Source: Salminus brasiliensis
Lineage: Eukaryota; Chordata; Actinopteri; Characiformes; Bryconidae
Reading direction: 5' to 3'
DNA: 64,000 nucleotides
Assembly (NCBI RefSeq): GCF_030463535.1
Contig: NC_132894.1
Coordinates: 35,972,025-36,036,024 of the forward strand
Shown here one piece after another: positions 1 to 64,000 of this stretch; position 1 is the first letter of the stretch, and every line of letters begins with the position of its first letter. The notes beneath the pieces were generated by a model. It was not told where the DNA came from and did not search any database. It saw only the letters and a program-made list of their open reading frames with translations. The position numbers and the translations under genes are program-made.

Positions 1-13
1 CCGCATCCGAATA

Positions 14-1166
14 CAGTGGGGAAAAAAAGTATTTAGTCAGTCACCAATTGTGCAAGTTCTCCCACTTAAAAAGATGAGAGAGGCTGTAATTGACATCATA
101 GGTAGACTCAACTATGAGAGACAAAATGAGAAAAATAATTCTGAAAATCACATTGTCTGATTTTTAAAGAATCTATTTGCAAATAATGGTGGAAAATAAG
201 TATTTGGTCGCCTACAAACGAGCAGGATTTCTGTCTGTCACAGACCTGTAACTTCTTCTTTAAGAGGCTTCTCTGTCCTCCACTCGTTACCTGTATTAAT
301 GGCACCTGTTTGAACTGGTTAACAGTATAAAAGACACCTGCCCACAACCTCAAACAGTCCCACTCCAAACTCCACTATGGTGAAGACCAAAGAGCTGTGG
401 AAGGACACCAGAAACAGAACTGCAGACCTGCACCAGGCTGGAAGACTGAATCTGCAATAGGCAGCAGCTTGGTGTGAAGAAATCTACTGTGGAGCAATAA
501 TCAGAAAATGGGAGACCTACAAGACCACTGCTAATCTCCCTCCATCAGGGGCTCCACGCAAGATCTCAGCCTATGGGGTCAAAATGATCACAAGAACGGT
601 GAGCAAAAATCCCAGAACCACACGGGGGGACCTAGTGAATGACCTGCAGAAAGCTGGACCAACGTTACAAAGGCTACCGTCAGTAACACACTACGCCGCC
701 AGGGACTCAGATCCTGCAGTGCCAGACATGTTCCCCTGCTTAAGCCAGTACATATCCGGCCCGTCTGAAGTTTGCTAGAGAGCATTTGAATGTTCCGGAA
801 GAGTTTTGGGAGAATGTCTTATGGTCAGATGAAACCAAAGTAGAACTGTTTGGTACAAACACAACTCGCTGTATTTGTGTGAGCCAACCTTGTAAAGACT
901 TACAGAAAACGTTTGACCTCTGTCATTGCCAACAAAGGATATATAACAAAGTACTGAGATGAACTTTTGTTATTGACCAAATACTTATTTTCCACCATTA
1001 TTAGAAAATAAATTCTTTAAAAATCAGACAATGTATTCTGATTTTTTTTTCTCATTTTGTCGCTCATAGTTGAGTCTACCTATGATGTCAATTACAGCCT
1101 CTCTCATCTTTTTAAGTGGGTGAACTTGCACAATTGGTGACTGACTAAATACTTTTTCCCCCACTG
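14..1166. mobile_element. Tc1-like transposon with long inverted repeats, internally deleted
   Basis: The ends CAGTGGGGAAAAAAAGTATT and (reverse) CAGTGGGGGAAAAAGTATTT are flanked by TA at 12-13 and 1167-1168, the Tc1/mariner target duplication. Inverted repeats of about 200 bp (14-212 and 974-1166) each carry an inner copy of the terminal motif (AAATAAGTATTTGGTC), an IR/DR layout. Between them is a broken transposase relic on the plus strand, recognisable from SKNPRTTRGDLVNDLQKAGP around 605-660. It has multiple frame breaks and ends abruptly near 870, so most of the catalytic domain is gone. Not autonomous. Confidence 0.88.
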
Positions 1167-1260
1167 TAGCTATGACCATTAAAAAAAACACTGCTGTTCA
1201 CTCTGTTTATTTTACACCACAAAGTAGAACAGCAGACCTTAGCTCTATCAAACTCACCAT

Positions 1261-1552
1261 CACATCTACAGTACTCTCCTGACCACCCTCACATCTACAG
1301 TACACTTCTGACCACCCTCACATCTACAGTACTCTCCTGACCACCCTCACATCTACAGTACACTTCTGACCACCCTCACATCTACAGTACTCTCCTGACC
1401 ACCCTCACATCTACAGTACACTTCTGACCACCCTCACATCTACAGTACTCTCCTGACCACCCTCACATCTACAGTACACTTCTGACCACCCTCACATCTA
1501 CAGTACACTTCTGACTGACCCACCATCACATCTACAGTACACTCCTGACCCA
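1261..1552. repeat. 29-bp minisatellite with alternating 58-bp higher-order unit
   Basis: About ten tandem copies of CACATCTACAGTACWCTYCT followed by GACCACCCT. Two variants (ACTCTCCT and ACACTTCT) alternate strictly for most of the array, so it grew by duplicating a dimer. The last copies are irregular. Confidence 0.92.
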
Positions 1553-1603
1553 CCACGCTCACTGAAATGTAAGGCTGCTGTGAGAATATACTGTATCTAT
1601 TTA

Positions 1604-1604
<1 letters not shown>

Positions 1605-1640
<36 letters not shown>
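1605..1640. repeat. AC microsatellite
   Basis: Uninterrupted AC dinucleotides, about 18 units, in intergenic DNA. Confidence 0.95.
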
Positions 1641-1645
<5 letters not shown>

Positions 1646-2044
1646 GTGATTACATACTCTGATCTTATGAGCTGTGAGAAGTACACAGTGGTAAGTGTGT
1701 GTCTGACGAAGGAAAAGCTGAAGTGGCCTCATTAATCAGGCTGAGTGTTTCTCCATCTTGTTGGAAGTTATTTTCCGCGTGAGCTGGAACAGCCTCGAGT
1801 CTCTGCTGGAGGTCAACGGGTTCTGCGGGTTCTGTTGTTTCACTGCGGGACGGTTTCGCCTTTGGCTGGGCAGCACGCCGAGGCCATAGAGACATTCATA
1901 TTAGACTACAGATATCTAGCATTGCTCTATCTGTGAACTCCAGCCACTGGAGGCATGTTCAGCTCCACCTGCAGCAGTTTTACTCAGTAAAGGACTGATG
2001 AACTAATCGTCTCTCAGAAGAACTCTCAGCAAGAATGGAAGAGA

Positions 2045-2560
2045 ACCCTCCCTGAGCTAAGCAAGAACAGTATCAGTGCTCATCTCAAGTTCTCCAAGCA
2101 AGACCCAGATGATTCTTCAGTTATGTGGAACAATGTGGTCTGAACAGGTGAATCTAAAGTGGAGCTTTTGGTGGACTTGGGCCTTATTAAACCTGGCCAG
2201 TGAGAACCTCATTCCAGCTGTGACGCACGGTTGTAGTGATAGTGTGATGGTTTGGAGATGCTTTGCTGCACTCAGGTGCAGGTAGCCTTGCTACCATTGT
2301 CCATAAGCTAAAGCTGAAGCTGGGGTGCAGTCGGGTCATGCAACAAGACAATGATCCAAAGCATGGAGGCAGGGCTTCCTCACAGTGGTTAAAAAATACA
2401 AATGTAAACTTTTGGAATGTCCCACGCTGATGACGATTGGACATGTTGGACGTGTTTCAAAGATCTATCTCTTCTGATCTAGCGGAAAACCAATCTGAGC
2501 AGCAAGACCATGCAAGACCCCCAAGTGGGTTGAGGAGTTAGGTCATGTCATGACAACACA
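2045..2560 (+). mobile_element. Second Tc1-like transposase remnant
   Basis: Fragments of a Tc1 transposase in several frames: CSDSVMVWRCFAA (2231-2272) corresponds to the conserved block before the second catalytic Asp, and QQDNDPKHGGRASSQWLKN (about 2341-2397) contains the DNDPKH block itself. No terminal repeats were recognised and frames are broken, so this is an old relic. Confidence 0.75.
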
Positions 2561-2959
2561 ATCAGCAGATCTGATCTGTGCAGGACTGTGTTTGGAAATG
2601 TGTGGAGAGAAAGAACTACAGACGGTGTGTGGACAGCAGTGAAGAACGTAGACTTGTTCCTCTGGCTCCTCTGGGTGTCCATCTACAGCACCCTGAACCT
2701 CTCAATGAAGATGGATGCTTCCTGGGGGATTATGCTGAAACAGAAAACTGGGGGAGAACCTGTGACATCTAATTTCCCAGCTATGCTTTCATGTGTTTGT
2801 TTGATGTCTGAGACTTTGATATGGGGATGTTTTGATGTCCATCACCTGTAGCAAAGGTCTCCAACAGCACAGCTGACTCTGTTCTCACACACTTCCTGTC
2901 AGAACAGGGCAGTGCATTAGCCACACACTCTGGACCGAGCTGGCTGGGCATTTTAAGAA

Positions 2960-4260
2960 TGTTCTGTATATTTGATTAAATTCACCATGTGGAGGCGACT
3001 CATAGTGGAGTTAGGTGTTTATCACTGAAAATGAAGGTAACGTGGGAACAGTCCAAAACTGCAGGTGAAGGTAAGACTATAGTCTTGTGTGTTTTGGTGA
3101 TTTTGGTGTGAAAATGGAAGATGATTTTTATGCTTTATTTGAATGCTAAACGCTTCAGCAGACTGTATCAGGACATGTTCCAGAAATGTCAGAGTTAATA
3201 AAGCTCATTTTCAGAAAAAAAAAACCTCCAACTTCAGACAGGGGTGGTTTTGGTGCGTCACTGAAAATGAATTTCTAAGAAGAATTTGTTGTATTTTGGA
3301 TAAAATTCAGTATGTGGAGGCATTTCCCAACTGATTGAAGTGTTTCTTCTTTTTTATTAAAAACAGTCCAAACCTGCAGGAGAAGGTAAGACTATAGTCT
3401 TGTGTGTTTTGGTGATGTTGGAGTAAAAATGGAAGGTGGTGTTTATGCTTTTTTTGGGGCAGCAGCTGCTTCTACACATTGTTTTACGGCAATTTACAAA
3501 TATTTTATTAAAAAACCCTGTATTTTCAAAAAGATTTGTCTCACATCAGACAGGAGTGGTTTTGATGCATCACTGAAAACAAATTTCTATGAAGAATTTG
3601 CTTATTTGGTAAATTTGGTGTATTTCACCATACAGAGCTGCTTTCCAGGAGAGTTAGGTGTTTAGCAGTGAAAATGAAGATAACTTAGGAACAATCAAAA
3701 CTGCAGATGAAGGTAAGACTTTAGTATTTTTTTGTGTTTTAGTGATTTTGATGTGAAAATGGAAGATTTTTATGCTTTATTTGAATGCTAAACACTTCAG
3801 CAGAGTGTTTAATTGAATTTTCTAATGATCTCAGAAACTACAAACATCCTGACAGGGTGGTTCAGGTGCATCACCAAAAGTACAAATGTTTACAATAAGT
3901 ATTTCCTTAACCTTAACCTTATTGGATATAACCACCAACCATATAATCACCATGTGGAAAAGATTTATAGCCAATTTTAGGTGTCTTGAAATAGGAATTC
4001 AAAAACAGTCAAAACTGCAGGTGAAGGTAAGTCTTGAGTGTTTTGGTGATTTTGGTAAAAAATGGAAGATGCTTTTTGTGCTTTATTTGAAAGATAAGTG
4101 CATCTACACACTGTATCAGGATGTTTATTCCTCTAAGAGGAATTTGTTGTATTTGGGATATGATTCACCATGTGATTTTACGTGATTTGCACCACGTTTT
4201 ATTTGTCTGTTTGTGATTTTGGTGTAAAAAATAAAGATTTTATGCTTTATTCAGATGATA
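2960..4260. repeat. Tandem array of ~320-bp units (four copies plus a partial)
   Basis: The landmark GTAAGACTATAGTCTTGTGT (with variants) recurs at 3071, 3386, 3713 and 4027, spacings 315, 327 and 314 bp. Each unit also has a GGAAGATG...TTTATGCTTTATTTGAATG block and a CACTGAAAATGAA block. A degenerate fifth start lies near 4205. Copies are diverged and none carries a sustained frame. Confidence 0.85.
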
Positions 4261-4929
4261 AGTACTTAAAATAAAACAATTTTCAGAATAAAAGTTTTGG
4301 TGTACAAATAAAACATTTCTATAAAAAAACAAATGAAAAATGTAAGAAATGGGGCTTTTATGAGTGTAGCAGTCGGCAGTGAGGAAGGGTTAATCAGCCA
4401 GTCTCGGGTGCTGAACTGTCCATAAACAGCAATTTACATCAAGAAAAATTGATGGATGTGCTTGTTGTGGCAGCTGTGCTCCAGCTGTGTGTGCCAGCCC
4501 TGCCGACTGCTAATGTAAAACAAGTGAGCACACGTCCTGCAGCAGACAGAGAAGACCCAGCAGATCAGAGCAAGAGTGACGTTGTAGTTTAATTGGCAAA
4601 TAGAACACGTTGTATGGTTGGGAGTCGGACATGCTCTCAGATGCAGACAACACACACACACACACACAGACAGAGAGCCACATTTACTTCAGTCAGGAGG
4701 AACATACGAGTTAAAGGCACATGGAGAAGCTGGCAGTGGCTGCGCCAGTCTGGAGAACAAGCCCTGTAACCACTGATCTCTCAGCACACCAGTGTGTGTC
4801 ACTGTGGAAGGGCTGCGCGATACAGATCACGAGATTGAGCTCAATAATAGGCTTACTGATCCATTCTTAAATCGGTTCCACCAATTGTTCAAAAGTTCTG
4901 CAGAACTGAACCAATCAATGTAAACATGT

Positions 4930-5260
4930 AGATCAGTCAGAGTGGGGTTTGGGGGGTTTGGTGTGGTTTGGTGTGAAATGCTCGTTTCTAGATAAGCTCC
5001 CCCGGTCAGAGCTGTGGTTCTACAGTGGAGGTGAAGGGAAGCAGCCGTCTGAAGCTCTAATAATAAAAGCTCGTCACTGAAAGTTCTTCACCTAATGGTG
5101 ATGAAGACGCTGCCTGATGCCTGAGACACGGTTCTACCAGAGTTCTGAGAAGAGTTCGGCTCTAGAACCTGCTTTTAAAATCAGATCATTAAAATGGTGG
5201 AGGGATACATGCTGCAGGGTGTAGTGCAGCTACAGAAAGTAGTCCCTAAAAAAAACTGCA
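4930..5260 (+). repeat. Dispersed repeat R1, copy 1
   Basis: The same ~330-bp sequence occurs in reverse orientation at 32035-32400 (shared landmarks GATGAAGACGCTGCCTGATG and TACATGCTGCAGGGTGTAGT). Two copies 27 kb apart in opposite orientation on either side of ap2a2 mark an interspersed family; class unknown. Confidence 0.8.
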
Positions 5261-5369
5261 TTAGTTGAGATTCTCCACTGGTGGGTTTAGATAGGGAATA
5301 AAATTCAATAAAAAAAATCTGAGGTGTTTCCCGGATGCTACCCCTGACTGCTCGCCGGGTGCCGCTGCT

Positions 5370-5490
5370 AAGGCTGCCCACTGCTTCGGGCATGTGTGCT
5401 CACTAGTGTTTGTGTGTGTATGTGTGTTTACTGCACGGATGGGTTAAATGCAGAGGACTGTGGGTGCAGCACAAAAGGCACTTGAGTAGT
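5370..5490 (+). mobile_element. SINE fragment
   Basis: GCCCACTGCTTCGGGC followed by a GTGTGTGT tract and ATGGGTTAAATGCAGAGGAC matches the body of the fuller tRNA-derived SINE at 40405-40695. The tRNA-like head is missing. Confidence 0.7.
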
Positions 5491-6421
5491 TTGTTGTCTT
5501 ATTTCACACCAAACCACTAAATCATGCAGAACTGTTTGAAAAACGGGTGGAATTGCCCTTTAAAGATGGGGAATTCTCTGGAGCAACCTCATAAAAGAGC
5601 CTAAGCACTAAAAGTTTTGTTAGGAACACAGAGGGGTTCTTCTACAGCACTGCTCCAGAGAATATTGCGTTTTGTCCGTATCCTGCAGCCCTGCACGCTA
5701 GCAGGTCTAATTCTTTGCTTCCTGGAAGGCCAGGTGGAACACAGGGCTTCACCATTCAACCGCTCAGTAATGGCTTACTATGGATTTGGATTTGAGGCGT
5801 CAGGCAGAGCTGCTGCTGTCCCCTGAGAAAGGATCTACCCTCTCCACATCTCTCCATCTATATTCCACCAAGGCACTTAATTTTTTTAACTGGAGTGACC
5901 AGCTCAAAGTTAGGACCTTACTCCATCCAGCTGTGTTGTACCCAGGCTGAGTAAACTCTAGAAACAGCAGACAAAAGTACAATTCCTGTAATTCACTTCC
6001 CTCCCGTTCTTCTAGTATACCGTCTTGTGTTTGGGGGAGATAACTAGTCTGGTGGTATAAAAGGAAACATAAAAAAACACAGCCTAAAAGAACCCCCCCA
6101 AACACAAGCATCATTCAACCTGCCGAGGAACCTGAAGGCCTGATTCAAGCAGACAGGGATTAGCCAAGCTAAACGTGAAGAAAAGGTCATTCATAGGTGA
6201 GTAAAAAATAAAGGCATCAGGAAATTTACACTGTACATGGAGTTAATATTGATCTATATGAGGATACATGTGAAAGGTAACAGATGTGAATAGAGGGAGG
6301 TGCTTCGAACAGGTCCGTCTGACCCTCAGGAGTGCATTGGGGAAGCACAGGGAGGAGGTCCGATCGACTCAGTACACTTTCAGAGAGAGGAGGAAAGGCT
6401 GATCTTCCACCAGACGAGAGC
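5491..6421. other. 3' flank of ap2a2, no gene seen
   Basis: Contains scattered open frames of at most ~100 codons with no family resemblance. The minus-strand 3' UTR of ap2a2 must occupy part of it, but I saw no canonical polyadenylation hexamer on that strand. 5617-5826 resembles dispersed fish repeat DNA. Confidence 0.4.
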
Positions 6422-9400
6422 TCAGAACTGATCTGAGAGCAGGTCGCAGAGCCTCTGAGACACGGACTCTCGGCTGGTCCTCAGCGTGAGCCGGTACATC
6501 TGTGGGAGGAGAGAAGAGAGGAGGGGAAGGGGTTAATCTGGTTCGCAGGCGTGTGTACAATAGCTACGCAAATATTACTGCTGTGTTTTACAACACTTTA
6601 CAACACAGTGCTTTGTGGAAAGACATCTACAGCGAGTGTATCTACCTGTAATTAACTATATAACATTAGAATAAACCCAGATAGTAAGATAGTACAGTGT
6701 ATCTAATAGGTCTATCATCGATTTTGAGAAATTAAGATCACTAAATCCCAGTGCTCCCGTACTTACCTGTGCTTGAGTGTTGGGCTCTAGTCTCATAAGA
6801 CAGCCGACCTGTATAGTCTTAGTGTGGATCACTCCAGCGCCCACAAAGTTAGAAGGATTTGGGTCTACTCCATCCAGCAGCGCTGTTCCAAATCCAATGA
6901 TCTACAACACACCAACACGCAAACGTCACCTACAAACACCGCTGCCATGCAGGTAAACTGAGTGTACAGTATTAAAAGCCTGCGCTAGAGAACAATCTGA
7001 GCCCGAGACTACAGCTACCTTAGCTTTCGTGATCTCTGTGTCCATGGAATGCTTGGCTTTGAAGATCTTCTGCACCTCCTGCTGGGGACTGGGGGTAATA
7101 AGAGACATAATGAGAGGTTATATACATCAAACAGTGCACAGACACCAAAATACCCCATGAATGATCGGACTCCGTAATGGAGATGTTGTGTAAACATACA
7201 GTTTCTGAGAACACATGAGATATTAAAAATGCCTCTTTGGATTTGACTTCTTACTAGGGGAGATGTACAGTACATTCAGAAGAAGAACATCAATATGAGA
7301 CACTTTAGTAATGCGTCATTCCACATCCTAAATGTCAAACAGCTCAGGTTTAGTGATAAAAGAGCCTGACTGTGAAGAAGATGCATTGGCACTGAGTCAT
7401 ACTTAACATCTACGACAAGATCTCACTAAATCACGGAAATGACCAACTGTGGCTCATCTGCTTGTGCTGAATGTTTAAAAGGACCGTAATACCAAAAAGT
7501 AGCTTATTTAAGCTGTTATGCAGCTTGTATAATCATCACAGAAAACCAATGACCAACGGAATGGGACTCTCTGGAGCAGCTGTGAGCACATGACCCTAAG
7601 GTCAGCATGCCCAGTGCCAAGTGTAGGCTAGAGGGTATAAACTGTATATATAACTGTGCTATAACTGTGCGCTCTGGAATGATGGATGTGCATGTGTGAA
7701 AGTAATGACACATTAATTGTTGTGCTTTATTTTATTTAGGTATTATTCCAATATATTAAATTGGTCAAATAAACAGGAATTGTGTTTGGAATCTGCAGAA
7801 TATTTATATAGACCCCTGAAATAATGCCATTTGAGTGCTGCTTACGCGCTGAGCTGCTTCCAACGCTGAAAGAAGTCCTGAGACGTCATCTCTGTGGGCT
7901 GGAAGAACTTGTTGAGGGTGACCGGAAGCTTAACAGAGATGTTCTGTGCACTGCCTCCATACCTGTAGAGCAGCAGACATAGCTTTAGAGCTACAGGCAA
8001 CGTTTGTTGAAGTCTGGCTGTCTGTCTGGCTGAATAACTGTCTGGCTGTCTGGCTGTCTGGCTAACTGGCTGGCTGGTTGTCTAACTATTTGGCTGGCTG
8101 ATTGTCTAACTATTTGGCTGGCTGATTGTCTATCTATCTATCTATCTGTCTATCTATCTTTCAGCACTGTACTCTTTACTGCAGGTACCTACACTGAATT
8201 TCTGGGCTGATAATAATGAACCAATGCAGATACTCTCGTTTCTGTGTGGTTTGGAATAGCAGTGAATTCAACATTGGGCCTACATTTTTCAGAAAGTAAA
8301 AAAAAATAAAATAAATAAAAACCAGCCCAATAACTTTGAGTACAAAAGGCTGAACAGCCACATCAGGCTGGATACTTTCATTTTGGAACCACTAGTTTTC
8401 TGTCTGCTTTTCTTGTTTCACCTGATCTGATAGCCATATGGATCCACATACTAGTCAACTCTGCCTGTATATACTGAGATTATAAGATACAGATCAGGCA
8501 GAACCAAAGACACAAGACAGCAAAGGAAGATTTATTGGGTCTCATTTATGTTGTGTGGGTGTTTGGCTGTAAACACTATATGATTATTTCTAAAAGGCCA
8601 AATCTTAATAATTCAATTTCCACATTTATCAGTGAATAAACCAGCCACAGAAACATAAGGCATTTTTGGTAAAATCAGGGGAGTCTGATCCACACAAGAA
8701 AAAACAGAACACACCAGGGATGCCGCAGAAATTCAGAATATCTAAAGAGCCATCAAAGTAAACAATAGGATCAGTTAGGATTACAGTCTCATACTGGAGA
8801 ACCACAAGATGCATGAGCGCTATACCCCACCAGGAGTGGAGAACCTGCAGCCGTCTATAGACCAGAGAAGAAGCACAGACACAGAACCCAAAGACAGCAC
8901 AAAGCAAAGCTCCTCGACTATGATATTAAAAAACACTGATAGACATCTCCAACAACTCGGCTCTGCTCATATCCGTTTAATCAAACTGACTTTTCTAGAA
9001 TAGTTTTCACCCACCTGAAGTGAATATTAAGCACTGGTGCTTCCACAAAGTCAGACAAGCACTCGATGTTGAGGATCTGCTGAAGCTGGGCTCCTCCGTC
9101 CACCACAGGGTCAGCATCCTTTGTGTGAACATTCAGCTGTGAAGGCGCCATTAAGGACAACTGCAGTGGGTTTAGTGGTATTTATTTATGAAACCCTACA
9201 CTCCTCGACTATCGGTCAAAAGTTTTAGAACACCCCCAGTGTTTTCAGTACTTCACTGGCAGCCTGCATTTCTCATTTAACTATGTTAGAACTGCCCAGT
9301 CCACCAGCAGTCAAACCTGCAGCTCCAGGTCGTCTGCTCTTCACAGCTGAAACTCAGACTTGCTCCGTAGTTAAGCTGCTGAGCTACGAGGTGTGGTCAT

Positions 9401-12400
9401 GTGAGCTGCTGTTGACTCTCAGAACCTGGTCTGCTGATGCAGCTGTGTGGATCTGAGTGTGTCAGACCTTTTAGACCTTTTCCTGTAGCCAACCTCTTCA
9501 GTCTTTTCCAGTTTCCGAGAGTCTCCTGATGGTGAAACTCTGAATCTGAAGGGAAGAGCTTCTCTAAAGGGAAGAGCTCCACTGTGAAGAGTTAGAATGA
9601 TCTAACTGTGTTTATACAGATAAAAGAAAAATTTAATGTGAAAAATTTAATTTCCTTCCATTAATACAGAACAGTTGGAAGCGGTTAACCAATGACTTCC
9701 CTAAAAGGGTCCACATTATATATATATTTTTTTTGTTGTTGTTTGTTTGTTTGTTTTTTAAGTTTTCTCATTTATTGCCTTAAAATCTCTGACAAGTCAT
9801 GGCTTTGTAGCATTTGCTGTCACTGGACTTTGTACCGTTGTAAGTTTCTTCACTGGACCTGAAGTGCTGGTGGTGTACTGGTGGTGTTCTAAAACTTTTG
9901 ACCAGTAGTGCATGAGTCAGTACAGTTCAGGCTTCGGTTTGGTTGCAGTACGGATGTTTCCGCGCTGTGGACTTCACTTTACACAATGCTTTATTAGCTT
10001 GTCAGACCGGACTTGTCAGTATGTGGTAACTCTGTGGAAAGCTCTTGTGAAGGATATGAGAACTGAGCGGTTCGTGGCAGACCACGGAGGATGAAAAATT
10101 CAGGAACTGTGTCGACGTTTTGTTTCCATAGAACACGTACATGCGGCCTGCAGCGGGGCGGACGCACAGAAAGAGGAAATTAGAAACGCTGTTGCACCAT
10201 TTAAAACCGTCCAGATAAAAGATCCAGCTCTGAGGCTCTTACCCAGGTTCTGTCTGAACTCAGACTTCAGGCCTATCTGCAGCAGCTGATTCTCAAACAA
10301 AACTCCGTTATTCTTACAGACAAACCTGAAAGAAGACAACAGCGTTAAACTGGTACACTGTTCTAGACGTCACAGTTCATCTCAGACGATTAAAACAAAA
10401 AGACTTCAAAACATGATAAAAATCAACATCACAGTTTGTGGAAAATATAAATCATTATACCAGCCATCGTATCGTCCTTTAGGGGATTTATACAACCAGT
10501 CTTACGTGTCCTTTCACTTGAAAACTGGACAGGATTATCAGATTACAGCCTGTTTAACCTAATGCAATCATTTGAATGTGCTTATTTAATAATTTAATAC
10601 AATAAAATACTGTTAATGCTGCAGAAAATCTAATATTTTGGGTGGTTTTACGTCTGATTTATAAACGGTTAAATATGCCACCAATTTCACATTATATTTA
10701 CTATAGATTTCTTTCTTTTTAAAAAATATTAATTTACTTTTTCCACTTTTTCTCCCAATATGGTTCTGCCAATGAACCCACCCGCTCGTAGCTCCCCCTA
10801 GCACTAGCACTAGGAGGGTAAGGACTGAACACACGTGAAACAGCCTTACATGCTGCAGGTCCCCGCTCTGACGGTGTCCTGTGGTATCAGGTACCAAAGC
10901 CACGACAGTCATAAAATTACTGCCACTTTATCGTTGGTACAGGGTGGAGAAGTACCTTGAGAAGTTTTCCTCAATAATAGGTGGAGAAGCCGTCCCCAAA
11001 GGTGCTACAGGCAGGCTTTCTGAGAACACGTCCACCAGCAGGCTGGCTGCGTTGGAGGCGGCTGGAGGACTAGCCGAGTTTACCACGGAGGTGTTCCCCA
11101 GGCCCAGAAGATCAGAAGACGGTGAAGAAGTAACCTGGACACAAAATAAATAAATAAATAATTTAAATTTAATGTCACCAATACACTATAAGGACAAAAG
11201 TATTAGGACACACCTCCTAATTACTGATTGATTCAGTCTCATTGCCACAGGTGTATAAAGTCAAGCCTCTGGTCATGCAGTCTGTCTTTCTTCCACACAT
11301 CAATGAAAGAACGGGAGGTTCTAAAGAGCTCACTGAACTCCAGCGTGGTTCTGTATGTAATAGGAGACACCGCTGCACCAACAACAACAAGTCAGCTGGT
11401 GAAATTTAGACCTTCCCTCCTAGATCTTCCTCCATCAGCTGTGAGTGGTGTTATTATTGAACAGTGGAAGAGTTTAGGAGGAACAGCTCACAGAGAGCAG
11501 CTCAGCCACAGAGGGTCTGTCAGACCACGTAAACATCAAATAGTCTATCACACTTTGATTATGAGTTCCTAAACTTCTGCGTGCAGCTTCACTGAACTTA
11601 GACCCACCTTAAACATTATCAAATTATTATGGAGACACAGCCAAGCGATTAGCCATGCATCACACCAAAACACACACGGACGCACCGGGACCTGGTAGAA
11701 GGGGGCAGTGGGCGTGACAGTGTGAACTGTGTAAGCCTTCGGTGATAAGGGGGTGAGGGGCATGTGCGGCATGGAGGTGGAAGGGATGGGGCGTGGCCTG
11801 TTGGTGGGGGGCGGGGCTGTAGCCAATAGGTCACAAACAAAAGAGGGAGGAGAGGACTGAAGAACAAAGGGAAAAGAAGAACAGAGAGGTGAAAAGTGAA
11901 AGGAGCAGAGAAGGTTACAGATGTTTATTCTAACCTCTTCTAATGAGAGAGCTCAGCTGAGAAACACCCACTGCTGACAAAGACATCACAGAGAGTTTAC
12001 AGACAGTGTAATCTCCAAAGCAAAGCACTACCCAATAGAACGGGGTGCTCTAGAGCAGCCGTGTCTCTGTGATCGATGCCAGGCGTGGGCTAGAGGGGTA
12101 TAAAGCCCCCCAGCATTGAGCTGTGGAGCAGTGGGATAACTACGTTCTCTGGAATGATGGTGGTGGAGCTCCATCCAGTACTTTTGTTAAAGTCGAGTTG
12201 AAGCTTAATAACTACACATTCAACATCAATACCTGACCTCACTGATAGGGCTGGCCGATATGGTAAAAATACTATATCACGATATTTAAAGACATGATAT
12301 TTATCACAATACATGTAATCACAGACTAAAAACATCAGTAGCAGCAAACTACTAAACTGTACTGAATACAGTGATTTATTACTCAACATCTGCTGCTCTT

Positions 12401-15400
12401 CATCTAATGAACCCTTCAGTCTAATTACACTGTTAGTAATGAAACCTGCAGCTGATCAGTGTTTATTAGCACTAACAGTCTCCTCCATATGATTAGAGAA
12501 GCTTATTATTATCACCATAACAAAATATATCACAATATGGTAAAATATCCTCATATTGCCCAGCTCTACTCACTGAATGCAATCACATTCTCCTCACAGC
12601 AATGTTCACAGCAAGCCTTCCCAGAGGGGTGGAGGCTGTAACTGCAGCAAAGGAGGACAAACCCTCTGTTGAGACCCTTGATTTTAGAAGAAATTCTTAG
12701 TTTAGAACAAAACTTAGTTCATTTAATCAGTTCTTTATTAAATGAAATCAGGTGAGCTGCCGTCGGAAATCCACACAAATCCATCCTCTTTCAGCTTCAC
12801 ATCTAATTATATTTTCCGTCGAGACATAATCGAATTTGTGGTGTCACAAGGACTCAAAGCAACATATAGAAATCACATGAGCATCAAAGTATAAGGTCTG
12901 TTCTGCACACAACCTTACAAAGGCTTCCAAAAACAGCAACATGGCATCACAGCTCTATCCTCTCTGGACTATGGCGACTTTATGGACGTGCACGGTTCAG
13001 CTGATGGACTCGGATCACTGTCCATCATCCGGTTCATTATTGATAAGCTATAATAATAATCACTCTGAGCTCTAAGCTAAGTTGGATGAGCATCTGTGTC
13101 AGCGAGGTGGGATAACTGCCGGAGTTTATTTTATCTACAAATCCTAAATAAATGCCTCCCTACATTACTGCAGTGCTGACTGTTAATAAGAGTGCTGTTT
13201 CTGCTGAGCCTGGAATGTGAAGCTGGGCAATATGATGACATTTTATCATATCGTGATCAATTTTGATACTGAGATACACAGTAAGCTTTCAATCATATGG
13301 AGGAGACTGTTAGTGCTAATAAACACTGATCAGCTGCAGGTTTCATTACTAACAGTGTAATTAGACTGAAGGGTTCATTAGATGAAGAGCAGCAGATGTT
13401 GAATATAAATCACTGTATTCAGTACAGGAGAGGATCTGAATAGTAGCTTATAAGAATCTGTCGCTACTGATGTGTTTAGTCTGTGATTACATGTATTGTG
13501 ATAAATATCGTGAAACATGTCTTCTACACACTTTTTTTGTGTATTGTCTGTAAATAAACACTGCTTGTATATGGTTTCGTACTACAGGCCAATAAATAGG
13601 ATTGTAAAGTTCTAAAGCATTTGTTTTTATTGATTGTGTTCTGTTTTATTCAGATATATTAAAAATGAGTTTAAAAAGGTTGAAAGAATGAATGAATGAA
13701 TAAATGAATAAATGAATGAATGAATGGCCAGAGAAGTAAGCCCACCTTAGTGCTTGTGTTAGCAATGGTGTGATCGTTGCTACCATTGACGTTGACGTTA
13801 ACATTGGCGTTGGCGTTGCGCTCTTTGCGACTGTCTTCCATATCAGACACAGTTCCTGAACCTTTCTTCTTCTTCAGTTTTGCCAAGATGGAAGATTCTC
13901 GTTCAGGGAAAGGGGGCATCTCCTCCAGAACTGTGGCCTTTCAGAATTACAGGACAGATAAATACAAAACACACAGTTCTGTACATCTTAGTTAAATATC
14001 TTCTTATGGTTCGAATTAGTCAGGAACACAATTTAGCTTTTTCATTTAGTTATTTGTTTAAAAATTGTAATGTAATTCTGCTGTTTGTATTGTTTATGTT
14101 CATGTTTATGTAATCATTAAACTAATCAATAGCTACAGTTCTAATAATGACTTAAGAGAATAGTGTGCCTCTTTTTTACCTTGTGAGTTCATGTTTGTGC
14201 TCATACACAGAACAATTCACCACAACACATCATTTAAAACACTAAATTGTTGTTTTTCTGTTATTTCCCATCTATATTTAATGATTTTCCCACCTCTAAA
14301 ACACTTCCTAAGGTTTGATGACATCACTATGCTCTATTAGGTGAGGCAAAATAACATTAATAACAACATAATAATAATAATAATAATAATACAAATTAAA
14401 ATAATAACAACAATAATAATAAGCCTTTATTGTCAATTCTTCTTTTCACATAGCTTAGAAAGCCAGTGTTTGAGCTCAGGGTCAGCTATGCTACAGCTTC
14501 CCCTGGAGCAGAGAGGGTTAAGGACCTAACAGTAGCACCTGGGTACTGAACCCACAATCTTGTGATCACCACCGCACCATATTAACCAATATTATTACGT
14601 CTCATATCCACCTACGTTCACCCAGCACCCATTACGGACAGGAAATTAGATAGCTCAGGGTGTGACACTTACAAATATGTCTCAGTACAGAACATTTGAA
14701 AAAAGACACATTTTAAACAGGTACCAGTATATCTGTGCTGGCGATGCAGCTCAGACGCAGATACTCCACGGCCCGCTGCTGAAGCTCCACGTCTGCGTTT
14801 CTCAGCTGACTGTCCGAGCGCAGCACTTCTTGTATGGTGCCTTTCACTTCTGGGAAGAGGTTGATGAACTTGACGTAAGCCGAGAGCAGCAGAGCCCGAG
14901 TGGGAACCGAACACAGGTGGAATTTGGAGTGGAGGAGGTTGAACTGTATGAGTGGACTGAAAGAGAGGGGAAGATTTTAAACGAGGCCAGTCCAGTTACT
15001 CACTGCAAAAAATGGCATCTTAGTAAGTGAAGTAAGTGAAACCTTCTTAAATCAAAGCTAATTATTTGACATTTCATTTTTACATTGTTGTAGGAATAAT
15101 GTAGGACAATTTCACCAATAAAAAATAAAAAAAAAATAAATAAATCACTGGCAGATCATTTTGCTTGTTTCAAGCATTATGTCTTGACCTAAGCTGTCTG
15201 TTATATAATGAATTAAGCAATTAGATAAAAAAGCTAAGATAGATAAGTGTTATTTTTAGTGATATATAAGATCACTAAAAATAAGTTAATAAACCACATA
15301 ATACTCCAACAATAATCTCAAAATAAAACATTATATATTGTCATATGACTTATATAGTGCTGAAAAGGACAGTGATGCTCCCAGCAGAAGGTAAACGAGG

Positions 15401-16272
15401 AAAAGGATGAATAAGCCACATCCAGCATCCAAAGGATCTAGTGGTCAGAACTGACGTCAGCACTTGTTGCCTTCGGACAGAGCTTTATATGCCAAATAAC
15501 TGCAGCTACACCTCCATTAAAGGTCTGCAGGAGCTACAGAGAGGGACTTATTTCACTGACGTATTTCAGAAGCATTTACACACCTGGATCGAGGATCTCC
15601 TGCAATGAGGTTTCCAAACTCGCCCAGGATGTATCCTCCAACCTTCACCAGGTTTTCATGACAGGCTGGAGCCTGCAGTGCCTGAGAAAGAGAGGAAGGA
15701 CAAAAAAGACAAATGAACCTCTGGTTAAAGCAGCACAGGACAGCACAGTTTAGAGGTGCTTAGAGGTGTTTTCTACATTTTGTTCTCCTGTAATGAGCAA
15801 GCCATTTCAGAGTTCAGTGAAGTGTCAGGGAGAGTCATTACAGACCTATTCAACTCGTGAAGAGGCTCATGTTCAGCTGATGAGTACAATCAGGTTCATT
15901 ATAGTGGAGATAAAGCTGAAGTGTGGGAGTCTGGCCTTCTAAAATTAGAGCTGATCTGCCCTGATCTACAGCAGCAGACCTAACAGTCAGACTGGACAAT
16001 TGTACTGGGAACAGCAATCAACACCACAGCAACCTCTCCATCATTGTATATGCTTCATATTAGGACTATAAATAGATTGTAATTAGTGTGCAGACTATAT
16101 TATAGAAGGAGTATGAATTAATGAATAATAATGATGTAAAACATTTATTGAGAATCAATTTGTCAAACCTAATAAAAGCAAATTCATCAATTTTCATGTA
16201 AAACAGGCAACATTTTTCAGGTAATGTCATGTCCAGTGTTGTTTACAATTAGAACCAATATATCCTGGCTGC

Positions 16273-16322
<50 letters not shown>

Positions 16323-19300
16323 TTACACTACAATATAAAGTCTAATCTTTTTATTCCACTTATAAATAATTTGAAATACAATACCAGTCAAATAATCCTA
16401 ATATGATAATAATTAAACTGAGGGAAAAAAGCCATGTAGCAGCTTCACACATTATAAATCTAGGCCCAGTGGGACAGTTGTGGAGTGCAGGTCTTACCTC
16501 AAACACCGTTTTGGCAGCGTAGCCCTGCACGTCGTCCCTGTTGATGACGATCTGAATGACTCTGTACCAAACCTCCTCACTCACGTAGTCTCCAGCAATC
16601 CGGATCAGGTTCAGGATGGTGTCTACGTACCAGGTGTAGTCCACTGCGTACTTCTCTGCCAGGATGGCCACTTTCAGGACCTTTTTTAGGAAAAGCAGCT
16701 TTTAAAAAAACAGTCCAGCTGTATTTACCCACTTCTGCCACTTCTGCAGTTTACAGTCCATCAGCTAAAAACAATTACCTTAATGTACAGTTAATAAAAA
16801 GTAAGTCAACCATTTGGAATTGTCTGGATCTCTGCATTAATTACTAATAAACTGTGGTCTGTTGTTAGTGCTGTGTACTGGCATACGGTATGTATCACAA
16901 TACAGGGGTTAGATTCAGTATATGACGACATACTGAAATACTGTATACTGCCCTGAGGCAGCAACGCAGCCCCAATCAATGATGCTCCCCCCACCATGCT
17001 TCACATTTGGGATGAGGTTTTGGTGTGCAGTGTGTTCTTTTTCCTTTTAAATTTGTGCTAAAAGTAGCACTATCATTCTCATCTGTCTCCCAGAAGCATC
17101 ATTGACCATCCAGGTGGTCTTGGTCAAACCAGCACAGCTCCTTCCATGTATACCATTCTTGTTCAATGTTTATGTACAGTTTGTAGAGTCTCCTCCAGGT
17201 CTTTTGCTGTTCTTCCAGCTCGTTCAGGATTTTGTTGCGCAATATGAAGCAATATACTTTTTAATAAGCATATTCATCAGACTAGAACACTCACTGACTG
17301 CATCTCTTGTTACAAACAGCCAAATTAATCCTGTTCAACTGGATGTACTAGAGCACTGTACTAATGCAATAAGCCATGAGAGGCCAGGCGTTACTGCGAT
17401 GTTATCACGGAGAAGGGTGTTTTTAGCACGACATCTAAAATCACTTCCCAGAGATAATGCTTTTATAATTCGGCAGTGAACATAAAACATGACAAAATAC
17501 ACCAATGTTCAAGACAAGACAAGCATATTCACCATTTGGAATTGAGCTTCCACCTGTAACCCATCTGTGCACACACACATACACACCAGTAATACACACA
17601 CAGTGGACAGTGTGTGAGCACATGTGCCCGGAGTGGTGGGCAGCCATTGGTGTCCGGGGAGCAGAGAGAGGGTGAAGGGTTCTACTTGACTTTTATAAGC
17701 CGGCAAGCGACAGAAGCTGCCGTGTGTGTCAGCAGGTGGCAGTCAGAGATGATGTGCAAGAAGACGACACGCCAGGATAACAATCAGGTTATCTTAAACC
17801 CACAATCAGCTTTTTCAGAGCAACGGAAATTCAACAGAGCTCTGCATAAACAGACCACGGCATAAATAACGCTACTGTTTGAGTGCAGGTACCTCAAAGA
17901 CTCTGTGCAGGTCCACTGATTGCAAAAGCAAGTTACTGTTAAACATGGGAGAAGAGCAAGCTGACTAGATCACCAACCACCAAAACAAAATTCACTGAGT
18001 GTTTAGCTGTAAAGATAAAACTAGAGATACACACAATATGTCCAAATGTTTGTGGACACCCTTTTGATAAATGCATTCAGCATAAATTCATTGCACCCAT
18101 TGCTGACACAGATGTGCAAATGCACACACACAGCTTGTCTACTTCCTATTACAATGTAATAGGAAGTCTAATGCCAGGCAGGGGCTAGAAGGGTATAAAG
18201 CCCCCAGCTCCTAGAGGAGCTGTGGAGCAGTGGAGGAACTGTGTTCTCTGGAGTGATGGATGGTGGAGCCCCATCCAGTACTTTAGTTTGGGGTGAGTTG
18301 GGGACTCGGGTATGATGAGATGGGGTGGTGATCTTCATCCAACATCCTGACCTCTTGGAGTGGAATGCGATCAAATTCTCACTGCAATGTTCCTCCAAAA
18401 TGTAGTAGAAAGCCTTCGAAATACACTTAATTTTGGAGAAAACAATGAATGAGCAGGTGTCCCAATACTTGTGTCCATATTGTGTACATTGATACATTAA
18501 TATAGAGATGTTAAAGTGCTCCCACTGCTGACACAGGTGTACAGACACAGCTGTATAATCTCCAAAGAAAAGCACTGACCAATAGAACGGGACACTCTGG
18601 TCACTGTGCCTAATGCAGAGCGTGGTCTAGATAGGTATAAAGCCCCCCGAGCATTGGGTTTTGAGGTTCTCTAGAGTGATCATGGCGCTGATGATGGTGT
18701 TGGGCTTGTTAGACTCCACACAGCTTCCAGGACAAATAGAGGCTGTTACTGAAGCAAAAGGGGACAAACTTACAGGTAATGCCCTTGATTCCAGAATAAA
18801 TGTTGGAGTCCACAAAGTTTTGCCCACAGGTGATGAGGGACCAGAAGGAAAGTTCTAGTCAAGTTCTGTCACAGAACAAACTGAAAAATGGCAGTGAGGA
18901 GGAGGAGAAGGAGGAGAAGGGGGAGGAGGAGGGGGAGGACCATGACGGCAGACTTACGATTTCCTCTCTGATCGAGTAGTCGGCTGTTTCTAGGTAGCTG
19001 AGCATCTCTGCGACAATCTGCTTGGCATTGCTGCGGTCACACATGGCGTAGAGCAGGTCAACAGCACGCTGCCTCACACTCACGTCCCGTTCAGTCTGAA
19101 GGGCACACACACAAAAAAAGTATAAAATATAAAGATTTAGACCAATTATAGAGATTCTGTAAACAGCAGCAGCAACAAGAACATAGTAACGACAGAAACT
19201 GAACAGGGGCTGATTGGATTCTAGCTTACTGTATTCATCATTTTGTAAGAACATGATTTATTGATTTACACTTCTAATCGTCGTCTTTTTAAAGGGCCCA

Positions 19301-22300
19301 TATCATACAGAAACCTCATTTTCTTCAGTTTACTGAAACAAAAGTGTTTGAAGCAGTATCTAATCACTTTGTTGAGCTTTTGAACCCTGGTTTTATATAC
19401 TGTTAATAATCATAATGCAGAAATTACTATGAATTACTTGGTAACAGATTAATACGTTTTATCCCACAGGGTTCTATTTTAGGGTCTATGAAACTGATGT
19501 TAATCACGAGAGTATTGCCGTTATGAGGGTGAACAACTGAAGGGTAAGCCTATGTACAGGTTTATAAAAAGTCATAGCTCCAAAACACACCATCACCTCC
19601 TAAACAGGAAAACATTTAGCTTTGATGTCAATGTGTTTGTGATGTCACAAAAACGATAACATTTTCATACAGCATGTCCACTCATTCAGCCTATAGCAGC
19701 GCAGCCCTGTCCACTCTGAAGGTATATGAAGTGTTTTTGTTGTAAATGCATTTTATGGGAAGGCATTCCAGCGCAGCCAATTAGTACAGAAGTCATTTAC
19801 ATAAACCAGTCTTAAAGGGGAGTTTCTCATGCATAACCACATTTATTTCAGATCCATTCCTGTGTTCTCCATACACATGATTCCTTTTGCCTTCCACTCC
19901 ATTCCTCAGGTAGGTCCTGAAGGGCCTGAGACCTGCCTGATCACAGAGACTGTGAGAAATCACGGCTAGCAGTGGAGGAGGAGTGTTTACCTTCAGAGCA
20001 TTGATTACAGTCTCGATGTGTGTTTTGACTGCCTCGTGGGAGAATTCTGAACTGGCGAGGGTGCACATGCTCTCCAAGGCCAGGTAGCGCAGATTAGTCT
20101 CTCTGTGCTGCAAGAACTGTCCCAACTGATTACACGCACGGACCAGCAGCGTCGGCTCACTGAGGGAAAGAGAGTGAGAGGGAGGAAGAGAAACAAGGAC
20201 AAATTCGCTTATTAATTAGACTATTTTAAACAGTTATGAACATAAATTCCAAGACTAAGAGCATTATATCACTGGTTTCTGCAAATTCTATTAGTTTCAT
20301 GCGCAAGAAGAAAAGTCTATTTACAGATAGCTAATATGACAATATGAAACAACATATAAACATGAAAACACCAAACATGAACACCAATAATCATGATAAA
20401 AACGGTAAAAACGGCCTTTAGCATGGAGATGCTATAATGCTATAATAATGTTAGTAACCTAAAATGACTTTATTTAAAGAGAACTGGTTAAAAGTAACAA
20501 AATTAAGAATGAATTAATATGACCCAACATGCATATCGCAATCAACAATACTAGCTACCACGCTGATTTTAACATTTTCACCATAATAACCAAATATTAG
20601 TAAGTAAAAACCTGTTTCACTTAAACTGATCGTTTAAATGTTTGGCCATATACATTTATAGTACACAATATTATTAATTATCATTATATATTTTAGGTAC
20701 AGCGCTTTAAAATCAGCATCAGTTATTATTCAGAAATGTCCCATTCCTGATTTTTGCCCCCAATATGATCATTCTTAACTCTGGAGGCCACAAGGTGCTC
20801 TGCTAGAACACAGTGGTAAAAACAAAGGATCGGAACTGGCTCAGGCTTAAACTAGCTGATAACTGACGAGTTAGAACATGACTGGATCAAGATATCTTGG
20901 TTTCAGTTCGACCAGCACTGAGATGAGGCTTAATGTCTGCACAGTTTCAGCTTGGGAACTGCAAACCTGTCATGGTGTATGATGAGACTGATGGCTTCGA
21001 ACAGTACTGCATTCTTGGCATTGGAGTGCTGAACTTTCTTGGACTTTGGAGGCTCTTGTGCTTTGTTCAGAATTGTTTCCAGGCACTCAGTCAGGCGTCC
21101 TCGGATCGCTGCATCCTCTGAATATAAAAACCACAAAAGCACGGAAAACCAAACGTCAGTGGTTATATAAAAATACATTAAAAAGCAGATTATGACAGTT
21201 ACACCACAGGCAGCAGTTAATGAGATCCAACAGCGAACCAGGCATTAGTCATACCACCTGTAGAGTGCTTCACAATATCAATAATAAATTACCTGTAGCA
21301 CATTAAGGTTACTACAAACAGCAACATACAGCATCAGTGCTGCATTTAATCACTAGATTACATCAGAAATCACTACACTAGTTGTTTGGATGGCAAGACT
21401 GCAGTAAGAGACTGTATGATCTCACTCAGCAGGATGTGTCTACTGAATGACTCATTCTACTGAGACTCCAATGAAGTGTCTGTGATTGGGAGCTGTCTGC
21501 TTTTCCCCCCCAAATATAGCAGCCAGCATTGATTGTAGGACACAGGCACAATCAGGAGCTCGTCCAAATACACAGCCCTTCAGCCAATAAACCCTTTGAG
21601 CCCATTAGCAATGTGGAACATTCTGTTTTATCATCATTATCGTCTTTAATTAAGCAGCTCTACCAGTGGCGATGCTGACAGTTGGTCCCAGCGAGCATCC
21701 TGGCACAGTGAAACACAGCCTGAAAGCTTTTACAAAAAGTTTATTTTTTAGGGATGAATTAGACTGCAATATTTCCTTACAGGCATAAAAGCAAAGCTTC
21801 TGCTAAAATATTATTTTACCCTGTGTACATACCCCATAACGAATATACACATGAGGTAGCCACATGTCCTACTAACACACCTACAATCATATTTGTTCCT
21901 ACCTGGTGGCGGGTAACACTGCAGTAGGCGGAGCAACTTGACTGACAGCCACGGCGCAGCAACAAAATAATAAGTGTAGTCCTGCAGGTCAGTGGAGGCT
22001 GATGTGACGATCTGAGAACGCAAACACAACAAAACACTGATTTTATCTGGAAAAAAAAACCTACAAGACTGTGCTCCACACAATAAAGCCTCTAAAACCA
22101 CAAGTGGCATCATTTCTTATTACTACTATATTCATATGTTCCTGTTCCTGTTAATAGAAGAATGTTCTATTAAAATGTTGATGTCAAAAATGTTGGGCTG
22201 CACTAGGCTCCTGTTTCAGCTGCAGATCTGCCCATTGAAAATGAAGCATTTCAGTAATATCAGCTCTATTAAAGGAGCGTCTCTGTGCTCTACTGAGCAT

Positions 22301-25300
22301 TAACATGAGCTTCATGGAGGAAAATATGAGGAGTCGTTGTCTAGAAGATTTGTAAAGCTGCAGAAAGTCAGACTTCAGAGGCGTGTGATCAATAAGCTTT
22401 ATTGGAATATAAATGTGGGGCTCAGTCGGGACGTTTCACTGCAGCTCTCTTGAGTCTCTGCCACGGACACAGTCTTCATACTGGACTACAGACGTCTGCT
22501 GTGAGCTCGCTGGAGAGTGACGGGACGTGTGCAGGTGTGATGGATCTCTTATAAACCAATAGGGCGTCAGAATGGTGTCTGTTTATACTTCTCATCCAAT
22601 CAGGATCAGACTCTCACTTTCCGGATGGAGAGATTTATCTGGAGAGGGTTTTTATTGATGACGAGCCGGAATGAAAACAAAGGGGAATGAAATAGGAGGA
22701 ACGAGGCTGTTTTTAAAATGTAAGGAGTAGAAAGTTCAGATAATTGGGTGAAAATGTAAGAAGTAGAAGTAAAAAGTCTGAAAAATACATAATTACTCCA
22801 GTAAAGTTCAGATAACCAACATTTCTACTTGTATTTCATTACTTGACACCTCTGCAGCTTATAAACTAGCTGAAATAACAACTATTGTTCAGTTTTCACT
22901 TCTATCAGAAAGTGCAGTCTCCCACACACATTGGAAATCTGTTTATATTCTGGCTCATATTTTGCCTCAGGTCTTCTTCCAAAGTCTATCAATAAAGCCA
23001 GCGGACTGGCAGCTCATTAGCCTTATTCCCGTTGCAGCCAGACGGGTTTGTTTTGAAGCGAGGACAAGATAAACACTACAAATTGGTCTTTTGGCAAAAT
23101 GTGTGTAAAGCAGAACAATTGTGAAGTCTTGTGAAGTTAGACTTCAAATAATTATGTGCATCCATCAGACCCCATTTTATAAACCCCTGCAAATCTGAAT
23201 GTCTGTGCCTGCTCGGTCAGACATATGGCATATGTAGGAAAGCGCAGCTACAACACCCTTTAACCTGTTTAACCTGCAGAATATGCTGCTTTGGTTCGGT
23301 TTAAACGACAAAATTACATAACTACCTAGTTACATAATGTATGTAATTACATAATTGATTACAGCAGCTGTCAAATTACACTGATTTCATTCCTATTGAA
23401 TATACAAATATAACAGAAAGGACTGTACATGCAACAATAATTTTATCAAATTCGTATTAAACTTATTACATTAGGGAGATTAAAGCCTGAAGCCCTGTTT
23501 AGAGTGACAGTCTTACCCTGCTGAGTCTGGCCACAGCCAGAGAAACCGAGGTCTTGAAGTCGTCTGGGTTTTTCTGGGCCAGGGTGATGATGAGGCTGGT
23601 GGCAGCAGTGACCACTCCCTGTGAGAAGCACAGAAGCACATCCTTCTATTACTGCAGTCAAACAATAATGTCCTCTTTTACAATAAAACAATGGGCTTAG
23701 AACATTTCTACTGATCAGAAAGATTATTGATTATAGATAACATTAGATTTATCACTGCTATGTGTTATACAGCAGAACTGAAGCTGTACCAGGTGCTGAT
23801 CATTGAGAAGGTGGACGACACGTGAAGTCCACTCCCCCATAGGGATGAGGTCTGGAGAGGTCCGGTTGAGCCGTAATAAACACAGTGCTGCACTCTGCTT
23901 CACACTGTCCATCGTGTCCCTGGAAAACCCACACAAACAGAGGGTTCTTACTCATTAAAACCACTCAGCAACACCCCATCAACCACCCGGTACACCGTAA
24001 TAAACAAATAGCAACAGGAATGGCATAGCAAATGGTTAGCAACCTAATAATCAAGTAACAACCCTTGCAACCACCTGGAGATACACCAACCAACCAACCA
24101 ACTGGTTAGCAACACCCTAGCAACCACCTAGAAACAGTTCAGGCTGCATAATAATTCTGAAGTCTTCAGGAATGTCCAACCTTTCCTTATCCTTTATTCT
24201 TTATACAACTTCTAACTTCAGTGTGAGTGGGTGGAGCTAGACTGACGTAGGCTGATATCACGGACACAGTGAATTCATAAGGCAGCTTAGTTTCCGAATC
24301 TAACAAACTAGAGCATTTCCAACTGTTCAGTAGTTCTACAGTTATCATGTCAAACCTCTCTTACCCCGCCACCAGGATGCGTGGCACTTCTGATGCGAAT
24401 GCCTCTGCCATCTCCCTGCTGCCAACGTTAGCAATGCAGTGCAGGGCGAGGTTCATGAAGGTGGGGTTTCTGCTGGACAGGTCGTTCTTTATGGCGTTGT
24501 TGATCAGTCTGATCAGATCGCTGTTACTGTTCACCAGCACGGAGATGAACAGATAGCCCTGGAAAAACACCAGAAAGGTCAGATACACTAAAAGGTGGAA
24601 ACCAGTGCAGCACACAAAGTGGTTTGATTGTTATGGTTCAGGTCAGTCTATAATTACTAGGGCTGTGTGATGGCAAGAACTTGATGATACTGTGATGTAT
24701 CACGATACAGTAAACAGGGCGATATTGTTTTTTTTTTTTTTTAATTTTAGGAAAACTGTCATAGTATGAAAAAAACAAACAAAAAAAAAACCACACCACC
24801 ATCTGTATGAAGTCTGAGTCCAATCAGAACAGCGGGATCTAAAGACAGTGTACAACACTGCTCTCTAGTGGTTGAGGTTTAAACACAACACAGAATGAAC
24901 CACTGTCTGCCACCAATCCTTGCACATGAGCTATTAATATTAGTCCTGCACAGTATATATATCGTTTCAGCAACACTCCCACAATGTGCACGTGTTCAAT
25001 ATTCAGGTAAGGCAAATTAAATAACTTTTTTTGCTGCTTGATAGGAAAGGAAAAAGTCACACTCGGCACATCGACTGGGTGGATTATAACTGTCCGGGTT
25101 AATTTATTTGACTCCCATCTTGGATAGACTAAGTGCATTATTAATATCATCATGTTGGATCACTGACTTCTGGTAAAATAACTTTTTCTTTTATATTTTA
25201 AATATTGCAATATAAATTGCAGAAATAAATATCGCAACCTTAGTTTTCCAACATTGTGCAATTAATATCAACTTATATTGTATATCTAAATAATTTGTAA

Positions 25301-28300
25301 TATCTAATTATACAGTTCAAGATTATATAAAATATATGTAATAATTATATTATTATTAATATAAACTGTGTTTGAGAATTGACAGTATTGCAAAACCTAA
25401 TATTGCACTACTTCAATCTATTGAATCGCCCTGACCTCTTACTTTCTGATTAATTATCTAAATACTCAGAAGATTACACAGTACTTAGACTTATTTACAC
25501 AAATTTACACTGTATAGTGTGAATAAGAACGAATTCCTTATGAAATTACGTAGTTATGAAGACAACAGCAGTAGTAAAACAGTGTTGATGTTATATACAG
25601 TGTCGTGCAAAGAGTAGCACTATGATATATTTCTACATATCAACAGTAATGTACAACACATCTTATAACTAACTGACTGACTGACAGCTCTATCAACCGG
25701 GGGCAGATCCCACATGAACTCTGTGATTAAGATGCCAGGGCTTCATTTTCAGTCGCAAACAAACAAGCTCAGACATGCAAACTATCCCTGCAGCACTTAC
25801 TATCTGCTTCTCTGTGTATTTGTTGGAGCTGAGGAGGTTGACTGCCTCCATGTGGCCGAAGTCGATGTCGTGGCCCAGCAGGAAAATGAAGAGCAGCTTA
25901 CAGACGTACTTCTTCTTACTGTAGCCATCCAGAGCTTTATCTCCTGAAACACATCAGAGCAGAGAGCAGCGGATGTTAACACACAGCGTGATCGAGGTAA
26001 ACTGAGCTCAGCACACTTCGCTCACATTGTGCGGGATGTAGACTGGACTAACATCCTTTAATAGATCTCTGAGGGTCTGGAGCTCTGCTGCAGTTACTGA
26101 GTCAGTTGGAGGCTTCTCTGCACTCTGCTCTGAGCTCAGCACTCGGCCCTGACCCCGCTCTGTAACTTTACGTGGTCTGACAGACCCTCGGTGGACGCTG
26201 AGCTGCTCTCTGTGAGCTGTTCCTCCTAAACTCTTCCACTGTTCAATAATAACACCACTCACAGCTGATGGAGGAAGATCTAGGAGGGAAGGTCTAAATT
26301 TCACCAGCTGACTTGTTGTTGTTGGTGCAGCGGTGTCTCCTATTACATACAGAACCACGCTGGAGTTCAGTGAGCTCTTCAGAACCTCCCGTTCTTTCAC
26401 TGATGTGTGGAGGAAAGACAGACTGCATGACCAGAGGCTTGACTTTATACAGCTGTGCTGATGAGACTGAATCAGACACCTGGATTCAGTGATTAGGAGG
26501 TGTGTCCCAATGCTTTTGAAAGATTTGCTCATTTAATTACCTGCCTGTACGCAGATATCTGCTGTGGTAAATCAGCTGCCTTTTGAGTTGGTTTGTGTTA
26601 TTCCTGACAGTTACTGTATTTATAAAACGACATTAACTCACAAAAGAGTCTAAACGCTGTTTGTTTTACAAAAACTAAGTGGTGTAATAAAAGAAATCAA
26701 TCTATCTATTAATCAATCAATAAATCAATCAGTAGGACTAGACACCGAAGCGATGCTTTGTTATTAAGTCCAGTGTGAAAAGCAGCAAGTCAGTAAATAA
26801 TGAATGGATCTAAACTGAAGGGAAGTGAAGAGGAGAAAGGTAGGGCTGATGGAGATGAGTCAGCAGCAGCAGGCAGGAAGTAAATACCAGCACTTTCTTC
26901 CCATGGGGAGAAAACAAGCGGGCCAGCCATCACTGCATCTGACTCACACTGCCTGGAACAGTGTTTTACTGCGAAAAGCAAGTCAATCAGAAAACAATCA
27001 GCAGGAAAACCAGGGTCAGGAAAACTGACTGATTCTACGACTGGATGAATCTGAGCACATCTAATCCATCGCCTGAGTAATGCAGAGCAGCAGGACTGTC
27101 ACAGCGAACTGATTAAACCCAACCACTACTTCAGCCCATATTTACTAGGAGTGTAACAACACACAGTACTGCACTGTAAAATACACACAGGCATCAAGAA
27201 ACACTGTCAACCACCTGGTCCTGGTCCAAATACGCCTTTTAAAGATGAGGGAAAAACATTGATTATCTTAATCTACAGCGGATCCGGTCAAGATGTGGAT
27301 CTACATATTAGGCAGTGAGTGAACAGTCAGTTCTTAGGTGATGAAGGTGATGAAGCAGGAAAAATGGACAAGCTTAAGAATCTGAGACACTTTGACCAGA
27401 AGAACCAGACTGTGATGTTCTAGACGAGTTAGACTGAGTCAGAACATCTCCAGAACATCAGCAAGCAGGTCTTGTGGGGTGTTCCTTCCCAGTATATGCA
27501 GTGGTCAGTACCTACCTAAAGTGCTCCAAGGGAGGACAACTAGTGTACCCGCGACAGGGTCATGGGAGCCCAAGACTCCATTAATGCTCATGAAGGCCCC
27601 GCCCACCTCATAACTTACAGGATCTGCTGCTAATGTCTGAAGGTGTCCAGATACCACAGCACACCTCCAGAGGTCTTGTGGAGTTTATGCCTCAAATGGT
27701 CAGAAAATTAGTGTCTGAGGTTGTATGTAAAATATCTGAACAGAAACATAAGCTTTGACTTACCTTTAAACTTGGAGCGAATATTGGCCAACTCTTTGTT
27801 TATTCTTTTGATCTCCGCCTCCTTACTTTTACCTGTGAATACAGACAGAGCGCATTTACAACGTGCTTTAATATCAGGACTGACAAGCAGAGCTGGGCAA
27901 TACGATGATATTTTATAGTATCGTGATAAATTTTGTTATCGTGATAATAATAATAATCTTTTCTAATCATATGGAGGAGACTGTTAATGTTAATAAACAC
28001 TGATCAGCTGCAGGTTTCATTACTAACAGTGTAATTAGACTGAAGGGTTCATTAGATGAAGAGCAGCAGATGTTGAGTATAAACCACTGTATTCAGTACA
28101 GGAGAAGATCTGAGTAGTAGATTATAAGAATCTGTATAGACTTTTATAGAATCATGTATCGAGAAAATGTCTTTAAATATCGTGATTTTTAGTATTTGTA
28201 CCATATCACCCAGCCTTACTGGCAAGAGGTCATTTGCAGCCTGTAAAAGGCTTTATTTTCATCTGCTGGTTACGACAACACAGGATACAGCATGCCCAGC

Positions 28301-29973
28301 TAGCGTTGATGATTACTAACAGGTAGTACTGACACGTGTCTCAGCTAAAGGACGAGGGAGGCCCTAAATTAAACACAGAGAATAATGGCAATAAATAACT
28401 TCCTTGTTTCTCTCGTTTTGTGGTAAACTCTATTCAGAGACGTTCCTCAAATCAACCACCGCTGAGTTTGATCTAGGCTTGGATCATCACAGGCAGTCTG
28501 CAGATTCGCTGTGATCAGAGCTGGGCAATATGACGATATTTTATTGTATTGTGATAAATGTTGTTATGGTGATAATAATAATAATCTTCTCTAATCATAT
28601 GGAGGAGACTGTTAGTGCTAATAAACACTGATCAGCTGCAGGTTTCATTACTAACAGTGTAATTAGACTGAAGGGTTCATTAGATGAAGAGCAGCAGATG
28701 TTGAGTATAAATCACTGTATTCAGTACAGGAGAGGATCTGAATAGTAGCTTATAAGAGTCTTCTGTTACTGATGTTTCTAGTCTGTGATTGTGTATCACA
28801 AAAATAAAAATAATTTTTACCATATCGCCCAGCCCTATGCTAAATAAACCATTGTTGTTGAACATAATAAAATCATTATTATTATTATTATATATATTAT
28901 AACTATTCTTATTCTAAACATGGGAAAAAGGGATATACAAGACTAGCAACACATCTACAACACATCTCCAGCAACATTTCCTCAAAACTAGTGTTGCATT
29001 TTCAGGTGGACTACAGGCCTGGAGATGATAAACACACCATATATAAAAGATGCAGAACTTTGAACAGGATTCCTATAAGTATATAATAGAAATCTGAATG
29101 ATCGGTGTTGGTATAATTAATATAATTATGCCTGCTGTAGGATCCTCTGCACGAATCAGAGATTTCAATAAGGAATGTTGGAATTCTGTTTCATTCTGGT
29201 TAATAGGTTTAGTAATAATGATGTTATTATTATTATTATTATAATAATTATATTCAGCTGCCAGTTGCAGTTCAGTAACACAAACAAAATAACATAACTA
29301 ATATATATTATAACAGAGGTATTATAAAGCACTACAGGAGTAACCATGTCCTGATGCTGTCCATGTCCTCCAGCTTTCTTCAAGTCTGTTAGGCAGGAGT
29401 TTGGAGGTCTGGATCGAGGTTGGGTGGGTGGTTGGGTGGGTGGCAGGTTCTGGCCCCTCTGTGCTAGGGGTGGGAGCAGCTGTGTTACAGGGGCTGCTGT
29501 CTGACAGAAGTGCTGTTAAGTTATATGATTTATTACTGTGATAAATCATATAACTGTAAAATGACTGAGTCGAAGTAAATGTCGTGCATTCAGTCCAGTT
29601 CTGGTCCGGTTCGGTTCGGTCATCAGCTAAACTGAACGGGCTCCGCTGTCGGTCTGTAGCCACACCTATAGAGCCGCTACTGCACTCCCTCACACTGAAC
29701 CACAGCTTGGGCTGGTGTTTATGTGTTCATCTCGCTGTTATCCGTGTTATTAGTGAATATTATCCCTAATATCAGTTTAATAACTGCAGCTTTACAAGCT
29801 CACAGCAGGCTGCCTGGCTAGCTCTGGCTCAGTTCGCCCCTAGCCTAGCTTCATTAGCTGGAGCCACCTAGCGGGAATAACCACCGCCCTCAGTAAAACC
29901 ACTCACAGTTTCTAATGTCCGAGATGAAGACGGCCAGTCCGCGCATCCCGTCCCCTTTAGACACCGCCGGCAT
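6422..29973 (-). CDS. ap2a2: AP-2 clathrin adaptor complex subunit alpha (alpha-adaptin), complete, 22 coding exons
   Basis: This is the large alpha subunit of the AP-2 heterotetramer, which binds PtdIns(4,5)P2, cargo signals, clathrin and accessory proteins at the plasma membrane during endocytosis. Coding exons in minus-strand order are 29907-29973, 27764-27832, 25801-25943, 24365-24558, 23790-23919, 23517-23618, 21903-22011, 20967-21117, 19991-20159, 18958-19095, 16498-16680, 15584-15681, 14725-14956, 13746-13937, 10956-11134, 10243-10325, 10058-10147, 9015-9138, 7846-7962, 7019-7088, 6767-6901 and 6422-6499. The phases agree throughout and sum to 2853 nt (950 residues plus stop), close to the usual ~940. 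The ATG at 29973 follows an in-frame-compatible context (CCACCGAAATG) and opens with the family start [13 protein letters not shown]; the end is LCDLLSDQF-stop. Introns are GT-AG except intron 17 (AT-AC). The donor of exon 8 (GTTTGC) is weak. The alpha-2 rather than alpha-1 assignment rests mainly on the mucin neighbour, so the family is near certain and the paralogue less so. Reading 5.3-6.4 kb I saw no minus-strand AATAAA. Confidence 0.95.
7480..7720 (-). mobile_element. MITE family A, diverged copy (ap2a2 intron 19)
   Basis: Carries a diverged form of the family-A core (GGCTAGAGGGTATAAA, reverse of the CCTCTAGCC block seen at 31020-31340). Ends not identified. Confidence 0.55.
8010..8162. 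repeat. CTGG/CTGT/CTAT tetranucleotide-rich tract
   Basis: Composite simple repeat drifting from TCTGGCTG units to AACTATTTGGCTGGCTGATT 23-bp units and finally TATC tetranucleotides, in ap2a2 intron 18. Confidence 0.85.
9139..10057 (-). other. ap2a2: Putative U12-type AT-AC intron (ap2a2 intron 17)
   Basis: On the minus strand the exon ends TCTC and the intron opens ATATCCTTC (ATATCCTT at 10057-10050), the consensus 5' site of AT-AC introns removed by the minor spliceosome. Near the 3' end is TCCTTAAT (9157-9150), matching the U12 branch-point consensus, followed about 11 nt later by AC (9140-9139). Splicing there gives TCT-C|AG-CTG, reading [11 protein letters not shown], aligned in length and content with other alpha-adaptins. 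No GT-AG choice preserves both frame and length: the nearest GT (10063) shifts the frame. A Tc1-like MITE (9206-9911) fills most of the intron, close to the branch site. Confidence 0.82.
9206..9911. mobile_element. Non-autonomous Tc1-like element inside the AT-AC intron
   Basis: Terminal inverted repeats GGTCAAAAGTTTTAGAACAC (from 9214) and its reverse complement (ending ~9902) bound ~700 bp. The interior on the minus strand has only traces of a transposase-like frame ([12 protein letters not shown]). It sits 50 bp beyond the U12 branch-point motif. Confidence 0.75.
11190..11575 (+). mobile_element. Tc1-like element fragment with transposase N-terminus (ap2a2 intron 14)
   Basis: Begins with a TIR-like ACACTATAAGGACAAAAGTA. 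Broken frames give [17 protein letters not shown] and, after shifts, a [19 protein letters not shown] stretch, corresponding to the paired-type HTH DNA-binding region of Tc1 transposases. The catalytic region is absent. A close copy lies at 26005-26535 in reverse. Confidence 0.75.
12000..12200 (-). mobile_element. MITE family A copy (ap2a2 intron 14)
   Basis: Minus-strand match to the family-A core: AGGCGTGGGCTAGAGGGGTA, then TATAAAGCCCCCCAGCATTG. It abuts a family-B MITE immediately downstream. Confidence 0.75.
12246..12568 (-). mobile_element. MITE family B, full-length copy (ap2a2 intron 14)
   Basis: Bounded by AGGGCTGGCCGATATGGTAA and its imperfect inverse ATATTGCCCAGCTCT. The interior matches 13219-13530, 27891-28217 and 28519-28835, including the block ACACTGATCAGCTGCAGGTT. 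About 320 bp, no coding content. Confidence 0.8.
13219..13530 (+). mobile_element. MITE family B copy (ap2a2 intron 14)
   Basis: Starts AAGCTGGGCAATATGATG and shares the ACTGATCAGCTGCAGGTT core. The right terminus decays after GATAAATATCGTG. It forms an inverted pair with the copy at 12246-12568, 650 bp away. Confidence 0.8.
14456..14580 (-). mobile_element. SINE fragment (ap2a2 intron 13)
   Basis: Reverse-strand tRNA-like region with GGGTACTGAACCCACAATCT (B-box like) next to a body resembling the 40405-40695 SINE. Diverged. Confidence 0.5.
16274..16320. repeat. AT microsatellite (ap2a2 intron 11)
   Basis: About 23 uninterrupted AT units. Confidence 0.95.
17545..17690 (-). mobile_element. 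SINE fragment (ap2a2 intron 10)
   Basis: Reverse-strand copy of the SINE body: ACCCATCTGTGCACACACAC, then GTGGTGGGCAGCCATTGG and GGGGAGCAGAGAGAGGGTGA. The tRNA head is absent. Confidence 0.7.
18033..18485 (-). mobile_element. MITE family A, full-length copy with terminal inverted repeats (ap2a2 intron 10)
   Basis: Ends ACAATATGTCCAAATGTTTG and (reverse) ACAATATGGACACAAGTATT are inverted repeats of ~28 bp that both finish GGACACC or GGGACACC inward. The interior carries the TATAAAGCCCCC block. This copy defines the family boundaries; termini of this type are common in Tc1-like elements. Confidence 0.8.
18512..18685 (-). mobile_element. MITE family A, partial copy directly after the full one
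   Basis: Repeats the interior (GTATAAAGCCCCCCGAGCAT) 30 bp beyond the end of the full copy and lacks the right terminus. Confidence 0.7.
19270..19800. other. Possible old dispersed element in ap2a2 intron 9
   Basis: The GGGCCCATATCATACAGAAA start resembles ends of abundant teleost non-autonomous elements, but I could not find a matching inverted end. No coding potential. Confidence 0.3.
20203..20940. other. ap2a2 intron 8, no feature seen
   Basis: AT-rich intron sequence without repeats, hairpins or open frames that I could support. Confidence 0.5.
22012..23516. other. ap2a2 intron 6, no gene
   Basis: Mostly unique AT-rich intron DNA. 22390-22600 is more GC-rich and resembles dispersed repeat sequence (CACTGCAGCTCTCTTGAGTC), but a second copy was not found in the window. 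Confidence 0.4.
23955..24125. repeat. Degenerate CAACCACC/AGCAACA repeat (ap2a2 intron 4)
   Basis: Loose alternation of GCAACACCCTAGCAACCACC-like phrases, with a short CAAC run near 24089. Confidence 0.6.
26005..26535 (-). mobile_element. Tc1-like element fragment (ap2a2 intron 2)
   Basis: Reverse-strand relative of 11190-11575. The frame extends further here, through [20 protein letters not shown], the GRPRK linker of Tc1 transposases. Frame-broken and lacking the catalytic domain. Confidence 0.75.
27290..27720 (+). mobile_element. Tc1-like transposase remnant (ap2a2 intron 2)
   Basis: ATGGACAAGCTTAAGAATCT followed by GACACTTTGACCAGAAGAAC is the start of a Tc1-like transposase frame, and GTCTTGTGGGGTGTTCCTTC belongs to its HTH region. 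It stops before any catalytic motif. An inverted copy lies at 35185-35410. It ends ~40 bp before exon 2. Confidence 0.7.
27891..28217 (+). mobile_element. MITE family B copy (ap2a2 intron 1)
   Basis: AGAGCTGGGCAATACGATG to ATATCACCCAGCCTTAC, with the shared ACACTGATCAGCTGCAGG core. First of two direct copies 628 bp apart. Confidence 0.8.
28519..28835 (+). mobile_element. MITE family B, best-preserved copy (ap2a2 intron 1)
   Basis: AGCTGGGCAATATGACGATA at the left and CCATATCGCCCAGCCCT at the right form clear terminal inverted repeats. Confidence 0.82.
29519..29555. other. Perfect 15-bp hairpin near the ap2a2 promoter (intron 1)
   Basis: AGTTATATGATTTAT (29519-29533), loop TACTGTG, then the exact inverse ATAAATCATATAACT (29541-29555). 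Confidence 0.7.
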
Positions 29974-30100
29974 TTCGGTGGAAATGTTAAAAAACCCCTG
30001 TAAAACCGAAGCGAAGCGGCTAATAGCCTAGCGTTAGCGACGCTCTTCTTCCGTTACAGCTCCGGCAGGCAAAACATAGCGGAGCGACACTGCCCCCCAC
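29974..30100 (-). promoter_or_regulatory. ap2a2: ap2a2 5' UTR and CpG-rich core promoter
   Basis: The ~500 bases around the start codon (about 29570-30090) are much richer in CpG than the surroundings, as expected for a housekeeping promoter. Just upstream, CTTCCG at 30048-30053 reads CGGAAG on the coding strand, an ETS/GABP-type core common in TATA-less housekeeping promoters. I see no TATA box. The transcription start is not determined. An AC microsatellite begins about 150 bp upstream. Confidence 0.5.
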
Positions 30101-30115
30101 AGGCCGCTCACAGAA

Positions 30116-30122
<7 letters not shown>

Positions 30123-30163
<41 letters not shown>
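30123..30163. repeat. AC microsatellite upstream of ap2a2
   Basis: About 20 AC units, then ATACAT variants. Confidence 0.95.
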
Positions 30164-30169
<6 letters not shown>

Positions 30170-30252
30170 TATACATACACATACAACACTCCCTCCCAAC
30201 TACTCCACTTCCTTCCTCACTGCTGTTCAGCATAAACATACATAAACTAAAC

Positions 30253-30640
30253 TACATGGCCAAAAGTGTTCAGACACCCCATCTGTGTAGAAATTCAGCT
30301 GCACACAGATTTTCCAACAAATCTCACTTTGTTAAGACTGCGTCTGGCTCTGAAAGTCAGTGCCGGGAGCCATGTGCTCGGGGCATCTGGTGTTTCCCCT
30401 ACTCTAACACACCTAAACCAGCACAGGCAGATAATGTGCATAGTGTGAGGTCCCCTTTAGGTCCCTGGTCTAAGAACACACATAATTCCAAGCATGGACT
30501 AGATAGGACATGTATGACTAGAGGGGTATAAAGACCGCCAGCTGGAGTGACAGAACAGGTCAGTGCCACACAAGTACCTGACCTCTCTCACAGCAATGTT
30601 CCAGCAGCTAGTGTAAAAACCTTTCTAGAAGAGTAGAGGT
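30253..30640 (-). mobile_element. MITE family A, diverged copy
   Basis: Starts GGCCAAAAGTGTTCAGACAC (family-A terminus) and contains ACTAGAGGGGTATAAAGACC. A chance 91-codon frame (30256-30531) lies inside it. Confidence 0.65.
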
Positions 30641-31019
30641 ATATTGCACATATTCATTATTCAAAGCCAAACAGCACAGCCAGGCTTCTTCTCACATGTA
30701 TACTGGTGTTATTGTTACAGTTATTATTCTCACAACCTGAGGCCCAGACACACGCCAACAAAGAGGCTGGAGGACATTTAAGCCTGAGGCTTGTAACTCA
30801 AAGGAGCAGCAGGAGTGGTTGATCTGGAGGGGGCTGTCTCTGCCAAGGCTGCTACAGGTCTCTGTGGGTGTGATTTTTTTGGATGCCAGAAGGCCTGCAC
30901 CCTCCCCAAGGGGGCAGTGTTTACACAGCCGGAGTTCAAGAACATAAATCATAATTTCATTACAACAACAAAATTATTATTAATAATATTATTATAACCA
31001 ACAACACAAAGAAAAAGGC

Positions 31020-31340
31020 TTTCTAGATTTTGGAGGTGCATTGCTGTAAGGATTTGATTGCATTCAGCAACAAGAGCATTAGTGAGGTCAGGTTGTTGGT
31101 TGATCACCACCCCATCTCATCATCCCCAACTCCCCAACTCATCCCATCCAATAGTACTGGATGGAGCTCCTCCACCATCATCAATCCAGAGAACACAGTT
31201 CCTCCACTGCTCCACAGCTCCTCAATGCTGGGGGGCTTTATACCCCTCTAGCCCACGCCTGGCATTAGGCAGCATGGAGCCAATAGAGTCATTTTCAAGT
31301 CCAAATTCTATTGGCAGAACTTCTCTACAGGTGTATATGT
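31020..31340 (+). mobile_element. MITE family A copy
   Basis: Contains the complete interior: CCAGAGAACACAGTTCCTCC, CTCCACAGCTCCTCAATGCT and CCTCTAGCCCACGCCTGGCA. Confidence 0.78.
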
Positions 31341-31524
31341 ATCATTTTTATTACTATTTAATAAATATATCATATTAAAGTGTCAACAGTGTAAGATGAG
31401 TGTCTGTATGAAAGGTCATATATGAATAAAAATTTGCCCAATTTTTTCAGGAAAAGCAGAGAAGCAGCCTTACACCTAAGCTAACACTGCACACTTATTT
31501 ACATGGTTTCTGACAAAATAAGCT

Positions 31525-31615
31525 TTATTTTCCTTTATTTTCCTTTAATTCCTTTATTTTCCTTTATTTTCCTTTAATTCCTTTATTTTCCTTTTTTGTC
31601 TTTATTTTCCTGGCA
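31525..31615. repeat. Pyrimidine-rich minisatellite (CCTTTATTTT units)
   Basis: About eight degenerate 10-11-bp units of TTTATTTTCC or TTTAATTCC. Confidence 0.8.
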
Positions 31616-32034
31616 CTTTTTGTGTTTACCCAGGTCTGCTAACTTAGCCAAAGTCTTTGCAGTATGCTGCAGCCATTTGGCCCGGTCTCCGTCCATTACC
31701 ATATCTGAGTCAGTGCCGCTCCCTCGGCCTTCACCACTCCCGTTTACCAAACAGCTAGCAGCCCTCGGGACAATGAGCAGTGCAAGGCTGCTATCAGCAT
31801 CTCCTGATAGGCTCTGAGAAGGTGTTGGTCCAGTATCTGCGGATGTTCAGGGAGAAGCGTTCCTGGTAATCCAGCTAATCAGCTAATCGGTTAATTGGCC
31901 AGTTTAAGCTCCGCCCACAAATTCATAATTTCATTGTCCAAAATGTTGTGTAAATGTAATAGCCATTAGTCCAACCTCACAACATATGATGGTAAAATAG
32001 TGAATAGAGAATCTGAACTAATGCAGTTCTCTTT

Positions 32035-32400
32035 AGGGACTACTTTCTGTAGCTGCACTACACCCTGCAGCATGTATCCCTCCACCATTTTAATGATCTG
32101 GTTTTAAAAGCAGGTTCTAGAGCCGAACTCTTCTCAGAACTCTGGTAGAACCGTGTCTCAGGCATCAGGCAGCGTCTTCATCACCATTAGGTGAAGAACT
32201 TTCTGTGAGGAGCTTTTATTAGAGCTTCAGACGTCTGCTTCCCTTCACCTCCACTGTAGAACCACAGCTCTGACTGGGGGAGCTTATCCAGAACCTCCAC
32301 TGTAGAACCACAGCTCTGACTGGGGGAGCTTATCTAGAACCTCCACTGTAAAACAGCTCTGGGGTGGTTATCTAGAACCAAGCGTTTCACACCAACCCCC
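32035..32400 (-). repeat. Dispersed repeat R1, copy 2 (inverted, with internal duplication)
   Basis: Reverse complement of 4930-5260. It additionally triplicates a ~50-bp piece (CCTCCACTGTAGAACCACAG at 32250 and 32297, degraded at 32340). Confidence 0.82.
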
Positions 32401-33029
32401 CCAAACCCCCACTCTGGATGAGATTATTCACAAATTAACCACACAATCACGCAGAGGTCTTCAGTAGTAAGGGTGAGACCGGCTCATTCCTGTAGCAGTC
32501 AGTCTGTATATGGACGTTGGCCATGTACCACAACACTGCACGTACACTCAAAAAAAGTGTAAACCGGCCTGCTATCACAGTGTATGGCCTCAGAGCAGAT
32601 CATCTGCAGTGTAGTGCTTAATGACAGGCCGATTATTAATCATATGATTTTTATCCAGGATTGCACCTAATGCAGTGTAGAAAGAGTGTTTGCTCCGGTC
32701 TGTTGTAGCCAGGTGAGTTGCTGCTTTGCCTCAGTGACGGGTCATTAGTAATGTGATTATTACAAGCTGGCGAAGGGCAGAACTGACTGACCGACAAGTC
32801 CACTTTCCCTCCTTAGCCCAAAAATACTGTTAATCAGTCGAGACTGTAAACATGAACAGAGCCGAACTTATAAAACATATATTGTTATAGATGATTGTGT
32901 ATAGTTACAGCTTCCTAATGTATATGTTAGATTAAAAAAATAATTATATGTAATTTTACAAATATAATTTGGATTATTTCATGTTTTGTAAAGAAATCAG
33001 TGCTGTCATGTGATCAAAACACAAACACA

Positions 33030-33115
33030 TCAGTATCTTCTATGAATTATTCAGTATCCAGTATGAATTATGCTACCAACTATGATGTATTCAGTATTTA
33101 CTATGAATCCTTCAG
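33030..33115. repeat. TATGAATTATTCAGTA short repeat
   Basis: About four degenerate copies of TATGAATTATTCAGTATC, the reverse complement of the unit in mucin intron 2 (45100-45425). Confidence 0.75.
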
Positions 33116-33124
33116 TAAAGATTC

Positions 33125-33360
33125 AAGAATTCAAGGATTCAGGGAGACTTTATTGTCATTCGCATGTGGTACATGGGGTGGAACGAACTTGAAATCTTAA
33201 GGTCCCAGTTACACCCAAAAAGCAATTATTGAATAATAAAATAATAATAATAAAAAATAATAAAAAGGGAAGACATAAATAGGAAAAGTGGGAACGCAGT
33301 TAAAGCCGTTAAAAAAGTAGCAGCAACCTGATCACAATATGAGTGTAGCAGCATGAATGA
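33125..33360 (-). mobile_element. L2-type LINE 3' end
   Basis: Reading on the minus strand it ends AATGACAATAAAGTCTCCCT then TGAATCCTTGAAT repeats, the usual 3' tail of teleost L2-clade LINEs. Near-copy at 40018-40260. Confidence 0.7.
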
Positions 33361-33397
33361 ATTAGGGTCCACTAACTACTACAAATTATTTAATTTA

Positions 33398-33664
33398 CAG
33401 GACCTCGTACAGGACCTCGTACAGGACCTCATACAGGACCTCATACAGGACCTCGCACAGGAGGACCTCATAAAGGACCTCATACAGGACCTCGCACAGG
33501 AGGACCTCATACAGGACCTCGTACAGGACCTCATACAGGACCTCGCACAGAAGGAACCTCATACAGGACCTCATACAGGACCTCGTACAGGTCCTCGTAC
33601 AGGTCCTCATACAGGACCTTGTACAGGACCTCATACAGGACCTCGTACAGGACCTCATACAGGC
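33398..33664. repeat. 12-bp minisatellite ACAGGACCTCRT
   Basis: About 22 units, with 15-bp variants (ACAGGAGGACCTCAT) early and T-substituted units late. The 12-bp period leaves long stop-free frames on both strands, which are not genes. Confidence 0.95.
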
Positions 33665-34321
33665 CTTTGGGGGGTTTAATGTTTTTTTTGTCAAATTTCA
33701 GTCTTTTCAGTATTTTTCTATATTTGGTAACTTTGTTACAAAACTCTCACCATTACAGGTGGCCAAGAAATACTTCCTTCATATCGTTATGATTTGTGTT
33801 TTAATTATTTAATTTAGGGTAATGAGAAGCTCAGAGCTTCACACACAATTGAGCATTTCACCAAAACAAACAAATAAACAAATAAAAGTCAATAAAAGGC
33901 ACAGTGATATCAGCCAACTCTCACTGCAGAATTCCTGCAGGATTGTTCAGCAGTGGCTAATGATTTACTAGAATTAGCCTGAAAGGTTAATTGTGTAGAC
34001 CTGTGGGATATAAATAGGTTCTAGCTCATTATTTTCACATGTTTTATGAACAAGGAGTGTCTTTTGATAAGTGACGTAAACACACAGCCGGATGGTTGCA
34101 CACACCTGGCAGGTGGGCAGATGAAGGAGCAGTTCCTGGTAGAAATGCTGGGGTTATTAATTTTAATTACGTATATAAATAAAGTATTTATTAATCTGCT
34201 TCACTGTATTATGTTTGAACTATAGCAGCTGCAGATAATATATTAAATATTGCGTAGGAAAATATGTGTTTTAAAAACTTTTTAAATTTAAATACTAAAT
34301 TCACAATCACTTAATACACTG

Positions 34322-35170
34322 CACCTACACTATTTGGTCAAAAGTATTGGGACACCTGCTCATTTATTGTTTCTTCTGAAATCAAGCAGGATGAGGAAGC
34401 GGGCTGGCAAGATTACATCTGACCCCTCACATCCTGGACACCTCCTCTTCCAGACACTCCCCTCGGGTAGAAGACTGTGGTCCATCAAAACCAGCACAAC
34501 ACGTCATGCTAACAGCTTCTTCCCCAGAGCTGTAGCGCTCCTCAATCACAGTGGTCACCTCCCACTGTAAACCTCTAAACTTACAACTGAACTGTACCAA
34601 ACCGGACTGAACAGCTATTTGCACTCTGCCTATTTTGCACTATGACTATTTGCACACCTGTACAGATGTTCTTTTCTTTTCTGTAAATATATTTTTCAGC
34701 TCTTTATTACCTTTAGTACTTTTTACTTTTTTAATTTATCCCCTACCCTATTTATTGTTCAGTGTCTTTTTCCTTTAGTTTAATCTGTGTTCTGTGTTTT
34801 TTTGTTACTTGTCATACGTGTTGCTCTCACCAAGACAAATTCCTTGTATGGGTAACATACTTGGTGAAATAAAGAGATTCTGATTCTGAAGGCTATATGG
34901 TTGGAGTAACTGTCTCTACTGTCCAGAGAAGAAGACTTTCTACTAGATTTTGGAGGAGCACTGCTGTGATGATTTGATACCTCATGCCATCCAAAAGTAC
35001 TGGATGGAGCTCCTCCACCATCATTCCAGAGAATACAGTTCCTCCACTGCTCCACAGCTCCTCAATGCTGGGGGGCTTTATACCCCTCTAGCCCACGCCT
35101 GGCATTAGGCAGCATGGAGCCAATAGGGTCATCAGTGTTTAATTGCTCCAGAGAGTCCAGAATTGTCCTT
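34322..35170 (+). mobile_element. MITE family A copy split by an L2 LINE insertion
   Basis: The left end (CACTATTTGGTCAAAAGTAT to TTCTTCTGAAATCAAG, 34322-34388) and the remainder (about 34890-35170, AGGCTATATGGTTGGAGTAA onward) are family-A sequence interrupted by ~500 bp of LINE. Confidence 0.75.
34389..34888 (+). mobile_element. L2-type LINE 3' fragment nested in MITE A
   Basis: Encodes the C-terminal end of a LINE ORF2 (HLLFQTLPSGRRLWSIKTST, then NSFFPRAVALLNH), a 3' UTR with ACCAAGACAAATTCCTTGTA, and a TTCTGATTCTGA tail. 5'-truncated. Confidence 0.8.
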
Positions 35171-35184
35171 TTGTGGAGCAATTT

Positions 35185-35410
35185 AGACAGGTACTGACCA
35201 CTGCATACCAAGAGAGAACACCCCACAAGACCTGATGTCTGATGTTCTGGAGATGTTCTGACCCAGTCATTGTCTAGAACATCACAGTCTGGTTCTTGTC
35301 AAAGTGTCTCAGATTCTTATGCTTGTCCACTTTTCCTGCTTCAGCACCTTCATCACCTTCAAGACCTGACCGTTCACTCACTGACTAATATGTAGATGCA
35401 CCCCTCGACA
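35185..35410 (-). mobile_element. Tc1-like transposase remnant
   Basis: Inverse of 27290-27525, sharing GGTACTGACCACTGCATA and AACATCACAGTCTGGTTCTT. Transposase N-terminus only. Confidence 0.7.
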
Positions 35411-35569
35411 GACAGGAGCCTCTGGACCCAGATCATTTTCCTCTTGTAAATTTGGAGAAGGAAGGAGCAGAAATGAGGTTCAGTTCAGTCAGTTCTGACT
35501 GAGACCACAAAGTTTTGTGATGGACCTGAAGGAATAGTGATAGACCCTTTTAGGAAGCCCATTTGGGTC

Positions 35570-35650
35570 CCAGTAACAACACCCAGGAACCCACCTAGCC
35601 TATGTTCCACCCATGTGAGCACTGCATGAGCGTGTTGGCTGGGTTTACAG
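35570..35650. mobile_element. End fragment of MITE family C
   Basis: AACCCACCTAGCCTATGTTC followed by GTGTTGGCTGGGTT is the reverse complement of the left end of 36029-36354. Confidence 0.6.
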
Positions 35651-36028
35651 GTGGATTGCAGCCTCAGGGAGGGAGGACATGTGTGTGTTGATTAAACAGG
35701 TGCTTCACCTTCTGACATTTAGGATCTGGCCAGTTGCGACAGGATGTATGTGCTGAAGGCTATCTGCATGGCCCCAGACAGTTTGCTTAGACTGACCACC
35801 ATTTAAATTCTAGTTTTAACACAAATAAATAATAAATAAACAAGAGGATGATCTCCAGCAGTTGTTTGATTTAAAGTTTCATTAAATTCAGATCAATTCT
35901 ACCTGATCTGAATTCTCAGGCTCTGGAAGATAGAACCATCGGTCTGGATCCAGGAGCATGTGGGTTGGTTTAGGCTATCCTGTCTCCTGTAGTGTGAACC
36001 AGATATTAAAGAACCTCCACACACTGTA

Positions 36029-36354
36029 TACCCAGCCAACAGGCTCATGTGGGGCTCACATGGGTGGAACATGGGCTAGGTGGGTTCCAGGTGGGCATGA
36101 AGTCTGAGTGGGTTTGTAGATGTGTGAGGCTTCCCAAATAGGCCTCATCGTTACAGCCCACCGTAATCCCCATTCCCATCTAGGCCCTGTATGCTGTGTA
36201 CAACCCACATGGGGCCCATGTTTAACCCCTCATGGTCCCATCACTGACCCTGGTGGGCATCCAAATGTGGGGTCAGCATGGTACCCGAGGAAAAACCTTC
36301 TGCTTCCCAGCTGAGACACCCATACAGGCCCCACATGGACATGTTAGCTGGGTA
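36029..36354. mobile_element. MITE family C with terminal inverted repeats
   Basis: CCCAGCCAACAGGCTCATGT at the left and, in reverse, CCCAGCTAACATGTCCATGT at the right define a ~326-bp element without coding content. Confidence 0.7.
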
Positions 36355-36518
36355 GGTTCCAGGAAGAAGATATGTATAGGTGACCTCCTTGTCGGAAGTA
36401 AAGACTGAGACTTTTAGAAAGAGTTTGGACAGACTCCAGCGTGTCCCCAGCGCTCTCTGAGTGTACGTAAAGATTAAACACTGTGTTTGTACAGATGACA
36501 CAAAGATGAGACCTCTCG

Positions 36519-36797
36519 ATGAGGCATCTCGACACTCTTAGAATAAACAGAGCGTTCGTGTTTGCGCTCTTACTATTGAATCTGGAGGCACCGACGTGTG
36601 CAAATTCTAAATATTGGCCTAAGAAAGACTTGCGTAAATATTTACTCGTTGACGCCCAGCTGCGGCCTGATGCGTTAATTATATTAGCAAATACGGAGAA
36701 ATTTAAGCAGGTGCAGACTTTATATGGTCATCTGTACCTGCGGTTTCCTCCAGCCTGCCTGAGTGGTTTTAGTCTGAGGCACAGTTTTGAGTCCTGA
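36519..36797 (+). CDS. Unassigned 92-codon open frame, probably not a gene
   Basis: The frame starts MRHLDTLRINRAFVFALLLL, which looks like a charged N-terminus plus a hydrophobic core with a possible cleavage after APTCA, and continues with a basic segment (SKYWPKKDLRKYLLVDAQL). I do not recognise a family, see no splice partners, promoter or poly(A) signal, and the length is near chance level. It is recorded because it lies in one of the few stretches of this intergenic region (36500-36800) that is not obvious repeat, so it may be a conserved non-coding element instead. Confidence 0.12.
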   Translation: MRHLDTLRINRAFVFALLLLNLEAPTCANSKYWPKKDLRKYLLVDAQLRPDALIILANTEKFKQVQTLYGHLYLRFPPACLSGFSLRHSFES

Positions 36798-36947
36798 CAC
36801 ACCCTGACCTCACTAAACCTGCCCGAGGCCTGGACCATGAGGGCAGACCTGCTCTGGATAACAGGAGCGAGGATCGTTGTTGGAAGATTTATCTGAGTCT
36901 GTTATCCCAAATTCAGTCGTTCTTGATATTGAGATTCAGAGAGGACT

Positions 36948-36966
36948 AATAATAATAATAATAATG

Positions 36967-36999
<33 letters not shown>

Positions 37000-37000
37000 T
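36948..37000. repeat. AAT microsatellite
   Basis: About 16 AAT units with one ATG interruption. Confidence 0.95.
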
Positions 37001-37349
37001 AAAAAATGAACAGTTGTCATGACTTGTGTGGTTAATGTCTGTAAGTGGTGCAGTGATTCTCTACAGTATTTCCTTTAGGGTTGGGGGTGAAACGGCTGAT
37101 TTCTCAAAACAGAAAGTGTCCAATTTTTAAGATTTTAAATGAATTTGAATTTTTAACTGATAAAATTAAAATGATTATTTTGGCCACTGAATATTTTTTT
37201 ATACATTCATTTCATTACGTCATTATTTTGATATTCTAATGCTTAGTGAGATCTGTTCTAATTATTTTGAGATTTTGTATTGTGAGTGGTGGGAATGGGC
37301 CTCCAAAGTAACGTCTGTAATTAACAACAACCCATATTCACCATTAGTG

Positions 37350-37374
37350 TCTGCCTTTAACCCACCCATGCAGT

Positions 37375-37420
<46 letters not shown>

Positions 37421-37635
37421 TAGTGAGCAAACACACCCACAGTGACAGTGAGCACATGTGCCTAGAGCAGTGGGCAGCCATCACTGCAGCACCCAGTGAG
37501 CAAAGAGGGTTAAGGGCCATGATCAGGGGTCCAACAGCAGCAGCAGCAGCAGCAGCTTGCTGATCCCGGCTATCGAACCCACAGCCCTGTCATCAACAGC
37601 CCAGTGCTCTAACCACTCAGCCACCACTGCCCCAG
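37350..37635 (-). mobile_element. tRNA-derived SINE, near full length
   Basis: Reverse copy of the 40405-40695 SINE: ACCCATGCAGTAAACAC, an AC tract (37378-37412), GAGCAGTGGGCAGCCATCAC, an AGC run (37538-37555), then the tRNA head in reverse (CGAACCCACAGCCCTGTCAT and AACCACTCAGCCACCACTGC). Confidence 0.82.
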
Positions 37636-37790
37636 GGTTTCTACTACATTCAGAGGAGCATTGCTGTGAAGATTTGATTGCATTCAGTGACAAGAGCGTT
37701 AGTGATGTCAGGATGCTGGATGATGATCATCACCCCAACCCCATCACCTAAACCCCCATCTGGAGCTCCACCATCCAGACCAGCGAGGGT
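37636..37790 (+). mobile_element. MITE family A, 5' partial copy
   Basis: ATTGCTGTGAAGATTTGATT followed by AGTGATGTCAGGATGCTGGA matches the family-A 5' interior; it stops before the TATACCCCTCTAG block. Directly abuts the SINE. Confidence 0.65.
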
Positions 37791-38232
37791 TAGTGGCATT
37801 GCTTCCTTTTAGCAGAGCTCTTTTTAGGACTGAAAGCTCATAAAGGCCCAAGAGTAGCAGGTTGGTGGGCCTGGGTACTGCTGAACTCCCCTCAAAAGGG
37901 AAAGGGCTTCAGAGCCCCTCTAGCATTAATGGGATAGTTTGCGGTGTGCGGACGGAACCGTCCCACGCTGTGGTAAGAAACATGGGGTGTGATGTGAAGT
38001 GAAGTGCTGGCTAATACCTGCAGGTGACTCTGTGTACTCAGGTGTGTTTACTGATGACTGCACCACAAGGCCACAGGTGTACCTGAAGTAGCCACAGGAC
38101 CCTAATTCACTCCGGCTGACTGACGTCAGAGACAAAGGTGGCAGTGCTGTAATTTCAAACCTTATAGAATTTCCTTACAGTGATTTAGAGTCAGAGTAAT
38201 GATAATGATATTTGGCCTCTATAGTCTTTACT

Positions 38233-38281
38233 ATGGCCTCTCTCAGCTGTGTGCTTTACACACACAGCTGAGAGAGGCCAT
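38233..38281. other. Perfect 21-bp inverted repeat hairpin
   Basis: ATGGCCTCTCTCAGCTGTGTG (38233-38253), 7-nt loop CTTTACA, exact inverse at 38261-38281. Its class (MITE relic, RNA hairpin, recent inversion) is unknown. Confidence 0.85.
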
Positions 38282-38359
38282 ATTTATAACCATTATAACT
38301 TTATAACCATTATCAGTTACTGTGTACTAAGGGAGTCCGGCAGGTGTTTACTTTCCAGT

Positions 38360-38960
38360 GTAATGGACTCCTCTTAATTGGTATAAATGGGAGAACTGAT
38401 GGGAGAACTTTACACCACCCGCTGCATCCGCAAAGCAACCAGCATTGTGGATGACTCCACCCACCCTTCACACAGTCTGTTCTCCCTCCTGCCATCAGGA
38501 AGAAGGTACCGCAGCATCCGGTCCAACACGACCAGACTCTGCAATAGCTTCTTCCCCCAAGCCATCAGACTCCTCAACACAACTCAACTTCTGAACTGAT
38601 ATCTTACTGGTACATGCACACTCTCCCTCTCTCTCTCTTTCCAACCATTTATCCCAGATAACATGGGAAGCATTTTTTGCACAAGCATTTGCACTGATAA
38701 CTTTACTACCTCACTGGACACTGGACTGCACATTGCACAACTTGCACACTACAGTCATTATTTATTATCCTCTGTCTGTACTGTGTTGTCTGTCCGCACT
38801 TGTTTGTTTGTGTTGCACTTGTGTTCTGTATGCACTGTCTATGTTGCACCATGGTCCTGGAGGAACGTTGTTTCGTTTCACTGTGTACTCTGTATGTAGT
38901 TGAAATGACAATAAACCCACTTGACTTGACTTGACTTGACTTGACTTGACTTGATTTGTC
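38360..38960 (+). mobile_element. L2-type LINE 3' fragment with ACTTG tail
   Basis: Encodes SLFSLLPSGRRYRSIRSNTT and NSFFPQAIRLLNT (C-terminal ORF2), then a 3' UTR (TTGAAATGACAATAAACCCA) and a (CTTGA)n tail at 38921-38956. Confidence 0.85.
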
Positions 38961-38999
38961 CAGACCAGAATGTCCCACTTTTTATGCCTCTTTATTTAG

Positions 39000-40015
39000 A
39001 GACCATGCTCTTTTTGTTTTCTAGTGGACAGAAATGGTTGAGGAATCAGACATCACTATTGGGAATATCTGCTCTATGGTATTTTGGCATCATGATTGAC
39101 CTCTGACCCCACGTTTAGTCAATCAGCGGTGGCATGTTTGCTATCTGATGTGTGCTTCTTTAGTTTAGAATGAGAGATGCTAAGCTAATGTTGCTAAAAG
39201 ACACTGGACTCAGCTTGGGAAACACACGCCCGATAACACCTCTCAGCTCATCTCTTTGTAAATGGCTGTGGTTTAGAAAATGCTGTATATTATATATCCA
39301 TAATCTATAAAGTTCATCAGTACAAACATAGACCTCGACCTCCTATACAAACATCACACTCAGGACTTTTCTCTGAACATATAAACACTAAACACTTATT
39401 ATTATTTTATTATCTGCTCAGATTACACAGCATCACACTTCACACTTACACACTGCACACCAGCTGTTCAGCTGTATTTCTATATTGTATATATATATAT
39501 ATTTATATCTAATCTCTGTATTTTAATTTAATTTGACATTTTTTGCTTTTGATCCTTATATTTTATACACTTTTAAAATATATTTTTCATTTTTTAATAT
39601 TTTTTTTTATTATATACTGTGGTTGCATGTGCACAGAGAACTGTGTGTAACTGAGGGCCAGGAAGGGTACATCAGTTGCGTCCCCCAATTCGCTCTGAAT
39701 GTAGGCTGCATTTCTAGGCTGTATACGAAGGGTCCCTCACTTTCAAACTGCCTTCTAAGACATAGGGGCCGAGAAATGTGGCCTGGCTTTTGGAACGCAG
39801 CTAAAGAAAGATTTCAATACAAAATAAAAGTTCTCCATGTTTTCTAGCTAATGCTAAAGTAGCCTCGGGGTCTCTGTATGTAACAGGCTGTGCTATATCA
39901 AAAGTGCTTTTTTATATTTAGAATATTTTAATGTGATTTAATAAAATGAAGTTTTTGCTGGTTTGAGAAGTTACACAGCTACCACACACACTGAAATACC
40001 AGCGCACTTTAATAT
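39000..40015. other. Intergenic, no gene seen
   Basis: AT-rich; short open frames without family resemblance (largest 39533-39847, low complexity). Confidence 0.45.
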
Positions 40016-40017
40016 AA

Positions 40018-40260
40018 ATCAAGGATTCAGGGAGACTTTATTGTCATTTGCATCACATGTGGTACATCGGGTGGAACGAGATTGAGATCTCAAGGTCCCA
40101 GTTATACCCATAGAGCAATTATTGAATAAAATAATAATAATAATAATAATAATAAGAATCTAGAATATCAGAAGGGTAGACATAAATAGGAAAGTGAGAG
40201 AGCTGAGAAATCTGATCACAGTATGAAAGGAGTGTAGCAGCATGAATGAATAAGTAGTGG
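40018..40260 (-). mobile_element. L2-type LINE 3' end, second antisense copy
   Basis: Near-copy of 33125-33360 (shared CAAGGATTCAGGGAGACTTT, GGTCCCAGTTA and the AAT-rich stretch). Confidence 0.72.
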
Positions 40261-40404
40261 TAACATAATAAAGTGTCTCAGTGTCCTCTAAGTGTCCGTG
40301 CCCTGCTCTACACTGAAGCCCCTCGTCACACCGCGGGACAGACAGCCCGTACACTCCCTCGCCTGCAGATGGTCTCTTTGTCCTCATCCTGATATGAGAC
40401 TTTC

Positions 40405-40695
40405 GGGGCAGTGGTGGCTCAGCGGTTAGAGCGCCGGGATATCGATAACAGGATTGTGGGTTCGATTCCCGGGCTCGGCAAGCTGCCACTGTTGGGCCCT
40501 TGAGCAACGCCCTTTACCCTCTCTGCTCCCCGGGCGCTGGAGTTGGCTGCCCACCGCTCTGGGTGTGTGTGTACTCACTGCCCCTAACACATGTGTGTGT
40601 GAGTGTGTGTTCACTACCAGATGGGTTAAATGCGGAGGACACATTTCGCTGTACAGTCCACGCTGTACAGTGACGAATACGTGCACCTTTATCCT
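40405..40695 (+). mobile_element. tRNA-derived SINE, best-preserved copy
   Basis: The head has a pol III A-box-like GTGGCTCAGCGGTTAGAG and B-box-like GGGTTCGATTCCCGG, 40 bp apart as in a tRNA. The body is GGGCCCTTGAGCAACGCCCT, then CTGCTCCCCGGGCGCTGG, a GT-rich tract and ATGGGTTAAATGCGGAGGAC, with a 3' TTTATCC repeat. The tRNA part cannot be a functional tRNA gene because the anticodon arm and acceptor pairing are not maintained. Confidence 0.88.
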
Positions 40696-41732
40696 TTTAT
40701 CCTTTTTTTCATTTTGTGGTCCAGCCTTTATCCCGGTCCAGCTGAAGTCTTCTAGGTAGGGCAGGTTGTTGCCGCTGCTGTTGCTGATTTTCAGTGAATG
40801 TTATCAGGTTTGTAGGTGAGGCAGATTTACAATTTACTTTTGTTAACTTTCCCTTTTGGTCTGCAGATACGGCAACATGAACAAGCAATACAGAGAACCC
40901 AGCAGAGTGCTAGATAAGGAGGAGGAGGTTCAGCACCTCAGAACCATCCCAGACACTAATTCTACAGACTTAGCTAAAGCTCCTTCACCTGGGATTCACA
41001 TCTGCACACAAAGGAAATCTATTTTGGAATTAAATGCAATTTAATTTAGGTATTAAAATACATAATAGTACAGAATTAATATGTAATAGGGTCCCCGGGA
41101 CAGGATTTTGGATTGGCCTCATGGATGTGCACAAATTGAGTCTGCACTTCATTCCAGCTTCTGAAAGCTAGGCCTTTGCCTGGTGACAGTTAACCAGGTT
41201 ATGGTGATCTTTACCCAGTGATGAACATGCAGATATGGTGGGAAGTTTACATACTCTCATCATGGATGTGAGCGTGATGCCAATTTTGGGCTTTCAGTGA
41301 TTTCAGTGTTTTCAGTGAGAGAGGTTTGCATAAATGTCCCCTAAGTTAAACCTTCACTAGATGCTTCTGGTAGTCATCAGCAAGCAAGTCGTGAGGTGGG
41401 ACCTCCATGAGCATCAATCAGCTTTGGGCATCCATGGTCCCTGGCCACTCGGAGAAAAGCGCTGGGCCTCCAGCTCCACCACATCACTTAAGAGTGAAGA
41501 GGCGAGAGAGCCAGAGCACGACCAGCTGTGCTCTCTCAGACTCCGGCTGCTGATGGCAAAGCGGCATGGCTCCGGATTCGATCTCCCGACTCCCAGGTCA
41601 TGGTGGCAGCCTTTACTTTTTAGGCCTTATATATCTTAGCCTTTGCTGTTTTTCACTTTTTGTTGTTGTTTACACTGAATCCGTTTCACATTGTACCAGA
41701 ATTTTTCCTCCCTCTGTAAATCTTAAATGTCC

Positions 41733-41985
41733 AGGAAACAGTGAAAAGCCTGGACTTCCACCCCGTATGTCTATAATTAATAATCCAAAGCCCAACATCC
41801 AGATAGTTTGGACTGTTTTCCATGTAGTTGCTAATTAATACAATTTAGGACTAGAAAATACATCCAGGTAGTTGATTAAAGGTCCACTTAAACGGCCAGG
41901 AGCCAGTGGAGGGCCTGGACCTCCATTACTCAACCCCATATCTCAAAAATAATCCTGGATAATCTTTCTGGATAATAAAATGTAC
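41733..41985. repeat. ~160-bp satellite-like repeat, outlying block
   Basis: Two units starting CCAGGAAACAGTGAAAAGCC and CCAGGAGCCAGTGGAGGGCC. They match the last two units of the main array (43534-43770) almost base for base. Confidence 0.85.
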
Positions 41986-41999
41986 AATTAGATCATGCA

Positions 42000-43055
42000 G
42001 CCAGTTTAATGATTCAACTGTTTTGGAGATGCTAGATTTTTGCAGGACATTAACAATATATTTATTCTAATTCCGAATCCCAAACACTACCTACTATCCT
42101 TTAAAGAGGTGGCTCAGACGTCTGCACAGGACTCGCAAATTCATTTCTTCATAAATCTTGGAACAGATCCTGATTCCTGACGTTGGAATAAATGAGTCAA
42201 ATTAACACCTTCGGTTTCAAGAATGTGCTTCAGGCGTGGCATTAAAATAAGTGATTGGTGACCAACCAGAGCAGAACACACCTCGATGCAGACGTGTGAG
42301 CGTGATACGAGCCCCAATCAATCACGCTACGCTCGGTCAGTCTGAAGCTCTGCGTGGTAAAAGCAATCTGAGGCTGATTTGAGCAGTGATGTGTCCTGCT
42401 GAGATTCCCCCTCCATTCACAGCAGGGGGGCATCAGGAGTGATGCGCTGTGGCGGGTGTGTTGGGCGTGTGCTTGTTCGAAATAATAATATTTAAAATAA
42501 TCGATTCCCCTCCCAGCTAGAAGTGCTTGAGAACACAGTGAGGGGAAAGGACTGCGTCTCAACAGGTGGTTTTTAAGTGGAGTTATTTATCCTGGCCGGG
42601 CCGATGTGTTCAGGTGCCCTCATGATAGAAACAGAAAGCCCGGGGTTGTTCGGGCTTGTTGGCGATGCCATCCAGCTGAATAGGTGTATGTTGGCACAGT
42701 GACGGCTCACTGAAATGAGGAAGACTTTTTTGTGTGACAGAGCAAAGGTACACCTGAGGTTTTATCCGTTTTGACTCACTAGCTTTTAATGCCTTTGTGT
42801 AAATTTGCTGTTAGAGAGATAAGAAAGACAAAGGCGCTGGCAGCAGGAGGTTAAAGGTCAAGAGAGATAATTGGTAATTAATCTTCGAATAGGTTCACGC
42901 CTGCAGAGGCTCGTGTGTGTGCGCGCTATGAGTCAAATTAAGATAAAACAGTTCAGTAAACAACAAAAAAATGTCATGGGAACCCCTTAGACACACGTTA
43001 AGGGATGTTAAATCAAAGATGAACAGAAGTACTGACAGTTAAATCATGATTAATA
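42000..43055. other. Intergenic spacer between satellite blocks, no gene
   Basis: Not visibly repetitive and comparatively GC-rich at 42230-42720. Candidate regulatory DNA upstream of the mucin gene, but no specific site can be supported. Confidence 0.35.
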
Positions 43056-43059
43056 AACA

Positions 43060-43800
43060 TCTAGGAGCCAGCAGAGGACCTGGACGTCCATCCCTCACTT
43101 CTATAACCTCTTATATAATAATCCAGGAATAATCCAGATGGGTTGCATTGTTTTCCATGTAGTTACTGAATAATACTATTTAGGATTAGAGAAAAAAACA
43201 TGCAGTTAAATTATTACAGGTGTACTTAAGTATCCAGGAGACAACGGAGGGCCTGGACTTTCACTCCCCAGTCCTGTAACTCAAGCATAATCCAGATAGT
43301 TTCTGAATAATAACAGAGGATTAATTCAGCATTAAGAATTACAGCCAGTTAGATAATGAAAGGCTCACTTAAACATCCAGGAGCCAGTGGAAGGCCTGGA
43401 CTTCCATTTCTTAATTCTGTAACTCAAGAATAATCCAGATAGTTTAAAAAGTTGTTTTTTTTCATGTAGTGTCTGAATAATAAAATATAGGATTAAAAAT
43501 ACACCAAATAAGTAATTAAATTCCACTTAAATGTCCAGGAACCAGTGAAAAGCCTGGACTTCCACCCCTTACGTCTATAATTAATAATCCAGCAATAATC
43601 CAGATAGTTTGGATTATTTTCCACGTAGTTGTTAATTAATACAATTTAGGACTAGAAAATACACCCAGGTAGTTGATTAAAGGTCCACTTAAACGTCCAG
43701 GAGCCAGTGGAGGGCCTGGACCTCCATTACTCAACCCCATATCTCAAGAATAATCCTGGATAATAAACCCCCCCCCCCCCCCCCATAAACATCCAGGAGC
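43060..43800. repeat. ~160-bp satellite-like array, main block
   Basis: Units begin near 43062, 43227, 43376, 43535, 43699 and 43789 at TCCAGGAGCCAGNGGAGGGC followed by CTGGAC; each carries CAAGAATAATCCAGATAG and TTAAAGGTCCACTTAAA blocks. A 17-base C run (43768-43784) interrupts the end. Confidence 0.88.
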
Positions 43801-44128
43801 CACCAGCAGGGCCCAGGCCTTTACACTATTTTATACATAATCACTGAAAGACGAGCCTTTAACTATAGGACAGGTTAAAAACTCACAATTTGAACTCTAA
43901 AATCTTAATGAATCTTTAATTTTTTTTAATTCTTCCAAACTATAAATCAAAACTCATCTCTACAATATTCACATTAGTCACATAACTGCTCACAGACCAC
44001 GCTTTACAGTGAAAGCTGTGAAATTGTGAATTCATAAGTAGCCAATTAGATTGAAATCAGGGAGCCGCTGACATCTTGGGAAAGTGCCAGGTTCAGCCCC
44101 TCCTTGGCCTTCACACAATAGAAGGTCT

Positions 44129-44135
44129 TATAAAG
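44129..44135 (+). promoter_or_regulatory. TATA box of the mucin gene
   Basis: TATAAAG lies 66 bp upstream of the ATG at 44201 in the context TCTTATAAAGGCTAAAG. A start site ~30 bp downstream (near 44160) would leave a 5' UTR of about 40 nt. A strong TATA box fits a tissue-restricted secreted mucin and contrasts with the CpG-rich ap2a2 promoter. Position and spacing are seen; use is inferred. Confidence 0.65.
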
Positions 44136-44200
44136 GCTAAAGCTGAGCCAAGAGCCACATTCAAACTCCTGTGGGCCATCAGACGACCCACAGGGCCACC

Positions 44201-44654
44201 ATGGGGAATTACAGAGCGATTCCGATATGGGCGCTGAGATGGATGGTACTAGCCATTGGAATAAGCTCCACACAGACAGGTAGGAGAACCACCTTTCCTT
44301 CAGTGAGCCGCTCTGGACCAGCTGTTGCTGGTCGACGTCTGTAAGAATCGACATTCTTATGAATCTACTTCTCCTTCATGGAAGGGCTTGGAGTTGTTTG
44401 ACCAATGTGGGGCCTTTAGAAATGCCCGAGTCCTGTTCTTCCAGTCCGCTCCTTCTATTGTGGAAATCTGAACTGGACAGATGATTAATGAATACTAATA
44501 ATGAGCACCAGTGGAAGGTCTTTGGTTGTTTATCAGCAATTTCCTAACTGTGTACCTTGAGTTTATGACCATCACACTGACCGCCCCTTTGCTCCCACAG
44601 CAGACGGACCTGTCAACTTCATTCCTCAGATGACCAAGATAACCATGACCTCAG
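44201..44654 (+). other. Mucin exons 1-2: signal peptide and short N-terminal linker
   Basis: Exon 1 encodes [20 protein letters not shown] and a Ser/Thr/Gln tail compatible with signal-peptidase cleavage near residues 22-26. Exon 2 encodes [17 protein letters not shown]. The exon 2 acceptor is a tandem NAGNAG (CACAGCAG, 44596-44603): either AG keeps the frame, adding or dropping one Ala. Confidence 0.85.
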
Positions 44655-46843
44655 GTGAGAATCCACAACCCCAGACCTTGTAACAGTAATTCCTTATAAT
44701 CAGACTATAAACTGACCAGTGGCTGGACCTTAACATCCCAGCATGAAGCCTGTAAGGATGAACATGAATAACTGATGAAGAATTCCACACATCTGGGTCC
44801 AGCAACATCAATACATCACCGTTTCAGAGCAACTGGTGTCCGAGTTCAGTAGATACCAGCATCACCATTCTCCTCCAGCCTTTACCCTCCATCTAACACA
44901 CCCTGCTACAGCAGCAGCTCATACTGAAAGCTTTCACAAGAGAGGGAGGGTGAGCCGGCTGCTCCATTTAGCACTGAACTCAACTTAAGTGCATTTACAT
45001 CACCTTTAAAGGCTTTTTAAAGCAATGAAAAGTGATGGAATCTTCAATAATCAACACACGTTTCAAACTATAGTAATAATAATATAATATATATTAAAAC
45101 TAATAGTTCATAGCGGATACTGAATAATTCCCAGCAGATACTAAATAATTCATAGTAGATACTGAATAATTTATAGTAGATACTGAATAATTTACAGTAG
45201 ATACTGAATTTGAAGTAGGTCCTGAATATTTACTTGCTAAAACTAATAGTTCATAATGGACACTGAATAATTCATAATGGACACTGAATAATTCACAGTG
45301 GATGCTATAATTTGAAGTAGGTCCTGAATAATTCATTGTTAAAACTAATAATTCATAGTAAATCCTAAATAATTAATAGTGGATACTGAATAATTCATAT
45401 TGGATATTGAATAATAAGTCTTCCCCACAGTTGAAAAAGGAGTGAAATGTTTGTTTTATTTGGCTCAAAAGTATATTTCTTATTTCTGATGTTGTTGATT
45501 GACAGGCGTGAGCCCTGCTCATAATGAACGAGTCTGCAGCACATGGGGAAACTACCACTTCAAGACCTTCGATGGAGACATCTTCCAAGTGCCCTCCACC
45601 TGCAACTACATCCTGACCTCACAGTGCAGCAGCAGCTACGAGGACTTCAACATCCAGATGAGGCGGCAGGTGGTGGACGGCCATCCCACCATCACCAAGA
45701 TCACCATGAAGCTGGAGGGCACGGCGGTGGAGCTGACCAACAACTCCGTCAGCGTGGACGACCAGGAGTGAGTACCTTCAGTGCTTTTAGAGTCACACCT
45801 TCCTGCTTTAGTTGTCTGGAACATTAGGGGTATGACACAGCATCGGTCAGAACCTACAAATTCAACTGCAGCACTTTTAGGAAGGTTAAAATAATCATCC
45901 TAACTGGGAGTTAATGTGGGCTGTAACCCAGACTCATCCTCGGGACTGATGAAGAATATCTGTCTGTCTGCTTTGCCGCAGGGTGACTCTGCCGTACAGC
46001 CACTCCGGAGTCCTCATTGAGAAAAACCCCTCTTACATCAAAGTTACAGCCAAGCTGGGACTCACGGCCTGGTGGAACGGGGAGGATGCTCTCATGGTGA
46101 GTGAAACTGATGGTCATGTAGAACTGGAACTAGCTATTTATTTATTTTTAATAGATTAACTCAAGATTTATAAGCTGTTTGAGGGCACCTTTATAATAAC
46201 AAAGCACATTGAGATAAATGTGTATCACAATGGGAACATTGTTTTAAAAATGATACAATTATAGTTTTTGCACTTTAACATAGCGACAGAGGCTAAAAAA
46301 CAGCATTGTATAATAAAGTGTGATACTGTCTGGTATATCAGATTGGTGGACCAGTACTTCCCCCAGTGGTGTTCTGGGCCTTATACAGTGAATTCCAGCT
46401 ATTCCTTATTCAGCTGGGTTACAGTACAGTTACTGTTTACTGGAGCACACGTTAACTTTACTGTATTCACACTCTAAAGCCTACAGTGTGTCTAATACTG
46501 ATGATTATTTTGAAATAGTGTAATTAATGAAATAATTTATGAATACATTAATTGATACAATTTATTTAATATCTCCAGATTGAACTTGACGACAAGTACA
46601 AAAACCAGACTTGTGGACTGTGCGGTGACTTTAACGGAGTCCAGCTCTACAACGAGTTCATCAAAAACGGTTGGTTTTAGTACATCTATATTTTAGTATA
46701 TCTCACGTTCATACATTTATGGTACATTAACTCTAGAGCAGGGTAGCACTAATATGCACAACTAAATATACTACATAAGTATACAGAAGCAGGAGGGTCC
46801 TATGTAAGGAACTTTCTCTACTGTGTACCAAGGATTTATATAA

Positions 46844-46903
<60 letters not shown>

Positions 46904-49900
46904 AAATATATGGACAAATATATGAACACAGCAATTTTTTTTACTGTACATTTAAAGTCAGTTATCCATAGTAGTGACATGATATAATAATAATAGATAA
47001 ATAATAAAGTGTCGGAGTGAAGTGATATTGACCATCTCAGTGAAGTGAGCTTGTTCAGAAGCATGATAGTCTGTGGGTAGAACCTGTTCATTAGCCAGTT
47101 TGCTGTGTCAGCCTACTCTGTTGTTGTAATCTGCACATACAACCTATACAACAATGCTTCTCACGCTGCACTTCAAAAGTGTTGCAGCCCTACATTACGT
47201 AAGTACAATCCATAAACACTGTTTATCTCCTATTAATAAAGGTGTTGAGATTTCTTCATCTGACTATGGACATTTTGCCAAGATGGATTCTCCAACAGAG
47301 AGCTGCAATGCTTTACCCACTCCATCAGACGACACGTGTGCCATACTGGTAAGATCTGGTCCAAAACTGCTTTATTATTTCATATTTCACAGCCCTAACG
47401 GCTCAGTCCTTCACCAGACTAACACCCTCACAGTCCGGTCACTGAGATTTTACTCTACCGTAAACTCTCACCGGTCAGTTTATCAGAAACTCCTAGCACA
47501 TAGTAGGTACACATTGAAGATGCACAGTTACAGACTGTAGCTCATCTGTGACTGCCACAGTTTCACCCCCCAGTGGAAATAGACCACCACAGGACCATCA
47601 GATATTACTTGGGTGGTGGCCCATTCATATGGTATGTCAGGAACAGTGGTGTTGCTGGGGTTTCTACACACATCAGTGTCGCTACTAGGTTGAGAGAGGG
47701 GGTTACTACCAAGTCCAAAAAAATCCACCAAGAGGGGCTCAGTGGCTCTGTGGTCAGACACTGAACCCCTGATGAACCACTAGCACAACTGAGCACCATC
47801 ACATGAGCTACAGTCTCTGTGAACTCTACACCAGAAGCGGCCAGGAAGTCTGTACAGATGGGCCGACAGTAAGGTCTTGTCTTTCCTCCGCAGACGACAG
47901 TGTGTGAGCAGCTGCTCTCTGCACCACCCTTCAGCAGCTGCAAGGACCTGGTGTCCCTCGACTTCTTCATCAAAGCCTGCGAGGAGGACATGTGCCAGTG
48001 CAGCAGCAACTCCAGCTCGTTCTGCCTGTGCAGCACCCTCTCAGAGTTCTCCCGCCAGTGTGTGCACGCCGGAGGGAAACCTGGCCAGTGGAGGACTGAC
48101 CAGTTCTGCCGTGAGTTCGATCCGGTCCTTAGACTCTTTCTGAGAGATGGGGTTTAGTCTGTAATGTAATGTAATAAATATGCACTCAAATTTAAATTCT
48201 CTGGGAATTTCCAACTGCAAACATCCAAAATAATAAAGCACGCTGTTTTAATGTTGATATTTCACTCCAGCGTGAAAACTTCCTCCAGAAGTATAATAAC
48301 AACCCACCAACCTGCTCTGTTTTACAGCTAAAATGTGCCCTGAGAAGAACATGGTGCACCAGGAGTGCGGGAACCCCTGCATCAACACCTGCTCCAACCC
48401 TGACAGAGGCCATGTCTGTGAGAACCACTGCATCGATGGGTGCTTCTGCCCAGCAGGTACCCTGTGCTCTTAAACACTCGTGTATTCCTAGAATAATAAA
48501 ATATATAATAACATACATACATTTTAGTTATAGAACCTGTTTATATGGATTTATATATGCCTTCAGAATCGTATGATCTGGAAAGGACTGCATCCTTAGG
48601 GGTTCTTTGAGGTTTATTATGTAAAAGCAGAGGATCTATATAGATTCATCTCAAAGAACCATTTGGATCCTTAACTGGTTCTCAGTCTGGTCAATCTCTA
48701 TGAAATGAAACCCTCTCGTGGTTTGTGGTTCTTTAAATAACCAAATTCAAAATGTCTCTATATAGGACCAAAAGTTTTGGGACATTGATTAATTAAGTTT
48801 CTTGTGAGTTTATTCTGTGTTTATCGTCACTTTCCTTCTCATCCCACCAACATCATTCCAGTTCTTCCACTGCTCCACAGCTCAATGCTGGGGGGCTTTA
48901 TACACCCCTCTAGCCCACGCCTGGCATTAGGCAGCATGGTGCCTATACGGTCATGATGTTTATCTGCTCCAGAGAGTCCTGTTCTAGTGTCAGCAATGGG
49001 TATAACTTAAGCGTAGCTGTGTCCACAAACATTTGGACATAAACGACCGAATGTTGTGCTGCGTTCCAGGTTATGTGCTTGACGACCTCACCGGTAAAGG
49101 CTGCATTCCACAGGAAAAGTGCTCCTGCACCCACAATGGAAAGGTCTATCAGCCTGGCCAGTCCTTCACCAGCAACTGTAAAGAATGGTGAGTAATTAGC
49201 ACAATGCTAATTGGTGGGGTATAAGCTTTCATTGCTTGTTAGCTACATCAGCCTTGTAGCTACAGTGCTAAAACCACACCAAACATGTCCTGGCTGATCA
49301 ACCACCCACTAAACCCAACTAACCCTCAAGAAATCCAGACCTTCTGATGTCTTTGATGTATTTCCCCTCTTTAGCACATGCACCTCTAATCAGTGGAGCT
49401 GTAAAGAGAATGACTGTCCTGGGATCTGCTCTGTGGAGGGAGGCTCTCATATCACCACATTTGATGGAAAGACATACAATTTCCATGGTGACTGTACGTA
49501 CGTCCTCGCTAAGGTCAGTGCAGCCCGTCTCAGTACGTCGTTTGTAGAGTTTAGGGTGCTGTGATTTTCAGGTATGAACTGTACTCACTGACTGAAGTTC
49601 TTTGGAGTGACTCTAGAGATGGAACATGAACAGTTCCCCACTTACATTTACATTTATGACACTTATCTGATGCTCATATCCCAAGATCTTACATGTCAAT
49701 CATGTTCAACAGCATGATTGCAGAACGAAGAGTAAGAACTCTTACTGCTGCAGTGTCCAGCCAGGAAATTGAGCCCTAGTTTGCCATGGGAAGGGTGGTG
49801 GTGATATCCACTACAGTAACAACCTTCTTATCGATTGTTGTCCTTGGTTCTTCACATAGTTCCAGAACTTTTGACCTTGTTCATGTGACAAAACCAGACT

Positions 49901-52900
49901 TGTATGACTTGGTTCAGCATTATATCTTCTAGTTCTTTCTCATATTCATATATTCAGTCTCTTAGTCTCATGCACATACACGCACACACACCTTCACTGG
50001 TGCTTTATCATAAGGCCAAGGCTGCACTTTGCCATACCAATAATGTTTCCATCAGGTTCCTTCAGTCTTCTTCTCCTTAATCGTCTTTCTTTAAGGCCCG
50101 AGTCATTCCTCCCACCTTCTTCTCAGACAGAGGACATTCCAGGGCCTGTAGACGCTCAATAAACACATCCTTAACACACTATTCCAGTCCTTTCTTTCTG
50201 AACGACAATACCTGAGCTGTGTGCAGGTGTTCTTCATAGAGTCATGGAACAAATGATGGATTTATTTATCAACACTTCTTGGGTTTAAGATTTTGCCATG
50301 CTAGCTTGACTTGGCATGGAGTGTTGTCAGAGCAAACTTTTGACTACTTTGGTGTTAGAAACCCCCAAAAGAGTGAGAAGATCGTCTAGAATGGTTCCCT
50401 TGTGTATATCAAGCATTATACCTATGTGGTTACTTTCACTTGCAGTTTCTTACAACAGAGGGTTCATGCTTTTCTTTGCTAAATTCTGAAAACTTTATGT
50501 GCTTAGTTTTTTTCAGTTCCAACAATATCCTCCACCACACAATTGTTAACACATATATGGCTTATTTTCTTTATATCTTGTCATTATATGTTTTCCCTTA
50601 CCTTAAAATGTCTGCGTGGGCTCAGTGAGGCTCAGTTATTTAATTGCTTGATTTTGACTGTACTGACAGTTGAAATGTCTCTTTTTGTCTTTATGGAATC
50701 TGAAACTGTTTTCTGTTTCTTCCTTTAAAATTCTATTAAAAATATCTATTTAAAATTCTATATAAAAAATGCAAATGATTGACCTCAACAATAAAGGTCG
50801 ATATAGACATGCAGCACGATAATACAGCTCCATTAAAGCCCTCGGCTGTCCCATTTTACCACACATTTGGAGTCTTGTTTATCATTCCCTTTCACTGAGC
50901 CATCCTATAAACCTTCAGCGTTCTATTTCATTTATTATTAATAATTATTCTGGGTGTATTTGATCATTATTGAAAATCATTACTATCTAATATTTCTATT
51001 TGAATTAATCTGAAATTAAGTTCTATGCAGTTGAATTATAAACTTTATAGACATTAAAACTTGCTTCCTAATTACTGAACCTTACATCTACAATCTTTTC
51101 TTCATGTAGGTTTTGTTGTTAACATTTTTGTCCTCTCCAGCAAACCAATGGCACTGAGTTCACGGTTGTAGGAGACCTGGTGAGGTGTGGTCTGACTGAT
51201 ACGGAGACCTGCCTGAAGGCAGTCACCCTGGCCCTGTCTGGAGGAAACACTGTAAGGAACTTTTCTCCATTGACAAAAATCAGCCTGTTATCGCTGGGGT
51301 CATCAGTCCTACAGGGCCACAGCCTCAGACATTGCTCTAGACATTATTCCAGAACATATGACTTAAGCAGATGTTGTGAACTTAGTTTAGTTTGGTGTCT
51401 TATCAGCATTGTTACTCATTACTTCTCATGAAATCAGAATTGCAGCTATTTAAAAGGATAGGACAGATCATGCTTTGCTATGCTTTGGACCATGCCTTCA
51501 GCATACAGGAATGTTGGAGGAGACTGTACACTAGGGCAGGGGATGCTGAGAACTTTGGACTGGAGATCAGGTGGCTCCTGCTTTGAGCTAGAAGGCCAGA
51601 CCACCTCTAATAAGTGCAGCTAGGTCTGGGAGATATGACTGAGTTAATTGGGGCAGAGATGGGATGGGGAAACTTCGTCATGTGGAAGGTAGAAATGGAA
51701 ATTTTGAGGGTTCTTCAAGAAAAGTCCCTTTAGTTCATAATCGTGATGAAAGTGTGCATTGCCTCATAGGTCTTCAGCATCCAGCCTGACGGAAAAGTCT
51801 TCATCAACAGAATCTTCTCTCAGCTGCCTCTCTCAACAGGTGAGCAACTGCGTAGGTGAAGGTCAGAGGTCAGAAAACCTGACAGCTCCAAGAAACCAGC
51901 AAACGAAACTCATGTTCTCATTATTAAAACTACAGCTTTGGTTTTAATCCTCTCTGTGCAGCGGGAGTCAACATTTTCAAGCCGACCACCTTTTACATCA
52001 TCGTCCAGACTTCTTTTGGACTTCAGATGGAGATCCAGCTTGTGCCGATTATGCAGGTCTACATAACCGTGGATGTGACTCACAAGCAGAAACTACTTGG
52101 TAAGTAAAATGATCACTCCATTATATTATATTAACATTAAATATCACAGTGTGTTTCAGAAGCTGTAGTATATAAACGGACTGGGTAACTGACCGGCTGA
52201 ATGGGCTTAATTTAATAAGACGTGAGAGTATCACTGTGTTCTGTGTGTGTTTTTAGGCCTGTGTGGAAACTTCAACGACATCCAGAGTGATGATTTCACC
52301 ACCATGAGTGGGGCCTGCGAGGGTACTGGTGTAGGTTTCGCCAACAGCTGGAGAACCAGAGCTAACTGCCCTGAAGTGAAGAACAGCTTTGAGAACCCAT
52401 GCAGTCTTAGCCTGGAAAACGGTACACCTCAACCTTTCAAGCACTTCAGTGTTCATCATCATCAGAGTTTCTCTGTGCTTCTTAAAAACCTTAAATAAAT
52501 CTCTTCACGTCTTTTTGTGATTACAGAGAAATACGCTCAGCACTGGTGCTCCCTGCTGACAGCCTCTGAGGGTGTGTTTGCTCCATGCCACAGTGAGATC
52601 AGCCCTGATATCTACCAAAAGGTAGCTTTAAAAACATACAGCATTTTTCTACTACTTTCCTATTAAGGCTGTGATTAAACCATATTCAACCGTTAGCTTA
52701 CCATCTCCAGTAGCCTGTTATTTACCATTTGGCCATTAGCTCACCATTATCACTATTATTGTATCAGTAGTTTAACATTAGCTTTCCATCTTACCACATG
52801 GTACCATTATCTTACTGTTAATACTATCTTTGAACCATTTTTACCATCAGCTTACATATACTGTTACATCCTTAGCCTTTTCGGCAAAGTTTTACTATTA

Positions 52901-55900
52901 GCATTACCTTTTGAACCATTTTTACCATTATCTTGCTGTTGATGTTATCTTTTTAACCATATTTACCATCAGCCTACAAGGACCATTACCTTTTTAAACA
53001 ATTCTACTACCTTACTACCCAAGACTGATTAACGTTTTATCAATCTTTACCATTGGCTGATTATTACCATTCTTTTTTAATCGTATCATTTACATTTAAG
53101 GTATTTAGCTGACGCTCTTATCCAGAGCGACTTACAAGGTTACTGGTATTACAGAGGTGGGCCAGTGTAGTGTGAGGAGTCTCGCCCAAGGACTTTTATT
53201 GGTGTAGCACAGCATAGTCACCCATACCGGGAATTGAACCCAAGTCTCCCACATGGTATAGCACCAGCTGGTAGTGGTGTTACCTGTTGCGCCACATCAA
53301 CTACAGACAATCATTTCCAATCGTTTTCTTTCGTGAGGCATCCAAGGATTTTTAAAGCTTTTATCTAATCATATGTTTTGTTTTTATTAAACAGAACTGC
53401 ATGTATGACACCTGTAACTGTGAGAAAAGTGAGAGCTGCATGTGTGCAGCACTTTCCTCCTATGTGCACGCTTGTGCTGCCAAAGGGATCTATCTCAACG
53501 GCTGGAGGAGCGAAGTCTGCAGTAAGTGGTTCATTCAGATTCAGCAAGTTTCAAATGATCTGATAGGGAAGCAATCAGCAAAGACTCATCATTTCACAGC
53601 TACGCTAGCTTAGCTTTACCCTAGTGTTACAGCATTAAAGTTAGTGATGCTCTGAGGATCTGCTTTCTGTCAAAGATTCATACAGACTACTGGCTGATTT
53701 ATTTTTACAGTATATTATACAGCAGTTCCAGCCACACAGTCTGACTGCTCAAAGATATGTGAATATATTGGGGTTATATGTGAAGGCATCTTTTGACCAT
53801 ATAATATCACTAAGCGGTTGCTTAGTAACAGCAATGATAACCTTACTCCAAGCTGCTGGAACTATTTTGGAACTACAAAACACATTACCCCTGAAGTGTG
53901 TTTTCATCAGAACCGGGTCATCTCTGTTCACAGCGAAATATACCACCTGCCCCAGCACCATGGTCTACTCCTACGATGTTCAGAACAGTACCCAGTCTTG
54001 TCGCTGCCACAGTGACCCAGACTTCACCTGTGCCGTCACCTTTGAGCCGGTGGACGGATGCGTCTGCGCTGCGGGAACGTATCTTGATGAAGGCGGAAAG
54101 TGTGTCCCACCCACTAAATGTTCCTGCTACTATAAGGGATTGGTGATTCCTCCTGGAGAGGTCATGAGCAGAGACGGTGCCATGTGGTAGGTCCTCCTTA
54201 CTCTGTTCTGTACCTGTATCAGAACCAAATCGCTTGGGTTCCTCATTGCAGAGTTGCAATAAGTTGACGACTGATAACCTTCAGAAACTTGTGTTTCAGC
54301 ACCTGTAAGAACGGCCAACTCAGCTGCATCGGACATTCCACAGACCAACCATGTAAGTGCTCCGTTTGTCCATTATTCACACTGAATGGAACAGAATAGG
54401 CTGTTGGGGGATAAATACTGAACATTGAGTTTCACTGTCATTTGAATCCATTGAATGCATGTCGCAATTCTGCAATAGACCTGCATAGAAAGACAAACAA
54501 CACACTAAGAAATGGACAGTACTACAATAGAGAGGATCATGCTGGACAAAGAGACTAACTTGTGGTGAAGCGAATGAGAGACATTATAAATGGTGTATGA
54601 CATAGGAATCTAGTGGTACAATATCTACAAATATCTGTGGTCTGCAAAGAATTGGAAGTACCAGCATAATATAAAGAGGTGCCCAAACTTTTGACTTTGG
54701 ATTCCAAACTCAATCTTACTTTTTATTTGTGTACAAAAACTCTAACATACACAAATAAATATCTCAAATTTGAATATATAAATAAAAAACAAATATATGA
54801 CAAATCAATATTAAAGATTTACATTTTAAAAGCATTATATGTAACTTTCTTGGGGGCCAAATCAAAAGTCCTCCCAGACTAAAATTGGGCAACACTTTGG
54901 GCAGCCCTGATCTAGAGAGACTGGAAAATGAGTGATGAGTAGAGAAAGTCCTACAGCGTCAGAAAGCACATAATGAAGTCTTATACCTCCACATGGTTTG
55001 ATTAAGATAAACGTCACCTCTTGCCCACAGCTTGCTCCTCACCGATGGTGTTCTTCAACTGCTCCAGCACTGCCCCAGGATCTACAGGCTCTGAGTGCCA
55101 GAAGAGCTGCAACAATCTGGACATGGCCTGCGTGAGTTTTCACCTGACTGAAGATAACATGTCATATCTGCTGTAGCTAAGCAGCAGATATTGGTAATTG
55201 ATTATCATGTGAATCATATATACTAACAGCTACCCCCCCCCCCCCCCCCCCTCCTCCCCAACAGATCAGTACTGAGTGTGTCTCAGGCTGTGTGTGCCCC
55301 TCGGGTCTCGTGTACGATGGGAAAGGAGGCTGCATTAAGGAGGAAGAGTGCCCTTGCGTCCACAACGGTGTTCTTCACCAACCTGGAGAGTCCATCAATG
55401 TCGACTGCAATACCTGGTAAATCCATCTTAGCTGATATTTGTTTTAATGCTGTTTTAAGGGGTTAACACTGCTTTTATTTTTTTTATTTCAAGAATTTAA
55501 AAATGTAATGCATTTTTTAAATGTAACTATATTTACTGGATCATTTAACTTTGATATTATTTTACTTATATTAGTTTTATATGTTCCTTTTCTAAACTAC
55601 AATTGTTTTTTTTATTCATTGTGATGTATTTCAATTATATTCATTTTTAGTGTTTTTACTATATAATTTATTTATATTTTATTACAGCAGTTTCTACTAT
55701 TTTATATTATGTTTTAAGTCATTTTAAACATTGCTGTTGGTCCACTTATGGGTTTATTATATAACCCAAATGTTTTGTATTGATTCAATGTACTGGTACA
55801 GACTGGCTCTCCATTTTCTGAATAATTCAGGTGATTTCCTTCTGAATCTGTGTTAAAATGCTAAACAGTGCTCAAAAGTGTTAATAGTGATTAACCTCCT

Positions 55901-58900
55901 CCCCCCTTCTCAGCACATGCAAGGACAGGAAATGGCAGTGCACCTCAAACCCGTGCTATGGAACCTGTACAGCTTATGGTGACGGACATTATATCACATT
56001 CGATGGGAAAAGATACACCTTTGATGGAGACTGTGAATACACTCTTGTCAGAGTAAGTGAAGAGAAAACCCATCCTCAATGTCTGAGCTTTTACTGTCAC
56101 CAAGATGTTTTGCTTTCATTAACAAAAACGACACAAATTAAGATCATTTCATATAGTGGTGATACTGATTACTCATAATAAGGCTTAAAAGAGTGTTTTA
56201 AGAGTGTTTCAATCACACAAACACACAGACTCAATCAAACACAGTATGTGTGTCTACCTGTAATTAACTCTATATAACATTAGAAAAAACCCAAATAAAC
56301 ATAGTCAGTGGTCAGTGAGAGTGTCTACCTGTAATTACTCTATATAACATTAGAATAAACCCAAATAACAATTTTCCCATCTACTTTTTCTGTGACTGAC
56401 TTAGGATCACTGTGGTCATACCAATGTCAGCGCCACCTTCAGAGTCATCACTGAAAACATTCCCTGTGGAACCACCGGCACAACCTGCTCCAAGGCTATC
56501 AAGCTCTTTCTCGGGGTGAGACCTTGGTCTACCTGTACTTCAAATCGAGCTGTAAAACTATTGGAAAGCTAAAAGCACACCAGCACTTAACATAATATGT
56601 TATTTTTCTTTCAGAGGAATGAGCTCATACTGACAGATGGAAGCTATCAGGTTGTCCAAAGAGATCAGGGAGAGGAAATTCCCTATCAGATCCGGGTAAT
56701 GGGAATCTACTTGGTGATTGAGGCTAACAACGGCCTAATTCTCATGTGGGACCGGAAGACGAGCATATTCATCAAGCTTAGTCCAGAATACAAGGTGAAA
56801 AATCCAGAACTAACCTTAATTATGGTCGGCAGGTCACTAATTTAAGCCTGGGTGATGCCACAAGCATCCCTCTCCCTCATCACTCACTGATGTAACAGAA
56901 CTGGCAGTGTTCAGCTGTCCAATAGAGTTGCGTTAGCCCAGCCTTTTTGCCTGAAAATCCAGTAAAAATCCAGTTTAAATAAAAAGTAGACTCTTCTGCT
57001 GCATCTAGATACTGTAAATAGAGGTTTTCTTAAGTCCGTTGCTAATATGATCTCCACTTGTATTGTATCAGGGTGCTGTCTGTGGTCTGTGTGGAAATTA
57101 TGATGGCAATGCAAAGAATGACTTCACCTTAAGGAACCAAGGAGTGGTGAACAATGCCCTGGACTTTGGAAACAGCTGGAAGGATTCCTCCAGCTGCCCA
57201 AGTGCAGAGAGCATCAAAAATCCCTGTTCCTATAACCCCTACAGGCAAGCCTGGGCTGAGAAACAGTGCAGCATCATCAAGAGTGATGTTTTTAAAGCCT
57301 GTCACTCACAAGTAAGTTTTAACTTCAATAGCTTTCAGTCTGCCATTCTCACGTCTACAGGCCATTCCTAACAGTATGTTCTCCTCATGAAGGTGGATCC
57401 AGCTCCGTATTACGATGCTTGTGTGTGGGATTCATGTGCTTGTGATACTGGTGGAGATTGCGAGTGTTTCTGCACTGCTGTCGCAGCTTATGCTGAGGCC
57501 TGTAATGAGGGTGGAGACTGTGTGGCGTGGAGAACTCCTAATACCTGCCGTGAGTTAGCTACTTAATTTGGGTGATGTTAAAAACAGACATAATTTCCCT
57601 GAGGAGGAACAGTTTCACCGCTTCATGTCTCTACTGTGTCGAATATTTACTCAAAACATACTTACCAGTTCAGACTAACTGCTGTATGTATGCTGCACAC
57701 TGTAAAAAAGGTCTAAAAAAGTCATAACCTGCCAACATAATAGAATGAATTACACATAGCTATTGCTGTGCCTGCATACTATTTGATCTTCAATGAAATA
57801 AAAAAATGACAGTTTACTTTCTTTTTTAAATTAAATGCATTATAATGCACGTATTTATATCCATTTTACAAAACACTGAAAAAAATGCAGTTCAGCCCAA
57901 TAAAAAACTGCTAATAATAAGAAAATAACTAAATGCATTAAGCTCCACCAGATCGGGTGGAGCTGTGTTGTGTAATCAATGTTTTTAGGGACAAACAACT
58001 GGTTGATTGGCTAAACTGATTGCTCCCTGGCTTCAGCTGTTAGTTAACAATGTTCTAGTTAAGCCTACGCCAGTATCTACTGTAGCAGTTATCTAACATG
58101 GCTGGACACCCAAAGCTGCCACCCAAAGAGAAGGTACGGCGTCTAGCTTATGTAAACACAAACAGAGAATACATTAGCTACTAAAATGTAGTGGATTCCA
58201 CAAATCGCAAAAGAATCTTTAGAGACTTCAGCTTTAAATCCTTAAAACGCCTTTGAGCCACCGGCTTCTATTACCAAACAGCCCTAACAGTTACTAAACA
58301 GTTACAGTCCCTGTAGTTACTAAATAATTTGCCTGTGTGATAAGCCTTGCTGAATTAAGGGGTTAATCAGCACAACCCCTGTGATTAATTAATAAAGTAA
58401 TCATTAAAAGAGATAACTGTTTTATACTTATGGTTAAAATCATGTTTTTCTTACAGCTCTCTTCTGCGATTACTACAACCCTCCTGACGAGTGTGAATGG
58501 CACTACAAACCATGTGGCTCCCCCTGTATGAAGACCTGCCGGAACCCCTCTGGGACATGTTCCGATCAGATTCCTCCACTGGAAGGTATACTAATCTTTC
58601 TCAGATGAAGTCTAAACACTTAGGCATGAATAAATAAGTGAATTCAATTATTATATTTCTATTACATTCTAGTTATCTACAGTTATTGTTTATTTCCGCT
58701 TCAAACTGTTGAAACACTGAAAGGGATAATCTGAATAAAATCACATCAAATTAGACCTCAGAACAAAACTTTATAGAGTGAAGCAATCAAATACAGGACG
58801 TATCAGGAGTGGCCAACGGGGGCCGGAGTCTAGCACAGTATAGCTGATTTAACAGTAGTCTCAATGCTCTGGAAACTTAAATTGGATTTCAAAATATCTA

Positions 58901-61900
58901 ATTTGGGAAACAAATCTGATTTGTCTGCTGTTTGAACATAGCCTTTCATATGTGGTCCTAGATCAGATACACATCCGATTTGTGGGCATGCAACATGAAT
59001 GTGAATGTGAAGGTTGGATTTCATGTGTCTTTTTGCTTGTACATTTGTGCTTAGTGCTGTTGTCATCAGCCAGCAACAGCAGCGTGAGAGACACTTACAT
59101 CTATGCCTATGAACTGTCAGGATACCCACATATCATCTAAGCAACATCTCAATTGTAATGTGAACTCACTTGCTGTCTAGTTTATCATGCTTAAATCTTC
59201 ACTACAAGTTATTACAGAGAGAAGATTCCAAGTGACTTTTCACCAGTAGAGTATTTCTCTTTCACTGTGTGCACTTTTGGTTGCATATTTAAATCAGACA
59301 AAAGAACAAATGTGTTAATTTAATTTCAAACTGTGGAAATAAACAGTAAAATAAATATAAATAAAGCATTTGTTGCAATGCAGGGTTAACAGGTTACAGC
59401 CATATTTCATTCCTAATATTTGTCTCTTTAGGCTGTTATCCTAAATGTCCTGCTGAACAGCCATACTTTGATGAGGACAAAATGAAGTGTGTGGACAACT
59501 GTGGCTGCTACGACAATGAAGGGAAGCATTACAGCGAAGGAGAAAAGGTTCCCACTACAGAAAACTGCCAGACATGGTATGCTTGCACTTGATATCTTCA
59601 AAGAATTGCTTACTTATTTAATATATATTTGAAACTAAGCGTTTGTTTTCGTATGTTTACTTTTATAAAGCTATTGTCATTCTATGACAATCGACTGCAA
59701 GAAAGATGAAACAGGTAAGACTCTGCTCTGATAAAACTCATTTATATCCTATTCTTTGAATAAATTTGTTGAGTGGAACAACTAACTTTCACATCTCTGA
59801 TTTTGTAGCCTGTACCTGCACATACGATGGGAAGAAATATCCATTTGGAAGCACTATCTACAATACTACCGATGGGCATGTCCACTGTATGACGGCTACA
59901 TGTGGAAATAATGGAACAATTGTAAGGCACATGTATCTTTGTCCAACACCAGCTCCAACAACATCAACATCCACTCCAACAACTGTGTTTAACTTCTCCA
60001 CAACAGCACCAGGTTAGTGCCATCCTTTAACACAGTGTTATTCATAAATATAAATAACAGCATGTTCTTCTAGTGGTGCAACATACCAGTTTACCAAAAT
60101 CACAAGTACGTACCACAGAGGAGCTGGTTTTATGATACCTTTGCGATTTAGACCAACACTGACAGGACTACATACAGAAATCAATAGGTCAGACTAGCTG
60201 AAGGAAGATCACCAAATTATCATAAAATCTAATGCTTTATATGTAAATACACTGACATGCCAAACTTACCTGCGGGATATATGCATTTTGGGCCTCCTGC
60301 ACTGAATGTAGACGTGATTTCTGCCAGAGTCGCTTGTCTGTTCACATAAACCACTGTATTGGCATTTCATCTGTCAATGAAATTCTTACAAGTGTAATCT
60401 ACATGTTGCTGTTAATATTTTATATAACAAAGAACATGATGATTAATAACCAGCCAAAATGATCTTATGTAAAATCAAAAGTGCTTTAGACCATTATGAT
60501 TATAACATAGATTATAAAAAGTGTGATTCAGAAACATACCCACTATGCAAGAAAAATACATTTGGATACATGATGATGTACTTATTTGTTGAGAAAATGC
60601 TTAAAATTGAAAATTAGAACAGACAAAGTCGTTTTTATTTTAGTAATTTAAGTCGTTATAATTGAATTACTTAGCTAAATGGTTTGCTCCATTAAACATC
60701 TCTTTGCTATGCATGTCACAATTTAATGATATGTAATGACTGGCTCATTATCGGTTCAGAAAACAATCATTCAATCATTATTAGTGTTAGTAATATTTAA
60801 AAAAAAATGTGTTTGAACAATACATAAGAATTAAAATCTGCAACGTAAACGTCTAAAATCAGGTGTGAATGAATCCCACTGCATTATTTGACCTCTTGTT
60901 TAACAATATCTTGTGCTCATTTTTGCTGCCCACTTGAAACACTCTTGATGTCCGTTCTTGCTTCCATAAATGCCAGTGGTTGATTTCCACAACACTCTGA
61001 ACACTCAGAGTCTCTATTCCAATGGGCACTTGTCTTAGTTGTCCACTGTCCTCACTTCCTGGACTGTATGATGCATGCTGTCGTCCTCACATGTTCTGGG
61101 TGTCTTTGTTTGGCTGACTCAATTCAGAGCCTGAAGCTATATGAGGGGATAAGCACTTTTTGTTGACTGCCATACCAGAATTGCCATTATGCATTGTTGT
61201 CTTGATTGCAGAAGTTGCCTCCAAGTCGATAGTCAGCTGTTGGCTGTTAATATAGTTTTTTTTTTTGCCTTTTTGTGGAGAACACAGTTGCTTCTTCATC
61301 CTGTCTTTAAAACTGCAGACCTAACTCAGATAACTCAGATCTGCAGATAACTCAACAAGGCATGTGACATTGAAATTGAAAAAGCATTGAAATGATAAAT
61401 TATTTAATAGGAATGTAATGGAAACCATGGGTGTAAAGTCAAATAACTATGATTTTTTTTTTTCAGCTTCAACTGTGCATACTAGTACTCACACAACACC
61501 AAAGCCAACAACTACGTGCCAGCAATCGTGTGCATGGTCACAGTGGTTTGATTCAACATTCCCAACCCCTGGTCCCAATGGAGGTGATTCTGAAACATAC
61601 AACAATATCAGAGCAGCTGGCTATAAGATCTGTGAAAAACCAAGCGAAATTCAATGTCGTGCTGAAAAGTTTCCAAATAAAACCATAAGTGAGATTGGGC
61701 AGGTTGTGGAATGCAACGTCAAAGAGGGGTTGATATGCAAAAACGATGAACAATCAGGTTCATTTCCATTATGTTTGAACTACCAAATACGGGTTTACTG
61801 CTGTGATAATGAACACTGCCCAACACGTCCACCTCAAACAACACCCCAAACTACCACAACAAAGACAACTTCACGCCATTGCGAAGTCTGCTCATGGACC

Positions 61901-64000
61901 CCATGGATGAACGTTGATTATCCAGAATATGGACCGAAAGAAGGTGACAATGAAACTATTAAAAACATTATCAAGTCTGGACGCTATAAAGTATGTAAAA
62001 CCCCAGTTGAAGTCAAATGTCAAGCAGTCCGCTACCCAGGAGTTCCATTAGCAGAGTTGCACCAAAATGTTACTTGCAATAACGCAGGTTTACTTTGTGA
62101 GAACAAATACCAAACTATCATATGCCTTGACTATGAGGTAAAAGCTAAATGTTGTGAGATCACTGAATGTCAAACTACAACTCCAACAACACCAAAAACT
62201 TCAACAACAACACCAACGACTACAACATCTCCAACAACAACTCCGACAACCACTCCAACAACAACTCCAACAAATATTTCAACAACCACTCCAACAACTA
62301 CTCCAACAACTACTCCAACAAATACTTCAACAACCACTCCAACAACTACTCCAACAAATACTTCAACAACCACTCCAACAACTACTCCAACAAATACTTC
62401 AACAACCACTCCAACAACAACTCCAACAACCACTCCAACAAATACTTCAACAACCACTCCGACAACCACTCCAACAACCACTCCAACAACAACTCCAACA
62501 ACCACTCCAACAACAACTCCAACAACAACAACAACCACCACCACAAGCACAGCCATACCTCCAATATGTGAACCCTGTCACTGGTCAGATTGGATAGACT
62601 TTGGTCCTCCTACAACAGGTCTTAATGGTGGTGAAATTGTACCAATAAAAAGGATAAGTGACACTTATCCTAGCATCTGTAGCACGCCAAGTAAAGTGGA
62701 ATGCAGAGCCAAACTCCACCCTGGACTTCCACTTACAGATTTAGGTCAAGAAGTGACCTGTAATGCCAAAGATGGGCTGATTTGTTTGAACCAAAACCAG
62801 GGTCTCCAGCAGCAATGCTTCGACTATGAGATTAGAGTGTACTGCTGTGACAGATCAGCATATTGTACATCACCAGTGACAACTACTCCAACAACAACTC
62901 CAACAACCACTCCAACCACAACTCCAACAACCACTCCAACAACTACTCCAACAACTACTCCAACAACCACTCCAACCACAACTCCAACAACCACTCCAAC
63001 AACTACTCCAACAACCACTCCAACAACTACTGCAACAACAACTCCAACAACAACAACAACCACCACCACAAGCACAGCCATACCTCCAATATGTGAACCC
63101 TGTCACTGGTCAGATTGGATGGACTTTGGTCCTCCTACAACAGGTCTTAATGGTGGTGAAATTGTACCAATGAAAAGGATAGGTGACACTTATCCTAGCA
63201 TCTGTAGCACGCCAAGTGAAGTGGAATGCAGAGCCAAACTCTACCCTGGACTTCCACTTGCAGATTTAGGTCAAGAAGTGACCTGTAATGCCAAAGATGG
63301 GCTGATTTGTTTGAACCAAAACCAGGGTCTCCAGCAGCAATGCTTCGACTATGAGATTAGAGTGTACTGCTGTGACAGATCAGCATATTGTACATCACCA
63401 GTGACAACTACTCCAACAACAACTCCAACAACCACTCCAACCACAACTCCAACAACTAGTCCAACAACCACTCAAACCACAACTCCAACAACAACTCCAA
63501 CAACAACTCCAAGAACTACTCCAACAACAACAACAACCACCACCACAAGCACAGCCATACCTCCAATATGTGAACCCTGTCACTGGTCAGATTGGATGGA
63601 CTTTGGTCCTCCTACAACAGGTCTTAATGGTGGTGAAATTGTACCAATAAAAAGGATAGGTGACACTTATCCTAGCATCTGTAGCACGCCAAGTGAAGTG
63701 GAATGCAGAGCCAAACTCTACCCTGGACTTCCACTTGCAGATTTAGGTCAAGAAGTGACCTGTAATGCCAAAGATGGGCTGATTTGTTTGAACCAAAACC
63801 AGGGTCTCCAGCAGCAATGCTTCGACTATGAGATTAGAGTGTACTGCTGTGACAGATCAGCATATTGTACATCACCAGTGACAACTACTCCAACAACAAC
63901 TCCAACAACTACTCCAACAACAACTCCAACAACAACTCCAACAACCACTCCAACAACAACTCCAACAACCACTCCAACAACCACTCCAACAACTACTGCA
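44201..64000 (+). CDS. Secreted gel-forming mucin (MUC2/MUC5AC/MUC5B class), 5' part, 30 exons seen, open at window end
   Basis: Encodes a secreted, disulphide-polymerising mucin for mucus gels. Exons: 44201-44279, 44601-44654, 45506-45767, 45982-46096, 46579-46669, 47242-47348, 47894-48110, 48328-48456, 49070-49187, 49375-49513, 51141-51251, 51770-51839, 51962-52099, 52257-52421, 52527-52621, 53395-53521, 53934-54186, 54300-54352, 55031-55131, 55265-55416, 55914-56052, 56405-56515, 56615-56794, 57072-57311, 57393-57549, 58457-58585, 59432-59576, 59671-59714, 59809-60012 and 61467-64000+. All phases close; 6459 nt (2153 codons) are in the window. The start at 44201 sits in a strong Kozak context (GCCACCATGG) and opens a hydrophobic leader ([17 protein letters not shown]). 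Order: signal peptide, D1, D2, D'-D3, then CysD and PTS repeats. CysD domains exclude a MUC6 orthologue. MUC2 and MUC5 cannot be separated because the C-terminal D4, VWC and cystine-knot parts lie beyond the window. Confidence 0.95.
45100..45425. repeat. GAATAATTCATAGTAGATACT minisatellite (mucin intron 2)
   Basis: About a dozen degenerate units of TACTGAATAATTCATAGTAG, some with a GAAGTAGGTCCTGAATA variant. The same motif, inverted, occurs at 33030-33115. Confidence 0.85.
46845..46898. repeat. AT microsatellite (mucin intron 5)
   Basis: About 27 AT units. Confidence 0.95.
48763..49042 (+). mobile_element. MITE family A copy in mucin intron 8
   Basis: Left terminus AGGACCAAAAGTTTTGGGAC, interior CTGCTCCACAGCTCAATGCT, right terminus GTGTCCACAAACATTTGGAC. 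The element ends about 27 bp before exon 9 (49070), so it supplies most of the sequence where the branch point should be. Confidence 0.8.
49514..51140. other. Mucin intron 10, no gene
   Basis: AT-rich intron. 49640-49800 resembles a diverged SINE of the 53092-53300 type (CTTACATTTACATTTATGAC, GAAATTGAGCCCTAGTTTGC). Nothing else supported. Confidence 0.4.
53092..53300 (-). mobile_element. SINE of a second family (mucin intron 15)
   Basis: Starts TTTACATTTAAGGTATTTAG, then GACGCTCTTATCCAGAGCGA, a conserved block of widespread fish SINEs. The tRNA-like head is in reverse at the right end (GGGAATTGAACCCAAGTCTC, then GTTGCGCCAC). Confidence 0.78.
55233..55251. repeat. 19-base C homopolymer forming the polypyrimidine tract before mucin exon 20
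   Basis: The run ends 13 bases before the acceptor AG at 55263-55264 (CTCCTCCCCAACAG), so it is the splice polypyrimidine tract. G-rich on the opposite strand. Confidence 0.85.
56250..56370. repeat. Two ~80-bp tandem copies in mucin intron 21
   Basis: GTGTCTACCTGTAATTA followed by CTCTATATAACATTAGA occurs at 56250 and 56331; a third relative lies in ap2a2 intron 21 at 6636-6680. Confidence 0.8.
57550..58456. other. Mucin intron 25, no feature seen
   Basis: AT-rich intron without recognisable repeats or open frames. Confidence 0.5.
58586..59431. other. Mucin intron 26, no feature seen
   Basis: AT-rich intron. Open frames on either strand (58830-59140) have no family signal and no repeat was recognised. 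Confidence 0.45.
60013..61466. other. Mucin intron 29, no feature seen
   Basis: A 1.45-kb AT-rich intron separating the D3 tail from the giant PTS/CysD exon. The phases of exons 29 and 30 match (1/1), so no further exon is required. The acceptor has a strong T tract (61452-61463). Confidence 0.6.
62171..62566 (+). repeat. PTS tandem repeat block (12-bp TPTT units) between CysD2 and CysD3
   Basis: Coding minisatellite with unit ACTCCAACAACN. A higher-order variant containing AATACTTCAACAACC recurs at intervals of 36-48 bp around 62270-62460, giving N-T-S-T-T blocks whose NTS is also an N-glycosylation sequon. Because the period is a multiple of three and stop-free in other frames, spurious Gln-rich, Asn-rich and antisense Val/Gly frames overlap it; the mucin frame is fixed by the flanking CysD domains. 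Confidence 0.9.
62553..63868 (+). repeat. Three near-identical CysD+PTS duplication units
   Basis: The segment starting CCATACCTCCAATATG recurs at 62553, 63078 and 63555 (spacings 525 and 477 bp, both multiples of three). Over the 300-bp CysD core, copies 4 and 5 differ at one base (ATG versus ATA) and copy 3 differs from copy 4 at six. The spacing difference comes from the number of 12-bp PTS units. This indicates very recent unit duplication or gene conversion. Confidence 0.92.

Follow-up and report, generated by a model that had tools for sequence, protein, structure and literature searches.

Does an intron within the ear of the alpha-adaptin gene of Salminus brasiliensis belong to the rare class that runs from AT to AC and is removed by the minor spliceosome? 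This question is raised by intron 17 of an ap2a2-like gene lying on the minus strand of the window, that is, the whole stretch of 64,000 nucleotides analysed here. The earlier note, made from the sequence alone, had proposed that the sequence coding for the alpha-adaptin ear is interrupted at positions 9139..10057 by a U12-type AT-AC intron, and this proposal is now supported by the splice signals themselves, by a paralogue in the same genome, by a U6atac gene and by a homologous human intron. We put the probability at about 0.97 that this is a conserved U12-type AT-AC intron of the alpha-adaptin appendage (ear) that would be cut out by the minor spliceosome.

Signals and gene context of intron 17

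The alpha-adaptin coding span was modelled at 6422..29973 (minus strand) as 22 exons encoding 950 aa, separated by 20 GT-AG introns and one AT-AC intron. The model was built by tblastn and choice of splice sites with an alpha-adaptin protein as the guide, and its check against database sequences covers 100 aa of the ear. Intron 17, the sole AT-AC intron among the 21, is 919 nt long, in phase 1, and lies 57 residues past the start of the ear motif FVCKNNG. Both protein alignment and the gene model place exon 17, which encodes the N-terminal part of the ear, at 10058..10147 and exon 18 at 9015..9138 (both minus strand). Read along the minus strand, the boundary from exon 17 into the intron is TCTC|ATATCCTTC (10057), with CACGAACCGCTCAGTTCTC as the end of the exon and ATATCCTTCACAAG as the first bases beyond it, while exon 18 is opened by TCCTTAATGGCGCCTTCAC|AG (9139), with AGCTGAATGTTCACAC as its start and GTTGTCCTTAATGGCGCCTTCAC directly before it. 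The join keeps phase and gives one reading frame across exons 17 and 18.

All three signals that had been noticed, a U12 donor, a branch-like motif and a terminal AC, were found as placed. The 5' splice site ATATCCTT occupies intron bases 1-8 (10050..10057, minus strand), the branch site TCCTTAAT lies at 9150..9157 (minus strand) with 12 nt from the branch A to the intron end, and the 3' splice site AC is read at the edge of exon 18 (9139..9140, minus strand). Compared with the U12-type AT-AC consensus printed in PMC2831892 (ATATCCTT donor, TCCTTAAC branch, AC end), the intron agrees at 8/8 donor, 7/8 branch and 2/2 terminal positions. It therefore resembles U12-type AT-AC introns in general in donor, branch and AC as given there, and its branch site falls inside the stretch from -55 to -5 in which intronIC is described as scanning for branch sites (PMC7367187). 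Nothing notable sets it apart from that class; a putative inverted-repeat element occupies most of it. Within the gene, its donor has one mismatch in nine positions to the U12 consensus, against three to seven in the 19 other introns compared (intron 20 left out). The branch motif alone is not unique to intron 17, and intron 10 carries a site with 2/9 mismatches as well, although just 4 nt from its end.

Taken singly, neither the donor nor the branch motif is remarkable, because their counts in the window are at chance level: ATATCCTT was seen twice against 2.7 expected, and TCCTTRAY with AC 5-16 nt downstream once against 7.0 expected. Their joint placement is another matter. In a first-order Markov simulation with the composition of window positions 8001-12000, the probability of having a U12 donor together with a U12 branch and end at the two homology-set junctions of an intron was about 4e-5 (within ±15 nt, at any of the 21 introns). 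The coincidence of the motifs with two junctions set by protein homology is not due to chance.

A 100-aa stretch from exons 16-18 matches solved alpha-adaptin ears end to end and without gaps (best PDB match 1b9k, 6.9e-50); seven of the nine sequences listed for this stretch are adaptins and the remaining two are weak recA entries. The Pfam domain Alpha_adaptinC2 spans the junction, scoring 50.3 bits (cut-off 27.6). An additional exon within 9139..10057 was considered and rejected: the length of the family leaves no room for one, and because the ear match is gapless there is none for a constitutive exon, though an alternative, skipped exon may lie between 9139 and 10057.

Whether the gene is ap2a1 or ap2a2 had been left undecided, and identity over the ear favours the latter. 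The window gene is identical to A2 at 185/231 residues and to A1 at 169/231, whereas a second alpha-adaptin on contig C12 is identical to A1 at 185/231 and to A2 at 173/231, in both cases with provisional references, of which the stretch of the A2 ear aligned to solved ears is the part taken from a database sequence. Judged by these identities, the window gene is ap2a2-like and the C12 gene ap2a1-like.

The window also holds a mucin-like gene of the gel-forming type at 61391-64000 and 53648-54187 (both plus strand), with five Mucin2_WxxW stretches, TTTP-rich spacers and an upstream TIL-like match under the Pfam cut-off. The presence of this gene and ap2a2 in one window is reminiscent of human chromosome 11, where AP2A2, MUC6 and MUC2 are neighbours.

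Homologous introns and the minor-splicing machinery

A comparison with the homologous intron of other alpha-adaptin genes, which had been proposed as a check, was made within the source assembly (1.07 Gb, 103 contigs). Searching this genome with the ear protein at E up to 0.01 returned 14 matches, seven to the window gene and seven to the one alpha-adaptin on C12, whose ear matches 1b9k over residues 1 to 231. At the matching codon this ap2a1-like gene has an AT-AC U12 intron of 663 nt in phase 1 (C12:35722304-35722966; locus L022, 3304-3966), so that such an intron was found at the homologous position in 1/1 paralogue of the genome. It reads C|ATATCCTTT...GTCCTTAACTGAACCCAC|AG, followed by CTG, with codon and phase as in the window intron, and the five other ear introns of the C12 gene, of which the ear alone was modelled, are GT-AG. 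The two introns are alike in the ATATCCTT donor, the TCCTTAAC branch, the AC end, the codon and phase 1, but differ in length (663 against 919 nt) and in the distance from branch A to end (10 against 12 nt). At the C12 locus, too, motif counts are at chance, with one RTATCCTT against 0.77 expected and two TCCTTRAY against 1.49 expected.

Outside the signals the two introns have little in common. Their first nine bases are identical at 8/9 positions and the following 51 at just 10/51, and their interiors align like shuffled sequence, with a best local score of 14 compared with a mean of 12.1 and a maximum of 16 in 50 shuffles. Signals preserved inside a diverged intron are the pattern that would be expected of selection for minor splicing.

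The genome also encodes a component of the minor spliceosome. A 46-nt U6atac probe matched contig C18 with no mismatches, and a full-length U6atac snRNA gene is present there (locus L023, 1499-1627; Rfam U6atac, 134.7 bits, model positions 1-126 of 126). This locus carries AAGGA at positions 12-16, which is complementary to TCCTT of the donor, and other short complementary stretches occur in it as well, one of them at position 41. No U12 snRNA gene came out of a non-exhaustive Rfam search of the genome, in which 44 of 48,180 candidates were scored and the search's own control went undetected, nor did a 38-nt U12 probe match the genome with up to three mismatches allowed.

The earlier note had also asked whether the intron is already catalogued in ap2a genes, and for AP2A1 it is. 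In PMC2603472 (2008), exons 19-20 of human AP2A1 were chosen as flanking a U12 intron, marked 'AT/AG', from a database cited as Levine and Durbin 2001. The ratio of spliced to unspliced intron 19, determined by real-time PCR, was 36 in controls and 29 in PRPF8-mutant lines, a difference that was not significant (PMC2603472). The exon-exon primers given in this source translate as SVQFQN and LAVQTK. The first has its counterpart in the window in STQFLN, which exon 17 encodes at some distance before the junction, and the second in LNVHTK, which exon 18 encodes immediately after it. Since the primer translations match exons 17 and 18, the homologous human intron is evidently known and its splicing has been assayed. 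Human intron 19 shares with the window intron the gene family, homologous flanking exons, the U12 class and an AT donor, and differs in its AT/AG ends as reported in PMC2603472 and in belonging to paralogue a1 rather than to an a2-like gene. In the literature, as covered by the searches made (for the wider ones, among the matches listed), no paper was found that treats the AP2A2 intron as minor or U12-type; AP2A1 and U12 also occur together, once each, in PMC5854442, and a shared U12-type intron is named in AP4 epsilon in PMC9120149, the accessible part of which has no mention of AP2A. The class and the position of the intron are already known; it is real and conserved and comes as little surprise. 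The gain is correspondingly small, since introns of this class, and the one in human AP2A1, are already in the literature.

Alternative joins between exons 17 and 18

Joins from exon 17 to exon 18 were tabulated with GT-AG, GC-AG, AT-AC and AT-AG ends, and 46 of them are in frame, free of stops and 84 to 115 aa long; the comparison below covers the six that score best overall and the eight best with GT-AG or GC-AG ends. The AT-AC join (99 aa) has an alignment score of 406. The earlier note had claimed that the frame is kept only when the intron is spliced AT-AC; the AT-AC join is indeed in frame, but so, equally, is an AT-AG join with both edges moved by 2 nt. Nor did the further claim stand that no GT-AG join fits both phase and family length: GT-AG joins near that length exist at 10085..9161 (97 aa, donor GTGGTCTGC), 10082..9161 (98 aa, donor GTCTGCCAC) and 10012..9094 (99 aa, donor GTCCGGTCT), although they align worse, scoring 377, 375 and 342, respectively, among the eight best GT-AG and GC-AG joins. 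The top GT-AG join among these eight, which adds 16 residues, was rejected with a score of 381 against 406 for AT-AC.

The alternative closest to the AT-AC reading is a U12-type intron with AT-AG ends: its donor would lie at CAT|ATCCTT (10055) and its acceptor at CACAG|CTG (9137), and the junction codon would specify H rather than Q. This shifted join (10055..9137) reads SSHLNVHTK, is of equal length and in frame and scores 407 against 406, and human AP2A1 intron 19 is itself recorded as AT/AG in PMC2603472. However, the shifted donor ATCCTTCAC does not fit the U12 type and puts the nearly invariant ATATCCTT out of register with the consensus as printed in PMC2831892, and AT-AC is the better-scoring join of the C12 paralogue (258, against 253 for AT-AG). 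AT-AC ends are therefore preferred, because the shifted join loses the register of the U12 donor and the paralogue favours AT-AC, and we regard AT-AG splicing of the window intron as very improbable.

It is just as improbable, though compatible with the AT-AC reading, that the signals are real but sit in an unexpressed copy, for instance a decaying duplicate, given that the 22 modelled exons together read 950 aa without interruption and that all 21 introns end in GT-AG or AT-AC. Least probable of all, and next to negligible, is the use of a nearby U2-type GT-AG junction with the U12-like signals arising by chance: in-frame GT-AG joins of about the right length (97, 98 and 99 aa) do exist and the donor and branch motifs are individually at chance level in the window, but these joins score well below the AT-AC join and the U12 signals recur at exactly the matching place in the C12 paralogue.

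Splicing, origin and consequence of the AT-AC intron

With the AT-AC ends, the donor ATATCCTT would be recognised by U11 and then by U6atac, the branch TCCTTAAT would be recognised by U12, and the AC 12 nt past the branch A would serve as the 3' splice site. This order of snRNA recognition at the donor is established for the U12 class. When intron 17 was retained in silico, 18 intron-coded residues were added and translation stopped after residue 794 of 950, so that retention would lose residues 777-950, most of the ear. Because the retained intron stops translation early, full-length alpha-adaptin would need minor splicing, and dependence of the ear on it is a sound deduction from the sequence. 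These results support the view that a minor-class intron divides the appendage of a core endocytosis gene, so that a failure of minor splicing would be predicted to deprive alpha-adaptin of its ear.

The intron is most likely older than the duplication that gave AP2A1 and AP2A2, because the C12 paralogue shares its codon and phase and the U12 intron of human AP2A1 is homologous; its presence in both paralogues likewise suggests an origin before their split. Whether a single ancient U12 intron has since moved its edges, so that both paralogues here have it in phase 1 with AT-AC ends and human AP2A1 has it with AT/AG ends, is a more speculative matter, and we consider it rather unlikely. If it were so, donor and acceptor would have moved together by two bases with the glutamine codon kept, a rare traceable switch of intron termini.

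The interior of the window intron contains a putative non-autonomous DNA transposon of 718 bp at 9200..9917 (no strand assigned), bounded by 41-nt inverted arms that are 85% complementary. With this element inside it, most of the 919 nt of intron 17 appear to have been inserted. Elsewhere in the window, the 3' element of a UnaL2 LINE at 53095-53148 (minus strand, 55.6 bits) is the sole Rfam match above the gathering score.
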